In this document: positions 1 through 64,000 of the stretch, in pieces
How positions within the stretch are numbered: position 1 is the first letter of the stretch
Layout of the letters: the number at the start of each line of letters is the position of its first letter
From: Corynebacterium choanae
Lineage (GTDB): Bacteria > Actinomycetota > Actinomycetes > Mycobacteriales > Mycobacteriaceae
Direction of reading: 5' to 3'
NCBI RefSeq assembly: GCF_003813965.1
Contig: NZ_CP033896.1
Location: 186,001-250,000, forward strand
DNA: 64,000 nt
The notes under the pieces: generated by a model
The model's input: the letters and a program-made list of their open reading frames with translations, nothing else
Databases searched by the model: none
What the model was told of the DNA's origin: nothing
Translations under genes and position numbers: made by a program

Positions 1-451
1 CGAGGTATTTCATCATACGCCGGGCAATAATCTGGCCGCCCGACAAGTCGCCAAGATAGCGGACATAGTGGTGCGCCAGCAGCCCCAGCAGATCATTGTT
101 TGTGACACACGAATTGATACTGTCCACATAGGCGGCAGTCGCTGGCAGGGCGGTGATATTCGCCTGAGTTGCTCGAACACCGAGTGCTGCCAGGTCGTCG
201 CGTAGACGCGAAGCCCTGTCGAGGCGACGATCACCAAGTGTGGCTAGCCGGGGGTCATCAGCAAAGTGATCAAGTGCTGTTTCCAACGCGGAATAGACCA
301 GCAGTGACTGCTGCTGCAGGGCGATAAATGCTGCCACGGGCAGCCGCCCCTCGAGCAGGTCGGTCATAAAGGTGGAATGTTCCGCCTGATTATGGGCTTG
401 CTGGGTGGAGCATTTCAACGATTCGGCAAGGGTCAGGGTGGGGGTGGTCAT
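1..451 (-). CDS. hmuO: Heme oxygenase HmuO, cut by the window edge
   Basis: Heme oxygenase opens heme to biliverdin, CO and free iron in the cytosol, completing the heme-iron pathway encoded upstream. About 150 codons are visible; the C-terminus lies beyond the left edge. The N-terminal helix carries His20 in QQAHNQAEH, the position of the axial heme ligand in the family. The distal-helix signature HHYVRYLGDLSGGQ is present near residues 129-142. The start ATG at 451 follows an AGGAG Shine-Dalgarno. It is separated from hmuV by 231 bases, so it may have its own promoter as well as readthrough from the transporter genes. The sequence contains both diagnostic family motifs, so the call is firm. 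Confidence 0.95.
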   Translation of the reverse strand, partial: MTTPTLTLAESLKCSTQQAHNQAEHSTFMTDLLEGRLPVAAFIALQQQSLLVYSALETALDHFADDPRLATLGDRRLDRASRLRDDLAALGVRATQANITALPATAAYVDSINSCVTNNDLLGLLAHHYVRYLGDLSGGQIIARRMMKYL

Positions 452-572
452 GGAAGGAACTCCTGTCGTAGTCACCGGGGACGGTGATGGGTGGATGGGG
501 GAGGTGTGTGCGGCGGGGTGCCGCGGTTGGAATATGGGGAAAAAGGGTTGCCCAACACCTCCAACTTTTGTT

Positions 573-605
573 TTATATGGATTAATACAGCTAAGGATGA
601 ATTGA
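573..605 (-). promoter_or_regulatory. Possible promoter for hmuO
   Basis: Reading the minus strand, an AT-rich TATAAA (complement of 573-578) lies about 120 bases before hmuO, in the only long gap of the heme cluster. No convincing -35 box and no DtxR box (best match about 9 of 19) were found. Separate transcription of hmuO is therefore an inference. Confidence 0.3.
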
Positions 606-643
606 TGAGCAAAGCACACACATCAATCCGGGTAACGCAATAA

Positions 644-655
644 ACCAGGCCTGGT
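644..655. other. Perfect 12-bp palindrome after hmuV
   Basis: ACCAGGCCTGGT is a perfect palindrome 28 bases past the hmuV stop codon. It lacks a loop and is not followed by a strong T-run, so it is not a typical terminator. It could be an operator for hmuO or chance. Confidence 0.25.
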
Positions 656-682
656 GAAAGGCTGATGCGTAAACAGATAGCG

Positions 683-1648
683 CTAGCCGCCCACGGGTGG
701 CGCAGGCGCCTGCTGTGGCCGAATCACAATGTCGCCGGCATGCTCGTGGACAGCAACCGGCCACTGGTAGGCAGCGGATAAATGCTCTGCGGTACACACC
801 GTTTGCGGGCTACCGATAGCTTTCACCGTGTGCTCAGCCAGCAAAATCAGCCGATCACAATGCCTCGCCGCGGCCGCTAAATCATGCATCACAATCAGCA
901 CCGCCTTGCCCTGCGCAGCCAAACTGCGCACTAATGCCATCGTCTTTTCACTATGGCCAATATCCATTGCCGCAGTCGGCTCGTCGAGCAGCAGCAGCCT
1001 GGTGTCCTGCGCAATCACCCGGGCAAATGCACACCGTGCACGTTCCCCACCGGACAATGTGGCAATGTCCCGATCCCGATAGTCAAGCAATTCAACCTGG
1101 CGCAACGCCTCATGCACGATCGAATCATCACCTGCCGGTTCATTCGGCCACGCGCTACGTCCCATGCGCACGACATCCTCGACGGTGTAGCTAAACGCCA
1201 CCGAAGTGTCCTGCAGCATGACCGCCCGATGCTGCGCGGCGAGCCGATCACTCAACCCAGCCAGAGGCCGACCACCATAGCGGATGGCACCGGCCGCCGG
1301 TGCAATATCGCCACTCAATGCCGCGAGCAACGTGGATTTCCCCGCCCCATTCGGGCCAATCAAACCCACTACTTCACCGGGGGACAGGTGAAACGACACA
1401 TCCTGCACAATAATGCGGCGACGCTTCGCAGGTCCTACCGCCACAGCAAGATCGGAAACCTCCAGCACCGCAGGAGCATCAAGCGAACTGACGCCCGCAT
1501 CCGACTCAACTCCGGCGGCAGCCAGCGAAGGTGACCCTGCCACGGCAGCAGGGGTTTGGCTACAGGCTTGCCCTTGCTGAGGTGCTACGGCACCAGATTC
1601 CATCGCACCGACGGGGCGGCGTTTCCTCACCCAGTTTCGGGCAGCCAT
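683..1648 (-). CDS. hmuV: Heme ABC transporter ATPase HmuV
   Basis: Cytoplasmic ATPase that powers heme import through HmuU. Walker A GPNGAGKST is at residues 98-106, the signature LSGGE is near 199 and Walker B LLLLDEPT near 220, followed by the D-loop and switch His in VMHDL. At 321 aa it is longer than usual because about 55 Ala/Ser-rich residues precede the first ABC strand. An internal ATG at residue 16 could be the real start. The annotated ATG overlaps the hmuU stop by one base (TGATG), which supports translational coupling and this start. The family assignment is secure; heme as substrate follows from the neighbours. Confidence 0.93.
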   Translation of the reverse strand: MAARNWVRKRRPVGAMESGAVAPQQGQACSQTPAAVAGSPSLAAAGVESDAGVSSLDAPAVLEVSDLAVAVGPAKRRRIIVQDVSFHLSPGEVVGLIGPNGAGKSTLLAALSGDIAPAAGAIRYGGRPLAGLSDRLAAQHRAVMLQDTSVAFSYTVEDVVRMGRSAWPNEPAGDDSIVHEALRQVELLDYRDRDIATLSGGERARCAFARVIAQDTRLLLLDEPTAAMDIGHSEKTMALVRSLAAQGKAVLIVMHDLAAAARHCDRLILLAEHTVKAIGSPQTVCTAEHLSAAYQWPVAVHEHAGDIVIRPQQAPAPPVGG

Positions 1649-2751
1649 CAGCGCACCCCTCCCACAGCCAGATTCCGTCGCAGCAACCAGAAAAACACCG
1701 GACCGCCAACGATCGCGGTGAGCATCCCAATGGGAAGCTCCGCATAGGCGATCATGGTGCGCGCCAGCAAGTCAGCAGCAGTCACTAACACTGCCCCGCC
1801 CACCGCACTCAACGGCACCAGCCAGGTGTGAGTCGGTCCTAAGGCTTGCCGCAAAATATGCGGCACAATCAACCCGATAAAACCAATAATCCCCGCAAAG
1901 CTCACCGCTGCGGCGGCAAGCGCAGTCGCTAACGCCACCACGAGAGGGCGTAACCGGGTGACATGCACACCAGCATGGCGGGCGGCACGCTCCCCAAGGG
2001 CAAGCACATCAAGCTGCGGCGCTATCCAGCACGCAACTGCGCATCCTGCCACAATCGGGACAACCACGGCATACACCTGTTCCCACTTTGCGCCATTCAA
2101 CGAGCCCATCTGCCAGAAAATAATCTGCTCCCGGGCAGTGGTAGAAGCAACAAAAATCAGAAAACTTATCAATGCGCCGCCGACCGCGTTAATCGCAATA
2201 CCAGTCAAAATAAGGCTCGTGATCTTCACCGTGCCATCAGCTCGCGCCAGACGATACACCAGCCAAGTGGTGAACATGCCGGCGATAAACGCGCAACATG
2301 GAACCGTAGCAATTCCAAGAAACGTCCAACCAAAGACAATCGCTGCTGCTGCCCCCACCCCGGCGCCACTGGTCACCCCAATGACACCGGGCTCGGCTAG
2401 CGGGTTGGCGAGCAACCCCTGCAATACAGCACCAGCAACAGCCAACGCCGCACCAACCAGCATGCCAAGCACTACCCGCGGCAAACGAATAGTAAATAGC
2501 ACACCATATGCAGTCGGATCACTTGCCGCATCACCGGTGAACATAACCCGGAATTGTTCGATAATCGCTGGCAGCGACAGTGTGTACTGGCCAATAGCAA
2601 TATTGGCAATCATGCTGGCAAGAAGCCCAACAACAAGAAGGAGGGTTACCGCTAGCCGGCGTCGCTGCCGACGGTGGTGGTATTTCCGCGCCGACACAGA
2701 GGAGATGTCGGCAGCGGACTGATGCTTGGCAGGGGGATGCGTGGAAGACAT
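1648..2751 (-). CDS. hmuU: Heme ABC transporter permease HmuU
   Basis: FecCD/BtuC-type inner-membrane permease of 367 aa. An N-terminal basic segment is followed by about ten hydrophobic segments. The family loop GAVLQGLLANPLAEPG lies around residues 107-122, and GFIGLIVPH near residue 290 matches the conserved BtuC-fold coupling region. It starts directly after the HtaA-type gene stop codon with a GAGG Shine-Dalgarno inside that gene's end, so the three genes are one transcript. The usual HmuT binding lipoprotein gene is missing upstream, so heme must be delivered by another binding protein. Confidence 0.93.
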   Translation of the reverse strand: MSSTHPPAKHQSAADISSVSARKYHHRRQRRRLAVTLLLVVGLLASMIANIAIGQYTLSLPAIIEQFRVMFTGDAASDPTAYGVLFTIRLPRVVLGMLVGAALAVAGAVLQGLLANPLAEPGVIGVTSGAGVGAAAAIVFGWTFLGIATVPCCAFIAGMFTTWLVYRLARADGTVKITSLILTGIAINAVGGALISFLIFVASTTAREQIIFWQMGSLNGAKWEQVYAVVVPIVAGCAVACWIAPQLDVLALGERAARHAGVHVTRLRPLVVALATALAAAAVSFAGIIGFIGLIVPHILRQALGPTHTWLVPLSAVGGAVLVTAADLLARTMIAYAELPIGMLTAIVGGPVFFWLLRRNLAVGGVR

Positions 2752-5325
2752 TTAGCCTCGGGGGAGTAGGACAGTGAAGATCAGAGCAACAAGACTTGCC
2801 ACAGCAAGTAATCCAGCGGCGAACGCGCCACCGACAGCACCGAAGATGGACGGGATTGAACTGCCAGAAGCCTGACCTGTCGGACGCTGCTCTGCGGGTT
2901 TCTTGTCACCGTCAGCCGCAGGGGAGGATTCGGTCGGGGTGTTTACCGCAGGCTTGTCTTCGTCTGGTGTCACATCAGCCGGTTGATCAGCCACGTCATC
3001 GGTAGCACTATTTTCATCCGAACCAGGCTGTTCTGGTTCGCCTGAAGGCTGTTCTGGCAAGGCCGGCGTTTCTGGTTCTTCGGTTGGCTGTTCTGGCTGG
3101 CCAACAGTGGTGCCATCAGCAGGCTGGTTCGCCGTATCAGCAGAGTCGCTGGCATCTGTGTTCCCCTCTGCCTCGTCGGGCTGAGTCGGCTGCGGTGCAG
3201 GATCATCAGCTTCTTCCGGCTGCGCCTCATCATCCTGACCGGCGGTGTCGGTGCTCTCAGAATCGCCCTCTTGCGGCCCATCATCGTTTCCAACGCCACC
3301 ATTGTCCTGTGCTGCGTCGCCATCTGCAGGTGTTTCCACCACCGGTTCTTCCGGAGATTCTTCCGGAGTGTCCGGCTTTGATCCCGTAGAGGTATCAGCC
3401 GTTTCCGGGGTGTCCGGATCATCCGGGGTGGTAATAGGCGGAAGTTTTCCTTCCAATGATGACTCATCTTCCGCGGGCGGCTGCGTAGGTTCAACCTTCG
3501 TCAACTTGTTGACTTGCAGATATTCTTCCCAAGTGCTGTTATCCATCACAATGCCCAACACATAGATGGTGCCGGCATCAGCTTGCACCAGCGACCGGTA
3601 CGGGCCGTCGGTATCCTTCGCGTTCGGAATCGCCACCGCACTTTCCACTGAATGGTCATCCAAGTTCACCCAGTGAATACTGGAATCACTTACCGCACTA
3701 ATCAGCGCCGTGGAATCATCAACAATGTGCACCCCGGCGATCTCCCCGAGGGTCGAGTCATCAACAGTAATCGTGTCCGGGCCGTGCACTGATTGCAGGC
3801 TGCCGTCGGCATAGGTGTAACTCGCCACCTGACCATCCCGCCAACTGTCCGTGGCAAACACCACAGTGTTCCCAGTCATCTGCATAGACGATGGTCGCAT
3901 CGCAGGAATTGCGTCACTACCAGCAAGATAGGTGACGCTGGCGGTTTTCGCGTCCTCATCGACGGTGATGCGCAGCGGCGGCACCCGGTGGCTTTCCTCA
4001 TCGCTGACATACACACTCGACTGGGACAACAGCAGATAACTGCCATCGTCAGCAGAAACCAAGTCCCGCATAGAGGAGAAACTATAGTCTTCCCCAACCA
4101 GCGTTACGATCCAGGAAGCCTTCTGCTCATCGGGAACATGCGCCAATTCGTCAATGGTGGTTCGCGGATCAACAATCGGATACACGGCCGTTTCACGAAC
4201 CGCATTGCCTCGCCCGGATACGACCTGCAGTTCAGCTGTAGCATTGCCGCGGTTGATCACAATGGCAGCCTGCCAGCCATCGGTGACAGCAGTTACCGTC
4301 AATGCAACGGGGCCTTGCCCCGAATACGGTGCAGACTCCGGGAGTGTCGCAAGTACAGCCGTCGAACCATCTGCAATCGACAGCACTTTCACCTCACGGC
4401 CGTCGACGAACACGACACCACCATCACCGGTAAGCCCAGCAAGCACATTCTTCCGCCCCTCCGCCACGGCTACCGTGTGCCGCTGCGCAAGGGTTTTCCC
4501 ATCGAGCACCTCAATCGTGTCTTTACCAGCCACAATTACCGCATCATCGGCGGCGAACAGGCGCGCACCGTCAGCAGTCACCGAAGTACGCTGCTGCGCT
4601 GTAAGCTTCCACCCGGCTTCCCGGCCGGTAGAAGGTGCACCTTCACCAACATAGGAAAATGACAACGGTGCTAGCGCTTCACCAGCGTCATAAAACCCGG
4701 AGAATGCTTTCACCCCATCGGCAGCCAACATTGGCACAATATTGGTCCAGGTAGTGACCCCGTCTGTGGTCGCAACCGTTGCTGCTGACAGATCTAAATC
4801 AGCAACCCGGGCGCCCGTCTTTTCAAACACGTCGCCGGCCGGATACTGCTTCGAACGTACATCCATAGTGAGATACGCATCATCGTCGGTGATCACAATC
4901 TTCGGATTGACGAACGTCAGCTCCAGATCGCAGTTCCCGCGCGCCGGGGTTTGCCCATTGCAGTATTGGAAGAATTCCACCCGGCCACTAAACGCCGCTG
5001 TGGTGGTGTGTGTTGCTGAATCGTATCCTGCATCAGCAAGCGTAAATCGGTACGCATTTTCAGTGGTGTGTTCGTCAGCATCATCGCTGCTGAACAGCTT
5101 TGTTGCGCCACTATCGACAACAGTTGCTCCACCAACGTAGGAAACAAACGATGCACGCAATCCCCAATCCAGGCCAACAGCGGTCTGCGGGTTGGTGGAG
5201 GTGTGTGTGGTATCGGGATCAGCCTGCGCCGGTGTGATCAGCAGCGGCGGGCTAAACATGAGGCTGCAGGCAAGTGCAGCGGCAATAGTGCGGCTTCGGG
5301 TTGAACGGATAGCAGGGGGTTGCAT
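2752..5325 (-). CDS. HtaA/ChtA-type heme-binding surface protein with C-terminal membrane anchor
   Basis: An 857-aa exported protein that probably captures heme at the cell surface and passes it to HmuUV. A signal peptide ends near residue 35 (AQA). One HtaA-like domain follows at about 45-245, beginning with LDWGLRASFVSYV, the usual opening of these conserved regions. Residues about 250-610 are beta-rich with several VLDG/VLSIADG/VNLDDH blade-like repeats and look like a beta-propeller. Residues about 612-820 are a Pro/Glu/Asp/Thr linker, then a transmembrane helix and a short LLPRG tail. Known HtaA has two heme domains and ChtA one; the propeller-like middle is unusual. The start has AAGGAG five bases upstream, and a DtxR box precedes the gene. 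Confidence 0.85.
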   Translation of the reverse strand: MQPPAIRSTRSRTIAAALACSLMFSPPLLITPAQADPDTTHTSTNPQTAVGLDWGLRASFVSYVGGATVVDSGATKLFSSDDADEHTTENAYRFTLADAGYDSATHTTTAAFSGRVEFFQYCNGQTPARGNCDLELTFVNPKIVITDDDAYLTMDVRSKQYPAGDVFEKTGARVADLDLSAATVATTDGVTTWTNIVPMLAADGVKAFSGFYDAGEALAPLSFSYVGEGAPSTGREAGWKLTAQQRTSVTADGARLFAADDAVIVAGKDTIEVLDGKTLAQRHTVAVAEGRKNVLAGLTGDGGVVFVDGREVKVLSIADGSTAVLATLPESAPYSGQGPVALTVTAVTDGWQAAIVINRGNATAELQVVSGRGNAVRETAVYPIVDPRTTIDELAHVPDEQKASWIVTLVGEDYSFSSMRDLVSADDGSYLLLSQSSVYVSDEESHRVPPLRITVDEDAKTASVTYLAGSDAIPAMRPSSMQMTGNTVVFATDSWRDGQVASYTYADGSLQSVHGPDTITVDDSTLGEIAGVHIVDDSTALISAVSDSSIHWVNLDDHSVESAVAIPNAKDTDGPYRSLVQADAGTIYVLGIVMDNSTWEEYLQVNKLTKVEPTQPPAEDESSLEGKLPPITTPDDPDTPETADTSTGSKPDTPEESPEEPVVETPADGDAAQDNGGVGNDDGPQEGDSESTDTAGQDDEAQPEEADDPAPQPTQPDEAEGNTDASDSADTANQPADGTTVGQPEQPTEEPETPALPEQPSGEPEQPGSDENSATDDVADQPADVTPDEDKPAVNTPTESSPAADGDKKPAEQRPTGQASGSSIPSIFGAVGGAFAAGLLAVASLVALIFTVLLPRG

Positions 5326-5363
5326 TGAGCTCCTTGACGAGAGTGCGAACCTCCCGGACTGGT

Positions 5364-5382
5364 TTAGGTTCGCCTTACATAA
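5364..5382 (-). promoter_or_regulatory. DtxR iron box controlling the heme operon
   Basis: The 19 bases match the DtxR consensus TTAGGTTAGCCTAACCTAA at 16 positions. The box lies 39 bases before the HtaA-type gene and overlaps a possible -10 (TATGTA on the minus strand), a good position for iron-dependent repression of the operon. Confidence 0.8.
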
Positions 5383-5411
5383 CTCGCATTACCCTACCCT
5401 AAGTTCCGTAT

Positions 5412-5897
5412 GTGAGGAATGGATGGCGGGTTCGGTGCAATCCACGGGTGTGCCCCCTGCTTGGGGAAGCGTCCAAGCAAGGTAGATCACTGCGAGAAGC
5501 GTCGCTACCCGCCGCCTTTCCCTGCGTAGGACACGGCAAGTTGCTAAGCACGCGATGGTGGAAATTAGCTTTCTCAGCAGTATCAATGAGCAACTACCAG
5601 TCATTGGCTCATGTCGCATTGGCTGCACAACCCCACGGGCAATCGGGCGTGTGCACAGCATTAGTGATGGCGTTAAAACAGTTGGCAGGGATGGGATTTG
5701 CTGTCACATTAGGCTTAGGCTCCGCTGAAGGTTGCACAGATAAATCCACCACCCTGCTACCGCCCGATGTACCCCAAGATCCCACCTTGGCTATGTCCGC
5801 GCTGCTTCTCGTTCAACCGAAAGTGCAGCTGATGGATAAGCCGACAGCAGAGCAAACAACTGGACTCATTTCTGCGGTCAATGGGGCGTATTCGTAG
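5412..5897 (+). pseudogene. Possible ABC-ATPase remnant
   Basis: A 161-codon open frame runs away from the heme operon. Its end resembles a decayed ABC ATPase: ALLLVQPKVQLMDKPTAEQ looks like the Walker B stretch with Glu changed to Lys, and QSGVCTAL could be a ruined Walker A. No LSGGQ is visible, the N-terminus does not look like a protein start and there is no clear Shine-Dalgarno. It may be the relic of an iron or heme transporter gene, or chance. Confidence 0.25.
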
Positions 5898-6338
5898 TTG
5901 CGATGAAAACGACTAAGTAGAAATATGAAGACTCACATCGATATCGACCGCTGTAAACACGTTTACTGATGCAGTCAAGTCGGACATGGGTGAATCATTG
6001 AAATGGTTCTTTTGGGGTGTCTTTTTATGTGTACGGCATGATTCCGTGATTTGAACTATCGCTATTATTCGGAAGGTTCAACTTAGAAATGCGAGTAGCT
6101 CGCCTTAAGTTGCGAAGAAGATTACCTGTTTACAATATTCCGCTCGTGAAATGTGGCGGAGTTATCGATCGGCAAGATTTGCAACGTTTGCACTTTGGAG
6201 TGAATTAGTTCAACTACTTGTTCTATTTTTCATAATCCTGTTTTTGATGGGTTCTATGTGGCGTCTTTTTGTGCGGTTGTTCGTGCGGGACAACCAGATG
6301 GGGAGCGGGAGCGGTGGCGAGTCCGTCGAGGCGTGCAC

Positions 6339-6379
6339 CTGTCTGACTGTTGGTGCAATTTGCGCTCATTGACAGACAG
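6339..6379. repeat. Small inverted repeat before repeat copy A
   Basis: CTGTCTG at 6339-6345 pairs with CAGACAG at 6373-6379. Between them, GTGCAATTTGCGC at 6353-6365 is the reverse complement of the GCGCAAATTGCAC-type core of the larger repeats, so this is a partial element in opposite orientation. Confidence 0.45.
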
Positions 6380-6480
6380 AATTCCGCAGTATGCTATCTC
6401 AATTAGGGGTGGTGTTTTCGCAGGTCAAGGTGCTATTCAAGTGGTGCAAATTGCACTGACACCCTACTTTCGACGGTTTT
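6379..6480. repeat. Intergenic repeat, copy A (most diverged)
   Basis: It shares with copies B and C the blocks GGGGTGGTGTTTTCGCAGGT and GTGGTGCAAATTGCACTGAC in the same order and spacing. GTGCAAATTGCAC is a near-perfect inverted repeat. The left part is more diverged than in B and C. Confidence 0.65.
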
Positions 6481-6671
6481 ACGGTTGCGGCAAGCCATGT
6501 GCTGAAGGGTCGGTTCCGCAGGATTATGTGGGGATTGTCTTAGGAGTGGCTAGCTAGGGATTTGCATGGGTTGATGAGTTTGAGGTGCCGTTGGCGGGTT
6601 TTGAGGGAATATCTGGAAGGGCTGACAAGGTTCGCACCACAGTTCGCCATGCGAGTTGGGCAGTGTGCTTG

Positions 6672-6805
6672 CGGGGTTGCTTGAGGGTGTTGTTTCATGA
6701 ATTATGCGGGTATCTATCTCTTATTGGGGTGGTGTTTTCGCAGGTCAGGACGGGTTTCAAATGGTGCAAATTGCACTGACACACCAATTTTGCCGGTTTT
6801 TCGTC
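6672..6805. repeat. Intergenic repeat, copy B
   Basis: About 130 bases aligned with copy C along its whole length, including GAATTATG, GGGTATCTATCTCTTATT, TTTCAAATGGTGCAAATTGC and the downstream CGACACGCC/TGACACACC block. B and C start about 325 bases apart; A and B about 315. Confidence 0.75.
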
Positions 6806-6996
6806 GGATTGAGGTGTTTCCTTCCGGGGGCGTAACGGTCTGGCGGGGTGCGCGGGTCGCAGTTGGTGTGTCTGGTGGGGGATAGGCGTGGGTTGGTGGG
6901 ATAACGAGTCTTTACCTTTTCTATACGTGGGGTGTGGTTGTGGCATGGGCATGATGTCGCTGGGTGATGATGTGGAAGGGGTGATCGTGTGTGTGA

Positions 6997-7130
6997 CGGG
7001 GTTGCTTAGGGTGTCGTGTTGTGAATTATGCAGGTATCTATCTCTTATTAGGGTAGTGTTTCCGCAGGTTAGGGCGGGTTTCAAATGGTGCAAATTGCGC
7101 CGACACGCCAATTTCGCCATTTTTGGCCGT
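6997..7130. repeat. Intergenic repeat, copy C
   Basis: It is similar to copy B with scattered substitutions, many of them transitions, and one-base differences at the left end. It ends in a C/G-changed core, GTGCAAATTGCGC. No matching copy was recognised elsewhere in the window. Confidence 0.75.
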
Positions 7131-7878
7131 GTGTAGGGACAATTAGCTTTGGCTTGGTGGGCTGGAGTTGTGCGGTTGTCGGAGCGTCATCGATGGCGGG
7201 CTCCCTTCTGCTGCGCGTGACGGGCAAGCAAGTTGCGTGAACTAGATCCTCGCCTTGTATATATGTTCGTCGGGTGCGGGCGGTTGATCCTGAGGATTAG
7301 CGGGTTGGTGAAAGTGGCTAAATTGCATGCCCATCAAGTTTCTTCGACTACATTGCTCTCCGCAGAGCTGGGGTGATTTGATGACATGTTGGCGATTTGC
7401 AATCGTTGCAACATGTTGACCAAGCAGCTGAGGGCTTCACCCTAAAAGCGAATGGGTTGTAGTGTTTTTGACACCGGCGAGCATTATCGATCCTGGTGCA
7501 TGTCTACTAGTTTGAAAAAGTGCATGTCCTTTGTGGGTGACATTGCCTTGCGTCGTTTGACTGTTTCATTGCTCGTTTGTTTAGCATGGCAAGTCGATGG
7601 CAGCAGCCTCTGCTATTCACGCTGTAACGCCAATATCGGCTAGTGGTTTGCCCGGTGTGCAGTTAAATGAGCATCCTGGTGATGATCGATGTTGGCTATC
7701 TCCTGCTCATCGATTTCCGTTGTTATTCATTCACTAGTAATGAAATTTTGCATTGTTGAGTATTGCGGCGTGAGGAATAGTCTGTTAAAGGGCTCGCAAT
7801 TGTGTTCGGCTAAGTGTTGTGCCATCGGGAGGGTCACAGGGGTGCAAGAGTGGCTGGGGGTGTTGTGTCGCGCTGCTG

Positions 7879-8979
7879 CTAGTCGGTTTGGGTGGTTTCG
7901 ACAAGGTTTGTTTTTGCGTACACCATCAGGTGAATGAGCCAGCCGGTGGCTGTGACTGCGAGGAAGCTTGTCATCCGATAGACAAACACTGCCCCGAGTG
8001 CACCGGCTGCAGTCATCCCGACCGCGACGAGGGCTGCGGTCATGACGGCTTCCACCGGCCCTAATCCCCCTGGGGTTGCTTGGACTGTTCCCGCGATTTT
8101 GCTGCTCACATAGGCAACGATGACTCCGGCAATGGTGGTGTGGGTGCTGTCAGCGTGGAGGGCAGGTAGCTGTCCGGTGACTGCACCGATGCATACTGAT
8201 AGCGCCACAACGTCAAGGATCCAGTTGCCGAGGGAGAGCAGTCCTGCACTGATAAAGACTCGTTTAGAGAGTTCAACTGAGCCAAGCTGTCGGATTTGAT
8301 TGGTAACTGTGTCAACATGCTGTAACCGGTCCTGTTTCCATAACCGATTCCACCAGCTTAAGAGGCGTCGCGCCCAGCGGATAAGGTGGCGTGGATGGTG
8401 GGTTGCCCACCATAGGGCGGCAAGCAGGCCGGTGAGGGTGAGCGTGGCGGGGATGATGGACCACAGTGGGATGGATGAGCCGAGGTTGGTAATTGACATC
8501 AGCCCCAGGCCGAGGAGCCAAATAGTGGACATTGCCCCGGAGAACACGATCTGCCAGGAGCAGAGTGCCACCGATGCGCCCCAGGAACGCATGGCGTTAA
8601 AGGACAGTACGGTGGCGATTGCTTGCCCGCCGGGCAGAGAGGTTGACCAGGCGTTCGCGGCAAATACGAGGGCGGTGGGTCGCCAGGGTGCGGGTCGTAT
8701 CCCGCCGGCGGCAAGGAGGATCCGCATCACTTCACCCATGCACACCAGGGAAACACAGCTCAACAGGTAGCTCAGCAGCACCCCGGTTCGATCGGCGGCG
8801 GCAACTGCGGCAAGCCCTTGTTTGAGCATCGGTGCCCGATCGTTCAGAGCTATCGCTACGGCGGTGAACACGGCAAAGGGGGTGAGCCATTTCACCCACG
8901 GTTTCGCCCACCAGTGTTGCAGACAGGTGATCAGGCGGATGCCCCGGTGGCCGGTCGGGTCAGTTGATGGCCGGCTCAC
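7879..8979 (-). CDS. UPF0104/LPG-synthase-type integral membrane protein
   Basis: A 366-aa polytopic protein of the family that includes the membrane half of lysylphosphatidylglycerol synthase (flippase-like fold). About eight hydrophobic segments are visible. The family loop TPGGLGPVEAVMTAAL is near residues 298-313, and SLPGGQA occurs near residue 112. No soluble aminoacyl-transfer domain is attached, so a lipid transport or flippase-like role is more likely than lipid aminoacylation. Its start overlaps the stop of the MmpL gene by four bases (ATGA), so the two are translationally coupled and the protein may assist envelope-lipid export. The exact substrate is unknown. Confidence 0.8.
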   Translation of the reverse strand: MSRPSTDPTGHRGIRLITCLQHWWAKPWVKWLTPFAVFTAVAIALNDRAPMLKQGLAAVAAADRTGVLLSYLLSCVSLVCMGEVMRILLAAGGIRPAPWRPTALVFAANAWSTSLPGGQAIATVLSFNAMRSWGASVALCSWQIVFSGAMSTIWLLGLGLMSITNLGSSIPLWSIIPATLTLTGLLAALWWATHHPRHLIRWARRLLSWWNRLWKQDRLQHVDTVTNQIRQLGSVELSKRVFISAGLLSLGNWILDVVALSVCIGAVTGQLPALHADSTHTTIAGVIVAYVSSKIAGTVQATPGGLGPVEAVMTAALVAVGMTAAGALGAVFVYRMTSFLAVTATGWLIHLMVYAKTNLVETTQTD

Positions 8980-11681
8980 TGGTTCCCGCGCCTATTCCGG
9001 CGACGTCGCGCCACCCGGGATCCGTGGTGGTGAACTCGATCGCGTGGCCCGTCGACGGGTTGGAGTTTATCTTTCAGTTCAGCAAAACTCACCAGGTTGC
9101 CGTCGTCGGCGGTGGTGCGCCCACCGCGCTGCGCCACCGGCTCCTCAGCGGTGTGACTGCTGGTGGGGGTGTGGGCATCCCGGTTCGTGTTTTCGCTGTC
9201 GCTGACCGGCGTGACTCCTTTCGTCTCACCGGGATGATCCTGCTGCTCGGGGGAAGTGTGTTCAGATTGGGAGTGAGGGGTGAACGTTGCAGGTGACGCG
9301 GTTGTGCGCTGGTTGACCGCTTCCGGATGTGGCGGGGAAGTGATTGCATGCTCGTCACGCGGTGGAAGATGCCGAATCGGATACTGGCGCGGTGCCGCAG
9401 ATGGTTGCTTTCGGATAGCGAAGTCATCAGCTGCGGCAGTGCTTTCGGTGGTGGACGCTGCTGGAGCAGAGGCTGTGGTTGCCGCAGCGACCGGCGGGGC
9501 GAGCTTGATATTCGCCGCCGGCGGTGTCACCTGCAGGGCAGGGGAGTGTTCCCCGTGGCCAAGATGTCTGCTGGCACGTTTCACCCAGCGGGGTGCCCAC
9601 CAGTTGTCCTCCTGTAGCAGCTCCATGACCGCTGGCACGAGCAGCATGCGGATCACTGTCGCATCAAGCACCAGCGCCGCGATCATGCCGAAGGCGATGT
9701 ATTTCATCATGACAATGTCGCTAAAACCAAACGCCCCACACACCACAATCATGATCAGTGCTGCCGCGGTAATAATCGATCCGGTATGTGCTGTGCCGTA
9801 GCGGATCGCCCGGCTAGTGGACATGCCACGCTGCCGAGCCTCCACCATTCGGGAAACCAAAAACACTTCATAGTCCGTCGACAACCCATAGACAATGCAC
9901 ACAATCAGTACCAGCACCGGGCTCATCAGTGGACCTGCAGTGTAGCCGAAGAGATCTGCCCCGAACCCGTCGACGAACATTGCCGTCAAAATCCCTAAGG
10001 TGGCCCCCAGGCCGAGGATCGTCATAATGATGGCTTTCGCTGGCAGGATCATCGATCCAAACGTCAACGACATGAGCAGGAAAGTAGCGATGACAATATA
10101 GATTGCCATCCATGGCAGTGTGTCAAACAGCGCCTCAATTGACTCGACTTCCAGTGCCGGGGTGCCACCAATATAGACCTTCGCGTCACCGGGCACATCC
10201 AATGCCCGCAGCTGGTCAATCACGGCTTTATTTTGTGTCCGGTCGGCAATCCCGGCACTTAACACCGTTGTTGCATCCTTGGTTTCCGAGGCGATCTTGA
10301 AGCGGCCGGTAAGCCCGGTCACCTGGTTGGCTTGCGCATAAATACTGGCAAGTTCGGTGTCGGTCGCATTGGTTACGACAAGTTTTACCGGGTCGGTGCG
10401 GAATTGTGGGAAGGTTGCATCAAAGCGTTCTTGCGCCTGGCGGGTGGCATGTGCCGGCGGCAGATAGGTTTCATTGATCCCCCCGAAAGAGACGCCGGCA
10501 AGCGGAATAGTCAACGCCAATAATCCACCAACGAGACCCACAGTGGTCAGGGTGGCGTGGCGTTGCGCAAACGCCGGAACCCGACCAAATATGCCCTGCT
10601 CCGGGTCGCGGGAGAAATCCTGCTTTCGAATCGTCAACGCATCAATGCGCCGCCCTAGCAAAGTGAACAAACACGGCAGTACGCACAGCGATAGCACCGC
10701 GGCAAGCCCCACGGCGCTGATCGCCCCGTAGGCGATCGATTTCAAAAATGCTTGCGGGAACAAGAACAGTCCCGACAGTGCGACCATTACCATGCCGGCG
10801 GAAAACACCACTGTTTTCCCTGCGGTGGCGGTGGTGGTGATCACTGCCTGGCGGGTATCAGCCCCGCGGCTGAGTTCCTCCCGGAACCGGGAGACCATAA
10901 ATAGTCCATAGTCGATAGCCAGCCCCAGGCCGAGCAGAGTCACCACCGACTGAGCAAACACATTGACCTGGGTGACTGTTGCCAGCATCGACAACACCCC
11001 GAGCGAACCCAAAATGGAGAGCACCCCAACAATCAGCGGCATGCCGGCGGCGACAAGAGAGCCGAACACCAGCAGCAGTAACACCCCGACTGCGGGAAGT
11101 GCATATATCTCCGCCCGGTGAATATCGTCGGCCATCCCTTTATCGAGGGCATCAGCAATCGCCGTCGCACCGGCAATACGCACCTGTACGCCGCCGGCGA
11201 GATCGACCGTCGATCCGTCGGTGGCAACTTCTGGGGCGAGTGCCCGAAAGTCCCGCAAGGTTTGCTCCCCATCGCCACGTAAACCAATCGCGGCAAATGC
11301 GGTATCGCCCTCCGGGGAGATTAACTGCGGATTCAGCGCATCCGAATAGGAGACCACCTCAGCAACCTCATCAGGATGGGTGGCTTTGATTACCTCTAAG
11401 TAGGAGGCCATGGCGGTGCGGTTATCCGGATCGGCCATACTTTGCCCCGCGGGCGCAAAGAACATGACGATGACGTCGCCGGAATTGTCCCGGCCAAACG
11501 TGTCGAGTTCCAAGTTCTGTGCATAGGTTGAACCAGAATTCGGATCCACCCAACCTTCTTGGCTGAGTCGTTTGTCCAGCTGTGTTCCAGCCAGGAGATA
11601 CACGCCGAGGATGATGCTCAGCACCACCACAGGCACCACTTTTGCGTGGCGGTATGCGAATGATCCCCACCGTCCAAACAT
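8976..11681 (-). CDS. MmpL-family (MmpL3-type) lipid transporter
   Basis: RND-superfamily proton-driven exporter, 901 aa, likely moving trehalose monomycolate across the inner membrane. It has two halves, each with a periplasmic domain and a hydrophobic bundle. The Asp-Tyr proton-relay pairs are in GLAIDYGLF (about residue 255) and GLSTDYEVF (about 602). The last ~200 residues are a Pro/Ala/Thr/His-rich cytoplasmic tail. I chose the ATG at 11681 (MFGRWGSF) because it has an AGAGGGG Shine-Dalgarno; the frame stays open 67 codons upstream, but that stretch is Cys/His/Arg-rich and unlike the family. The NYN-trmB neighbourhood is that of mycobacterial mmpL3, which supports an MmpL3-type role. Confidence 0.9.
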   Translation of the reverse strand: MFGRWGSFAYRHAKVVPVVVLSIILGVYLLAGTQLDKRLSQEGWVDPNSGSTYAQNLELDTFGRDNSGDVIVMFFAPAGQSMADPDNRTAMASYLEVIKATHPDEVAEVVSYSDALNPQLISPEGDTAFAAIGLRGDGEQTLRDFRALAPEVATDGSTVDLAGGVQVRIAGATAIADALDKGMADDIHRAEIYALPAVGVLLLLVFGSLVAAGMPLIVGVLSILGSLGVLSMLATVTQVNVFAQSVVTLLGLGLAIDYGLFMVSRFREELSRGADTRQAVITTTATAGKTVVFSAGMVMVALSGLFLFPQAFLKSIAYGAISAVGLAAVLSLCVLPCLFTLLGRRIDALTIRKQDFSRDPEQGIFGRVPAFAQRHATLTTVGLVGGLLALTIPLAGVSFGGINETYLPPAHATRQAQERFDATFPQFRTDPVKLVVTNATDTELASIYAQANQVTGLTGRFKIASETKDATTVLSAGIADRTQNKAVIDQLRALDVPGDAKVYIGGTPALEVESIEALFDTLPWMAIYIVIATFLLMSLTFGSMILPAKAIIMTILGLGATLGILTAMFVDGFGADLFGYTAGPLMSPVLVLIVCIVYGLSTDYEVFLVSRMVEARQRGMSTSRAIRYGTAHTGSIITAAALIMIVVCGAFGFSDIVMMKYIAFGMIAALVLDATVIRMLLVPAVMELLQEDNWWAPRWVKRASRHLGHGEHSPALQVTPPAANIKLAPPVAAATTASAPAASTTESTAAADDFAIRKQPSAAPRQYPIRHLPPRDEHAITSPPHPEAVNQRTTASPATFTPHSQSEHTSPEQQDHPGETKGVTPVSDSENTNRDAHTPTSSHTAEEPVAQRGGRTTADDGNLVSFAELKDKLQPVDGPRDRVHHHGSRVARRRRNRRGNQ

Positions 11682-12305
11682 CGTGTGTATCCCCTCTAGT
11701 GGATGGAAGTTTTCGACAAAGCGTTCATGTGCACAGTGGAAGTGGCACGTGAATAGGTGTTGTGATCTTACCGGCTGGTACCTGCGGGCAGGAAAGCTGA
11801 AACGTGCATGTGGAACAGGCCGTTGGTGTCGTCGGCAAACCCGCAGTTGAAAACAGGATGAGCAACCAACGCTGCATCCCACACGTCACAGCAGTAGCGT
11901 TATGTCACTAAACTTCACTATTTTAACACGCTCCCGGTGTTGCCCTGGGCGGGTGCGTGCCTTTTTTAGCATTGCTGCGGGAAACGGCGTTGGGCCGCGC
12001 GGCGTGGAAGGAATCGCAAGTACGAACCGTCGTGTGTGCTATCTCATATAACCCCGGCGAATCGCCCGAATGCGCAGCTCACAGCTGGGTGTGGTGCTAA
12101 AGAGAATCTTTCGCTTTATTCAGTAAGTAACCATCTTTTTCTTAACTACGTCTAAAGGGGGACGTGAGCTTGTCGTTCCACTAATGGGGACGCACAGGAC
12201 TTGCGGGAAGCAGTAACTGTGCGCTGGGCACGGTTACATTGTCACTGCGCTGCCGTCATGGAGCATATGAGATTGGCAGCGCGAAAGAACTCCTAGGAGA
12301 TTTTC
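11682..12305. other. Divergent intergenic region
   Basis: These 624 bases separate the MmpL gene from a small secreted-protein gene on the other strand, so both promoters should lie here. An AT-rich run at about 12110-12160 is the best promoter candidate for the plus-strand gene. I see no RNA gene; the open frames inside look like noise. Confidence 0.5.
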
Positions 12306-12845
12306 ATGCGTTCAATGAAGAAGGCAATCGCCGCAGCTGCAGTAGCGGGCGCCGTTGCACTCGGCGGGGTGACCCCGGCCACCGCGCAGTATGACGAAAA
12401 TGTTTGGATCGAAAAATTCAAGCAAGCGACCAAACAATTGGAAAAACAGGAGTGCGGAACGGGCTGGTTAGCGAACAAAGAGCAGATCGACGCCTATAAG
12501 AAGGAACTTGCCGAGCAAAAGGCTCACCTTGAAGAGGTCATCAAGTTCTCCGGCGGCCACAATGAATTAAGCAAGGTAATTATTGAATACAATAAGGCAG
12601 TCGAGGCCAAGATTGACGAGTGCCAGAATCCGGTGACGAACATCGCCAGCAACCTGGGTTCGTCGAAGCTGACCCAGGGGTCGAGCGACAATGAAAATCA
12701 GGGTTCCAGCTCGAATAACGGCGGCGAGGAGAATGACAACAAGCCGCTGATTATCGTCGGTGTCCTCGTTGCACTGCTGGCACTTGCCGGTGGCGTCGTT
12801 GCAACCAACCCGCAGCTGATGGCACAGCTGCCACTGCCTCGCTAA
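12306..12845 (+). CDS. Small secreted protein with C-terminal membrane anchor (paralogue 1)
   Basis: A 179-aa protein of unknown function. A signal peptide ends near residue 27 (ATA|Q). A highly charged, probably helical domain of about 85 residues has just two cysteines, one near its start (QECGTGW, C50) and one near its end (DECQNP), which could form a disulfide. Next come a Ser/Asn/Gly linker, a transmembrane helix (about 150-166) and the tail NPQLMAQLPLPR. The same plan and tail occur in the gene at 25273-25860. The start ATG has CTAGGAG eight bases upstream. It sits between the MmpL gene and the NYN gene, which are usually adjacent, so it may be an insertion there. Confidence 0.85.
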   Translation: MRSMKKAIAAAAVAGAVALGGVTPATAQYDENVWIEKFKQATKQLEKQECGTGWLANKEQIDAYKKELAEQKAHLEEVIKFSGGHNELSKVIIEYNKAVEAKIDECQNPVTNIASNLGSSKLTQGSSDNENQGSSSNNGGEENDNKPLIIVGVLVALLALAGGVVATNPQLMAQLPLPR

Positions 12846-12898
12846 GAACTCACCTAGCAGTTACCGTGACTGCGAGTAACACCTAGCCCGCGCAGAAC

Positions 12899-12971
12899 AA
12901 CTGCAGCACACTGCACAACCTTAGAGGGCGTGACGCCCAAAAAGGATGTTGTCCAGTGTGCTGCAGTTTTT
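12899..12971 (+). terminator. Large nested hairpin terminator
   Basis: AACTGCAGCACACTG at 12899-12913 pairs perfectly with CAGTGTGCTGCAGTT at 12954-12968, followed by more T residues. Inside the loop ACAAC pairs with GTTGT, and GGGCGT-G-ACGCCC forms a third stem. It lies between convergent genes and suits the plus-strand gene best. Confidence 0.8.
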
Positions 12972-12977
12972 CCTATG

Positions 12978-13658
12978 TTACTTCCGCAAACAGGACAGCG
13001 GGCGCAGTGGTGGCATCCAGCCACCCTGGTCGGGAAGCATCTCCAGCTGGATACGGGGCAACGGTTTTAAGAACACCCCGGGAATGTCCTCTAAGTCGAC
13101 GAACTGCAGATTGTCTGCCGCTGTCGCCCAGGAGGCGTGCTCCCGGAAACCAATCACAGTCACCGGAATACCGGCGGCAGCGAGTTCATCCAGGATTTCT
13201 TTAAAGTTTTGCCCGTCGGCGCTCGCAACAACAACCCCGTCGAGCACATTTTGTTCAAAACGGCGTCGAATATGGGCAACCATATCCGGATCAACATCCG
13301 AGTCATCATGCAGCTTCGGCTTAGCAAACACCGAGAACCCGACGTTACGCAGTGCCTCCACCCAAGAGCGCAGCGCATCCTCGCTGCCGCGCAGCATGTT
13401 AGTAAACACAGTTGCTTCCGGAACAGGCGTGTGCCCGAGTTCAGCGGCACGCTGGTCGCAATAGTCAAGTAGCCACAGGCCAACTGCATCAAAGCGGGGA
13501 CGGTTTACCGAACTTGGGCGGCCACCCAAAATTGCGCCCAACCCCATATCCACATTTGGGGCATCCCAAATGAGCAGAATCTCCCGATCACCCGGTGGTG
13601 GGAGGGGCTGGCTAGCGGTGACGGCAATGTCGCTGGTATCGGTATGTGCGGAAGTCAT
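12978..13658 (-). CDS. NYN-domain protein (putative RNase)
   Basis: PIN-like NYN fold of about 226 aa, matching the mycobacterial gene between mmpL3 and trmB. Acidic motifs expected for metal-dependent nuclease chemistry are present: LIWDAPNVDMG near the N-terminus, the HDDSDVDPDM stretch, and SADGQNFKEIL in the second half. About 35 basic and Pro/Leu-rich residues close the protein. The start is uncertain: a TTG at 13673 adds five residues but its AAAGG lies right against it, so I prefer ATG at 13658. Its link to lipid export is positional only. Confidence 0.82.
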   Translation of the reverse strand: MTSAHTDTSDIAVTASQPLPPPGDREILLIWDAPNVDMGLGAILGGRPSSVNRPRFDAVGLWLLDYCDQRAAELGHTPVPEATVFTNMLRGSEDALRSWVEALRNVGFSVFAKPKLHDDSDVDPDMVAHIRRRFEQNVLDGVVVASADGQNFKEILDELAAAGIPVTVIGFREHASWATAADNLQFVDLEDIPGVFLKPLPRIQLEMLPDQGGWMPPLRPLSCLRK

Positions 13659-13871
13659 GTGCGATGCACTCAACCTTTATCTTTTACGTGAACTATGCGG
13701 TAAAGAAGCCCGTGTGCCAGGGGTGAAATCCTGGGCACGCGCGAAAAGTGAACAATGCAAGCAGGTGTTTTGCAGCACACCCAAGCTTGCGCAATCGCTT
13801 GCTGCCTTCCAAGCATAGTCATCGCAGGTGTGAGCCTTGACGGCACCCTCACTCACGGCTGGTTGAGCGGA

Positions 13872-14678
13872 CTAGCCCCGCTTCCGCCACAAGTATTCCC
13901 GGATAACATGGTCTTTGTTTAAGCCTTTTCCCTCAAACTTGGTGATGAGCTGCCGGTCGGTGAGCTGTGGGCAGTCCTCCCACGGCCATCCCATATATTC
14001 CAAAGATGGTTCAACATTGACGAGCTCATCGATCCACTCGGCATAGTCGGCATGATCCGTTGCCACATGCAGCACCCCGCCGGGTCGTAACCGAGAGGCG
14101 AATAATCGCAACGGCCCTGATTGAATAATGCGCCGTTTGTGATGCTTCGCCTTTGGCCACGGATCCGGGAAGAACACGCGAATACCGGATAGTGATTCGG
14201 GGGCAATCATCCGATTGAGCACCTCAATCCCGTCACCGCGGATGAGGCGAATATTGTCCAAATTGCCGCGCACTGCTGCACCAAGCAGTTTCGCCAGGCC
14301 TGGTTTATACAGTTCCACAGCAATAACGTTGGTGTCTTGTTCAACGGCAGCCATTGCCGCTGTTGACGTGCCAGTACCTGAGCCGATCTCGACGATGGTT
14401 GGGGCGGTGCGACCGAACCACTGATCAACATCGATGCGTTCGTCGCTTAAGACCTTCCCGACACGCGGCCAATGCTCGACAAAGAGTCGCTGCTGGTTGT
14501 CGGTGAGTGTGCCACGGCGAAACGACACTGTGCCCAGGCGGGGATAGTCAAGACCATCATCGAAGGTGGATTGCAGTGGCCGTCCCGGTGGTAGTTCACC
14601 AACATTCGCGGCTGTTGCAGCAGATGGGGTATTCGTCGTCGATTGGGCATCGGCGGGGGCAGTGTCGTGGTCAGTCAT
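13872..14678 (-). CDS. trmB: tRNA (guanine-N7-)-methyltransferase TrmB
   Basis: SAM-dependent enzyme that makes m7G46 in tRNA. It is 268 aa. The first ~35 residues are a low-complexity Thr/Ala tail not found in short family members. The SAM-binding glycine loop [11 protein letters not shown] is at about residues 96-106. The family signature [15 protein letters not shown] follows at about 169-183, and the substrate-side DHADYAEW comes after it. The gene follows the NYN gene on the same strand with a 213-base gap that could hold a promoter for the NYN-MmpL group. Confidence 0.95.
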
Positions 14679-14987
14679 GGCATATATTGTTTCATATCGG
14701 GCGCAAGAACCCCGTGTGTGAAAATCACCTGGCAGGATTCGTCGAAGTTACTCTGTGTCCGCAGTAAGCCCTACGCGTACTTGTAGCAGACGTGCGCGCC
14801 CAATATTCGCACAGGTTTGTACCCCACAAGTACTCCTACAAAGATTGCCACATACCACCTATGCAGCAACCTTGGTTTGGTGCCGCGGAAGCTTGCGTGG
14901 GTGGGCGGATCGGATCCTCGGAGCAGCAAGTATTCGCCTAAGCAAAGGATGCTGGGAGCTGCCCGTAGAGGAGAGAAGCCTTTTTCC
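14679..14987. other. Divergent promoter region
   Basis: The 309 bases between trmB (minus) and the lipoprotein (plus) hold AT-rich ATATATTG near the trmB start, a possible -10 for trmB with a very short leader. No structured RNA was recognised. Confidence 0.4.
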
Positions 14988-15698
14988 ATGAACGCACGCG
15001 CTATCCTGCTTGCCCTTGCCGGCTCTGTAAGTCTTGCTGCTGCTGGCTGTGCCGGAGAGCACCCGGCAGCAGTCGTTGAGACTGTGGTGTTGGAGACCGT
15101 CACCGTCACCCCTGCGGCGTCGACGGACCAGCAGGCCACTGCAACAATGGTGCATGATCCTGATCCGCTGGCGGAATTGCAGGACGCCTATGGTGCAGTG
15201 TTGAACAATCCCGGCATTGTTCCAATGCACCATCCCGATCCGAATGTTCGACCCGCCGGCAACTACAGCTACACGGTTGCTGATGTTGACGCCGATGGTC
15301 TCCCGGAGCTGCTCCTCCGCGTTGGTCGAAGTGATGAACGGCCGAATACTTGGAACATGGTCGCGATCGTGCGGGGCACCTCTACACCGGGGCAGTTGCA
15401 GTTTGCCGACAATATTCTGCTGGAAGGTAAGGCCGGTGCCGGCGGTAGTCGCATGCCGATGTTGCTTCCCGACGTCGGGAATCGTGGCGTATATCAAGTC
15501 TCTTATTATTGGCCGTATCCGGAAACCACGATTGAACAATTCGACATTGTTGATGGGGCGATCACGCTGCAAAACAAGTACCAGACATTTCTGCCTGAAG
15601 GGCTTCCCGCAGGAACCTGCCTGGCGCAATGGCGGCCGGTTAGCGATCTCACAGCGGTGGCCAACCTTAGCAACGGGGAATGTAACCACGCGTATTAA
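14988..15698 (+). CDS. Exported lipoprotein of unknown function
   Basis: A 236-aa protein. The signal sequence ends in a plausible but weak lipobox, LAAAGC, giving a lipidated Cys at about residue 20. A Val/Thr-rich linker follows. Then comes a beta-rich domain with a DVDADGLPELLLRVG motif, which resembles the calcium-binding FG-GAP/VCBS-type loop (D-x-D-x-D-G). One further Cys pair (GTC, GEC) is near the C-terminus. The ATG at 14988 was chosen over an upstream open frame because it has AGAGGAG about 13 bases ahead and opens directly on a signal peptide. I do not recognise a specific function. Confidence 0.75.
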   Translation: MNARAILLALAGSVSLAAAGCAGEHPAAVVETVVLETVTVTPAASTDQQATATMVHDPDPLAELQDAYGAVLNNPGIVPMHHPDPNVRPAGNYSYTVADVDADGLPELLLRVGRSDERPNTWNMVAIVRGTSTPGQLQFADNILLEGKAGAGGSRMPMLLPDVGNRGVYQVSYYWPYPETTIEQFDIVDGAITLQNKYQTFLPEGLPAGTCLAQWRPVSDLTAVANLSNGECNHAY

Positions 15699-16346
15699 TG
15701 GCCGGAGCCGCTACAGGCAGCCTGCATAACACGGCTCTGTTGTATTTGCGCCATCCCGTGAGGCCTGCACTGGGCTGCTATGCGGGCACCCTGGTGTCGG
15801 CCGTTTTCTGTGGTTCGGGTACACGGGGAATGTTGGCGCCGACTGCAGGAATTGAAATACAGTTGCGTGAAAGCGGGATGCTTCGAGCAGTATCGCGCAG
15901 TTTTTCCACCCGGAAAGGGGTAAAGGGTGGGGTAATCCGTTGTTACGCACACCTGGATGGGGCGGAAGTTGAGCAATCTCACAACGGCTACCGCACAGGG
16001 TACGCGTGCCTTTTCAATGGTCACCTCAATGCGGTAGTTTTTCCCTCGTCGCTTGGTATTTTCCCAGCTTAATGCGGACATGATTTATGGATCTGTCCTT
16101 ATGGAATGACGTTTCCTGCTGTGGTGTGCGGCCTAGTACTGCGCAGTGGCGCGGGCTGGGAGTTGTTTTCGGGGAAAAAATTGCGGTGAAGCGGGGAATT
16201 TCTTTCTCGACCTCCTGCGCGGCTGACTTGCACGGTAATAGTCTGGTCAGTGAATCAGGGCCGCTGATTCGGGCGGCCTGTCGTCCCTTTTTGCTGCGTG
16301 GATCGCAGCGTGAAAAAGGTTGAACAGGAAGGGTTCTTGGATCATC
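15699..16346. other. Intergenic region before the sugar transporter
   Basis: About 650 bases. Overlapping frames of 124 and 128 codons occur on opposite strands, but neither has a ribosome site, a recognisable domain or family-like composition, so I call it non-coding. The promoter for the binding-protein gene should lie in the last 200 bases. Confidence 0.5.
16252..16270. promoter_or_regulatory. Operator-like inverted repeat before the sugar-binding protein gene
   Basis: GAATCAG and CTGATTC are perfect 7-base arms around GGCCG, 77 bases before the start codon. It is a candidate site for the DeoR-type regulator at 28036, which is an inference from position alone. Confidence 0.4.
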
Positions 16347-17684
16347 ATGAACACGCTTAGCACCAAACGACTGGTGAGCCTGCTGTCAGTGGCTGCACTG
16401 TCCACTGTGGGCCTGGCCGCCTGCGGCTCAGACGACACGGCAAAGGATGCAGTAGATACTGCCTCAAGCACCGTGTCGAGCGCTGCCAGCGAAGCCGCTC
16501 CTAGTGGGGATGCTGTCGCCATCGAGTATTGGCACCGTCTGCCGGACAAGGATGGCATGATCAAGGTTGCTGAGGCTGCCGACGAATTCAATGCCGCAAA
16601 CCCGGATATTCAGGTCAAGACGGTGAAGTTCGAAGGTGACGCCACCGCCAGCTATGACAAGATTTCGGCGGCGATCAAGGCAGGTAACGCCCCATGTTTG
16701 GCACAGGCCTCCTATGATGGCCTGCCCGCCATGCTTATGCGCGGTGAACTCATGGATGTCACCGATCTTGCCAAGGAGTACCAAGATCACTACGGTGCCG
16801 GCCCGTGGGGTCAAGTCACCTTGGGTGGCAAAACCTATGGTCTGCCGCAGGACACCGGCCCGCTGGTCTACTACTACGACAAGGATGCCTTCGACGAGCT
16901 GGGGATCACCGCCCCAACCACCTGGGACGAATACTGGTCGAATGCTGAAAAGGCACAGGCTGCCGGCAAGTACACCTCCGCCTTCTTCAAGGATGAAGCC
17001 GGTGACTGGTATGCCGCATTAAACGCCGCCTACGGCGCACAATGGTTCGACATCGACGGTGACGCGTGGGCAGTTGACGTCAACGGACCTACCTCGCAAA
17101 AGGTGGCCGATGCGTGGCAAACCTCCATCAACTCCGGCACTACCCTGGTTGCTGATCGGTGGGGCGACCCGGCACCAACCGACACGGCACTGAAAGAAGG
17201 CACCCTCATCGGCTATATCGGTGCCGCTTGGGAAGCTGCTTTCAACCTTGATCCGCTAGGAAAAGAAGAGGCAAACTGGCAGGTAGCCCAAATGCCGGAA
17301 CAGCAGTCCGGTCCATGGGGCGGCTCTGCACTCGTTGTCTTGAAGGGCTGCGAAGCACCAGAGGCCGCACTGAAATTCGCCGACTGGTACAACACCAACC
17401 TCAAGGCCATGGCCAGCCAGGGGCTCGTGCCGGCTGCCAAGGGCAAGGTGGAAACCCCAGAGGCCATTAAGAAGCTCTATGGCGGACAAGATGTCATGGC
17501 TGAGCTGACAAAGGCTGCTGACAATGCCAACCCGCGCTGGCTGTACAGCCCAACTTGGCCAACGGTGAAAGAAACCCTCATCGACAATGCGGGCAGCGGT
17601 ATGCCGCTGCAGGCCAACATTGACGCGGCGCAAGCTGAGGCGATCACCTCACTGGAAGGTGCCGGCCTGCAGGTGAAGAAGTAG
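16347..17684 (+). CDS. Sugar ABC transporter substrate-binding lipoprotein
   Basis: Family 1 extracellular solute-binding protein, 445 aa, anchored outside the membrane by a lipidated Cys (lipobox GLAACG, Cys about 26). An Ala/Ser-rich linker precedes the two-lobed domain, which opens with VAIEYWHRLPDKDG. YGLPQDTGPLVYYYDKDAF and the Trp-rich C-terminal lobe are typical of oligosaccharide binders. I chose the ATG at 16347 because it opens a proper signal peptide; AGGAAGG lies about 14 bases ahead. Two permeases and a GH42 beta-galactosidase follow, suggesting a galactoside or galactosyl-HexNAc ligand. A maltose-type ligand cannot be excluded from sequence. Confidence 0.9.
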   Translation: MNTLSTKRLVSLLSVAALSTVGLAACGSDDTAKDAVDTASSTVSSAASEAAPSGDAVAIEYWHRLPDKDGMIKVAEAADEFNAANPDIQVKTVKFEGDATASYDKISAAIKAGNAPCLAQASYDGLPAMLMRGELMDVTDLAKEYQDHYGAGPWGQVTLGGKTYGLPQDTGPLVYYYDKDAFDELGITAPTTWDEYWSNAEKAQAAGKYTSAFFKDEAGDWYAALNAAYGAQWFDIDGDAWAVDVNGPTSQKVADAWQTSINSGTTLVADRWGDPAPTDTALKEGTLIGYIGAAWEAAFNLDPLGKEEANWQVAQMPEQQSGPWGGSALVVLKGCEAPEAALKFADWYNTNLKAMASQGLVPAAKGKVETPEAIKKLYGGQDVMAELTKAADNANPRWLYSPTWPTVKETLIDNAGSGMPLQANIDAAQAEAITSLEGAGLQVKK

Positions 17685-17731
17685 ACCCACAACCTCTCGC
17701 ACCGCGCACTGCGCAGGGGATAGCCCCGAAC

Positions 17732-17766
17732 CCGGGCAGGATCAGCGCCCTGTTGATCCTGCCCGG
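17732..17766 (+). other. Strong intercistronic hairpin between binding protein and permease
   Basis: CCGGGCAGGATCA and TGATCCTGCCCGG are perfect 13-base arms with a 9-base loop. There is no T-run, so it is more likely an mRNA-stabilising or partial-attenuation element that keeps binding protein in excess of permease. Confidence 0.6.
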
Positions 17767-17979
17767 TAGCACCCCACCCGCAAAAGCTGCACATCTGAGA
17801 TATACAAAACAACACAGCAAGGGCGTTGTTGTCACCACCCACCGCGAAGTATCCCTATCCTTCCTCACCGGTGCCACGCCCCGCAGTCAACAACACCACC
17901 ATCCGCACCACACACTCAACGACTGCACCACAGCACACACACGGATTTTTCCCAACGCAGGAGGGAAGGACTTTTCGTC

Positions 17980-18942
17980 GTGACCACCCCCACCACCGCA
18001 CCACCCGCCCGGTCAAACGAGGCCTACATTCGTGCCCGCGCCCGGCGACGTGCCATGTACGGCTGGATTTTCCTCGCGCCGTTCGCTTTCTTATTCCTCA
18101 TCGTTTTTATCGTCCCGATTTTCGTCTCCGCATACGAGGCCTTCTTCCAAATGAAAGTCTCCGGCGGCGGCGCTTACGGCGGCGGCGAACTCAGCCGCCA
18201 ATTCGTCGGATTAGAAAACTTCCGCAATGCGGTCACCGCACCCAACTTTTGGCGCGGCATGGGGCGAGTGTTCCTCTTCGGGATCGTACAAATCCCGATC
18301 ATGATCCTCATCGCCCTCGTCTTAGCGCTCGTACTTGATTCGGTCGCCGCCCGGCATCAAAAGCTGTACCGGCTGCTGTACTTCCTGCCCTACGCCATCC
18401 CCGGCATCATCGCCGCCATCATCTGGATCTATCTCTACACACCAGATGTGTCACCGATCTTCCAACTCTTCGGTATCAGCCCCAACCTGTTTGACCACAA
18501 TGTGGTGTTGTGGTCGATGGCCAATGTCACCACCTGGACATACACCGGCTACAACATGCTGATCTTCTACTCTGCCCTGCAGTCCGTGCCCACGGAACTC
18601 TACGAGGCTGCCCGCATCGACGGCGCCAGCGAATGGCAGCTCAACACGAAAATCAAAATCCCCATGCTGTCCTCGGCAGTCCTGCTGACCGTCCTGCTGT
18701 CGATCATCGGCACCATTCAGCTATTTAACGAACCAGCCATGTTCCAAAAAGTCGCTGCCCTGCCATCGGACTACATGCCAATGCTCATGGCGCTCGCGAT
18801 TAAGAACAACCAAGTCACAGTCGGCGGTGTATCCGGTGCCGGCCCTGCTGCCGCAGTATCCCTCGTGATGGCCATCATCGCCGGTGTTCTGGCGCTGCTC
18901 TACGCGCTTATTCAACGGAAGGTGGCACCAAGCAATGACTAG
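17980..18942 (+). CDS. Sugar ABC transporter permease, MalF/UgpA type
   Basis: Inner-membrane permease of 320 aa with six main hydrophobic segments after a basic N-terminus. The cytoplasmic EAA loop that contacts the ATPase reads YEAARIDGASEWQLNTKIKIP near residues 208-228. The GTG start at 17980 has a strong GGAGGGAAGG Shine-Dalgarno. It overlaps the next permease gene by eight bases, so the two subunits are translationally coupled. It should form a heterodimer with the following protein and use an MsmK-type ATPase; the nearest one is encoded at 26073-27200 on the other strand. Confidence 0.93.
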   Translation: MTTPTTAPPARSNEAYIRARARRRAMYGWIFLAPFAFLFLIVFIVPIFVSAYEAFFQMKVSGGGAYGGGELSRQFVGLENFRNAVTAPNFWRGMGRVFLFGIVQIPIMILIALVLALVLDSVAARHQKLYRLLYFLPYAIPGIIAAIIWIYLYTPDVSPIFQLFGISPNLFDHNVVLWSMANVTTWTYTGYNMLIFYSALQSVPTELYEAARIDGASEWQLNTKIKIPMLSSAVLLTVLLSIIGTIQLFNEPAMFQKVAALPSDYMPMLMALAIKNNQVTVGGVSGAGPAAAVSLVMAIIAGVLALLYALIQRKVAPSND

Positions 18943-19879
18943 GGAAAACACGGCAACCCTGCCCGACGGGCGCACCTATACGCCATCGAAAGGCAATGTG
19001 CCCCAGTCGCTCAAACCGAAACCACTCACCACAGTCATCATCCGGGCTGCCCTGCTTATCGTGGCAATCTACTTTATGCTGCCGGTGTATTGGCTACTGA
19101 TATCTGCGACAAAATCCGATAACGGGCTCACCGAATCCAACGGTTTCTGGTTCGCCCCCCAAACCGCGAACGGCCGCAACATTGGTGGCTTCCACCTGGT
19201 GGAAAACTATCAAGGGCTGATGGCCTATTCCGCCTCCCACGGCCACTATTGGCGGTGGGTCGGCAACTCAGTGCTGTACTCGGTATCCGCCGGGGTTATT
19301 GGGGTACTGGTATCAGTGATGGCCGGCTATGCGTTGAGCAAATTTAAATTCCGCGGCTCAGCTCTCGTCCAAGGCTGCATCATGGCCGGCCTGCTCATGC
19401 CGGTCGCGCTGCTCAGCGTGCCGCTGTATCTACTGTTCAGCGAATTTGGTCTGTTGAACAATCCGCTGGCTGTCATCATCCCCTCTGCAGTGTCCCCCTT
19501 CGGCGTGTTCCTTGCCCGGGTGTATGTGGAAGCCTCCGTGCCCGACGAGCTCTTAGAAGCAGCCCGCATCGACGGTGCCGGCGAATTCCGCATATTCTTC
19601 ACCATGGTGCTGCGCCTACTCGCCCCCGCTATGGTGACCATTTTCCTCTTCATTTTCGTCGCCACCTGGAACAACTTCCTGCTGCCGTTGATCATGATGA
19701 CCGACGAATCACAAAAACCAGTCACCGTCGCCCTCTACGGAATGCTGGCCTACTTCGACCCGGACAAGGGACAAGTACTCCTCGGGGCACTGATGGCTAT
19801 CGCCCCGGTCGTAGTATTGTTCACCTTCCTGCAACGATTCTGGCAGTCCGGGTTGGCTGCCGGCTCAGTGAAGGGATAG
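18935..19879 (+). CDS. Sugar ABC transporter permease, MalG/UgpE type
   Basis: Second permease subunit, 314 aa, with six hydrophobic segments. The EAA loop LEAARIDGAGEFRIFFTMVL is near residues 208-227. The ATG at 18935 lies within the end of the preceding gene, with GGAAGG about ten bases upstream. Initiation at an upstream open codon would overlap the first permease by far more and would add a Cys/Arg-rich stretch, so I reject it. An inverted repeat follows the stop codon. Confidence 0.93.
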   Translation: MTRENTATLPDGRTYTPSKGNVPQSLKPKPLTTVIIRAALLIVAIYFMLPVYWLLISATKSDNGLTESNGFWFAPQTANGRNIGGFHLVENYQGLMAYSASHGHYWRWVGNSVLYSVSAGVIGVLVSVMAGYALSKFKFRGSALVQGCIMAGLLMPVALLSVPLYLLFSEFGLLNNPLAVIIPSAVSPFGVFLARVYVEASVPDELLEAARIDGAGEFRIFFTMVLRLLAPAMVTIFLFIFVATWNNFLLPLIMMTDESQKPVTVALYGMLAYFDPDKGQVLLGALMAIAPVVVLFTFLQRFWQSGLAAGSVKG

Positions 19880-19893
19880 CCACACCTGCGGCC

Positions 19894-19939
19894 AGTCGCC
19901 GGCACCCGACAGTGACCTGCCGGGATCCCGCCGGCGACT
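19894..19939 (+). other. Hairpin after the permease genes
   Basis: AGTCGCCGGC pairs with GCCGGCGACT. No T-run follows, so it may dampen rather than stop transcription into the GH42 gene. Confidence 0.45.
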
Positions 19940-20055
19940 AGACCCTGGTCAGCAGAGTTGCTCGTCCCGCTTGGCGGCGCAATCCCCCTCCCGGGAACCC
20001 CGGATCACTGTATGGTGTTCACTGAAAAATCGACACCCCGCAAAGGTAACCATCA

Positions 20056-22281
20056 ATGGCTTTCTTCCATCCTGACCAAACCGTATTCTACGGTGGGGAC
20101 TACAACCCGGAACAATGGGATGATCCGGCAGTGTTAGCTGAAGACATTCGCCTCATGCAGGAGGCGAAAGTCAACTTGGTGACCCTTGGGGTGTTCGCTT
20201 GGGCGAAACTTGAACCCAGCCCCGGCCAGTATGAGATGCAGTGGCTCATCGACATTCTTGACCGGCTTCACGCTGCCGGAATCGCCGTCGATATGGCTAC
20301 CGCCACCGCCTCCCCGCCGGCGTGGCTGGCACACAAATTCCCCGATTCGCTACCTGTTGACGCCCAAGGGCGACGTCTAAAATTCGGATCCCGTCAACAA
20401 TATTGTCCCACCTCCCCGGCATATGCGAACCGTGCCCGAGCGCTCGTGGAACGGCTCGTCAGTGCCGTTGGTGAACATCCAGCCATTGTCATGTGGCATG
20501 TCAACAATGAATATGGCTGCCATGTGCATGAATGTTTCTGTCGGCGCTGCGCGGAAACATTCCAGCAATGGCTAGACGTCAAATACGACAACGATATTGA
20601 TGCGTTAAACCAAACCTGGGGCACCGCATTTTGGTCGCAAACCTATTCCTCCTTCGACGAGATCCAACCCCCACATTTACTGCCTACCTTCGCCAACCCG
20701 GTGCAGGTGGTCGACTGGCGCCGCTTCTCTGACCATATGCTGCGGCTACTCTGCGCCCAAGAGTGTCTCGTGCTGCGGGAACAACTCTTTGAACCCCCAG
20801 TTATCACCACCAACTTCATGGGGCTGTTCCCCCATCTGGACTATTGGCTCTGGTCTGCAATGGTGGGGGTGGTCTCTGACGACTCCTATCCTGACCCGGC
20901 CAGTAGCGCTGCCGCAGCCCAGATCGCATTCGACAGCGACCTGATGCGCAGTCTCAAACAGCAGCCTTTCATCCTGATGGAACAAGCCCCTTCAGCGGTG
21001 CAGTGGCGCAGCGTCAACGCCCCGAAACCGCTCGGGGTGAACATGCTGTGGTCTATGCAGCGGATCGCACACGGTGCCGATGGGATTATGCACTTTCAAT
21101 GGCGGCAATCGATTCGTGGGGCAGAAACCTTCCATTCGGCGATGCTGCCCCACGGCGGCACCAACACCCGTGTGTGGAAAGAAACCGTCGCCCTTGGTGC
21201 GGCTTTAGAAGAGCTTCCCGTTGTTCATGGCCGTATGCCGAAAGTATGCACCGCATTGCTGTTTTCGTGGGAAAGTGAATGGATTCGACAGTCCTGTGTC
21301 GGTCCGGTCGAACACGAATTCGGCAGTGCTGCCCGCAAATGGCATCGCACCCTCTTTGAGGCTGGCTACACCAGTGATTTCGTCAACCCGGATACGGTAA
21401 CCGTCGACGAGCTGCGCCGCTATCTGCTTGTTGTAGTGCCAGAGCTATTCGCTATGGATCAGCGGCTCGCCGACACACTCCAGCAGGCCGCCGAAGCAGG
21501 TGTACAAATCATTATCGCCGGCCCATCCGGGGTAGTGGACAACAACGGGAAAGCACACAATGAACGCGACGGTTATCCATTGGCGTCACTCACCGGGGTG
21601 AAAGTCAACGAACCCTGGCCGACCTGTCTTAATGAACATGGAACAGCCCGCATTGTGGATAGCCCCTACGAGGCGCCCAATAGTCTCACCGACCGGATCA
21701 CCGGCGGTAGTGACCTGATAGGTCCGCCGCTCGGCATTCACATTGAACTTCATCATCAACCCTTAAAAGAAGCCACCCTCGTCGACATTGGGCAAGACCC
21801 GGCCAGCGACAGCCGCTACGGCGGCACCACCTGGGCGGAATCCCTCAGCATTGACGCCGATGTCGAAGTATGGGCACGCTACGGGTATCAAGGGGTACTT
21901 GCCGGTGAACTCGGCGGACTCCCTGCCATCGTGCATCGCATCCACGGCGCCGGTGGCGTGACCTATGTCAGTTTCGACGCGAACGCCTGCTTTAGGGATG
22001 GGCTTTGCACCATGCTGCTCGACGCACAGCCTGGGGTGCGGGATGTGGAACAGGCCAAAGGGGTGGAACGGGTACGCCGCGGCAATGTCGAATTCCTCCT
22101 CAACCACGGTCGTGACCCGGTCTATATGGAGCTCATGTCTAGTGGTGCCCAAGCCGGCGCGCAGAAAGCTGTCGTCCCCCCGGTGAGCGCAGCCACCATC
22201 CATCTCAGCGCGGACGCAACCCCCATCATCACCACCTACCGGCACTTCGTCGATGATTCGTTCAACACGGAACGATTCTAG
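20056..22281 (+). CDS. GH42 beta-galactosidase
   Basis: Cytoplasmic glycosidase of 741 aa that cleaves terminal beta-galactose. The TIM barrel opens with YGGDYNPEQW. The acid/base Glu is E152 in HVNNEYG. The nucleophile is probably E309 in ILMEQAPSAVQWR. C117, C160, C162 and C165 match the zinc-binding cysteine set of many GH42 enzymes. The central trimerisation domain and C-terminal beta domain follow, so the length is normal. No signal peptide is present. AAAGG precedes the ATG by eight bases. It lies downstream of the sugar permeases and in the same region as a GH112 phosphorylase, so the likely substrates are imported galactosides, possibly of host origin. Confidence 0.93.
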   Translation: MAFFHPDQTVFYGGDYNPEQWDDPAVLAEDIRLMQEAKVNLVTLGVFAWAKLEPSPGQYEMQWLIDILDRLHAAGIAVDMATATASPPAWLAHKFPDSLPVDAQGRRLKFGSRQQYCPTSPAYANRARALVERLVSAVGEHPAIVMWHVNNEYGCHVHECFCRRCAETFQQWLDVKYDNDIDALNQTWGTAFWSQTYSSFDEIQPPHLLPTFANPVQVVDWRRFSDHMLRLLCAQECLVLREQLFEPPVITTNFMGLFPHLDYWLWSAMVGVVSDDSYPDPASSAAAAQIAFDSDLMRSLKQQPFILMEQAPSAVQWRSVNAPKPLGVNMLWSMQRIAHGADGIMHFQWRQSIRGAETFHSAMLPHGGTNTRVWKETVALGAALEELPVVHGRMPKVCTALLFSWESEWIRQSCVGPVEHEFGSAARKWHRTLFEAGYTSDFVNPDTVTVDELRRYLLVVVPELFAMDQRLADTLQQAAEAGVQIIIAGPSGVVDNNGKAHNERDGYPLASLTGVKVNEPWPTCLNEHGTARIVDSPYEAPNSLTDRITGGSDLIGPPLGIHIELHHQPLKEATLVDIGQDPASDSRYGGTTWAESLSIDADVEVWARYGYQGVLAGELGGLPAIVHRIHGAGGVTYVSFDANACFRDGLCTMLLDAQPGVRDVEQAKGVERVRRGNVEFLLNHGRDPVYMELMSSGAQAGAQKAVVPPVSAATIHLSADATPIITTYRHFVDDSFNTERF

Positions 22282-22380
22282 ACATCAGCAAAGCTGCGCA
22301 ACCACCGCAAAAACAACCCATCGACCACTCCTGCAGCGGCATAGCCGCAGCTAGTCCTGTGTGGCTTGCTGCGGGGTGCG

Positions 22381-23646
22381 TTACCGTGCCGGTGGTGGGG
22401 GCAGCAGGCGGGCAATCAGTGGGCCATATTGCACAGCAAACATGGCTAAAGTCACCAGCAGCGGCAGCAGCGACATCGGATCGGAAGAATTCGCCTGCCG
22501 TGAAGCACCGCTGAGATCATTGGTGACAACACCATTACCGCCAGTGGTGCCGGGGCGGGGATCATATTTCGGATTCCTCCCAATGTCGCCGGTGGGATCC
22601 GCGGTAAACGGTGTCACCGAATACTGCACACTATCGCCCCCGCCAAGGTCGATAGCAACCTGATACGCCGACTCGGCGTAGCTGGAACCATACCGGAAGG
22701 GGGCCTCAAAAATCAGGGTGCTGGCCGCATACGCCGACCGAGTCGCTGTTCGGTGGATCACCGTGCCGTCTGCACCGGTAATAGTTACCGGGAATGCTTT
22801 CCCGGCCGGCAAATTCGGCACATATATGCTCCAGGTGCGGAAATTTAGCAATTCCTGCGGGAAATATCCGGCTGCAGGCCACGCCACAATCTGGCCAGCA
22901 TCATCTTGCTGATACACCCCGTTGCTTAACGTGTGTGCGGCAAGAAACGAATAATACGTCCCGTCGCTGCTCGGTGCCGAGGCCAGCCCATAGGCAGTCG
23001 CTGCAAGCCGCGGACTCAGCAGCTGCACCCGATGACCCGGATCAGGCAAATCGTCATCCGCAATTTTCACCTGCAGCAGCTGCGGCAAATTATTGGCATC
23101 ACTCGCCGACGTAGAAAGCGTCGATGTTGACACCCCGCGGATCGCCTCGTCGGTGGCGCACAACCAGCTGCTATCCGGGGAATGGGTGAGCCTAAGTTCG
23201 CGGCCGCCACTGTGCAGATAGTCCACTGCATGCATCACCGCACCGGCCTGCTCGGCACGCCAAATCGAATCGGAGGAATCAATCAGGGTCACCGGGGAAG
23301 TGTGATTAAACGCCCGATAGGCGTTGTGGAGCGCCAACAGATTGCGAATAGTTGCCGCATCAAGCCGTTGTGGTTGCGGACATCCGGAGTCGGTGATCTC
23401 CTGGCCACGAGCCGGGTTACGGGTCATCACCGCCCGATACAATCCTGCCGCCTGCGCGCGACTATTCGTGGGAACCTGTCGATTGCCGGTGAGCTGCCCA
23501 AGCGGCACAGATTCCCGCGCCGGCCCCACCGGCACAATACCTTCTTCGGCAACCGCACCTGGCACAGCAATCGGCGCGGAACTCAGTGCTAGCGACATGA
23601 TTGCAGCCACTACTACCCGTGGGGTTCGACGGATAAAGCGAGACAC
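22381..23646 (-). CDS. Surface protein with CAP/SCP-like domain and C-terminal anchor
   Basis: A 421-aa exported protein. With the GTG at 23646 (GGTGG upstream) it opens on a good signal peptide ending near residue 36 (AVA|EE). The domain at about 90-235 has ALHNAYRAFNHTSPV and GHRVQLLSPRLAATAYG, reminiscent of CAP/SCP proteins (Hx...NxxR, GHR...LxP). A beta-sandwich-like region, a Gly/Thr/Asn linker, a transmembrane helix and the tail LLPPPPAR follow. The frame is open 49 codons further upstream, but that extension lacks a ribosome site and would bury the signal peptide. A wall or adhesion role is possible; enzymatic activity is not shown. Confidence 0.75.
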   Translation of the reverse strand: MSRFIRRTPRVVVAAIMSLALSSAPIAVPGAVAEEGIVPVGPARESVPLGQLTGNRQVPTNSRAQAAGLYRAVMTRNPARGQEITDSGCPQPQRLDAATIRNLLALHNAYRAFNHTSPVTLIDSSDSIWRAEQAGAVMHAVDYLHSGGRELRLTHSPDSSWLCATDEAIRGVSTSTLSTSASDANNLPQLLQVKIADDDLPDPGHRVQLLSPRLAATAYGLASAPSSDGTYYSFLAAHTLSNGVYQQDDAGQIVAWPAAGYFPQELLNFRTWSIYVPNLPAGKAFPVTITGADGTVIHRTATRSAYAASTLIFEAPFRYGSSYAESAYQVAIDLGGGDSVQYSVTPFTADPTGDIGRNPKYDPRPGTTGGNGVVTNDLSGASRQANSSDPMSLLPLLVTLAMFAVQYGPLIARLLPPPPAR

Positions 23647-23795
23647 AGTTCCACCACTTTCGCAAGACAATTTCGTCGACCGCACACAATCGACATCCCG
23701 ACTAGTCGCACTCACAATAGCAAAACAGAATGCCCCCTTTAGGTCGGCCAAGCCTCTCCGGGCAGCGACTGCCAGCAACTGGGGCTGGTGCACCG

Positions 23796-25013
23796 TCAGC
23801 TTTCGTGGTCGCTAATCGTGGCTTTATGCTCCCGCTGCTGTAACACATGGGTCACATAGGAGCGAACCGCCGTATCGATGCCCACATCCTCACCGGCAGC
23901 CTCCGAGATATACCAGCGATGCTCCAAAATCTCGTGGTAGAGCTGTGCTTCCTGATATTGGCGGCGGAATTTCTCCGGCACCAGCTCCAGGGTGGGGCGA
24001 AACGCTTCCAAAATCCACAGCCGGGCAACCGCCTGATTCAACTCGTCGCCCAACCCTTGCACGGATGCAAAGGTGCGCATATCGTCGATGAGCCGTTTCG
24101 CTTGTGCCTCCTGCACATCCAATCCGGTGAGATGCTTCACCTGTCGCTGATTATGGCCAGCATCCACCACCTTTGGACGCACCACAAACGCCTCATTGCC
24201 CGCATCGTGCACCATCGACATCTCCCCAATGTCGAAACCTAGCTCGGCTAGCCGATCAATCCGAGCAGTGAGCTTCCATCGCTGATCCAAGCCGATGGTC
24301 TCTTCACCGGTAAGTTCCTCCCACAGTTGTTCGTAGGATTCCACTACGGCACAGCCAATTTCGATGACATCTATCTCCGGATCCAGCAATCCGCCTGCCT
24401 GCAGATCCATCAATTCGCCAATAATATTGACCCGCGCCAGCTCTAGATCGTGGCTGCGCTGCCCGGCGGTGAGCTCATCGTGCAGCTCGCCGGTTTCCGC
24501 ATCGACCAGATAGGCTGCGAAACCGTCGGCGTCTTTCCGAAATAGGGTGTTCGACAGCGACACATCTCCCCAAAAGAATCCCAGCAAATGAAGGCGCACC
24601 AGCAGCACCGCTAGCGCATCGATAAGACGATCCGCCATTGAAGGATCAATATCTTCGGCAAATAGTGCCCGGTAGGGCAGCGAAAATGGGAGATGCTTAG
24701 TGATCAGGCATGATAATAAAGGCTCCCCGCCGGGGGTGGTGCGGCCAGTGACCACCGCATAGGGACTCACCATAGGCGGGCCGAGTTTGCCCAAGCGAAC
24801 CAGCATGTCGTATTCCCGCCAGGCGATCTTCTCCGGGGTTTCTTTAATTGCCACCACCTGGTCGCCAACATTGACAAATCGCACCGTGTGTCGGGAAATA
24901 CCACGCGGCAATGCTGCTAATAGCCGCACAGGCCATTTCTCTAGGGGACGATCCCAGGGAAGATTCATCAACTGCGGGTCAGGGGAGGCAGCATTAATCG
25001 ACAGCGGAGCCAT
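23796..25013 (-). CDS. DUF4032 protein with protein-kinase-like N-terminal half
   Basis: A 405-aa cytosolic protein. The N-terminal half resembles lipopolysaccharide-kinase/RIO-like folds: VVAIKETPEKIAWREYDML could carry the ATP-binding Lys and helix-C Glu, HLLGFFWGDVSLSNTLF the catalytic loop (D replaces the usual HGD pattern, N retained), and YLVDAETGEL the metal-binding Asp. The DUF4032 C-terminal half follows. The start is uncertain: ATG at 25013 has GGAGAG about 14 bases ahead, while ATG at 25037 adds eight residues without a ribosome site. Its substrate is unknown. It is not obviously part of the sugar pathway although it lies inside that cluster. Confidence 0.78.
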   Translation of the reverse strand: MAPLSINAASPDPQLMNLPWDRPLEKWPVRLLAALPRGISRHTVRFVNVGDQVVAIKETPEKIAWREYDMLVRLGKLGPPMVSPYAVVTGRTTPGGEPLLSCLITKHLPFSLPYRALFAEDIDPSMADRLIDALAVLLVRLHLLGFFWGDVSLSNTLFRKDADGFAAYLVDAETGELHDELTAGQRSHDLELARVNIIGELMDLQAGGLLDPEIDVIEIGCAVVESYEQLWEELTGEETIGLDQRWKLTARIDRLAELGFDIGEMSMVHDAGNEAFVVRPKVVDAGHNQRQVKHLTGLDVQEAQAKRLIDDMRTFASVQGLGDELNQAVARLWILEAFRPTLELVPEKFRRQYQEAQLYHEILEHRWYISEAAGEDVGIDTAVRSYVTHVLQQREHKATISDHES

Positions 25014-25184
25014 AGCTTCTGTTGTACTCTCCAACATTGGCTGGGCGCATCTTGCTACCCCTGTCCGCGCCGACAACACCCACAGACACAGCAGTTCCTT
25101 AACTCCGCAGTTGGATGTGAAACTTCACAATCTTGGTGAGGTGCCGGTGAAGAACCTGCCGCTGCGACGCTTACAAAGCGGGAC

Positions 25185-25229
25185 GAAAAAACGCTGTGGT
25201 TGACAACGGGACGTCGTCGACCACAGCGT
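25185..25229 (-). terminator. Rho-independent terminator of small secreted gene
   Basis: On the minus strand ACGCTGTGGT pairs with ACCACAGCGT, extended by GAC/GTC with one mismatch, and is followed by six T residues. It lies 44 bases after the stop of the gene at 25273. Confidence 0.85.
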
Positions 25230-25272
25230 ACTATCTTGCGTTTCGCGCCACGGGGGCGCAGACGCTCAATGC

Positions 25273-25860
25273 TTAGCGGGGAACTGGAATATTCAGCTGA
25301 GCCGCCAGCGCAGGGTTGGAGATCACCGCGCCAGCCAGCCCTGCGAGCAGGGCAATGATGACGACAGCGCCGACAAGCCCCTGGTTGTCGGAGGAACCAT
25401 TGTCGGTCTTATTGCCATTGGTGTCAGTGTTGAACCCTGGCAGGGAGGAACCATTGGTGTCCTTGGAAGAACCCAGTGCTTCAGAGACGGTCGGTTCGAG
25501 AACCTTGCACTCAATGAGGCGGGTTTTTAAGTTGTCATTGCCACGATCGGCGATCGTTTCAAGTTCCGCCTTGAGCTCTGGGCTGAAGATTGCGGCTGCA
25601 AACTTGTTGGTCACCAAATTCATGTCGGTTTCCCGCTGCTCGCGGAGACGTTCCCGGATTTCATCTTGTGACTTGTTGCCATAGATGTTTTTCAAGTTGG
25701 AGCATTTCTCATCGGCTTTTTTGTCAGCGATGGAGGTAGCGAATTCGATGATTTTCTTCTCTGCGAAGCCCCACTCTTTTGCCTGTGCCGGCATGGTGGT
25801 AGCGGTAAACATGAGGCTGGCACATACAGCACCAGTGAGGACTCGTTTGAAAGTTTGCAT
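25273..25860 (-). CDS. Small secreted protein with C-terminal membrane anchor (paralogue 2)
   Basis: About 195 aa, built like the protein at 12306-12845: signal peptide ending near AQA|KEW, a charged helical domain of about 95 residues with two cysteines (DEKCSNL near its start, IECKVL near its end), a Ser/Asn/Gly/Thr linker, a transmembrane helix and the tail NPALAAQLNIPVPR. Sequence identity of the domains is low, but domain order, cysteine spacing and tail match. The ATG at 25860 is preferred; a GTG three codons earlier is possible, and neither has a strong ribosome site. Function is unknown; surface display is inferred. Confidence 0.82.
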   Translation of the reverse strand: MQTFKRVLTGAVCASLMFTATTMPAQAKEWGFAEKKIIEFATSIADKKADEKCSNLKNIYGNKSQDEIRERLREQRETDMNLVTNKFAAAIFSPELKAELETIADRGNDNLKTRLIECKVLEPTVSEALGSSKDTNGSSLPGFNTDTNGNKTDNGSSDNQGLVGAVVIIALLAGLAGAVISNPALAAQLNIPVPR

Positions 25861-25998
25861 AGCAGCCACTGTATAACGAATTGACTAAATACGAAAGGAG
25901 TTCGACAGTTTTCTGTCCTACGGGGGGCTGCACACATGGTGCTGTTGTGTCGGATAGTCCCCGGAGTGCTTCTCACGCAGCGAGCAGAAAACGACGGA

Positions 25999-26043
25999 AG
26001 CCACCTTTCGCCTTGCTGCGGGACGCTGAGGCGGAAGGTGGCT
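25999..26043 (-). terminator. Terminator of the MsmK-type ATPase gene
   Basis: AGCCACCTTTCGCC pairs with GGCGGAAGGTGGCT with one mismatch. On the minus strand it is followed within a few bases by TCGTTTTC. It starts 30 bases past the ATPase stop codon. Confidence 0.8.
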
Positions 26044-26072
26044 GTAACCGAGTGAATAAAAGCGAGGCCGGT

Positions 26073-27200
26073 TTATGCGGGCAGGCGGCGGCCAGTTGCA
26101 GCAGAGAATTGATGCTGCTGGTCGGGGCGGATCCGTACGTGAATGGTGGCGCCGCGACCAGGGGCGGTTCGTGGAGGAACACGCACAATGATCTGGTTGC
26201 TGGTCTCTTCACTACCCGAACCGAGTGACACATCGGAAGCACCCGCCAAGGTGCCGTAGATGTATGCGTCAGAGCCGAGCTCTTCAACCAGGTCGATGGT
26301 TACCGGAATGGAAACGCCATCTTCTTCGCTGACCACGTCACAGGCTTCTGGGCGGAAGCCGATAACCACCTTGCCGTTGTCTTCTGGGGTCAGCGCTGCC
26401 ACTGTGGCCGGGCTGAGTTCCACCCGGGCAGGGCCTAGCACTGCATGATTGCCTTCAACCGCGAAGGTGCCGATATTCATCGCCGGGGAACCGATAAAGC
26501 CGGCAACGAACACGTTCGCTGGTGCTTCATACATCTCCCGCGGGGTGCCGACCTGCTGCAGAATGCCATCTTTCAGCACCGCAATACGGTCACCCATGGT
26601 GAGCGCTTCCGTCTGGTCGTGGGTCACATACACGGTGGTGACACCCAGTTTGCGCTGCAAGGAAGCGATCTGGGTGCGGGTTTGCACACGCAGTTTCGCA
26701 TCCAAGTTCGACAGCGGCTCGTCCATAAGGAATACCTGCGGTTTCCGCACAATGGCGCGCCCCATTGCCACACGCTGACGCTGACCACCGGAGAGTGCCT
26801 TCGGTTTGCGGTCAAGATACGGGGTGAGATCCAGGATTTGGGCGGCTTCTTCCACCCGCTGATTAATCTCATCCTTCGGGGTGCCGGCGATTTTCAGAGC
26901 AAACCCCATGTTCTCCCGAACCGTCATATGCGGATAGAGCGCATAGTTTTGGAAGACCATAGCAATGTCGCGGTCTTTCGGCTGCACGTCGGTGACGTCC
27001 CGGTCGCCGATTAAGATACGGCCCGAGTTGACGTCTTCCAAACCGGCGAGCATACGCAGCGATGTGGACTTACCGCAGCCGGACGGGCCGACCAGAACAA
27101 GGAATTCGCCGTCGGCGATGTGCAGATCGAGTTCGTCGACGGAAGGATGATCGGCACCGGGATAGATCCTGGTTGCCTTATCAAAAGTTACTGTTGCCAT
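26073..27200 (-). CDS. Sugar ABC transporter ATPase, MsmK/UgpC type
   Basis: A 375-aa ATPase that powers CUT1 carbohydrate importers. Walker [10 protein letters not shown] is at about residues 38-46, Q-loop in [10 protein letters not shown] near 85, signature LSGGQRQR near 136, Walker [13 protein letters not shown] near 156-167, and the switch His in VTHDQ near 193. The C-terminal OB/TOBE regulatory domain ([12 protein letters not shown] onward) is complete, followed by a few extra residues. The ATG has GGAGG seven bases upstream. It is the only CUT1 ATPase in the window, so it most likely serves the permeases at 17980-19879 and possibly other importers elsewhere. Confidence 0.93.
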
Positions 27201-28035
27201 GGTGTTCCTCCACCGGCAGGTACGTGCCGGACGATCCGAGTGGAGTGTTTAGTGTGTGGGGCTTGCGCAATCGGCGGGTTTTGGTGAAACGGCCGACGCC
27301 AAAAGCCGTCCCTGACAAGAAACACTATGTGAATAGGTATGTGACTCCAGTCACCTTCAGGGCGACTGGGCGCACTGCGTTACATTGTTCCATATCTGAC
27401 AGGTGCGAAGTTGTGATATCGCCCAATCGGGGGGTGGGTGTTGGGGGATGAAGCAAACATCGTTCCCTTGCCCGATCCGCAATACGGCGAACCTGGTTCT
27501 ACAACGCCACTCCTGCTCAATCTTTCCTGGCGGTGGCACTAGCGCCGAGTATTGAAAGTGTGTAATAACACTAGAGAAAACGCTAAAATCCGCTGCTCCA
27601 GGGGGACGTTACGGGATAGGGCGATAAGCTGGCATAGGCTGTAGAAGGACCCGATCGGCAACTGACCGCGGCTGCGCGTGAGTGCACCGGGCGGGTGAAC
27701 ACACCCCGGGGAAGCGTCGAAACACAGTGCAATACCTTTTCACATCCGTTTGCCCTGTGAGATTTCAGACAATCCAGAAGTTGTCAGACGATCGTTGGAT
27801 CAGTCGGCTTCTGCACCTGCTGCAAGCCTGCTCGATAGCGCCCTGCTGGGCTGCAGTGAGTCGTGGGAATTGCACCGATTCGACTTATGATACGAAGTGA
27901 TCAGTCCGCAATTCAGTGCTCTCGAAACGGATGACACAAGCCCCAGGATGCCCGCATTTCGCACCGGGATGAGTCGGTGCCGGGAGCTGTCCAACCTGCC
28001 GATGATCGTATGCAAGCTTGGAATGGAGGGAACCT
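27201..28035. other. Divergent intergenic region of about 830 bases
   Basis: It separates the ATPase gene (minus) from the DeoR-type gene (plus). The small open frames have no features of real genes. Promoters for both genes should be here. Composition is mixed and no structured RNA was recognised. Confidence 0.5.
27341..27354. promoter_or_regulatory. Operator-like inverted repeat before the ATPase gene
   Basis: GTGACT-CC-AGTCAC is a perfect inverted repeat 141 bases before the ATPase start codon. It could be a regulator site; its sequence differs from the repeats at 16252 and 28923. Confidence 0.35.
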
Positions 28036-28839
28036 ATGAATCGTCAACTGCGCCTCACCCGTCTGCTTGAACTCGTCACCGCGCAAGGCTTTGTCACCAT
28101 CGACGATTTGGTCGACTCGCTGGAAGTGTCGGCGGCAACCGCACGGCGCGATGTGGAATATTTAGCGAATCAGCAGCTACTGACTCGCACCCGTGGTGGG
28201 GCGATGGCGAACGCCACCTCCGGGGAGATTCCGCTGGGAATGAAAGCGACGAAACGTTCCCGGGAGAAAAAAGCGATCGCAGCTGCTGTTGCCGCACAGG
28301 TGAAACCCGGTCAGGTCATTGCCTTAAATGGCGGCACCACAGCCACCGCCTGCGCATATGAGATCGGCATTGCTACCGCGGCGGAGGAAGCCTTCACCCG
28401 CACTCCGCTGACAGTGGTGACAAATGCGGTCAATATTGCCAACGACTTGGTGGTGCGACCGGGGGTTCGGCTGGTGGTGATCGGCGGAGTGGCGCGTGCC
28501 CAATCCTATGAGCTGATCGGTCCGCTCGCGGAACCAATGCTGCGCAACATCGACATTGACACGTTCTATATCGGGGCTGATGCGGTCGACCCGCAGCGGG
28601 GACTCTACACCCACAATGATGGGGAAGCAGCAATTAATTCCCGGCTGGTGCAAGCAGCCCGCCACACCGTTGCCATCACCGACTCGTCGAAGTTTACGAC
28701 CAGTGCGTTCGCCCATATTTGCAATATCAGTCATCTGGCGGCGCTGATCACCGACAACGGAATTAGCGACGAGCAGTTGGCGGCGCTGCAGGAACGCACC
28801 GAAGTGCTGCTCGTCGACCCAGCAGCCAACAACAGCTAG
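28036..28839 (+). CDS. DeoR/GlpR-family transcriptional regulator
   Basis: A 267-aa repressor-type protein. The N-terminal winged HTH is at about residues 4-58, with VTIDDLVDSLEVSAATARRD as the recognition region and TRTRGGA as the wing. The C-terminal DeoR sensor domain (ISOCOT fold) has IALNGGTTATACA and FYIGADAVDPQRGLYT, which normally bind a phosphorylated sugar. The ATG at 28036 has ATGGAGGGAA seven bases ahead; the open codons upstream are not needed. It is placed between the MsmK-type ATPase and GH112, so a galactose- or hexosamine-phosphate signal is likely. It probably controls the glycan genes. Confidence 0.9.
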   Translation: MNRQLRLTRLLELVTAQGFVTIDDLVDSLEVSAATARRDVEYLANQQLLTRTRGGAMANATSGEIPLGMKATKRSREKKAIAAAVAAQVKPGQVIALNGGTTATACAYEIGIATAAEEAFTRTPLTVVTNAVNIANDLVVRPGVRLVVIGGVARAQSYELIGPLAEPMLRNIDIDTFYIGADAVDPQRGLYTHNDGEAAINSRLVQAARHTVAITDSSKFTTSAFAHICNISHLAALITDNGISDEQLAALQERTEVLLVDPAANNS

Positions 28840-28922
28840 CCCCGTCCTATGAGGCTGCGTTGCAGCACACGACTTCGAATCACCCCAGAGTTTTCGTTTT
28901 TGCGTGAAACTTCCCACTTTGC

Positions 28923-28934
28923 GCACTAAAGTGC
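28923..28934. promoter_or_regulatory. Short palindrome between deoR-type gene and GH112 gene
   Basis: GCACT-AA-AGTGC is a perfect inverted repeat in the 181-base gap. It is a candidate operator. Confidence 0.35.
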
Positions 28935-28947
28935 AGATTATTGGTGG

Positions 28948-28972
28948 GTTTTCCTGATTATTCAGGGAAAAC
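28948..28972. promoter_or_regulatory. AT-rich inverted repeat before the GH112 gene
   Basis: GTTTTCCTGA and TCAGGGAAAAC are nearly perfect 10-11 base arms around TTAT, 49 bases before the GH112 start. The CTGATT/AATCAG core also occurs in the repeat at 16252-16270. It is a candidate site for the adjacent DeoR-type regulator. Confidence 0.45.
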
Positions 28973-29020
28973 GCCAACACCACACCAGGAACCGCTGCAT
29001 CTCTCTAGGGGCCTTCGACC

Positions 29021-31261
29021 ATGTCGCAATTTCCGGCGAACAGACTCACTCTTCCGGTTCAACACGGCATCGATGACATACTGCACAAAATCACCGACCG
29101 ACTGCACGCTGATGCGTGGCGCAACAGCGACGGCACCGAGCTCCCCGGGGAAGCGCACAGCGCCGACGTGGCGATCTACGCCACCTACTTTCCGGCGCGC
29201 GGCGACCAAGCCCATGCCCTAGCCCATCCGGAAGAAACCACCCGGATTTATCTCATGAGTCACCCGGTGACTGCGTTTGCATCCACCCTCACCATTGACA
29301 TTATGGACGGCTATTTTGCGCAGCAGATAGCCCCCGACATCACCTGTGATCTGCGGCGCTACTGGCAGGTAATTGATCGCACCACCGGGGAGACAATCAC
29401 CCCCGACGCTTGGCAAGTCACTAGTGTGCCACGCACCGATGCACATGATTTTCCAGATGACGATCCCCGCAGCCAACAGGTGACCGTCACCATCAGCGAC
29501 ACGCAGCCCACCCACGAATACACGGTGAACTTTCTTGCCTGGCAGTTGTGGGATTCCACCCAAATGTACAACTACATCACCAACGGCTGGCATCGTGATC
29601 CGACCCGGGAAAAGGAACGCCCCTACGACACCCGCTATCCGGCAACCCACATTCATCAGCGGGAACAGCTCGACCAGTGGCTGCGGGATAACCCGCACGT
29701 TGACGTGGTGCGGTTTACCACCTTCTTCTATCACTTCACCCTGGTTTTCGACGAAACAGGCAAGCAACGCTACGTCGACTGGTTCGGCTACACCACCACC
29801 GTGTCGCCGGCCGCACTGGAGGCTTTTGCTGCCGAATATGGTTATGAACTCGTGCCGGAAGATTTCATCGACGGCGGCTACTACAACAGTCCTTTTCGGC
29901 CGCCAAGGAAACGCTATCGGGATTGGATGGAGTTCACTGGCCGGTTTGTGTGCGACCGGATCGCGGAACTCACCGACATTGTGCATCAGCATGGCCGCAC
30001 CGCGATGATGTTCTTAGGTGATAACTGGATCGGCACCGAACCATATGGGCCGAACTTTGCCAACTGCGGGATTGATGCGGTGGTCGGTTCGGTCGGTTCG
30101 GCAGCAACCTGCCGCATGATCAGCGACATTGAGCATGTGTCGTTGACCGAAGGGCGGTTTCTGCCCTATTTCTTCCCCGACGTGTTCAACCCCGATGGTG
30201 ATCCAGTAGGGGAGGCGTGGACGTCGTGGCGGCAGGCGCGCCGGGCGATTATGCGGCATCCACTTGATCGGATGGGATACGGCGGATATTTAGATTTGGC
30301 GCTGAAAACCCCTGGTTTTGTGGAGGTGATGGAGGAGATCGTCACCGAATTTCGGGCGATTGCTGATGCTGGCACGGCTGAAGATCCGGCAACTACCGGG
30401 GTGACAGTGGCGGTGATCAATGCGTGGGGCAAGCTCCGCTCTTGGCAAACCCACATGGTGGCGCATGCTTTGCCGTACACCTTCACCGACGGCTATGTCG
30501 GTGTGCTGGAAGCTCTTGCCGGACTGCCGGTTGATGTGCGCTTTATCAGCTTCGACGAGGTCATCGAGTCGCAAGGGGCTGTGCTTGCCGATGTTGATGT
30601 GTTGATCAATGTTGGTGCCGCCGGGGAGGCGTTTAGCGGCGGTCCGGCGTGGGATGATCCTGTGCTTTGTGAACTGATTCGCCGATTTGTGGCTGCCGGC
30701 GGGGGGATTGTTGGTGTTGGTGAACCCACAGCCACCACCGGCTATGCGGATCGTTGTTTTGCTTTGTGTGACGTGTTTGGGGTGGATAAGGAACGCGGAT
30801 TTTCCCTGTCCACTGATCGGCATTGGGAGTGTGTGCCTCCTGCGGCCACACTGGGCGTTGATGTGTCGCTCCTCGGTGAGCTACCAGATCATGGATCAAT
30901 GATTGTGCCGGTGCGTGACAGCGTGGAATTGCTTGCGGTCGGCGACAACCGGGTGCTGTGTGCATCCCACCGCTATGGGCAAGGGCAGGCCTGGTATGTG
31001 CACAGTTTGCCCTATAGTCCTGGCCGTGCCCGGCTGCTGCTCGGCGTGCTCCACGCAGCAGCAGGTCGTCCACTGGGTGGGTGCGACTTGCCGCTGGCGG
31101 CCGATCCGGCAGTGGATGTTGCCGTCTATCCTGCCCAGCAGCGCATGCTGGTGGCGAACTCAACTGATCAGCCAGTAACCACGACGATTACCGGGGTTGG
31201 GGAGTCGCTGACATTGCCAGCACATGGCTCCCGGTGGCTGCCCTACCCGGCGGGGAAGTAG
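29021..31261 (+). CDS. GH112 galacto-N-biose/lacto-N-biose phosphorylase
   Basis: Cytosolic enzyme of 746 aa that cleaves beta-1,3-galactosyl-N-acetylhexosamines with phosphate, giving galactose 1-phosphate and free HexNAc. Family landmarks are VAIYATYFPARGDQ near the N-terminus, the TIM-barrel segment FLGDNWIGTEPYG (D334 is the expected general acid), a Gly-rich C-terminal amidotransferase-like domain (GGGIVGVGEPTA) and a terminal beta domain. No signal peptide is present, so substrate must be imported. The ATG has a weak TAGGGG about ten bases upstream. The enzyme is well known from bifidobacteria feeding on mucin and milk glycans. I do not see lnpB-D type partner genes (HexNAc kinase, GalT, GalE) in the window. 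Confidence 0.93.
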   Translation: MSQFPANRLTLPVQHGIDDILHKITDRLHADAWRNSDGTELPGEAHSADVAIYATYFPARGDQAHALAHPEETTRIYLMSHPVTAFASTLTIDIMDGYFAQQIAPDITCDLRRYWQVIDRTTGETITPDAWQVTSVPRTDAHDFPDDDPRSQQVTVTISDTQPTHEYTVNFLAWQLWDSTQMYNYITNGWHRDPTREKERPYDTRYPATHIHQREQLDQWLRDNPHVDVVRFTTFFYHFTLVFDETGKQRYVDWFGYTTTVSPAALEAFAAEYGYELVPEDFIDGGYYNSPFRPPRKRYRDWMEFTGRFVCDRIAELTDIVHQHGRTAMMFLGDNWIGTEPYGPNFANCGIDAVVGSVGSAATCRMISDIEHVSLTEGRFLPYFFPDVFNPDGDPVGEAWTSWRQARRAIMRHPLDRMGYGGYLDLALKTPGFVEVMEEIVTEFRAIADAGTAEDPATTGVTVAVINAWGKLRSWQTHMVAHALPYTFTDGYVGVLEALAGLPVDVRFISFDEVIESQGAVLADVDVLINVGAAGEAFSGGPAWDDPVLCELIRRFVAAGGGIVGVGEPTATTGYADRCFALCDVFGVDKERGFSLSTDRHWECVPPAATLGVDVSLLGELPDHGSMIVPVRDSVELLAVGDNRVLCASHRYGQGQAWYVHSLPYSPGRARLLLGVLHAAAGRPLGGCDLPLAADPAVDVAVYPAQQRMLVANSTDQPVTTTITGVGESLTLPAHGSRWLPYPAGK

Positions 31262-31331
31262 TCGAACACGTCAGCACATGTCCGGTGTGCGCCACCGGAC
31301 TGGCTGGCTTTCCGACAGCCGGGGTTGCTGG

Positions 31332-32219
31332 CTACTTGACCCGTGACACGCCATCTGCTTGCGATGTTTCGGCTACGGGTTTTGCAAACACCAGCACCAG
31401 ATTGCTGGTAAGAAACTCCCGAACAACAGGAATATGTACAACAGGCCACGCCCACCATGGATGGTAGCGCGGAAAGGCAGCAACGAGTTCGGTGCCGTTT
31501 CTCCTGGCATGTTTCGCGTAGCGCAGCCCGGCGGCGGCAGATACCGCAAATAACGACTGGCCGAACACATTCTTCGGTGGATGGCCGTGCCGCCGCTCAT
31601 AGCGGCGGCGGGCAAACTCGCCGCCAATATAGTGCGGAATCAGCCCTGTTTCGTGGCCGCCGAACGGCCCTAGCCACACTGTGTAAGACAACACCATAAG
31701 CCCGCCGGGTTTCACCACCCGCAGCATTTCATCGGCCATCGCCCACGGGGTGGGGGTGTGTTCCACCACATTAGAGGAATACACCAGGTCAAAGCTGTTA
31801 TCGGCGAAGGGCAGTGCCTCACCGCGGGCGCGGATACATGGGCTCGTCGGGCTGCCGGTGGCGGCCAGCTCCGCGTGGTCAGGTTCCACACTGTAGTAGC
31901 TTGCACCCCGATCGCTGAATGCTGCGGCAAACCAGCCCGGTCCGCCGCCGACGTCTAAAATCTTCAAACCCGCCAGCGGGTCACGGTTTTCGAAGTTGGC
32001 GGAGACAGAACCAGCACCTGCATTAGCAGCTGTTGCGAAGCGTGACATCCCCGCAGGATGATGCTTTTCCCACAGCAGAGAGAGCAGGGTTGCGGTGTCG
32101 TTAGCCAGCAGACGGTAAAACACTGCCGGTTGCTGCTGCTCAAGCGGGAAAGCGCGAAGCAGCCGCCAGCTGCGGGGCAAGCGGGCAAACTGTTGCATAC
32201 GCGAACGCGGCAAAACCAT
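31332..32219 (-). CDS. mtrP: MtrP-like SAM methyltransferase of the trehalose-mycolate locus
   Basis: Class I methyltransferase, 295 aa, homologous in context and sequence to the mycobacterial Rv0224c type. The glycine loop LDVGGGPGWFAAAFSD is at about 88-103 and LVYSSNVVEHTPTPW at about 140-154. The C-terminus has hydrophobic stretches that may touch the membrane. I chose the ATG at 32219 because CAGGAG lies six bases before it and the protein then starts like family members; the frame is open 53 codons earlier but without support. The corynebacterial family member is known to be needed for normal transport of trehalose mycolates. Its methyl acceptor is not evident from sequence. Confidence 0.8.
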   Translation of the reverse strand: MVLPRSRMQQFARLPRSWRLLRAFPLEQQQPAVFYRLLANDTATLLSLLWEKHHPAGMSRFATAANAGAGSVSANFENRDPLAGLKILDVGGGPGWFAAAFSDRGASYYSVEPDHAELAATGSPTSPCIRARGEALPFADNSFDLVYSSNVVEHTPTPWAMADEMLRVVKPGGLMVLSYTVWLGPFGGHETGLIPHYIGGEFARRRYERRHGHPPKNVFGQSLFAVSAAAGLRYAKHARRNGTELVAAFPRYHPWWAWPVVHIPVVREFLTSNLVLVFAKPVAETSQADGVSRVK

Positions 32220-32404
32220 GACAGCTCCTGACAGCACCAGTAACCAACACAACAGGCGGCCAAGGCTCATGTACACCACTGCGCAAGGACGGACAGGCAG
32301 GCTCGACACACCACTGCACGACACCCTACCAACAGCAGCAGTTAGACAGCTGCTACCAGTTGGAGGCTGCAACAACACTCACACAGTGCGGGCGCACAAG
32401 GAGG

Positions 32405-32824
32405 CTACTGCTGATTACCTTGGCCCACATTGACCGCCCACGTCACCCCAAACCGGTCAACGAGCTGGCCATAGGTGGCGCCCCAAAACTGTTGCTCAAA
32501 CGCAATAGTGATGGTGGCACCTTCGCTAAGTTTGTGAAACACTGCGGTGCCATGGTCGACATCCGAACCCATCACACACAACGTCACCGCCCCCGGAGTG
32601 TCCCCACCAGGGGTGGCCCCATCGGATGCGAGCAGCAGCCAGCCGTCAGGGGTGTGCAGTTCACCGTGCATAATCCAGTCGGGTTGCACCTCATCCCCAT
32701 GGTCGCCAGGCATATCGGCAAACCGTGCCAGGGTAAGATCCCCGCCGAGGGCTTGCTGATAAAACGTCAGCATCGCTTCCGCATCGCCGGCGCGGAAAAT
32801 ATATGGTGCAAGAAGATTTGACAT
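32405..32824 (-). CDS. PhnB/VOC-superfamily small protein
   Basis: A 139-aa single-domain protein of the glyoxalase/VOC fold, PhnB-like subgroup: LAPYIFRAGDAEAMLTFYQ at the start, then MHGELHTPDGWLLLASDG and the closing FGVTWAVNV typical of the group. Enzymatic function cannot be stated. It is transcribed like mtrP, 186 bases upstream of it, and divergently from the glycosyltransferase. Confidence 0.85.
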   Translation of the reverse strand: MSNLLAPYIFRAGDAEAMLTFYQQALGGDLTLARFADMPGDHGDEVQPDWIMHGELHTPDGWLLLASDGATPGGDTPGAVTLCVMGSDVDHGTAVFHKLSEGATITIAFEQQFWGATYGQLVDRFGVTWAVNVGQGNQQ

Positions 32825-32939
32825 TGTTCTAACCTAGCAGGACAAGGAGCTGAATTGGCTATTGTCCCAACCCGGTGGGGTGAGGCAACCAGTCGGCAAG
32901 TAGCCCCACACCGCAGCGACCCGTTAGGCTAGCTTGGCA

Positions 32940-34076
32940 ATGAAAATCTTGGCACTGTGTTGGCGCGACCCCACTCACCCGCAGGGGGGTGGCTCTGAAC
33001 GCTACCTGCACGAGGTTGCCCGCTATCTGCACATTCACGGCCATGAGGTGATCTATCGCAGTGCCGCGGTGGCCGGCCAACCGGCCACTACCCGCCGCGC
33101 CGGGGTGATCCATCACCGGTTTGGTGGAAAATACACCGTCTATATTCGGGCAGTCCTTGCCATGGTTGCCGGCCGCTTCGGTATCGGCCCCTACCGTGAT
33201 GTTGACGCCGTCATCGACACCCAAAACGGCATCCCATTTTTCGCCCAGCTTGCCCTTGGTAAACCCACCATTGTGCTCACCCACCACTGCCACCAGCAGC
33301 AGTGGCCTGTTGCCGGACCGGTGTTAGCGCGTATCGGCTGGTGGCTAGAGTCACAAGTCTCCCCACGGGTGCACCGGCATACCCAATATGTGACCGTCTC
33401 CGCACCGTCCAAAGCAGAACTTGTCGCCCTCGGGGTGGATGCGCATCGTATCGCAATCATCCGCAACGGGGTTGACGTGTCCCGCATGGCTGAACAACTG
33501 CCGCTACCGGCTGTAGATGATCGTCCCCTGCAGCTGGTGTGTGTAGCCCGGCTGGTTCCCCATAAACAAATCGAAGACGCCCTGTGGGTGGTGCAGCAGC
33601 TTGCCACCCAGCAACCGGTGCAACTCACCGTTGTCGGTGAAGGCTGGTGGCATGAGCGGCTCTGTGCCGCCGCCGACGAACTCGGGGTTGCCCAGGTGGT
33701 GAGGTTTACCGGGTTTATCCCCGAGGCCGAGAAACACGCCATCTTGCAGGCCAGCGACGTGCATATTATGCCGTCGAAAAAAGAAGGCTGGGGGCTTGCC
33801 GTCACAGAGGCAGCAATGCACGCTGTGCCAACGGTCGGCTACCGCTACTCCGGGGGATTACAAGACTCGGTGATTGACGGCGAAACCGGGCTGCTTGTAG
33901 ACACCCGCGAAGAACTCCTTGACGCGGTGCAAACACTTGCCGCTCACCCGGATTATCGGCACCGGCTCGGGGTTGCTGCCCGCAACCGTGCCCGCCAATT
34001 TTCTTGGGAAGAAACCGGGGCGCGCTTCCTTGCCCTTCTGCAGCGCACCGTCACCCGTTCAGGTCACCTGCTGTAG
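32940..34076 (+). CDS. GT4-family glycosyltransferase
   Basis: A 378-aa GT-B enzyme, matching the Rv0225-type glycosyltransferase beside mtrP in mycobacteria. The N-terminal domain opens with CWRDPTHPQGGGSERYLHEV. The C-terminal nucleotide-sugar domain includes VCVARLVPHKQIEDAL and the E-x7-E motif EGWGLAVTE near residue 281. It is predicted cytosolic, using an activated sugar to modify an envelope glycolipid or glycan. The start is ATG at 32940 or the TTG two codons earlier, neither with a strong ribosome site. The acceptor is not known. Confidence 0.88.
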   Translation: MKILALCWRDPTHPQGGGSERYLHEVARYLHIHGHEVIYRSAAVAGQPATTRRAGVIHHRFGGKYTVYIRAVLAMVAGRFGIGPYRDVDAVIDTQNGIPFFAQLALGKPTIVLTHHCHQQQWPVAGPVLARIGWWLESQVSPRVHRHTQYVTVSAPSKAELVALGVDAHRIAIIRNGVDVSRMAEQLPLPAVDDRPLQLVCVARLVPHKQIEDALWVVQQLATQQPVQLTVVGEGWWHERLCAAADELGVAQVVRFTGFIPEAEKHAILQASDVHIMPSKKEGWGLAVTEAAMHAVPTVGYRYSGGLQDSVIDGETGLLVDTREELLDAVQTLAAHPDYRHRLGVAARNRARQFSWEETGARFLALLQRTVTRSGHLL

Positions 34077-34461
34077 TGGTTCTTTCCCTTGAAGATCCCT
34101 GCACGATGCTGGTGACTTGGGGAAAGTAAAAATATATGCCAACTGCGGCAACAATAGCGATCATGCAAACTTCTTCCCGCAGTGCGCCAGGAGTCGGAAA
34201 TATTGGCGCACGCGGCGGTTTCCGGCTGCTCGCTGTGGCACGTGATCTGCTTAGTTACCGCGACCCGGCTTGCACTGATGGCCACGGTCGCAGTCGGTTT
34301 CGGTGGCGCGATCGGCCAGTTCGGTATAGCCGCCGCCCAAGTGGTGTTTGTGGTTGTGCCAGCCGAAAGTTTCGCAGCAGTGTTTTTAGGACTTCATGTG
34401 GGGATGGTTGCAGTAAAAACTGCTCCCCGAACCAGCGCCGCACACCAGCCACTAGCAGCAG
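34077..34461. other. Gap between glycosyltransferase and membrane-protein genes
   Basis: 385 bases between convergent ends. It contains most of the plus-strand frame listed separately at 34182. No clear terminator was found. Confidence 0.4.
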
Positions 34462-34568
34462 TCACAGCCGCGCAACTGGGTGGCGACGGCGGTATCGGCG
34501 CCGCCACTGAAGGAAAAGAATCCACCCGGGCAGCAGCAACCATGACCAGGTCAACACCCGGATTGTGA
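34182..34568 (+). pseudogene. Possible membrane-protein remnant
   Basis: A 128-codon plus-strand frame with two hydrophobic stretches (TRLALMATVAVGFGGAIG and AAQVVFVVVPAESFAAVFLG) runs 107 bases into the end of the opposite gene. The composition of the first 65 residues resembles a membrane protein fragment. No start site or domain supports a functional gene, and it may be a shadow. Confidence 0.2.
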
Positions 34569-36090
34569 CAAGTGTCGTGCGCTGCGGTTGGCACACTGGT
34601 TGCACCACAGTGTGTTGCTGGCCGTCCGGCGACCACACCGACCCCACCCCGGCACGAACAAGCTGCTCATGATCGCCGGTTGCTGCGGCCTGCCGCAGGG
34701 CATGCTGCTGCGGATTACCCCCAGAAACAATTCGCCCATCAACAATGAGCGTTTCGGCAGGGATTGCCCCAACTGCTTTGATTACCGGATTCACGAATTG
34801 GCGGCCGGAGACGGTGCGCACCAGATCAGTGTTGTCGTCAATAACCTGTCGGCACCCCGACTGGCTGCGGGCAGTGTCAAAGGCTGCCACCAACGCGGCA
34901 TCATAGTGTGTCGTTGGCCGCAGCACTGCAATATCATGCACCATCCCCGGCACCGGAAACAGACACAACACCACCAGGAGAAGTTGGACGAGTCGTGCAC
35001 CCGCGGTGCTGCTGTGAAACCAGGCTGCCACCCCAGCCAGCAGTGCGGGAAGTACTAGCAGTAAAAACTTTTGCGAATCCCGCACGATTCCCGCCGCCGG
35101 CACATGCAGCAGCAGCCAGCCGGTCACATCTGGTGCAACCAGTGGCAGCACTGTCAGCAGCACACCGGCGAGTGCTAGTAGCCGCAATGGTCGGGCAATA
35201 TGTGACCATTGGCGAAACGCCAACACGGTCACCACAGCCGCGGCACACACCACCAGCACAGTTCGTGACGGCGGCACACTGGCCGCATTCCAAATACCCC
35301 CCAATCCGGCAAGACTTACCACCACCGACAGGGAGTGTTCCGCCCGCGGGGCAAACGCGGCAAGCTCCCCGAGCGGATCGCTACTTTTGACTGCCGCCGG
35401 CCGCAGCAGCAGCGGCACAGCCCACGGCAGCGCCGCCGTCAGCAGGAGCAGTGCAGCACCGACACCGTCCCGCAGGCGACCTGGCGTGGAAAACCCGCCA
35501 CACGACAGCAGTACACATCCCATCCATAGCAGCACACACAACCATCCCGTTGGGGTGGCGGTTGCCAACCACACCAGTAGCAGCGCTACCACGCGGTGTT
35601 GTGCAAGCAGTGCCGCACTCGCCCCAATGAGCAGCCAGGCGGCAGCCACCAGTGACCAGTGACCTTGCAGCAGACGTTCCACCACCCAGCCATTGCAGCC
35701 ACACAACAACATCACGGTTCCCACCGCCGCCACCTGCACCGGCAGCGGACGGGTGGCAGTAGTCCTCCAGGCAAACCAGGATGCACCCACAAGACCCGCC
35801 ACAAGCGCTGCAGCAAGCCACAGGCGGGCAAGCACATCAGCAGGAATAATCGGCGACAACATTGCCAGCACTGCATCTTGCGGTACCGCCCGCGGCCAAC
35901 TGCCATACCAGCCAAACACATCAGCAGTCAGCAGCATCCGCGGGGGAATCGACATGTCACGCCACAGCAGCGCCCCGGGGGCGGCAAAAGGGTACAGCAC
36001 CAACGCAACCACCAGCCCACAGCCGGCAGCAGTAAGTATCCACCATCGGTGAGACGCCAGCAGATTCGGTCGCACATCAGGCTTCGACAC
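34462..36090 (-). CDS. Polytopic membrane protein (Rv0226c-type)
   Basis: A 542-aa protein with about eleven hydrophobic segments, an extracytoplasmic loop region and a soluble stretch (residues about 405-505) before a final transmembrane helix and a basic tail. The start of the protein (ALLWRDMSIPP after the first helix) and overall plan resemble the mycobacterial Rv0226c membrane protein found beside mtrP and tmaT. That resemblance rests on layout and memory of the family, not on an alignment. A glycosyltransferase-C-like or envelope-transport role is possible. The final Arg-rich tail is very GC-rich. Confidence 0.7.
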   Translation of the reverse strand: MSKPDVRPNLLASHRWWILTAAGCGLVVALVLYPFAAPGALLWRDMSIPPRMLLTADVFGWYGSWPRAVPQDAVLAMLSPIIPADVLARLWLAAALVAGLVGASWFAWRTTATRPLPVQVAAVGTVMLLCGCNGWVVERLLQGHWSLVAAAWLLIGASAALLAQHRVVALLLVWLATATPTGWLCVLLWMGCVLLSCGGFSTPGRLRDGVGAALLLLTAALPWAVPLLLRPAAVKSSDPLGELAAFAPRAEHSLSVVVSLAGLGGIWNAASVPPSRTVLVVCAAAVVTVLAFRQWSHIARPLRLLALAGVLLTVLPLVAPDVTGWLLLHVPAAGIVRDSQKFLLLVLPALLAGVAAWFHSSTAGARLVQLLLVVLCLFPVPGMVHDIAVLRPTTHYDAALVAAFDTARSQSGCRQVIDDNTDLVRTVSGRQFVNPVIKAVGAIPAETLIVDGRIVSGGNPQQHALRQAAATGDHEQLVRAGVGSVWSPDGQQHTVVQPVCQPQRTTLVTIRVLTWSWLLLPGWILFLQWRRRYRRRHPVARL

Positions 36091-36337
36091 CTGTCACCTC
36101 CTTGAGCGACAATGCGTTGTTGTGGGCGGCCAGCACAGTGACAATGAGGCCGACTTTGGAAAAATATGATGAACAATCAGATCAAGTAGCAACATCCCTG
36201 ATGCTGGCGGTACTGCACCTGTACCTTCTTGACAATAGTGCAGCAGCCCTGGCCACCGGCTACGCTGGCTCTACAAGTCCGCTGTCAGCCACCGCAACTT
36301 AAATATTCTGTAAAAAAATCGACGTAGAGAACTGCCC

Positions 36338-37522
36338 GTGCACCGTCCACCACCAGCCCCCACCACCACAGACCGCCGCCCGTTTCTGCCGGCGGCTGAA
36401 GGGTTACGGGCTGTAGCCGCCACCGGGATTCTTATCACCCATGTGGCGTTTCAAACCGGGGTACCTGCCCACTCCTGGCAGGGGCGAATCCTTACCCGCT
36501 TCGATTTTTTCGTGCCCGTCTTTTTCGCCCTGTCCGCACTGCTGCTGTGGCGCCGCTACGGCAACCCGACCCCGCCCACCGCGGGGCAATGGCGCCGCTA
36601 CACCCGCAGTCGCATCATCCGACTTTATCCGGTGTATCTGCTGCTTATCGGCATTGTCGTGTTATTTCACCAGCCGGCATTTCGCGTCGATCCACGCACC
36701 ATTTTGGCAACTGGGGTATTCGCCCAACTTTATGTGCCCCACGGGCTTGCACCGGGTCTGACCCATCTGTGGTCACTGGCGGTGGAAGTAGCGTTCTATG
36801 TTGTGTTGCCGCTGGCTGCGATCCTGCTGCGCCGATGCTCCCACCCAGTGCGGATACGGATTCTGGTGGTGTTGGCGGCGCTAAGCCTCAGCTGGGGGCT
36901 GCTCACACCATTTGACGCAGTGGCGCATCGTTGGCAGCTGAATTGGCAACTGTTCCCACCGGCCTACACACCCTGGTTTATTGTGGGGATGCTTGCCGCC
37001 GAATACGAGACTGCCCCACCACGCTGGCTGGTTGTACTGTGTCGACGCCCTATCTGGCCGCTGCTTGTCGGGGTTGCGGCACTGGTGTGTGCAGCCACCC
37101 CAGTGGTGGCACCGCCCGGGTTAGCACATCCCACTGGGGCACAGTTTGCGGCGAAAATTTTCCTCGGCACAGTGTTTGCCGCCGCATGGGTGTGGCCGGT
37201 GGTGTTTACCCCAGCCACCAGCTGGTTTTACCGTTGGCTGTCCAGTGGGCTGCTGCTGTGGCTGGGATCAATCAGCTATGGGATCTTCCTCTATCATCTG
37301 CCGCTGCTGGAGCATCTTATGGCGTTGAGTGCTATCAGCCCATTTCATGGCAATACGCTGCTGATAGGAGCGGTCACCTGGATGGCTTCAGTGATTGTGG
37401 CCTATGCCAGCTACGAGTGGGTGGAGGATCCCCTTCGTCGACTCAGCGGCACTGTATCGACCAGTAAGCATGCACAGGCGATGAGCCCCACAGCGGTGAC
37501 AAAGGGGGCATCACCGGCGTAA
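36338..37522 (+). CDS. tmaT: TmaT-like membrane acyltransferase
   Basis: Acyltransferase-3 family integral membrane protein, 394 aa, about ten hydrophobic segments. LRAVAATGILITHVAFQTG in the first helix carries the conserved His of the family, and LIRLYPVYLL-like RIIRLYPVYLLL and HLWSLAVEVAFYVVLPL are further landmarks. The position between mtrP-type and AftD genes matches TmaT, which acetylates trehalose monomycolate before MmpL-driven export in corynebacteria. The GTG start at 36338 has only a weak GTAGAGAA upstream. Its 3' end overlaps the opposite aftD gene by 112 bases. Confidence 0.8.
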   Translation: MHRPPPAPTTTDRRPFLPAAEGLRAVAATGILITHVAFQTGVPAHSWQGRILTRFDFFVPVFFALSALLLWRRYGNPTPPTAGQWRRYTRSRIIRLYPVYLLLIGIVVLFHQPAFRVDPRTILATGVFAQLYVPHGLAPGLTHLWSLAVEVAFYVVLPLAAILLRRCSHPVRIRILVVLAALSLSWGLLTPFDAVAHRWQLNWQLFPPAYTPWFIVGMLAAEYETAPPRWLVVLCRRPIWPLLVGVAALVCAATPVVAPPGLAHPTGAQFAAKIFLGTVFAAAWVWPVVFTPATSWFYRWLSSGLLLWLGSISYGIFLYHLPLLEHLMALSAISPFHGNTLLIGAVTWMASVIVAYASYEWVEDPLRRLSGTVSTSKHAQAMSPTAVTKGASPA

Positions 37523-40500
37523 ACCGGGGAAGTCCACGGGCCGTGGGCAAGCCACAGTCCACACACCAGCATTGCCAGGGTGGCCAGGAGTGCCCGGTTG
37601 ATGATTCGGAAACTCGTCACCAGATAGACGGCCACCCCAATAAGCAGCCCAAGTAGGCCGCCGCAAAGCCACAGCAGCAGCGCCCACCAGCTGCCGCGAA
37701 GCATGTCGGCTAGCGCATTGCTTCGCTGTGTTCCGTGGTAGTACACAATCCGCGATTCGACACTTGGACTGCAGTCTTTCACCGGGGCTGCCAAATAGTC
37801 GGCCACGTCGCGCTGTAACGCCTGCACAGGGGAGGTAGTGGCTGTCGGCGGCGGGGTGGGGTGTGCGGTGGCCGGTGGGCGGGTGCGCCGGTGGCGCCAA
37901 ATGATGATGCCGCATCCGCCGAGCACAATGAGCCACAGCATCAATCCAATAGCCAGCGCCAGCTGATAGAGCCGATTGGCTTCATGGTGCAGATCCACCG
38001 CCCCGGCAGTAGCGGCGGGAAGCAGTGCGGCGGCAAGCCCCCCTGCGCCAGGGAATGTGTCGACTAGTGTTTCCCCAGCCGTAGCTTGTAGCCCGCGTAA
38101 ATATCCCCGCTGGGTAAACAAGATCCGCGCCTGGGAGGCGGCGGGAACGAGCAGTGATTCACGGCTGGAACCGGATACTGGGGTGAGCTGCGGTAGGGGA
38201 AGGTCGGTGGCGGTGAGGGTTACCCACGAGCCGGTGAACGTTACCGTGTGCGGCCCGGGGGAAAGCTGCAGCGGCTCACCACAGTCAAGTGGGGCGCCGT
38301 CAATAAGCATTCCGGTGCAGCGGTCACTGTCGGGCACATATTCCCGCGTGGCTGCCTGCACAAATTGTCGCGTCCGAATAAGGCTTCGATTGTTGACGGT
38401 TTGAAAAACCCACGCCAGCGGCTGATAGGAACCGGGAATGCTCACCGCATAGGTGACTGGATGGTCACCAACCACCAGGTCGGCAAGTGCAAGCTGGCCT
38501 TGTTCGGCAACCACAGTGACATGGGTGTGTTGTGGATCATCGGCCGGTAGCAGCAGGGTTGCTGTGGAAAAAGGTGCAATGGTGTTCACCGATTGTTGAT
38601 CCCACAGGTTTGCCGGGATGGTGTTTGGAAACAACTGCCACGGATCTGGTGCATGATCGCGCACTATGGTGACCGCACTGCCGGCGGTGGTGATGGTGAC
38701 CGGCACCATCGCTGTCGTGTTGCGCGGCAGCTGCTGGTTGTCGGCGGCAATATAGATTGTGGCTGCCTGCGGGGTGCCGGGTGCCGGACGATACACGGTT
38801 GTCGGATCGCCGTCAGTTAATGCCACAATGCCGCTGCCGGGGCGTGCCCCGCCGACAGCAGTCGCCGAACCTGCCGAACTGCTGGGGGTGATGCGGAATC
38901 CTTCCCGTACCACTTGGGCAGGATCGGCGGCGGAAGGATAATCATCAATCTGGTTGTTCACCTGCGATAATGCTGGGTCGGCGGCGATCTCCCCGGTGTG
39001 ATCAACAACCCGGGCATAGTTGTGTGCGGCCGGTATGGGGGTGTCGGTGACGACAGTGCGCGGATTCGCTGCCAGCGGCAGGGAATCCGCGGGCAGATGT
39101 GCGGTTGCAGTACTTGGCACATAGCTGCTTTCCCCCAGCAGTGCGGTGACCAGGGCAAGCGCCTCCCCGGCGCCAACGAGTGGCACCACTGCGGCCGCGT
39201 CATATGCCGCAAGGTGCGCGACCGGGGTGGCGTGTAAGTCGAACACTTCCCACGCATCGAAAGTGTGCACAGGAATATTTGCAGAGTGCAGCTGCGCGGA
39301 GAGGGCGCGTGCCGCCCGGGCTTGGGCAGGGTCCGCTAGATCCTGCCGGATCACCACATGGCTGTAGCCCAATGCTTGCAGCATTGCCTGTTTGCGCTGC
39401 GGCGCTATAGTTTGTGCCGGGGTGGCCAGGATCGCATACAGCCCGTCCAGCATACGGATCGCCTCCGGGTTGACCAGCGGAATTGCATCCCGCACCACCC
39501 ACGGGACTGCGAGGAGTGCCTGTAATGGTTCATCATTTGGATTACCCCATTGGAAGCGGGCAAACGGGGTAGCCGGATATAGCAAGGTGGCGCTGGTTGC
39601 CGCGCTCGGGGCAGTGTTAAGTAGCTCTGCGGTGCGCCCCACTGCGGCGGGGATTGTTCGCCAACCGCCGCTTGCCCCACTTTGCCCGGTCAGTATTGGG
39701 GCGCCGGCACAGGCCACCACTAACACCAGCAGGGCAGCAGCAGATTGTTGCCGCTGCCGGCGGCGCAGCCGAAAATTGCCCGTTTGCTGCACGATCAGCG
39801 CCGCATAGCCGATCCCCAGCGACAGCGGCACACGAATCAACACGTCAGCTTTGTGCAGATTCCGCAACGGGGCACCGGCCCCGTCAAGCAATGATTGCCA
39901 CTGCGGACCGGCCGGTCCGTGGGCAGCCAACAGCAGCACCACCCCGCAGCTTGCTAACAACACCGCCCAGCTTCGCAGCAGCGCCATATGCTGCATGGTT
40001 TGCTGGCGGAGCGGGCGCGGCAGTGCCGCTACACGCCCCGAAATGGGAAGCCGTTTGGCGGCGATAAGCCCGGCAAGACCTATCGTCCAACAGACACTGG
40101 TGGCAACAATAGCTGCCGGCAGCAGCCGCTGGCGGGCGGCTGCCGGCCGGGAAAAGTCCACAAACGGTACCCAATGTGTGGTGCCGCGCAGCACCTCCAC
40201 GGGGTTGAACCAGCGGGTAGTGACCGCCGCCGACTCAATAAACTCGGTAAACGGCGGACTGTAGCGCCCCAGAATGAAAAGCGGCACCAGCCACCACACG
40301 CTCACCAGCAGCACACCGGCTAGCCACCAGCAGGCAAGCCGCAACATCCGCCGCCGCGACATTCCTGCCTGGTTGCCCCCAAACATCCGCATGAGCAGCA
40401 ACACACCAGCAGGCACATAAGCCCACAATGTCGCGGTCGCATTCACTGCCCCCACCATCGCCACCGCCACTAGTGACTGCGCAATCTCATAGCGTCCAAG

Positions 40501-41043
40501 CCGGCGATTGGCCAGCGGCAACACAATCCACGGGGCGACAGCTACCGGCCACGCCTCCGAAGAAATACTGCCCACTGTTGCCACCATTCGCGGTGCAGTC
40601 GCATAGGCCAACCCGGCCGCCCAACAACCCCACACTGGGCAGCCCGTCACCCGTCGACACAGCAACACCATGCCGGCAAACGCCACCCACAACACCAGCG
40701 CCCACCACAGGCGTTGCGCTATCCAATCCGGCAGCGGATCAGCGAACCAAAACCATGCGCCCTGCGGAAACAGATAGCCATACACTTGGTTTTGGATCTG
40801 CCCCAACGGAAACAGCGGCGAATCAAACTGCCATGCGCCACGCAAAAACTTTCCCGGTGCCGCCGTCAGATCATGTTTCGTGTCAGTTACCGTCACCCCA
40901 GGCCGGGTAAGCAGCATCAACACCACAAACCCAAACCCGTGGACAATAAGCATCGCCCGCAGCTGGAACTGCTCCCCGACAGGACGACGCACACCCCAGC
41001 CGCGGAGCAGCACCGCTACGCGGCTGCGCACACCGTTACCCAC
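37411..41043 (-). CDS. aftD: Arabinofuranosyltransferase AftD
   Basis: Large GT-C enzyme of the arabinogalactan/lipoarabinomannan pathway, 1210 aa. The N-terminal half has about eleven hydrophobic segments; LLTRPGVTVTDTKHDL near residue 45 carries the acidic extracytoplasmic motif expected for decaprenyl-phospho-arabinose use. FDSPLFPLGQIQNQVYGYLFP follows closely. The middle is a long extracytoplasmic region including carbohydrate-binding-like beta domains, and the last ~150 residues hold further helices. Mycobacterial AftD is somewhat longer. The GTG start lies 23 bases after the DUF2613 gene. The C-terminal 37 codons overlap the end of tmaT on the other strand. Confidence 0.88.
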   Translation of the reverse strand: MGNGVRSRVAVLLRGWGVRRPVGEQFQLRAMLIVHGFGFVVLMLLTRPGVTVTDTKHDLTAAPGKFLRGAWQFDSPLFPLGQIQNQVYGYLFPQGAWFWFADPLPDWIAQRLWWALVLWVAFAGMVLLCRRVTGCPVWGCWAAGLAYATAPRMVATVGSISSEAWPVAVAPWIVLPLANRRLGRYEIAQSLVAVAMVGAVNATATLWAYVPAGVLLLMRMFGGNQAGMSRRRMLRLACWWLAGVLLVSVWWLVPLFILGRYSPPFTEFIESAAVTTRWFNPVEVLRGTTHWVPFVDFSRPAAARQRLLPAAIVATSVCWTIGLAGLIAAKRLPISGRVAALPRPLRQQTMQHMALLRSWAVLLASCGVVLLLAAHGPAGPQWQSLLDGAGAPLRNLHKADVLIRVPLSLGIGYAALIVQQTGNFRLRRRQRQQSAAALLVLVVACAGAPILTGQSGASGGWRTIPAAVGRTAELLNTAPSAATSATLLYPATPFARFQWGNPNDEPLQALLAVPWVVRDAIPLVNPEAIRMLDGLYAILATPAQTIAPQRKQAMLQALGYSHVVIRQDLADPAQARAARALSAQLHSANIPVHTFDAWEVFDLHATPVAHLAAYDAAAVVPLVGAGEALALVTALLGESSYVPSTATAHLPADSLPLAANPRTVVTDTPIPAAHNYARVVDHTGEIAADPALSQVNNQIDDYPSAADPAQVVREGFRITPSSSAGSATAVGGARPGSGIVALTDGDPTTVYRPAPGTPQAATIYIAADNQQLPRNTTAMVPVTITTAGSAVTIVRDHAPDPWQLFPNTIPANLWDQQSVNTIAPFSTATLLLPADDPQHTHVTVVAEQGQLALADLVVGDHPVTYAVSIPGSYQPLAWVFQTVNNRSLIRTRQFVQAATREYVPDSDRCTGMLIDGAPLDCGEPLQLSPGPHTVTFTGSWVTLTATDLPLPQLTPVSGSSRESLLVPAASQARILFTQRGYLRGLQATAGETLVDTFPGAGGLAAALLPAATAGAVDLHHEANRLYQLALAIGLMLWLIVLGGCGIIIWRHRRTRPPATAHPTPPPTATTSPVQALQRDVADYLAAPVKDCSPSVESRIVYYHGTQRSNALADMLRGSWWALLLWLCGGLLGLLIGVAVYLVTSFRIINRALLATLAMLVCGLWLAHGPWTSPVYAGDAPFVTAVGLIACACLLVDTVPLSRRRGSSTHS

Positions 41044-41066
41044 GAGTGTCTACCGCCTAGGAACCG

Positions 41067-41282
41067 TTAGGCAGGCGGTTCCGCGTCAAGACGGGAACCA
41101 TATTCCGGGCCGCCCAGCAGCGGATCGGTAATAATCGTGTCAGTCTGCGCCGACAAATTATTGTCCTCACTCAGTGCTGCCACCCCCGCAACAGCACCAA
41201 TTCCCACCACGAGACCGATAACCGCCGCAGCAAGTGCGGGACCAATCGTCCGCCGGGTGAGAGTATCCGACTCGAACGCCAT
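41067..41282 (-). CDS. DUF2613 small membrane protein
   Basis: A 71-aa protein with a single N-terminal transmembrane segment (about 13-35) and a short acidic external tail. Corynebacterial and mycobacterial genomes carry such a gene directly upstream of aftD, as here, with only 23 bases between them. A very strong Shine-Dalgarno, AAGGAGG, lies five bases before the ATG at 41282. It may be an accessory subunit of AftD, an inference from the conserved pairing. Confidence 0.88.
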   Translation of the reverse strand: MAFESDTLTRRTIGPALAAAVIGLVVGIGAVAGVAALSEDNNLSAQTDTIITDPLLGGPEYGSRLDAEPPA

Positions 41283-41565
41283 CCCGTCCTCCTTGTGCGT
41301 CAGGCCTGCATAACGGCAACAACAATACAACATTCGGCCGACAAAAGCCGGCCAAGACTCACTGACCACCAGCATGTACGCACACCGACTTCACGGCAGA
41401 GAAACACGGCGATCGATCATCGCTTTCAATCTAGTGCCCGGCGGGCAAGCAACCCAAGTCGTAGCCAGTGGGCAAACCCGGTCACCCCAACCGGCGAGCG
41501 CGACCACACCCCACACCCGCAGCATATTCCCGCCGCCACACCGCGGCGGCTAACAGCAAAAAAAC

Positions 41566-42066
41566 CTAGCGGGGCGAATGATCTGCTGGTGGCACAATCA
41601 GCACCGGCATACCCGCATTATGCAGCACATTTTCCGAAGTAGAAGAACTCAACAGTCCTTTTAATCCACCGCTGGACAGCCGGGTACCGGTCACGATCAC
41701 ATCCGCCTGCAGCGCATGGGCGGCATCCACAATCGCCGACCACGTCGACTGGGGTGACTCCACCACATGGGCGCCACACTCCACCCCCAATTCGGCGGCC
41801 ACCGCAACCGCCTGCTGGCCGCAGGCCACCGCCTGCTGATAATTCGTGTCTGCCTCCGCGATCTCCCCGTGCAGATCCACCATAGCCACCCCGGGGGCGC
41901 CCACCGCCCGCATCGCCTGGTGGGTTAACGGTTCATAGGCGGTAACAATCTGCAGCAGCGCCTGCGGAAACAGTTTCGCGGCGTGCACCAAGGCACGCTG
42001 CGCTTCCGCGGAGCCGTCAAACGCAACAAGTACAACTGTGCTTTGCGAATCAGAAATAGTGATCAC
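41566..42066 (-). CDS. Universal stress protein (UspA family)
   Basis: Single UspA domain of about 166 aa. It opens with STVVLVAFDGSAEAQRALVHA and has ADVIVTGTRLSSGGLKGLLSSSTSENVLHNA, the Gly/Ser-rich loop of ATP-binding members (usual form G-x2-G-x9-G-S/T). The start is uncertain: GTG at 42066 is used, but GTG at 42078 or TTG at 42072 also fit, and the upstream residues to 42162 look non-coding. It is transcribed away from the GH3 gene. Confidence 0.85.
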   Translation of the reverse strand: MITISDSQSTVVLVAFDGSAEAQRALVHAAKLFPQALLQIVTAYEPLTHQAMRAVGAPGVAMVDLHGEIAEADTNYQQAVACGQQAVAVAAELGVECGAHVVESPQSTWSAIVDAAHALQADVIVTGTRLSSGGLKGLLSSSTSENVLHNAGMPVLIVPPADHSPR

Positions 42067-42489
42067 TTCCAACGTCACATTGATGGGAAAACCGGCACAA
42101 GCAGCAATCTTGCAGCGCCATAGAGTCGAAAGACGACAGCAACAGGAGAGCAAGTCGCACAACAGTCATGCCAGCATGTGGCCTAAGCCTAATCGATTAC
42201 TGTCCGCTGTTTCAGTGCAATCTAGCAGATCGGGGTCGATACCCTGCCGGAAAGGAGGTGAAACACCTGCCGCCACACCTGCACTCTCCGATTGCTGTTG
42301 GGTAACAGTTCCCACCACCCGCCCGGCCGCAGCTATCTTTTCCCAACCAGGTAGGTGATAATAGGGGGCGCTTCACTCCACGGTTGATGTAACCGTGGAC
42401 ACACCACAGCCTCGAACCGTCGCGCAGTGGTGAAAAACAATGGCGAAACGATAATAGGTGCACCATCGGCAAGGTTGGGAAGGCTTGGC
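42067..42489. other. Divergent promoter region
   Basis: About 420 bases between uspA-type (minus) and GH3 (plus) genes. AAAGGAGGTGAAACACCT at 42254-42271 contains an anti-16S-like sequence and a short inverted repeat, followed by a 15-codon GTG frame; I see no good evidence that it is translated. Confidence 0.4.
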
Positions 42490-43884
42490 GTGCAAAACAC
42501 GAAAACACTAGTCGCTGTCACTGTGGTGGCATTAGCACTTGCGGCGGTGTCCTACCCCGGCTGGTGGCACAACCCAACAGGCGACCATGCGGCGACTGCC
42601 CTCGCAGAAAACAATCATTCCCCCCAGACTCATCGGGTCGACGACCCGACCCCTTCCACCACCTCCGCCCAGCCGCCGGCGGCATCATCCCGCACCACCT
42701 CATCACCAACCGACGCAACCAAAGCCACTGGTGAACCGCACAATCCGGCAGCCCTCGTGGCCGCCCACACCGCCGCCAAGGTGGCACTGCACCAATCCAC
42801 CCATCCCCCCATTGCCGTGTCGGCACTGGGCATCGGGCCACTATTAGGACCGCTTGCAGCATTTTCCTCGGCGGCAGAAATCCCGCTAGAACACGTCCCA
42901 TATCCCCATGATCGGCGGGCACGAATCGCCTCCCTGATGATGGTCGGGGTGCGCGACTATGACGATGCACTATGGGCGCTGCAGCAAGGCGCCGGTGGAA
43001 TCTTTATCGGTTCCTGGACTGATCCGCAGCTCCTCACCCAACAAGGACGAGACCTGCATGCATTAAAAAAGCAGGTCGGCCGTTCATTCCAGGTGTCTAT
43101 CGACGCCGAAGGCGGCCGGGTCGCCCGACAGCCTGACATATTCGGCCAGCTTCCCAGCCCTCGCCAAATGGCCGCCACCATGACCCCGCAACAAGTGGAA
43201 CAAGTCGCCTTCGAACTCGGTCAAAAACTGCACGACCGGGGGGTGACCGTCGACTTTGCGCCCGTCGTCGATATTGATGGCGGTCCTGCCGGTGGGGCGA
43301 TCGGGGATCGTTCCTTCAGTGACGATCCGGTGATCGCCGGCCGCTACGCCACAGCATTCTCCCGCGGCCTGCAGCGCGCCGGGGTAATCCCGGTGGTGAA
43401 ACATTTCCCTGGCCACGGTCGTGCCAGCGGGGATAGCCACACCGGCCAAGTGTTCACCCCACCGATTACTGACCTAAAGCAGCATGATCTCACCGCCTAT
43501 AATCAGCCCCTTGCCGAAACTCAAGCACAGGTGATGGTTGGCCATGTCACAGCTACCGGCTTGAGCGACGGCAACACTCCTTCGACGGTCAACCCTGCAG
43601 TGTATGAGTTGCTGCGCCGCGGCGACTGGCAGGGTGGCGCCCCATATCATGGGGTGATTTTCACCGATGACCTGTCGGGGATGAAAGCTATCTCTGACTC
43701 CTTTACGCTTCCACAAGCAGTCCTTGGGGCGCTGCGCGCCGGGGCAGATATGCCGCTATGGATTGCGACGGAAGGACTCAATGAGGCAATCGACGCTGTT
43801 GATCGGGCGGTTGCTGATGGAAGTTACCCGGAACGCATGCTCAACCAGTCGGCAAGCCGGGTTGCCGCATTACCGCGATGGTAG
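42490..43884 (+). CDS. GH3 beta-N-acetylhexosaminidase
   Basis: A 464-aa exported glycosidase, probably acting on peptidoglycan-derived GlcNAc. After a membrane segment at residues about 5-27 and a Thr/Ser/Pro-rich linker, the barrel begins near residue 95. KHFPGHGRASGDSHTGQV near residue 303 has the KHFPGHG and His-Asp pair of NagZ-type enzymes, and the likely nucleophile is Asp near residue 393 in IFTDDLSGM. The GTG at 42490 has GGGAAGG six bases ahead and is preferred to the longer frame. Mycobacterial LpqI, next to aftD, is the counterpart, but the lipobox cysteine is missing here, so an uncleaved anchor is likely. Confidence 0.88.
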   Translation: MQNTKTLVAVTVVALALAAVSYPGWWHNPTGDHAATALAENNHSPQTHRVDDPTPSTTSAQPPAASSRTTSSPTDATKATGEPHNPAALVAAHTAAKVALHQSTHPPIAVSALGIGPLLGPLAAFSSAAEIPLEHVPYPHDRRARIASLMMVGVRDYDDALWALQQGAGGIFIGSWTDPQLLTQQGRDLHALKKQVGRSFQVSIDAEGGRVARQPDIFGQLPSPRQMAATMTPQQVEQVAFELGQKLHDRGVTVDFAPVVDIDGGPAGGAIGDRSFSDDPVIAGRYATAFSRGLQRAGVIPVVKHFPGHGRASGDSHTGQVFTPPITDLKQHDLTAYNQPLAETQAQVMVGHVTATGLSDGNTPSTVNPAVYELLRRGDWQGGAPYHGVIFTDDLSGMKAISDSFTLPQAVLGALRAGADMPLWIATEGLNEAIDAVDRAVADGSYPERMLNQSASRVAALPRW

Positions 43885-45872
43885 AGAACAAGAATTCAGC
43901 TGACGCTGACCCCACCCCAGAATCCCCGGCAGCAGAGTCCGCCGACCAGCAAGCAGCTCCGCAATTCGCGCCGGAGGATTCCACCACCACCCCAGGAGAT
44001 GCTCCGGCGGATTGTGTTGCATCGGCTGATACTGCGGATCCGGCACCGGGGCACACGAAGTTGCGGGATGCCCGCAACCGGGCTCGACAGGTTGGTCGGA
44101 CACTGCATCCGCGGCACATTCCGCAGCTGCTCACCCACGATGATGATCCTCCACAGGCGGCGATCGCGCAACGGGTGATTCTCGGCATCGTGGCTCTGCT
44201 GGTCATTGTGTTTTTCGCGTTGTGGTTGCTGCTTTATACCTTGTCGGCGGGACGGGTACCGGCAGGAACCTATGTCGGCGAGATAGATATTTCTAGGCAG
44301 CGTCCTTCCCAGGCTATAGCCACCCTGGAGCAAGCCTATAAAGAGCAGGTGAAAGCACCAATCACTGTGCAAGCTGCGGATGCTAGTGTCACCGTCGACC
44401 CGGTGAGTGCAGGCATGCAGCCCAACTGGGAGGCGACTGTTCACGCCGCCGGCACCTCCCACGGCAATCCGCTGCGCACTATCAGTGTTGCTCTGTTTGA
44501 TCGGCACCGGCACATACCGATCACCGTCGATACGCTCGATACGGAATTTTCTGCCACAACCCAATGGTTGAGTGAACGCCTCGACCGGGAACCTCGTGAT
44601 GGGGCGGTGACTATTGCTCGCGGCAAACCACGCAAAGTGGATGCCCAAGTCGGTATTGATGTCACCCCTGAGGCTGCAGCTCAAGCGTTACGCACGCAAT
44701 GGCTGGCCGATCCGGCTGCCCCGCAGGAAGTAACTATTGATGCGGCAATTACCCAGCCGGCGATCGCCGAAGATCAAGTTGATACGGCTTATCAGCTTGC
44801 AACTGCTGCAACCAGCGGGGAACTTGTTGCCCACGGCCAAGGTGCCGATGGCACAATCACCCCAGTGGAAGTGGGGGATATTTTGTCCTTTACCGCTACT
44901 GGTAACCGGCTTGATCCAGTGATTGACTTGCAGCTCGCCGGTGCGATTTTGGGTCAAGGGTTAGACGCCACCGCCCAGCCGCCGGTGGATGCCCACTTTG
45001 CCACGGTCGATAGTCGTCTCACCACGGTGGCTTCCGCACCGGGGCGGCGGATCGACTGGGAGGAGGTGTTTCACGATTTTGATAAACGACTCTTCGCTGA
45101 AGCGCCCCGTGAATGGGAAGTGACCTATCAGGAGGAAGAACCGGCGATTACCGACGAAGCGATCGCCGATATTGATGCAAGCAAAGTGTTGGCGCAGGCA
45201 AGTATTCGTCTTCCCGACGAGCCGATGGTCGCCCAGGCGAATCTTTTAGTCGCCGAGTTAGATGGCAGGATTTTGCGGTCAGGGGAGAAATTTTCGCTGG
45301 AAGCTGCTGCGGGTGATTCAGCCGTGCAGGCACCGGCCTCCCATCAGTCCGCTGGCCAGAATGCGTGGAATAGTGTGGCGTCGGCATTGTTTAATGCAGC
45401 GCTAGCTGGGGGGATGCAGGATATTCAGCGGACAGCGAATATTTATGCCTTCGATGGCCTGCCGCTGGGTAAGGATGCTGACTGGGTGCCGGGAAGTGTG
45501 GATTTTGGGTTCTCTAACCCGTATCCGTATCCGGTGGTGGTGTCTTTGAGTGTTGAAGGTGGTCGTCTGCGGGCGGGACTATTCGCACAGGAAAAAGTGG
45601 ATACCACTGTGAAAGTCGTGAAACGTTCTCGGACTGATCGTGCCCCTCGCATCGTGGAACGAGATGAGCAGTGCGTTCCGGCTGCTGGGCAGGATGGGAT
45701 GCGGATTGTTGTTGAGCGGCGAACCAGGAATCGTGCCGGTGATCTGATAGCAAATGACAAGTTCGAGTCGGTGTATGCTGCCCGCCCGGTTGTGACCTGT
45801 ATTGCCCCTGAGCCGGTAGAGCCGGATGAAACCCCGTCAGATCCCCTCGATGAGCTGCTGCAGCGCCGCTAG
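43878..45872 (+). CDS. VanW-family membrane protein with peptidoglycan-binding-like repeats
   Basis: A 664-aa protein. The cytoplasmic N-terminus is acidic and Pro/Ala-rich, followed by a transmembrane helix at about 98-120. Two to three PG_binding_4-type domains (about 125-400) precede the VanW domain at about 440-590 (SGEKFSLEAAAGDS, GMQDIQRTANIYAFDGLPLG, VDFGFSNPYPYPVVV). A charged tail with two more cysteines ends the protein. Its ATG overlaps the GH3 stop by seven bases, so the two are coupled and likely act together in wall maintenance. No good Shine-Dalgarno is seen, as expected for coupling. Confidence 0.85.
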   Translation: MVENKNSADADPTPESPAAESADQQAAPQFAPEDSTTTPGDAPADCVASADTADPAPGHTKLRDARNRARQVGRTLHPRHIPQLLTHDDDPPQAAIAQRVILGIVALLVIVFFALWLLLYTLSAGRVPAGTYVGEIDISRQRPSQAIATLEQAYKEQVKAPITVQAADASVTVDPVSAGMQPNWEATVHAAGTSHGNPLRTISVALFDRHRHIPITVDTLDTEFSATTQWLSERLDREPRDGAVTIARGKPRKVDAQVGIDVTPEAAAQALRTQWLADPAAPQEVTIDAAITQPAIAEDQVDTAYQLATAATSGELVAHGQGADGTITPVEVGDILSFTATGNRLDPVIDLQLAGAILGQGLDATAQPPVDAHFATVDSRLTTVASAPGRRIDWEEVFHDFDKRLFAEAPREWEVTYQEEEPAITDEAIADIDASKVLAQASIRLPDEPMVAQANLLVAELDGRILRSGEKFSLEAAAGDSAVQAPASHQSAGQNAWNSVASALFNAALAGGMQDIQRTANIYAFDGLPLGKDADWVPGSVDFGFSNPYPYPVVVSLSVEGGRLRAGLFAQEKVDTTVKVVKRSRTDRAPRIVERDEQCVPAAGQDGMRIVVERRTRNRAGDLIANDKFESVYAARPVVTCIAPEPVEPDETPSDPLDELLQRR

Positions 45873-45920
45873 CGGTGCCAGGCAAATTGGCGAAGGACAA
45901 CAAGTAAGGATTGGAAAAAA

Positions 45921-45951
45921 CAACGCCGACAGCGGGTCGCTGTCGGCGTTG
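45921..45951 (-). terminator. Perfect hairpin terminator between convergent genes
   Basis: CAACGCCGACAGCG and CGCTGTCGGCGTTG are perfect 14-base arms with a three-base loop. The T-run (six) follows on the minus strand, so it best serves the Xre-type gene at 46118, although the stem could also slow plus-strand transcription out of the VanW gene. Confidence 0.85.
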
Positions 45952-46117
45952 CCAAGCATCCTTTGGTGTTACTGATCCAGTTTCCATCAGGTGAAGTACT
46001 GTGTCCCCGGTAGTAACGATGGGTGCTTTATATTTTCGTTTCGTAAGGTTTGGCCGATAGATACAAGCTCTTGATCGCCTAACTACCAGCGTCAATGCGC
46101 GGAACAATGATCGATAG

Positions 46118-46438
46118 TTACGACCGGCCAGTCATCATCCGCTGCGTTGCGCCATAGGCTTCCACGCCAGGAATCTGGCGGTGACGGGCGGCCACCGTTT
46201 CAATAGCTTTTGTGAAGACCTCCTGTGGGGGGATGTCCATCGCGATACAGATTTCGATGAACTCGTCCACCGTTGGCGACTTCTCACCGCGGAAATATTG
46301 ACTTAACTGGCTTGTCGAAATCGACGTGAGTTCCGCAACGCGACGCTGGCGCAGATTGTGCGCAGCGAGAACGCTGCGCATTTGTGCGGCGATCTCGAGC
46401 CCATATGTATCGGGTTTGCGTCTTGGATGTCCAGCCAT
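46118..46438 (-). CDS. Xre-family HTH regulator
   Basis: A 106-aa protein with a HTH_3 domain at about 14-70: MRSVLAAHNLRQRRVAELTS, ISTSQLSQYFRGEKSPTVDE, then CIAMDIPPQEVF. The basic N-terminus RRKPDTYG and short C-terminal tail carry no other domain. It stands alone, with convergent VanW on one side and a gene-poor region on the other. Target genes are unknown. Confidence 0.85.
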   Translation of the reverse strand: MAGHPRRKPDTYGLEIAAQMRSVLAAHNLRQRRVAELTSISTSQLSQYFRGEKSPTVDEFIEICIAMDIPPQEVFTKAIETVAARHRQIPGVEAYGATQRMMTGRS

Positions 46439-47802
46439 GACTCTTATTCTACCGATTAGCTAACTGAACCAAACCATCATAAGTGGCCTTGAACTCAATT
46501 GAGGATTGCAGATGGTAATGATAATTTCATTTGCTTTGCTGTTGTGGCCACACCCGTTGGGTGTGAGCGAACCAATGGTGACCAGGAATGATAGCCGCGC
46601 GGCAAGATGGAATGGTCATTCTTTACTTAAAGGGATGATGTTTTGTGATGGCTTGGCTGATCATTGCGTAAACACTGTGTTGGTGAAGCCTCGTTTTTAT
46701 TGTTTTGGGCGAGTATTTACCAGATATATTCGTAGTACTTTTCCCTGGGGTTTGGTGTAATGCATTGAGCCTGACTTGCTGAATAGTCGCACCTTTAACA
46801 ACTGTTTCCCATGTTTTACGACGTGGGTAATCTTGTTTTTTCGCAGGACAGCCGGATGGTTGTATCAATCGCCCGTTTCTTACAGGGGATATCCAATTTT
46901 TATTTACGGATCGACTGGGGGTAGGGCAGTCCTTTTCTACGGCCAGCGGCGCTGTGCCGGTGGTGGAGTCGGCGTTGGAGTGTTTCGTATAGAAATGATC
47001 AAAGCCGCTGTGAAGGATTTTCTGCGAACTCTTTCGTCGACGCGTCATCGGGGGTGACTCGCGGCGGCAAGGGGAGTGCTGAGGGGCGAAATGGTGGCCT
47101 TATTTAGGGAATGGCGGGGGTGGTGACTGGGGGTAGTAATTGCGTATATTTCTGACGCTGGGAAGGCAAATTTGCTAGGGATTGCCGCCCGATGCAGCCG
47201 CCGGAATGGGAACTCCCGCGCAGGGACGTGGCGGATGCGAACCACCTGTCCATGCGACGCCAATCGGTATTGCTTGGGATATGCGGTGAGCTCGCACGGG
47301 AGAGACATCAGCATAAAGACTGCCTGTTCCCGTCATCCTGTGATCACTGGTGGGGTGTGGCGATGGCAAGAATATCGGCATGGATTCACCGCCGTGCAAC
47401 ACACAAGGCTGCTCTGATTGTTGGGATTACGCGCGCAAGGTTCACCCCCGGTGAAACATAGCTGTTTACAAAGGTTTGGCAGCGCGCCCCTGCCGGGCGA
47501 TCTCGGCGTTATGCGGCGACGTCACGGGTCGGCCAAGCCGCTAGGCTGCGATGGTAGACCTGGTTGTCGATGATGTAGGGAGTTCACCCCTTTGGCGAAG
47601 CCCAGGGGCTGCGATATTGGGGCGCCGGCTACCGCAACCGCTCGTTTTACCCCGATGTGTGAAACATCCTCACGAGGCTGCTGGATGTTTTGTCCATGGT
47701 GGTTGCGCACTGCTTTACGCAACGTGCACATGATTTCCCTCGGGTTCTGCGAGTGAAAACGCAGAGAAACCAAAAAACGCCGTATTACATACGGCGTCGA
47801 AT
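46439..47802. other. Gene-poor region of about 1.36 kb
   Basis: The first 600 bases are AT-richer than the window. Short frames (84-93 codons) have aromatic- and Cys-rich translations with no ribosome sites, and I could not recognise any decayed integrase, transposase or toxin gene. The tRNA-Gly lies at its right end, and the left end begins at an Xre gene. Confidence 0.5.
47772..47797 (-). terminator. Terminator of tRNA-Gly
   Basis: ACGCCGTAT and ATACGGCGT are perfect arms around TAC, followed on the minus strand by six T residues, five bases after the tRNA end. Confidence 0.85.
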
Positions 47803-47876
47803 TGGAGCCGATGACGGGAATCGAACCCGCGCCGTCTGCTTGGGAAGCAGAAGTTCTACCATTGAACTACATCGGC
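47803..47876 (-). tRNA. tRNA-Gly(CCC)
   Basis: The minus strand folds as a cloverleaf: acceptor GCCGATG/CATCGGC, T discriminator, encoded CCA, D arm with AATGGTAGA, anticodon stem TCTGC/GCAGA with loop TTCCCAA (anticodon CCC), and T arm with GGTTCGATTCC. All parts are standard for glycine. Confidence 0.95.
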
Positions 47877-48083
47877 AGTGTGCTTTGCACTCGATCGATT
47901 ATAGCAAGCGTCTTTTGGATACACAACCGATTTTTTCCTCGCCTAGTTACCGCAATGTTGCACGGGTGCCTAGTTCCTGGGGAGTACGAAGGTGACTCGG
48001 TGTCGCTGCGTTCTTGCAGCTTGCTGAGCTGATTCGTCGCTAGCTGTCCGTGTAGATGGTGGCAAAAAGGGAGCAATGCCAAA

Positions 48084-48128
48084 GCCCCACCGGCACCTCC
48101 CTGGTTGCAGGGTTTGTGCCGATGGGGC
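48084..48128 (-). terminator. Terminator of the YhgE/Pip operon
   Basis: GCCCCACCGGCAC pairs with GTGCCGATGGGGC with one G-U wobble. TTTGG follows on the minus strand. It starts 40 bases past the stop codon. Confidence 0.7.
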
Positions 48129-48167
48129 CTCGAGTGTGATGGTGTGTGGTGTTGGCCGGGTGCAGTA

Positions 48168-50231
48168 TTAGAGCTTGATTGGCGGATGGAGCCGTTTCAT
48201 CGTCCAGGTGCGGTCACGCCACGCACCAAAAGCGGTGAGCGTGAGCGACAGGGCGATGATGATCAGTACTGCGGTGATCGACTGCGGGGCGCGATGGTCG
48301 AGATTGCCGTAGATGAATTGGCGGAAGCCATCGACCGAATAGGTCATCGGATTGATCGGATGGAGCCACTGGAACAGCGCTGGTTCGGTCTCTACGGGGT
48401 AGAGGCCGCCAGAGGCGAGAATCTGCAACATGAGCAGTGCCATTGCAGCCACCTTGCCAGGTCCTGGGCCAAGCAGGACGTTGAGGAACTGGTTGACAGC
48501 CACAAACATCACACTGACCAGCACAGAGAAGCACCACAATCCTAGGGGGTAGGCGGCATTGAGCCCGACCCCGTAGAGGGTGACTGCAACAATGATGGTC
48601 GCCTGCAGGGTGCCGATCAGCGCACCAGGCAGGAATCCGTCAATGGCGGCACGCAGCGGGCTTGCCCCGCTGGCAACTGCCCGGTTTTGCATGGGTTGCA
48701 GCAGCAGGAAGATGATCAGTCCGCCGATAAACATTGCCAAGGAGAAGAAGAACGGGGCAAGACCGGCGCCGAAGGTGTTCTCCCCGGCCTCGTTGGTAGT
48801 TTCGAGTTTCACTGGTGCACCGATGGTTTGGGCGAGATGTTCGCGCATCTCAGTGTCCATGGCGGGCACCTTGTCGGCACCTTCACCGAGTTTCGTAGCC
48901 AGCTCGTCGAGGCCGATAACCAGCTCCCCAGATCCGGAATATAGTTTGCCGATGCCGTCGTCGAGATCGTTGGCGCCGGTGGTTAACTGGGCGGTGCCTT
49001 CGCTCTTTAACTGGCTAGCACCGGCAGCAAGCGTTTGGGCGCCACTGTTGAGCTGATTGACGCCGTCGACAAGTTGCCCAAGCTGGCCGGGCAGTTGACC
49101 AGTTCCTTGCTGAAGCTGGTTAAACCCGCCGCGGAAGGGGGCGTTCGGGTCGGCGAGTTGATACGCCAGTTGGCTGGTACCGCCAGCAAGCCGATTCACC
49201 TGGTTTGTGAGCGGGGAAGCAGGTCCTAATGCGGTGGTTTCCATATTGGTGGCGGCCTGCTCAACTTGGGCAGCCAGATTGTGTGCCCCCGGGTCGGGGA
49301 TAGCGCGCAGCTGGGCGGCGATTTGCCGCAGGTTTCGGGCCATATCCGCTTGCGTGGCGGTGATTTGATCACTGGTGGACTTCAGCTGCTGAACCCCGTT
49401 GTTCAACTCGGTGGCACCCTGTCCTAGCTGGTCAAGGCCACTGCCGAGCTGGTTGACTCCGCGGGTTAAGTCGGTGAGTTTGCCGGTGGCGGTATCGACT
49501 TTGGTGGCCAGCAGGCTGGTGCCGTCAGCTAACTGTTGTGCGCCTTGAGAAAGTTCCCCCATTTTTTCGTCGAGGGTTTGGGCGCCCGTGGCGAGTTTGT
49601 CGGAGCCATCTTTCGCGCTGCCGAGCCCGTCTTGCAGGGTGTGTCCACCGTCGGCGAGCTGTTGCGCACCGTCGGCGGCCTGGTGCAGTCCTTGGCCGGC
49701 GTCTTGCACCCCGACGAGGACTTTATCGACGGCTTGAATGCCGATCTTGTTGGAGATCACCGGCACCATGGTGCGCATCACGTTCTGTCCGATGAGGGTG
49801 GACAGGTAGCCGTTGGTGTCGTTGTAGGTGGTGTGAATCACCGCCTTGTGAGGGCTGTCAGTAGTCGGGGAGGTCACCGCTTGGGAGAAGTCTTCCGGCA
49901 GCGACACCACAAAGTAGTAGGTGCCGTCTTTCACGCCTTCTTGCGCGGTGTGTTCATCGACAAAGTCGAAGCTGACCTGCGGTTCCTCTTTTAGTTCGGC
50001 GACGACTTCGTCGCCGGCGTTAAACGGTTCCCCGGCGACGACAGTGCCTTTATCGTTGTTGACGAACGCGATCGGCAGCCGGTTCACCTGTCCGAAGGGA
50101 TCCCAAAATGCCCACAGGTAGAGGGCAGAGTACATCAGGGGAATAAGGGTGATCGCGAGGATAGCGATGCGCCCCAACGTGGAGCGGCGGAAGCGGCGGA
50201 GTTCGGTGCCGAGGGAAAATCCTGCAAACAT
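48168..50231 (-). CDS. YhgE/Pip-family membrane protein
   Basis: A 687-aa protein with one N-terminal transmembrane helix (about 20-40), a long external part and five C-terminal helices of the ABC2-membrane type. The external part has the conserved FVNNDKGT near residue 56 and a heptad-like region (about 185-450) of repeated G-x-x-x-L/I-x-x-G motifs (QLADGGHTLQDGLG, QLGSGLDQLGQG, GVNQLNSGAQ). Relatives export lipids or act as wall proteins; some are phage receptors. The ATG at 50231 has AGGAG nine bases ahead; the 45 extra upstream codons belong to the preceding gene's region. Gap to the ATPase gene is four bases, so the pair is one unit. Confidence 0.88.
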   Translation of the reverse strand: MFAGFSLGTELRRFRRSTLGRIAILAITLIPLMYSALYLWAFWDPFGQVNRLPIAFVNNDKGTVVAGEPFNAGDEVVAELKEEPQVSFDFVDEHTAQEGVKDGTYYFVVSLPEDFSQAVTSPTTDSPHKAVIHTTYNDTNGYLSTLIGQNVMRTMVPVISNKIGIQAVDKVLVGVQDAGQGLHQAADGAQQLADGGHTLQDGLGSAKDGSDKLATGAQTLDEKMGELSQGAQQLADGTSLLATKVDTATGKLTDLTRGVNQLGSGLDQLGQGATELNNGVQQLKSTSDQITATQADMARNLRQIAAQLRAIPDPGAHNLAAQVEQAATNMETTALGPASPLTNQVNRLAGGTSQLAYQLADPNAPFRGGFNQLQQGTGQLPGQLGQLVDGVNQLNSGAQTLAAGASQLKSEGTAQLTTGANDLDDGIGKLYSGSGELVIGLDELATKLGEGADKVPAMDTEMREHLAQTIGAPVKLETTNEAGENTFGAGLAPFFFSLAMFIGGLIIFLLLQPMQNRAVASGASPLRAAIDGFLPGALIGTLQATIIVAVTLYGVGLNAAYPLGLWCFSVLVSVMFVAVNQFLNVLLGPGPGKVAAMALLMLQILASGGLYPVETEPALFQWLHPINPMTYSVDGFRQFIYGNLDHRAPQSITAVLIIIALSLTLTAFGAWRDRTWTMKRLHPPIKL

Positions 50232-50235
50232 GGGG

Positions 50236-51537
50236 TTACTCCTCGCGGGTGGTGTCGGTGACAGGATGGTCAGATTGGGCAGCCGCGGTCTGCCGGGGAA
50301 GACTGTCGCCGTCGGTAAACAGTCCTGGTGTTTCCTGGACGGGTGCCACCCCGGTGGGGGCGGCAAGGGTGGGATCTTCGCCTGGGGCTAGCTCGGCGGG
50401 GGCTATCGCCTGGGCGGTGTCGGTGACCAAGTCAGTTGCCTGCTTCGGTGCGTGGATAGTCTCCACCGGTGGTGTCGGCGGCGGTGCCGCAGGGCTGGTG
50501 CCCCGGTCAGGTTTGGTCGCCGGTGTGGCGCTACTAGCGGCAAGACGGCTACCAGTTTCGGTGGAATGTGGTTGGCCGTCCCCGGTATGGTCGCGCCCTG
50601 CCCGGGCAAGATGGGCTTGCACACCTGCTTGCAGCAGGGCGGATTCGCTGAGGAGGAAACTGGGCAGATGTTTTGGTCGACCGTCGTGCTCTGGGCTGAG
50701 GTGACCTGCATCGGTGAAAAGTTCAATGAGGGTGTAGTTCGCGACAAGCTGCTGAGGCAGCGGGTTGACGGCGTTGACCACCACCGGGAATCGTTCGGCC
50801 AGGCGCGCCAGGGTGTTGACCAAAATGATGCGGTCGCTAAATTCGTGCACCTGCTCCAGATCGTCCATAACCAGCATGCCGATCTCGTGGCCGCCGACTG
50901 GGGCGAGTGCGAGCGCGATGCGGATCAGATACCGGTCGAGTGCAGAGATTTGGGAAACATAGGCGTCAAGTGGGGGAAGATCACGGTCGCCGAAAATATC
51001 TCCGCACAGGCTGCGGTAATAGTCGTCGTCGGCGCGGGTAATCCACCGCAGGAATCCGCTTGACCAGGCGCGATGTTCGGTGATGACGGTTTTCAGTTTC
51101 ACATCCCGGTCGATGGCGTCAATTTCGTCGACGCCGGCGATCGCGACGCGTTTGCGGATTGCGGAGCGTTTCGTCTCCCCGAGGACGGTGAGTTCCCCTT
51201 CGGCGATTTTCATCCGCCCCGAGAGGGTTAACGCCAAGGCGGTTCGCCCGGAGCCGCCGCGCCCGGTGAGAATAGTCAGCCCCACCCCGGGGATTTCCAC
51301 GTTGAGCGGCCCATAGACCACTCCTTCCCCGCCATAGACTGCGATGCCGTTGGCGACGACTGCCGGCGGAACGTCGGTAGTGGCGCCGTGGTTGGATTGT
51401 GCCGCTGCAGGGGTGATTTGTCGGGCAGTGTTGACTGCCCCGACCGGTTCACCGGCGTGGGCGAAGGAGTCGCCAAAGGCGGTGACGTCTGCTGTTTGCT
51501 GCGGGAGGTCAGTACGGTCGGCCTTCATGGTGTTCAC
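50236..51537 (-). CDS. ABC-type ATPase-like partner with degenerate motifs
   Basis: A 433-aa cytosolic protein with an ABC-like fold at about 60-275: GVVYGPLNVEIPGVGLTILTG, then a Walker A that reads GRGGSGRT (G92-T99, with Arg98 in place of the catalytic Lys). IGMLVMDDLEQV near residue 220 is the Walker B, where DD replaces DE. No LSGGQ is seen; ISALDRYLIRIALALAP sits at that place. Flanking regions are Pro/Ala/Thr-rich and look disordered. The GTG at 51537 or ATG at 51528 could be the start; neither has a good Shine-Dalgarno. It very likely assists the adjacent YhgE/Pip protein. Whether it hydrolyses ATP is doubtful. Confidence 0.75.
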   Translation of the reverse strand: MNTMKADRTDLPQQTADVTAFGDSFAHAGEPVGAVNTARQITPAAAQSNHGATTDVPPAVVANGIAVYGGEGVVYGPLNVEIPGVGLTILTGRGGSGRTALALTLSGRMKIAEGELTVLGETKRSAIRKRVAIAGVDEIDAIDRDVKLKTVITEHRAWSSGFLRWITRADDDYYRSLCGDIFGDRDLPPLDAYVSQISALDRYLIRIALALAPVGGHEIGMLVMDDLEQVHEFSDRIILVNTLARLAERFPVVVNAVNPLPQQLVANYTLIELFTDAGHLSPEHDGRPKHLPSFLLSESALLQAGVQAHLARAGRDHTGDGQPHSTETGSRLAASSATPATKPDRGTSPAAPPPTPPVETIHAPKQATDLVTDTAQAIAPAELAPGEDPTLAAPTGVAPVQETPGLFTDGDSLPRQTAAAQSDHPVTDTTREE

Positions 51538-52250
51538 GCTGCCACTTCACTTTGTTGGTTGCGGTCGATGATGAGCTGGGGTGTGCTGCCGGCAGACACT
51601 GTCCGCCGGGGCAGGGCACCGTGGCTGTTAGAAAAAAGGATAGGAATCCAGAAAAAATGTTGGGGGCAACACGGGGCTGTCGCGGTGGGGGATTGGGCGC
51701 CGGTGGCACCGCTGAACAATGATCGTGGCCTTGTTGTTGCAGTGGTGCGACGACGAGGCAGTTCAACAGTGCACGCTGCTCGCCCAGGTTGGCGGATCGC
51801 GACGGTTGCTGTGTGGCTTAAGCCTAGGCTGGTTTGGCGCTGCGGGAAATAGCAGGTGTGCCAGTTGTGGTGGGCTTCCCGACGTGCATAGTGCTCGGAC
51901 GGGGCAGCTCACCAGCGTTGCCGGTCTTAGGCGCAGCAAGCGTGGCATGCGATCTGCTGGTCGCAGCATCCGCCACGGCCAGCTGCCCCAAGCTGGGACG
52001 ACACGTCCCGCCGGAGCGGCGATACAATATCCTAGCCTAACCGGAGGTTGAACTTCCACTTAAGCTTGTTTTCGCTGGTAAACCCCACTTGTTAAGCGAT
52101 AGCGATGTGGTAGTGTTCCTTCCCAATACGCCTTGTTGTTCCCCCGCAAACCGCCACTGGCAAGGCTTTATCGCTGATCCTCCAAACCCCATCCGGGTGC
52201 AGTGGCACGGCAACTCCCGCCACAGCCAACAAGCCCACTAGACTACAACT
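51538..52250. other. Intergenic region before dcd
   Basis: 713 bases between the ATPase gene (minus) and dcd (plus). Overlapping frames up to 154 codons on either strand are Arg/Cys/Trp-rich and lack ribosome sites. The AGCCTAGGCT palindrome at about 51825-51834 and a half-matching iron-box-like sequence near 52029 are the only motifs noticed. Confidence 0.45.
52239..52244 (+). promoter_or_regulatory. -10 box for a leaderless dcd transcript
   Basis: TAGACT lies seven bases before the GTG start of dcd, in a position where transcription would begin at or near the start codon. There is no Shine-Dalgarno, which fits leaderless translation, common in actinobacteria. Confidence 0.5.
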
Positions 52251-52847
52251 GTGCTGCTTTCAGATTGTGATATTCGCCAAGCCATCGACACCCAGCAACT
52301 GGTCATTGACCCGTTTGATGCGTCGCTGATCCAGCCCTCCAGTATCGATGTGCGGCTCGACCGATATTTCCGGGTGTTCAATAATTCCCGCTATACCCAC
52401 ATTGATCCGCGGGAAAACCAGGCCGAACTTACCTCCCTGGTGGAAGTCCCTGCCGGGGAAGCTTTCGTCCTGCACCCAGGCGAGTTTGTGCTCGGATCAA
52501 CCTATGAATCCTTCACTTTGCCCGCCCATCTTGCCGGCCGCCTGGAAGGGAAATCCTCCCTGGGACGACTCGGGCTGCTCACCCACTCCACTGCCGGGTT
52601 TATCGATCCGGGCTTTACCGGCTACATCACCTTAGAGCTCTCGAACACCGCAAACCTGCCGATTGTGCTCTACCCCGGGATGAAAGTCGGCCAGCTTGCC
52701 CTGTTCAACATGACCTCCCCTGCGCAACACCCCTACGGCAGCGACCGGTTGGGCAGCAAATATCAAGGCCAACGCGGCCCCACCCCGTCTAAGGCGTATC
52801 TCAACTTTCGCCCCGACAGCGACCGTGACCACACCGGGAACCACTAA
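52251..52847 (+). CDS. dcd: dCTP deaminase
   Basis: Nucleotide enzyme of 198 aa that deaminates dCTP; actinobacterial members usually also hydrolyse dUTP, giving dUMP for dTMP synthesis. Landmarks are [30 protein letters not shown] and [12 protein letters not shown], which carries the catalytic Glu. The last residues ([16 protein letters not shown]) hold the nucleotide-binding tail. The GTG start has a -10 hexamer seven bases upstream instead of a ribosome site. Length is normal for the family, with a few extra acidic residues at the end. Confidence 0.95.
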
Positions 52848-52991
52848 CAGCCAGCAGCTTATTTATCCATCTCACTGATCACCGCTGCGGCCACCCGCAC
52901 CGCCGATGTGTGCCTGGTTGTTTGCCGCGGGATGTTGAAAAACCACCACATGTCCACTCCCGTCTGTTGCTTGCTACCGTGAGGGATCCAC

Positions 52992-54092
52992 ATGCCACAC
53001 CAGCGAACCCGGCGCCGATATGGTCGACTTGTTGTTGCAGGATGTTTCACGGCCACGCTGGTTGCCTGCACCAGTGACCCCACCACCGGGGTGGATGCCA
53101 CTTCATCATCTACCGCTGTGGCGGCCAGTGACGTGCCCGCCACCGGCGACCCGTACACCCCCCGACAGCCGGCGCGGGAACAAGCCACGAAAACGCCGCA
53201 ACGCACCAATCTTGACCAGCTTGATCCGCGGGTCACCACCAATCCGGACGACGCCGATATTGTGCTTGGCTACTGTGGCGGCAGCGAATTAGCGTTCGTC
53301 AACCATCTGTGGGCGATAGTGTTCGCTAACAACGGCTACACGGTGGCCGATCGGGGGCTGATTGGTCCGGTTCGCGCTGACTGTGTCAATGCCCTGCAGG
53401 CCGGTGAAATCTCTATCATGCCGGACTATTCCGAAGCGCTCGCCCAATTCTTCTACACCAGGGAACTTGGCCGGGAAGTTCCCCTCGGAGCCACAAATCA
53501 GCAATCGATGTCGGCGTTGAAAACAGCACTACCGGCCGGGCTGGCCTTGGGGAAACCAGTGGTCGCCGACACTGCCACTACCGTGTACGCAAACCGGGGT
53601 CGTGTCACCCCACTTGCAGTGACATCACTGGCCGACCTGTACCGCTTTGGGGCGATTCGGGTTGTTGTCGGGGCACACACGATCGCCGACAGCCGGAATA
53701 TCAGTGAACTCTTTAGCGCCTATCAGGCCGGTGATGTGCCACTGTTGGGGGTTGCTGATTCGCCCGTCAGTGATGCTGCCGCCCTGCAGGCTGTGGCGGA
53801 CGGGGACGCGGATCTTGCGTTTGTGTCGGCGACAACACCGATCCCTGCCGCCCTGCAGCCACAGCTTGTGCAGCTCGGCGACCCGGATCATCGCCTGCCG
53901 GCGAGTAAAATTTTGGCATTGATGAGCGGCAAAGCAGTCGACGGTGACGCCCGGGTAGGGATTCGGGCAATCAATAAATTCCTCACCACCGAAGCGTTGG
54001 CAACGGTCCAATCCCGCCACGCGGATGGGGAGTCCATTATCCGGCTTGCCCGCGAATTCGCGGCTGCCCACCCGGTTAGCACCACCAACTAG
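52992..54092 (+). CDS. OpuAC/ProX-type substrate-binding lipoprotein
   Basis: A 366-aa exported binding protein for quaternary amines or a similar small solute. The signal sequence ends in the lipobox LVAC (Cys about 26), followed by a Thr/Ser/Ala linker. The domain begins with DIVLGYCGGSELAFVNHLWAIV and has the hinge-region ISIMPDYSEALAQFFY, where family members show a Tyr/Asp ligand contact. ALMSGKAVDGDARVGIRAIN closes the second lobe. GAGGGA lies six bases before the ATG. No permease or ATPase lies beside it, so the transporter partner is elsewhere or lost. Choline or betaine binding is a family-based guess. Confidence 0.8.
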   Translation: MPHQRTRRRYGRLVVAGCFTATLVACTSDPTTGVDATSSSTAVAASDVPATGDPYTPRQPAREQATKTPQRTNLDQLDPRVTTNPDDADIVLGYCGGSELAFVNHLWAIVFANNGYTVADRGLIGPVRADCVNALQAGEISIMPDYSEALAQFFYTRELGREVPLGATNQQSMSALKTALPAGLALGKPVVADTATTVYANRGRVTPLAVTSLADLYRFGAIRVVVGAHTIADSRNISELFSAYQAGDVPLLGVADSPVSDAAALQAVADGDADLAFVSATTPIPAALQPQLVQLGDPDHRLPASKILALMSGKAVDGDARVGIRAINKFLTTEALATVQSRHADGESIIRLAREFAAAHPVSTTN

Positions 54093-54175
54093 CGAACACT
54101 GGGAAGCAGCATCCTTGTTCGCCACAACCATCGCGTGGCATTCCGGTAACACTGCCACCTGCCAGCTTGTTTGCC

Positions 54176-55651
54176 CTACTTCCCAATCATCCCCGGGTGA
54201 GCGGGGGCATTGGCAGTATCCGCCGGCTGCCGGGTCGTCGTCAACGCGGCTATCAATGTGGTCAGGGGAACCGCTAAACACAGCGCCAATGCGCCGATCG
54301 CGCTGCGCAGAATCTCCGTGGCCAGCACATCAGAGGTCAACACTTGACTCAATGGCCGACCAGCTGCGGTGAGCAACAGCAGCAGCGGCAATGCCGCCCC
54401 GGTATAGCCCAACACTAGCGTGTACATAATCGAAGCAATATGGTCACGCCCCACCCGGATCGCGGCCGTAAACAGCCGCCACGGCCGCGCAGAAGGATCA
54501 GCATTCGCCAATTCGTTGACCGTCGACGCCTGCGAGATCGTCACATCGTTGAGCACCCCCAACGAGCCGATAATAAACCCGGCCAGCATCAACCCTTGCA
54601 CGGTCACATCCGGCAAATATAGTTGGATCAGCAGATTGTCCTCACTGCCCAACCCCCGCAGATGAATCGACTCAATCCCAAACCGTGCCAGCCCGGTGGC
54701 ACACACCAGCGCCAACAAGGTGCCGGCCAGCGCGGACGATGTTTTCCACGTCACCCCGTGCACAATATAGAGCGCCAAAAACAGGGCGGTCGCCCCACAC
54801 ACCAGCGCCAACAGCAGCGGATCCTCGCCATGCAATAGCCCCGGAAGCAGCACAGTTGCCACAACACCCAGGGTGATGGCTAAGCCAAACAGGGAACGCA
54901 ACCCCACCAGGCCACCAATACCGGCCACAGCTAAAGCGGTGAGCAGCACCCACATCGTTAACCCGATCGAACGCTGATAGTCGAGGAAGGTGTAGCCTGG
55001 TTCCCCTTCCACAGTGGGGGTTTCGCTTAACAGGATGTTCTCCCCGACCTGCAGATCAGGATCGCCGGGGGTGTTCGACACCATCAACAGGGTATGCAGC
55101 CCGGCATAGCTGCCGTCGGTCAATTCCACCACCGCCAGCTGGCAGGCATCCGGTGCACCAGGTTCCCCCGGGGCAGGATCAGTCTCGAAGAGTCGACCCA
55201 CTGACGGCGAAGAACAGGTTCCCGCCTGCCGGGAAATCACGGTGCCGCTTACCGCCTCGTGGGAGAACTGTGAATTACCCTGCAACGCTCCTTCCGTGCG
55301 GATTGGGGAATCGTCGGGAAACAGCAGCACCAGCCCCACCCCGGTCAGGATTGCTGCACAGGCCAGCAAACCAGCCAGGATTTTCTGTGCCCGGCTCCAC
55401 GGGCCGCGGGAAGTGCTGCGCGGCATCTTCGTTCCATCGGGGCGATAGCCGTGTGCTGCTAAATGTGCTGCCGCCGACAGTCCCGCCCCATGGCTGTGCC
55501 CCGCATGGGTTTCCTGGGGCTGGCTGTGTACCGGATCTGGTGAGCTTTGCGGAGCTGCGGTGTCGCCCACCGGTGCTGGTGAGGTGTGCGGCGGAGCAAT
55601 TCCTGCCGCACTGTCTCGCTGATCATCATCGGGGCGTGAATGCCGACCCAT
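54176..55651 (-). CDS. YibE/F-family membrane protein
   Basis: A 491-aa protein with an N-terminal cytoplasmic region rich in Pro/Ser/His (HAGHSHGAG...AAHLAAHG), a first transmembrane helix at about 95-115, an external domain with two cysteines (AGTCSSP, PDACQLA), and about eight C-terminal helices. The family motif GSLGVLNDVTISQASTVNEL near residue 370 is well conserved. Function of the family is not known. The ATG at 55651 has TAAGGAG six bases upstream and is preferred to the frame's upstream start. It is convergent with the OpuAC-type gene. Confidence 0.87.
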   Translation of the reverse strand: MGRHSRPDDDQRDSAAGIAPPHTSPAPVGDTAAPQSSPDPVHSQPQETHAGHSHGAGLSAAAHLAAHGYRPDGTKMPRSTSRGPWSRAQKILAGLLACAAILTGVGLVLLFPDDSPIRTEGALQGNSQFSHEAVSGTVISRQAGTCSSPSVGRLFETDPAPGEPGAPDACQLAVVELTDGSYAGLHTLLMVSNTPGDPDLQVGENILLSETPTVEGEPGYTFLDYQRSIGLTMWVLLTALAVAGIGGLVGLRSLFGLAITLGVVATVLLPGLLHGEDPLLLALVCGATALFLALYIVHGVTWKTSSALAGTLLALVCATGLARFGIESIHLRGLGSEDNLLIQLYLPDVTVQGLMLAGFIIGSLGVLNDVTISQASTVNELANADPSARPWRLFTAAIRVGRDHIASIMYTLVLGYTGAALPLLLLLTAAGRPLSQVLTSDVLATEILRSAIGALALCLAVPLTTLIAALTTTRQPADTANAPAHPGMIGK

Positions 55652-55954
55652 AATGCTCCTTACCTCTGCAGATTCTGCAGCGAACATGGTTGTCAAAACC
55701 CAGTTGCCACTAGGGATATGTGTCAGTGACCCGCCGTGGACACGGTGCCGGCAAGGACTCTTGTGCGCTCACTATACCGTCGACCCACAGGCCGGGTATT
55801 GCCGCAAGCTGGAAGAATACTTACCAGATACTTACCAGCAGCATTACAGTTGCCAGGACCTGTTTGCCCAATGGTCACCCGCCGGCCGCAGGCTGCGGCC
55901 GGCTGAAGCAATATCGATCCTGGTGGATGTGGGGGGTGATGGCCGGATTGTCCG
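55652..55954. other. Intergenic gap with a strong hairpin
   Basis: About 300 bases upstream of the YibE/F gene. A GC-rich palindrome, GCCGGCCGCAG-G-CTGCGGCCGGC at 55881-55903, lies 52 bases after the stop of the minus-strand gene at 55955. There is no T-run, so termination efficiency is doubtful. A promoter for the YibE/F gene should lie between it and 55651. Confidence 0.5.
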
Positions 55955-57058
55955 CTACCAGCGGGTAAAAGTGGCCAGTTCACTGGGGGTAAGCGGGGCA
56001 ACCTTCGCCTTGATCGGCGCCTGCAGATGCCAATCACCATCTTGGAAGATCACCGGCACAGTAAACACCCGCGGATGGGTTTGGTCACCAACAGCAAACG
56101 CAATCGTCGCCGCATCAGGGGTGAACTCTTGCACCGCAAACCCCAGTGCACTGCCAACATTGTCACCGGCCGGCCACTGAGGCGCATCAGGATTGGCCAC
56201 CAAACTGATTGCACGTTCCCGCACTTGGCTGTCAGCCACATACATCGCTACCGCCCGGGAAGCAGTCACCCCGCCGGCACCAATCACCTGATACATGCAC
56301 CAGGCGGCGACCGCCGCCCCCACCGGGGTGCGGGCAAACCCGACCGGCACCCCGTCAATCACATGCAGCGGCCCTTGGCTAGCAGAAAACGCCACATCCC
56401 AATTGCCTTGTTGTTTCGCCGCAGGCACCAGCCGCTGCCATTCCACTGCCACCTGTGCCGGTAACGCTAGCGTGCCGTCCGCCTGCAAACCGGTTACTGT
56501 CCGCGGATCAGTGGAAAGCAACGCCGAATCAACCACCCCAGGGGCAAGCTGGACGACATCACCACCAGGATGCACTGGCAGCATCACCGGGCGGCCAAGC
56601 ATATCGTGCACCGTGGTACGCCCCATAGCCTCCCCCGGATAGCGGGTAGTAAACCGTGCCGTTGCCGCGGTGTGCAGTCGCTGCAAATCCGCCGCCAACT
56701 GTGCACTGGCCGCATCCCCACCGGATATGACCACATCATCTGCCGGGGACACCGGTGAAACCAGCACCGCCCCATCGCGGGTTGCCGCCCCACCATCAGC
56801 CCCACTGGCGGACGCTGCAACACCAGCATCACCCGAACCGGTCACCGCCCCAGCAGCAGCATCACTGGCATCATCGGCCACCTCCTCGTCGGCGGCAAGT
56901 GCTGCCTGCACATCACCAATACGCGCCAATTGGCGACCAAGGCCCTCCGGGGCAGGCCGGGCAGTCACATACAAATAGCCCCCAAGCAGCGCTAACAACA
57001 CCACACATGCCACAACCGTGCCCCGGCTTGGCATCCCCACCCGCAACGAACGCTCCAC
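55955..57058 (-). CDS. Membrane-anchored exported protein of unknown function
   Basis: About 367 aa. One N-terminal transmembrane helix (about residues 9-31) is followed by an Ala/Asp/Gly-rich region to about residue 110, then an external mixed alpha/beta domain (about 120-367). The domain has WQRLVPAAKQQGNWDVAFS, GFARTPVGAAVAAWCMYQVIG and VPVIFQDGDWHLQAP, a layout reminiscent of NTF2-like secreted actinobacterial proteins, but I do not recognise the family. The start is uncertain: GTG at 57058 has GGAAGG about ten bases ahead; an upstream ATG at 57088 is also open. Confidence 0.7.
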   Translation of the reverse strand: MERSLRVGMPSRGTVVACVVLLALLGGYLYVTARPAPEGLGRQLARIGDVQAALAADEEVADDASDAAAGAVTGSGDAGVAASASGADGGAATRDGAVLVSPVSPADDVVISGGDAASAQLAADLQRLHTAATARFTTRYPGEAMGRTTVHDMLGRPVMLPVHPGGDVVQLAPGVVDSALLSTDPRTVTGLQADGTLALPAQVAVEWQRLVPAAKQQGNWDVAFSASQGPLHVIDGVPVGFARTPVGAAVAAWCMYQVIGAGGVTASRAVAMYVADSQVRERAISLVANPDAPQWPAGDNVGSALGFAVQEFTPDAATIAFAVGDQTHPRVFTVPVIFQDGDWHLQAPIKAKVAPLTPSELATFTRW

Positions 57059-57179
57059 TTTGGACACACCTTCCGTGCTACTACACAACCATCCACAGCA
57101 TTAGAGAAATCCACCCATTTGGTGGGAAAACATAGCAAACCACAAGCACCGCTAGTGGCCGCAACTCGGAACGCACACC

Positions 57180-58076
57180 CTACTGCACCGGTTGGGTGCG
57201 TGCTAGCAAACTCAAACGGTGCGACGAACCGGTACGCGCCATCAACTCGGCCATCACCGCCGTAACCTCCCGGGTCGAACACGACAACGCCCGCGCAATT
57301 TTGCGATCCGTCAACCCGGCGGCAGCTAATCGAAACACCAACTCTTGCTCACCGGACATCATCACCGACACCGGCGCCGGAAACACTCCCCGCTGTCGAT
57401 CAGCGCGCGACCACACCGCACACCGGGAAGCAGCCAACATTGCCGCCGGCGGCCACACCAGCCGGGCATGATCCGACACCACCGGCGGAAGCCGCCACAC
57501 CACAGGAGCATCCACAGCCCCCGCCGCGGAAGCTGACCTATCAGCAGCCACATCGCTTTCCGGCGAAACACCGATCACAATAACCTCCACCCCAAGGCGA
57601 CGCATCCGCGGCACCTCCACGGTGGCAAGCAACTGTCGCAACTCGCGAGCCCCCGCCGGCTGCGACATCCGATGCGGTGAACACACCCACTGCAACGCGG
57701 CCGGCGACAACAACCCATCCGGAATCCCCACCACCACAGTGACCGCCAACCCCAACTCGTCACTAGCTAGCTCCTCCCACAACGGCACCCCACCGTGGCC
57801 GCGCACAAACGCATCCACCACCACCCCCGCGGGACGAACCTGCCCAATCATCGCCGGCAGCAACCCCGGACTCCACACCGGCGACACCCCCGAATTTGCC
57901 GTTTCACCAGCACAATACCGGCAATCAGCCAACCCGCACGGCGACAGCGAACTCAGCAGATCCCCCACCACCGATCCGCAACACATCACCGGCAAACGCC
58001 GTGACGTGGCCGACGATGACGCAGCAACCATCGCTGCATCATCGCCGCCATGCCACAGTCGAGAAAAATTCACCAC
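57180..58076 (-). CDS. LuxR-type regulator with N-terminal cysteine cluster
   Basis: A 298-aa protein. The last 60 residues form a LuxR-type HTH: QELVFRLAAAGLTDRKIARAL, then SCSTREVTAVMAELMARTG as recognition helix. The N-terminal third has five cysteines (C32, C33, C47, C52, C55) in the pattern CC-x13-C-x4-C-x2-C. The middle (AGVVVDAFVRGHGG..., LGLAVTVVVGIPDGLL) is alpha/beta like a receiver-type or solute-sensing domain, but no phosphoacceptor Asp pattern is clear. The GTG start lies three bases after the alaT stop codon, with a weak GGTGAT, so it is co-transcribed with alaT and the Fe-S oxidoreductase. The cluster could bind Fe-S or zinc. Confidence 0.78.
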   Translation of the reverse strand: MVNFSRLWHGGDDAAMVAASSSATSRRLPVMCCGSVVGDLLSSLSPCGLADCRYCAGETANSGVSPVWSPGLLPAMIGQVRPAGVVVDAFVRGHGGVPLWEELASDELGLAVTVVVGIPDGLLSPAALQWVCSPHRMSQPAGARELRQLLATVEVPRMRRLGVEVIVIGVSPESDVAADRSASAAGAVDAPVVWRLPPVVSDHARLVWPPAAMLAASRCAVWSRADRQRGVFPAPVSVMMSGEQELVFRLAAAGLTDRKIARALSCSTREVTAVMAELMARTGSSHRLSLLARTQPVQ

Positions 58077-58079
58077 ATA

Positions 58080-59411
58080 TCACCGCACATGATGGGACAA
58101 GAAATCCCCCAGCCGATCAATCGCCTCAGACAACACATCCACCCGCGGCAAAAACACCACCCGGAAATGATCCGGCCGATCCCAGTTAAACCCGGTGCCC
58201 TGCACCAGCAAAATATGCTGCTGCCGCAGCAACTCCAGCATCAACGCCGAATCATCCGTGATGTCGTAATAATCCAAATCAAGCTTCGGGAAACAGTACA
58301 ACGCACCCATCGGCTTCACACACGACACCCCCGGGATCTCGTTGAGCTTCTGCCAAGCCAATTCGCGTTGCTCATAGATCCGCCCCGTCTTCGCAGTCAA
58401 CTGGAAAATAGACTGCTTGCCACCGAGCGCCGCCTGAATCGCATGCTGTGCGGGAACATTCGGACACAGCCGCATCCCCGACAACAAATTCACCCCGGCG
58501 ACAAACCCCTCCTTCATCCGCTTCGGGCCGGTGACAATCATCCAACCTGCCCGATAGCCACACACCCGATACGCCTTCGACAAGCCATTAAATGTTACCG
58601 TCACCAAATCCGGTGCCAACGCCGCCAATGAATAATGCACCGCATCATCAAACAGAATCCGGTCATAAATCTCGTCGGCAAACACCATCAACTCGTGCTC
58701 GCGCGCCACCTGCACAATCTTCTTTAAAACATCCTTCGAATACACCGCCCCCGTCGGGTTATTCGGATTAATCACCACAATGGCACGAGTCTTCTCCGAC
58801 ACCTTCGCCCGAATATCTTCGATGTCCGGATTCCACTCATTGTCCTCGTCGCAGCGATAATGCACCGCCTTGCCGCCAGCCAGCGTGGTTGCCGCAGTCC
58901 ACAGCGGATAATCCGGCATCGGAATGAGTACCTCATCGCCGTCATTGAGCAGCGCCTGACAGCAGATCTGAATAAGCTCAGACACCCCGTTGCCAACCCA
59001 CACATCCTCGACATCAATATCGGGGAACCCCTCAACCAGCTCATAGCGGGTCACAATGGCACGTCGCGCCGACAAAATACCCTTCGAATTTGAATAGCCT
59101 TGCGCATGCGGCAGAGCAGCGATCATATCCCGCATGATCACATCAGGCGCCTCAAACCCAAACACTGCGGGATTCCCCGTGTTCAGCTTCAAGATTTTAT
59201 GCCCGTCATAGGCGAGTTTCTCTGCCTCTTGGCTAATCGGTCCGCGGATCTCGTATTGCACACCACTGAGCTTGTCGGCCATCGTAAACGCGCGCCGACG
59301 GCGACGACGAACCTCACCTGTGGCGGGATCTTTCACCGTCGTGGTAACAATCGGGCCATCCCCAGGGATTTGGGAATCATCAACTGGTTGCACGGTTTCC
59401 TGCGAACTCAT
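58080..59411 (-). CDS. alaT: Alanine aminotransferase AlaT
   Basis: PLP-dependent class I aminotransferase, 443 aa, likely glutamate-pyruvate/alanine transaminase as in corynebacteria. The N-terminal ~40 residues are an Arg/Thr-rich tail, also seen in relatives. KLNTGNPAVFGF, VINPNNPTGAVY (substrate and cofactor contacts), ADEIYDRI and the PLP Lys in NGLSKAYR (about K279) are present. FRVVFLPRV carries the carboxylate-binding Arg. The ATG at 59411 was chosen by protein start pattern; no good Shine-Dalgarno precedes it, and the longer frame is Trp/Cys-rich. The gene is followed three bases later by the LuxR-type gene. Confidence 0.92.
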   Translation of the reverse strand: MSSQETVQPVDDSQIPGDGPIVTTTVKDPATGEVRRRRRRAFTMADKLSGVQYEIRGPISQEAEKLAYDGHKILKLNTGNPAVFGFEAPDVIMRDMIAALPHAQGYSNSKGILSARRAIVTRYELVEGFPDIDVEDVWVGNGVSELIQICCQALLNDGDEVLIPMPDYPLWTAATTLAGGKAVHYRCDEDNEWNPDIEDIRAKVSEKTRAIVVINPNNPTGAVYSKDVLKKIVQVAREHELMVFADEIYDRILFDDAVHYSLAALAPDLVTVTFNGLSKAYRVCGYRAGWMIVTGPKRMKEGFVAGVNLLSGMRLCPNVPAQHAIQAALGGKQSIFQLTAKTGRIYEQRELAWQKLNEIPGVSCVKPMGALYCFPKLDLDYYDITDDSALMLELLRQQHILLVQGTGFNWDRPDHFRVVFLPRVDVLSEAIDRLGDFLSHHVR

Positions 59412-59635
59412 GGTGCTATCGTGCCACGAATACGGCCGTTGGAAAAGAGAAAAGCGGACGAAACCTGGATACGCCTTGCCCTCACACCAACAAAACCTCA
59501 AACAACAGCACCAGCCGGGCAGGGGAACAACGCCGATGAGTGAGCAGTCGGTGATTTGGTGCGGGCGATGCTACCGCCGAACCGACAGCCAACTGTATCG
59601 GCGCCACAGAGCCGCCGAATCTGCTGCTTGGGGCG

Positions 59636-62600
59636 CTAGTCTTCTTGATTCTCTACAGTCTTCTTCGGCTGTGCAGTATCGGATCCAGCATCATCATGAC
59701 TCACCATCGGCCGTGCACCACCGGGGGCTAGAGGCCGTGTGCCACCGGGTGCCTTCGGTTTGGCAGTACCAGGAGTTACTGGTGCGGCTTTACCAGGGGC
59801 TAGTGGTGCAACAGGGGCAGCGTTACCTGGAACAACCGGGGCAGCCTTGCCAGGAGCCACAGGTGTGGCCTTTCCCGGGGTAACTGGTTGTGACGCCGAT
59901 GAAGCCACCGGCGACACACCACCAGGAGCAGGAGGTGTGGCTCCGCCCGGGGCGGAGGGACGAACCCCGCCAGGTGCCAAAACTGGTGTACCACTTGGCG
60001 AAGAAGGTTGAACCCCACCCGGCGGTTTCGGTGCAGCCGACCCAGGAGGCGTTGGTTGTGCCCGACCGGGTGTCGGCGGGGTAACGCCCCCCGGGGTGAC
60101 CGGCTGTGCAACAGAAGAAACTGCAGGTTGTGCAGCACCCGGCGCAGGGCGCGCGCTACCTGGTGCACTTGGTTGTGCAGGGGTAACAGTCGTTGCCTCA
60201 GTAGGAGCGCCACTACCAGGGGTAGGCCGTGCACCACCAGGGGCAAGGGGTGCTATACCACCGCCAGCAGGCATTGGGGTGTTACCGCCAGCAGAAGCAG
60301 TTTGTGGAGCAGCGTTCCCTGCCAGTGCGCCACCCGGTGCAGGAGGGGTAACTCCGCCGGGCGCGCCGGGTAGCCCAGCTGTCGCAGGTGTTCCCCCTGG
60401 TCGTGGGGTTGACACACCGCCCGGTGGAGGCGGAGTTGCAGTACCTGGACGTGGTGGAACACTGCCGGGCGCAGGCGGCTGGGCACTACCTGGAATAGCT
60501 GCACCTGGTGCTAAATCCTGCGGCGACTGCCGCGGTGCAACAGGTTGCGACTCTACTGGTTGTGCCTCTGGCTGCTGCGAAACAGCTGCTTGGCCGGTTT
60601 GGTTAGCGGTTTGCCCGCTCCGCTCCGGGAGAGTCGGATCAGTCACCGGGTCGGTGTTTCGTTTCGGAACAATCGACAGTTGTGTCCGTGCAGGATCAAC
60701 AAATGCTTTCGGGAGTGCTTCCGGCAAACGCCCATCAGTACTGATTGCATCGCGAAGCATCACCGCCACATCCGCGACATTTGGCGCCGCTGATTGCGGA
60801 TCACCGGTCGCCGAGTCGACAGCGTGTTGCGCTTTCACCCCGGATGAAAGCATGACATGGCAAAACGGGCAGCCAACTGCCACGGTCGCCGCGCCGGTAT
60901 CGATCGCTTCTGCAGCACGCGCATCCGCAATTCGGGTCCCCAAATGTTCTTCCATAAACATCCGGGCACCACCGGCGCCACAACAAAATCCAGTGTTTTT
61001 GTTTCGGGGCATTTCGGTGAGGGAAGCCCCTGTTGCCTCCACAAGTTCCCGCGGCGGGTCAAACACTTTATTGTGGCGCCCAAGGAAGCACGGATCGTGG
61101 AAGGTTACCGGTTTGCGTTGATCCGGGGTACGCGGAATCGGCACCAGTCGTTTGTCGCGCACCAGACGATTTAACAGTTGGGTGTGATGGAAGACGTCAT
61201 AGTTACCGTCAAACTCAGGGTATTCGTTGCGCAGCGTGTTAAAACAGTGCGGGCAGGACGTAATAATTTTTCGTCCACCACGGGCAACACCGTCGAACAC
61301 GTCGTTGAGGGTAGCGATGTTGTCGTTTGCCAACATTTGGAATAGCAGCTCATTGCCAGCGCGCCGCGCCGGATCCCCGGTGCAGCGTTCCCCGTCGCCG
61401 AGCACCGCAAATTTGACCCCGGCAACGTGGAGACATTCCACGATTGCCATCGTCGTTTTTTGCCCTTGCTCATCAAACGCACCGGCACAGCCCACCCAGA
61501 ACAAATATTCACAGTCGCTAAAATCGGTGACATCCTCGCCGAAAATCGGCACTTCCAAGCCTTGTTCACGGGCTTTGTCCACCCAAGTGCGGCGTTCTTT
61601 CGCTGCCCGCCCCCACGGGTTGGCTTTTCGTTCCAGGTTGGTGAACATGCCGGTCAGTTCGCTGGGGAAGTCACTTTCGACGAGCACACTGTAGCGGCGC
61701 AGATTGGTGACATGGTCAAGATGCTCAATATCGACTGGGCATTGCTCCACACAGGCGCCACAGTTCGTGCAGGAAAACAGCACGTCCTGGGTGATTGCGC
61801 CGCCTTCGCCGGCGAGTTTTAACACATCAACACCAGCATGGCTGTCGTCGTATTCCAGCGCTGAGGGATCGATCCAAGCGGGGAACGTTCCCATCGCACC
61901 GTCACGCAGGTCGGTGATGACTTTTTTCGGCGAAAGCGGTTTGCCCGTGTTCCAGGCAGGACAAAGTTCCTGGCAACGTCCACATTCGGTACATGCTGTG
62001 GTGTCGAGCAACATTTTCCAAGATGCGTCGGTGATAAACCCGGTTCCCAGTGTTGCCGGGGAATCTTCCAGTTCATCGAAGTGAATGGGTTTGCCGGAAT
62101 CATCGACCAGCGGGGCGAGGGCACCCAGTGCTTTGCGGCCATCAGCATGGGTGCGGAAGAAGATAGTGAAAAACGCGGTGAAGCGGTGCCATGCCACCCC
62201 CCAGGTGAGCTGGCGGCCGACAATAGCTAGCCACACCAACCCGGAAAGGAGTTTGATCAGTGCAAACACACTGACGAGTTCAGGGGAGGCGGGCAGGAGT
62301 TTCGCCAGCTGCATGGTGACAAAGTCAGTGGCAAGATGCGGCTGATAGTTCGGGTAGGTGGCAATTTTTGCGGCTTTCACCAGCAGCATGCCGGCACCTT
62401 CGATAAACACCACCGCTTCGACGAAATATGCGGCACGTGCGTTGGAGCCGTAAAACCTGCTTAGGCGCTGTTTACCGGCAGCGGTTTGGCGGATAATGAT
62501 CAAGGTAATGATGCCAACAACGGTGCCGATCCCCAACAGTTCGTCGCAGAGGTGATACCAGGGTTGGGTGGAGATCCAAGGCCAGCCGCCCGCCGGATTG

Positions 62601-62905
62601 AAGGTTTGAATATAGGCTTCAAACCACAACACAAACCCCAGCAGGAACCCGACCATGACACACCAGTGGGCGACGGCGACGAGTGGTTTCCGGGCAAGCT
62701 GGGTGTGGCCGACGACTTGTTTGAGTACTTCGGCAGCCCGGCGAACCGGCCGACTGGTGCGTTCCGGCAGCGGTTTACCGGCACGAACAAACCGCACCAG
62801 GGTTGCAACACCACGGAGGAAGATAGCCCAGGCGGGAATTGAAAGCAGCAGGCCAACTATCCCAACGATGAAGGAGAAGTCGGCAGCTAGTCCGGTGGAT
62901 CCCAT
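59636..62905 (-). CDS. Membrane Fe-S oxidoreductase with a very long low-complexity tail
   Basis: A 1089-aa protein. About six helices in the first 260 residues form a NarI-like cytochrome part with candidate haem histidines. Two 4Fe-4S motifs follow (CTECGRCQELCP near 307, CTNCGACVEQCP near 380), then two CCG domains (SCPHC, FHDPCFLGRH, FCCGAGGAR, VGCPFCHVM). This is the heterodisulfide-reductase-like Fe-S protein that sits next to AlaT in mycobacteria and corynebacteria. Residues about 750-1089 are a Pro/Gly/Ala/Gln region of repeated PGGARP/APGSAxP-type units, unusual for the family. The ATG has CAGAGG eight bases upstream. It probably feeds electrons from a cytosolic donor to quinone; the donor is not known. 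Confidence 0.9.
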   Translation of the reverse strand: MGSTGLAADFSFIVGIVGLLLSIPAWAIFLRGVATLVRFVRAGKPLPERTSRPVRRAAEVLKQVVGHTQLARKPLVAVAHWCVMVGFLLGFVLWFEAYIQTFNPAGGWPWISTQPWYHLCDELLGIGTVVGIITLIIIRQTAAGKQRLSRFYGSNARAAYFVEAVVFIEGAGMLLVKAAKIATYPNYQPHLATDFVTMQLAKLLPASPELVSVFALIKLLSGLVWLAIVGRQLTWGVAWHRFTAFFTIFFRTHADGRKALGALAPLVDDSGKPIHFDELEDSPATLGTGFITDASWKMLLDTTACTECGRCQELCPAWNTGKPLSPKKVITDLRDGAMGTFPAWIDPSALEYDDSHAGVDVLKLAGEGGAITQDVLFSCTNCGACVEQCPVDIEHLDHVTNLRRYSVLVESDFPSELTGMFTNLERKANPWGRAAKERRTWVDKAREQGLEVPIFGEDVTDFSDCEYLFWVGCAGAFDEQGQKTTMAIVECLHVAGVKFAVLGDGERCTGDPARRAGNELLFQMLANDNIATLNDVFDGVARGGRKIITSCPHCFNTLRNEYPEFDGNYDVFHHTQLLNRLVRDKRLVPIPRTPDQRKPVTFHDPCFLGRHNKVFDPPRELVEATGASLTEMPRNKNTGFCCGAGGARMFMEEHLGTRIADARAAEAIDTGAATVAVGCPFCHVMLSSGVKAQHAVDSATGDPQSAAPNVADVAVMLRDAISTDGRLPEALPKAFVDPARTQLSIVPKRNTDPVTDPTLPERSGQTANQTGQAAVSQQPEAQPVESQPVAPRQSPQDLAPGAAIPGSAQPPAPGSVPPRPGTATPPPPGGVSTPRPGGTPATAGLPGAPGGVTPPAPGGALAGNAAPQTASAGGNTPMPAGGGIAPLAPGGARPTPGSGAPTEATTVTPAQPSAPGSARPAPGAAQPAVSSVAQPVTPGGVTPPTPGRAQPTPPGSAAPKPPGGVQPSSPSGTPVLAPGGVRPSAPGGATPPAPGGVSPVASSASQPVTPGKATPVAPGKAAPVVPGNAAPVAPLAPGKAAPVTPGTAKPKAPGGTRPLAPGGARPMVSHDDAGSDTAQPKKTVENQED

Positions 62906-63220
62906 GAAAATCCTCTGTTCAGCAACGGGGCGGTTTGTGTTTGGCTGGTATCCCAGTCCGATTCCGGTGGCATAGCGGGTGATCGGTCTTTTTCTTCACG
63001 CATCCTATGTCCCTGGCGTGCGGACACAACCCGTTGAGTATATGGCACGGCTGTGGGGATGCTGACGCAGATGGCTGGCGCCAGCCGATGACACGACTCG
63101 TGAAACACCTGCACCGTTTAACCTATCGGCTTCCACGCCTCAGCGTGATATTAGGCCGGGCTAAATTCGATGTGGAGGTGGTGCAGCTGTGGCGGCCAGC
63201 TGTCCGCTAGGGTGGAGACC
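62906..63220. other. Divergent promoter region
   Basis: 315 bases between the Fe-S oxidoreductase gene (minus) and the nucleosidase gene (plus). It should hold both promoters. No operator or RNA structure was recognised. Confidence 0.4.
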
Positions 63221-63871
63221 ATGATTGATGCTGCTGACGCTATTGTTGCTGACCGTCCGCTGTTGGTTTCCGCGACGCCCGGGGAGATTGAACATGTGCA
63301 CACGGATCTGCCACGGATTGTGGTGGGGGTTGGGGGGATGAACGCCGCGATTCACTTAACTGCCGCGTTGACTGCTGCGAAAGCGAAGGGTATTCAGCCG
63401 AGTTGTTTAATCAATGTTGGTACCGCGGGGGCGTTGAAAGCATCGGTCAGTGGGGTGTTTGAAATCGGTCACGTGTACAAGCATGACTTCAACGATGACG
63501 TGCTAGAAGCTATCGACGGCAAACCTGCTCTCAATGATCTGCTGTTGGAAACTTCGGGGGTGTTGCCGACGGCGACGCTTGCCACCGGCGATAGCTTTGT
63601 TGCGGATTCGGCTACGCGGGAACGGTTGGCTGGGAAAGCTGATCTTGTCGAAATGGAAGGCTATGTGATTGCCCGGATCGGGTTCGAGTTCGGTATTCCG
63701 GTGGTGTTGATAAAACAAACTTCTGACATGGCCGATGAGTCAGCGATCGGCCAATGGGCTGATGCGGTTGATGGTTCTTCCCGGCATTTGGATCGGGCGC
63801 TGGCAGCCTACTGTGATTCTGGGCATGTGGCAGCGGTGCCAACCCCGCAGCGTGCCGAGTTTCGCCGGTAG
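63221..63871 (+). CDS. Nucleosidase of the MTA/SAH phosphorylase-like family
   Basis: A 216-aa PNP/UDP-family enzyme, likely hydrolysing a purine nucleoside such as MTA or SAH. The N-terminal IVVGVGGMNAAIHLTAAL and LINVGTAGALKASVSGVFEIG form the glycine-rich phosphate/ribose region. ATGDSFVAD and the DLVEMEGYVIARIGFEFG loop, with Met-Glu contacting ribose, follow. The protein is a little shorter than E. coli MtnN. GGTGGAGA lies right before the ATG at 63221. Confidence 0.85.
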   Translation: MIDAADAIVADRPLLVSATPGEIEHVHTDLPRIVVGVGGMNAAIHLTAALTAAKAKGIQPSCLINVGTAGALKASVSGVFEIGHVYKHDFNDDVLEAIDGKPALNDLLLETSGVLPTATLATGDSFVADSATRERLAGKADLVEMEGYVIARIGFEFGIPVVLIKQTSDMADESAIGQWADAVDGSSRHLDRALAAYCDSGHVAAVPTPQRAEFRR

Positions 63872-63900
63872 TTTGCCCATTGTGCTGCTGTAGCTGTGGC

Positions 63901-63943
63901 GGGCGTCGGCTATGCCACAGCCGACCTGTCGCCCGGCAGTTTT
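63901..63943 (+). terminator. Terminator of the nucleosidase gene
   Basis: GGGCG pairs with CGCCC and TCGGCT with AGCCGA as nested stems, followed by GGCAGTTTT. It starts 30 bases past the stop codon. Confidence 0.55.
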
Positions 63944-64000
63944 GGGCGTAACGCTCGTGGGTACCGGTGGCCAATCACACAGGATCCGACGTGGCGATGC

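Follow-up and report, generated by a model that had tools for sequence, protein, structure and literature searches.

A putative split-locus pathway for Gal-beta1,3-HexNAc disaccharides in Corynebacterium choanae

Introduction

To our knowledge, Corynebacterium is not usually regarded as a mucin consumer. This raises the question what purpose a GH112 phosphorylase serves in Corynebacterium choanae, where it is encoded close to a sugar importer. We analyzed a window of 64,000 nucleotides (contig NZ_CP033896.1, positions 186,001 to 250,000) in which an original prediction had described a module for galacto-N-biose (GNB) and lacto-N-biose (LNB), comprising a CUT1-type importer, a GH42 beta-galactosidase, an MsmK-type ATPase, a DeoR regulator and the GH112 enzyme; all of these genes were found where it had placed them. 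In our judgement they probably belong to a pathway for Gal-beta1,3-HexNAc disaccharides that is split over several loci, with mucin core 1 (GNB) as the most likely first substrate and LNB as the second.

Results

Gene content, family membership, genomic position and linkage in relatives are read directly from the sequence. The importer starts with a substrate-binding protein (SBP; 16347-17684, plus strand; PF01547, 89.6 bits) whose N-terminus reads ...STVGLAACGSD and by eye resembles a lipobox. Its nearest solved binders are 2z8d (4e-82, 279.5 bits) and 7vfq (1.4e-78, 267.8 bits), and the next distinct binder family is represented by 6h0h (8.4e-30, 107.1 bits). Among solved binders the SBP is closest to the GL-BP/GltA type, and it is predicted to bind GNB/LNB. 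Since its best solved relatives are GNB/LNB binders, we rejected a maltose/trehalose importer; a grouping with maltose/trehalose binders had been named beforehand as evidence against the module, and the comparison with solved relatives points the other way.

Two CUT1-type permease genes follow on the plus strand (17980-18942, PF00528, 57.0 bits; 18929-19879, PF00528, 65.5 bits), the start of the second overlapping the end of the first by 14 bases. The next gene, again on the plus strand, encodes the GH42 beta-galactosidase (20056-22281; PF02449, 465.5 bits), in which no signal peptide is visible by eye and which is possibly a parallel hydrolytic enzyme. Three seemingly unrelated minus-strand genes (22381-25869) separate it from the ATPase gene, so the 15 kb do not form one operon. 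The MsiK/MsmK-type ATPase (26073-27200, minus strand) scored 470 bits against a cut-off of 432 with NF008653. The gene is preceded by an msiK RNA element (RF01747; 27199-27255, minus strand; 51.3 bits, gathering threshold 33), which gives it both features of the shared MsiK ATPase; the protein probably energizes several importers. Further along the window, a DeoR-family regulator (28033-28839, plus strand; PF00455 and PF08220) has AgaR as its closest NCBIfam model, at 173.3 bits and below the cut-off of 260.

The GH112 gene (29021-31261, plus strand) reached 814.2 bits with TIGR02336, for which the cut-off is 560.3. Its product contains the three LBP domains, TIM barrel (PF09508, 574 bits), central (LBP_M, PF17385, 215.7 bits) and C-terminal (LBP_C, PF17386, 28.8 bits), all above cut-off. 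In the alignment to its solved relatives 3wfz (6.5e-188) and 2zus (8.5e-187), Asp334 corresponds to Asp313 of the Bifidobacterium longum enzyme, which we take to be the general acid aspartate. This is a strong family assignment as a galactosyl-N-acetylhexosamine phosphorylase, with GNB and LNB as the predicted substrates. GH112 also includes galactosyl-rhamnose phosphorylases according to the available part of PMC8950772, and TIGR02336 may accept such enzymes too; still, another specificity, for instance for galactosyl-beta1,4-rhamnose in a module for plant pectin, is highly improbable given the model score, the GNB/LNB type of the binder and the SIS, ROK, PfkB and aldolase genes that accompany GH112 in relatives.

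GH112 is rare in the genus. It was found above cut-off in 2 of 242 Corynebacterium genomes, and a relative of the binder (E<=1e-20) likewise in 2 of 242; the carriers are the same, C. choanae and a second genome (G112), each with both genes at one shared locus. Gene order is conserved between them, the G112 locus being without a DeoR relative. An even draw of 397 genomes across the order gave a GH112 match in C. choanae only, so G112 evidently lay outside this draw. A common corynebacterial GH112 without link to the importer, which the original prediction had listed as a counter-indication, was rejected at the level of sequence, and the co-occurrence it had proposed to look for was seen in both carriers.

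That a HexNAc kinase and galT/galE are missing from the window had been pointed out before. In line with this, the single genome match for galT (C1:1765322), the single match for nagA and the four matches for ROK kinases all lie outside it, as do a galK, paired with galT, and a galE (L138, C1:1683800-1703700). The suggested search of the remaining genome recovered ROK kinases, nagA, nagB, galT and galE, with one ROK kinase alongside nagB. Of particular relevance is an aga-like cluster outside the window that comprises nagA (L106:9704-11125), a class II aldolase, a PfkB kinase and a SIS protein (L106:13503-14576); another ROK kinase is encoded close by, beside rho (L120:820-1833). NagA scored 240.1 bits with TIGR00221 (cut-off 225.65), which predicts a HexNAc-6-phosphate deacetylase; its solved relatives are named GlcNAc-6-phosphate deacetylases. 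The aldolase passed the class II ketose-bisphosphate model TIGR00167 (219.7 bits, cut-off 215.6) and remained below the tagatose-bisphosphate model TIGR01858 (207.4 bits, cut-off 443.55). For the PfkB kinase, 51.5 bits were obtained with LacC (TIGR01231, tagatose-6-phosphate kinase; cut-off 409.55) and 169.9 bits with the hexose kinase subfamily TIGR03168 (cut-off 216.4), both below threshold. The SIS protein reached only 31.1 of the 529.2 bits required by the AgaS model TIGR02815. No model exceeded its cut-off for the ROK kinase beside rho, whose nearest solved relatives are glucokinases. With this gene content, a departure from the bifidobacterial pathway, raised earlier as a possibility, gains support.

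Linkage was examined in the fetched flanks of 55 related GH112 loci, 54 of them actinobacterial by title and one unlabelled. Relatives of permease 1 occur near GH112 in 27 of the 55 and of permease 2 in 28, and a GH42 relative follows the same importer in 6. ROK (20 loci), aldolase (18) and PfkB (17) relatives were also found near GH112. A SIS relative is present in 19 loci, and these also contain ROK (18), PfkB (16), aldolase (16), DeoR (15) and binder (15) relatives; no SIS relative lies within the fetched flanks of the other 36. Neither nagA nor an own-type galT was found in any of the 55 flanks. In a quick tree the GH112 proteins of C. choanae and G112 cluster together and adjoin a clade of seven rows with a SIS relative at every locus, a join that carries a long-branch warning.

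As to glycan release, neither GH101, in a search including genomes that do match, nor GH20 was found in the C. choanae genome. GH101 was present in all four tested genomes with SIS at the GH112 locus, which are Actinomycetaceae, and in neither of the two without it. A search for GH129 gave no match in eight genomes, the controls being equally silent.

Discussion

Substrate specificities, order of steps and regulation we infer from these genes as follows. After capture by the lipoprotein binder, the disaccharide would enter the cell through both permeases, powered by the MsiK ATPase. Phosphorolysis by a cytoplasmic GH112 would yield alpha-galactose-1-phosphate and free GalNAc (or GlcNAc), the former entering glycolysis through GalT and GalE of the Leloir pathway. 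For GalNAc, the ROK protein encoded beside rho is the probable kinase, and NagA would then remove the acetyl group. Subsequently, the SIS protein is proposed to deaminate and isomerize the product to tagatose-6-phosphate, which the PfkB kinase would phosphorylate and the class II aldolase cleave. GlcNAc could instead be processed by NagA and NagB after phosphorylation by the ROK kinase encoded alongside nagB.

The latter route is central to a different and rather unlikely explanation, in which the module imports LNB and other type 1 fragments for this GlcNAc branch and the aga-like cluster, unlinked to GH112, handles GalNAc or galactosamine that enters in free form by another uptake system. 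It would fit the ROK kinase adjoining nagB and the PTS IIC gene next to the aga-like cluster of G112. Moreover, 11 of the 13 Corynebacterium genomes with a SIS relative (four of the 13 matches contain a TAG stop) have no GH112 above cut-off, and the aga-like cluster therefore has another use as well. However, the SIS relatives in GH112 flanks, 18 of 19 with a ROK relative, and a nagB relative in just one of the 55 loci speak against this explanation.

A further alternative concerns the GH42 enzyme, which could be the main degrader, hydrolyzing longer beta-galactosides brought in by the importer to galactose for GalK; GH112, at a distance of 7 kb, would then have a secondary or unrelated function. 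GH42 does directly follow the permeases on the same strand, three other genes and MsiK stand between it and GH112, and galK is present in the genome. Nevertheless, we consider this improbable, as GH112 and the binder occur together in 15 of the 19 SIS-positive loci, GH42 in only 5, and the distributions of GH112 and binder within the genus are identical.

Returning to the split pathway for Gal-beta1,3-HexNAc, similar modules are known from other bacteria. According to the available part of PMC6109692, the bifidobacterial lnp pathway consists of the GltABC importer, LnpA (GH112), NahK, LnpC and LnpD. It shares with C. choanae the binder type and a phosphorolysis yielding galactose-1-phosphate, whereas its GalT/GalE genes are clustered and those of C. 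choanae lie elsewhere. In a further difference from lnp, GH112 is accompanied by ROK, SIS, PfkB and aldolase genes in one third of the related loci that were fetched. The same text describes a gnb operon in Lactobacillus casei with a PTS, the GH35 protein GnbG, the deaminase/isomerase GnbE and the deacetylase GnbF. Its GalNAc ending resembles the one proposed here; in contrast, L. casei combines a PTS with a phospho-galactosidase, and C. choanae would use ABC import and phosphorolysis and hence need a separate GalNAc kinase. The SIS protein far below the AgaS cut-off is another difference. We read the C. choanae system as an uptake of bifidobacterial type that leads into an Aga-like final section, in which the SIS protein falls outside the AgaS model.

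In the accessible part of a gut-genome reconstruction (PMC5583593), LnbABC-LnbP is counted within the GalNAc, GlcNAc and galactose pathways, so GNB/LNB import and phosphorolysis had already been placed upstream of them, and AgaA/AgaS GalNAc pathways are reported for gut Actinobacteria, Firmicutes and Proteobacteria. The signature gene there is AgaS; SIS proteins of the C. choanae type, being far below that model, could have escaped it. Corynebacterium GH112 was not found in that part of the report. GnpA of Cutibacterium acnes, tabulated as GH112 in the part of PMC8950772 available to us, is likewise from a host-associated actinobacterium; the related Cutibacterium avidum locus (L049) has neither SIS, ROK, PfkB or aldolase relatives nor the binder in its fetched flanks.

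The original prediction also suggested feeding on host surface glycans. An uptake module is supported; direct feeding was overstated, as GH101 and GH20 are missing from the genome search, and C. choanae is probably a scavenger that takes up disaccharide freed by others. A broader claim, on which we are evenly divided, is that Actinomycetaceae and two Corynebacterium species share a variant combining ABC import and phosphorolysis of core 1 with a ROK GalNAc kinase and a non-AgaS SIS deaminase/isomerase, in Corynebacterium on separate loci, without GH101 and as a consumer of mucin scraps. In the portions of the literature available to us, ABC import and phosphorolysis with a ROK/SIS GalNAc ending was not found described. 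If true, a core 1 O-glycan feeding route would be added to Corynebacterium, together with two predicted functions, GalNAc kinase for the ROK protein and galactosamine-6-phosphate deaminase for a SIS protein other than AgaS, by which annotators could recognize GNB use in many Actinomycetaceae. Cross-feeding from GH101 carriers to such corynebacteria would also become testable.

Upstream of GH112 we noted an imperfect palindrome, TTTTCCTGATTATTCAGGGAAA (28949-28970), as a candidate operator. With <=3 mismatches allowed, the window contains no other such site, which is no test because the search pattern came from the palindrome itself. At <=7 mismatches no relative was found in the G112 locus, L106, L120 or L108. 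The idea that DeoR acts on one common operator at both the window locus and the aga-like cluster was set aside, no related site having been found, and the palindrome is kept as a lead. The probable repressor of the GH112 locus is the DeoR protein, and that of the aga-like cluster a LacI protein; a related DeoR gene lies inside the fetched flanks of GH112 in 20 of the 55 loci.

Identity and composition of the module

The original prediction, a module for the use of galacto-N-biose (GNB) and lacto-N-biose (LNB), was confirmed as an observation, and its interpretation was supported. Its coordinates proved exact, with 16347 as the start of the binder gene and 31261 as the end of the GH112 gene, and Pfam and NCBIfam upheld the named families, i.e. 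a solute-binding protein, two CUT1-type permeases, GH42, a UgpC/MsmK-type ATPase, a DeoR regulator and GH112. The GH112 protein reached 814.2 bits against TIGR02336 (cut-off 560.3), and its only solved relatives at E<=0.001 were those of the lacto-N-biose phosphorylase of Bifidobacterium longum, 3wfz (6.5e-188) and 2zus (8.5e-187). Asp334 aligns with Asp313 of the B. longum enzyme, which we take to be the general acid. In a phmmer search against solved structures the binder matched the GNB/LNB binder 2z8d (4e-82) and 7vfq (1.4e-78), followed by a drop to 8.4e-30. According to one study, 7VFQ is a B. infantis binder with lacto-N-tetraose, and the affinity of GL-BP is 8.5-fold higher for GNB than for LNB (PMC12345172). 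The module would be a modified form of an established type of system, with substrate specificities predicted from sequence.

We named the ATPase MsiK because an msiK RNA (RF01747; 51.3 bits, gathering threshold 33) precedes its gene, and going by its family we take it to be common to several importers. Three minus-strand genes separate GH42 from MsiK: one encoding 470 aa at 22381-23793, a DUF4032 gene at 23796-25079 and one at 25273-25869, the first and last without a Pfam or NCBIfam family. We saw no reason for including them in the module. By eye, the 470-aa protein has a possible signal sequence. Like the window, three Actinomycetaceae loci (L005, L007, L015) have DUF4032 and MsiK genes no more than 11 kb from GH112, a neighbourhood that may be either ancient or coincidental. 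Upstream of the module, an MMPL-family transporter gene is located at 8976-11882 on the minus strand; its counterpart in a second GH112-carrying Corynebacterium genome, G112, is 76% identical.

Distribution in Corynebacterium

GH112 exceeded the family cut-off in 2 of 242 genus genomes. At E<=0.001 there were seven, the five additional matches being short and scoring under the cut-off. The same two of the 242 genomes have the binder (E<=1e-20). When GH112 was sought in 397 genomes sampled evenly across the order, the single match was C. choanae itself. G112 has the same gene order, namely a trmB-like gene (by eye), binder, permeases, GH42, DUF4032, MsiK, GH112, a methyltransferase and a glycosyltransferase; the corresponding place lacks a DeoR relative. 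Identities between the two genomes were 82% for the binder, 86% and 89% for the permeases, 86% for MsiK, 67% for DUF4032, 55% for GH112 and 46% for GH42. The locus was probably already present in their common ancestor, and GH112 and GH42 have probably evolved faster or been replaced since. In a quick GH112 tree (81 rows) the two proteins group together (SH-aLRT 99) beside a clade of seven rows that includes Schaalia canis and Gleimia (86), a placement carrying a long-branch warning; in a binder tree of 30 rows the two binders also pair (100/100).

Galactose and HexNAc genes elsewhere in the genome

The original prediction had hinted at a differing pathway, with the usual HexNAc kinase and galT/galE genes lying outside the window. 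Genes for galT, galE, nagA, nagB and candidate ROK kinases were all present elsewhere in the genome. The galK and galT genes are adjacent with an SSS symporter alongside, and galE lies at L138:11933-12961 (TIGR01179, 375.7 vs 262.3). SSS symporters clustered with galK or galKT were predicted as galactose transporters in an earlier study (PMC5583593). One ROK kinase gene adjoins nagB; a second lies between genes read as acyl-CoA ligase and rho, with the same neighbours in G112. A cluster at about 1.14 Mb, following a gene read as thrB, comprises nagA, a class II aldolase, a PfkB kinase and a SIS protein with a LacI regulator. Identities to G112 were 66% for NagA, 72% for the aldolase, 47% for PfkB, 73% for SIS and 49% for ROK. 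Around the cluster of G112 (L108:16645-18057, L122:3154-7639) we observed a related LacI regulator, and also a PTS ascorbate-type IIC gene, a sugar transporter and a second sulfatase, none of the latter three being seen beside the C. choanae cluster.

The hint of a differing pathway has thereby gained concrete genes. Coupling GNB/LNB import and phosphorolysis to such sugar pathways is in itself no new idea: PMC5583593 already treats LnbABC-LnbP as an entry into the pathways for GalNAc, GlcNAc and galactose. In the open-access literature, as far as accessible, we found no account of the module in Corynebacterium nor of the SIS variant.

GalNAc versus GlcNAc

By analogy with the known Aga route, the HexNAc ending would serve GalNAc and not GlcNAc. 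GalNAc is favoured since the genome already has NagB for glucosamine-6-phosphate, and since fructose-6-phosphate would have no use for a dedicated PfkB kinase and a class II aldolase, both of which tagatose-6-phosphate requires. The nearest solved relatives of the ROK kinase (glucokinases) and those of NagA (GlcNAc-6-phosphate deacetylases) do not settle either substrate. The SIS protein fails the AgaS model (31.1 vs 529.2 bits), and its step would therefore have been taken over by a non-orthologous enzyme. The NCBIfam model that it matches best is of GlmS type, with a score far below cut-off, and its solved relatives are weak, namely the putative phosphosugar isomerase 3fj1 (64.8 bits) and a chain named FecR, 7kqa (59.0), followed by glucosamine-6-phosphate deaminases and another putative isomerase (8eol, 1j5x), and last by GlmS. 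Of the 242 genus genomes, 13 contain a SIS relative, and four of these matches are interrupted by a TAG stop. Both GH112 carriers are among the 13, for which the chance is about 0.003 by arithmetic, uncorrected for kinship. In the SIS tree, 12 of the 31 rows are Corynebacterium proteins, and these fall into a single clade (100/100).

Linkage to GH112 in relatives

We analyzed GH112 loci from named genomes, using the best 80 of 289 confirmed stretches: 55 related loci (54 actinobacterial by title, one unlabelled) and 25 others. Neighbours were counted by bit-score thresholds within the fetched flanks, which are short in several loci, so that all counts are lower bounds. Among these best 80, the 55 related loci had relatives of SIS in at least 19, ROK in 20, PfkB in 17, aldolase in 18, DeoR in 20, the binder in 28, GH42 in six and nagB in one, and neither nagA nor galT of the C. 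choanae type was found in their fetched flanks (0/55 each). The 25 others had PfkB in three, aldolase in one and nagB in one, with SIS, ROK, DeoR and binder each found in none within the fetched flanks. The 19 SIS-positive loci also had ROK (18), PfkB (16), aldolase (16), DeoR (15) and binder (15); the fetched flanks of the remaining 36 held no SIS relative. Thus, roughly one in three of the related loci among the best 80 of 289 has SIS, ROK, PfkB and aldolase genes close to GH112. In C. choanae the SIS, PfkB and aldolase genes, with the ROK gene beside them, are about 0.9 Mb from GH112. Eight of the 55 (L011, L018, L030, L038, L039, L040, L046, L072) have adjacent genes for a galactokinase-like GHMP kinase and a nucleotidyltransferase near GH112, possibly an alternative route of sugar activation.

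Source of the disaccharide

GH101 enzymes free GNB from mucin. Among eight genomes searched, GH101 was found in Trueperella pyogenes, Schaalia suimastitidis, Winkia neuii and S. canis, all with a SIS relative in their GH112 locus, and not in C. choanae, G112, Cutibacterium avidum or Actinomyces urogenitalis. GH20 was found in seven of ten genomes searched, including G112, and not in C. choanae. Since neither was found in its genome, C. choanae is probably a scavenger of the disaccharide. In G112 a second importer (L109:4408-10648), whose binder is related to that of C. choanae (37% identical), lies next to genes for a ROK-family protein and a sulfatase, which suggests that it handles sulfated glycan fragments.
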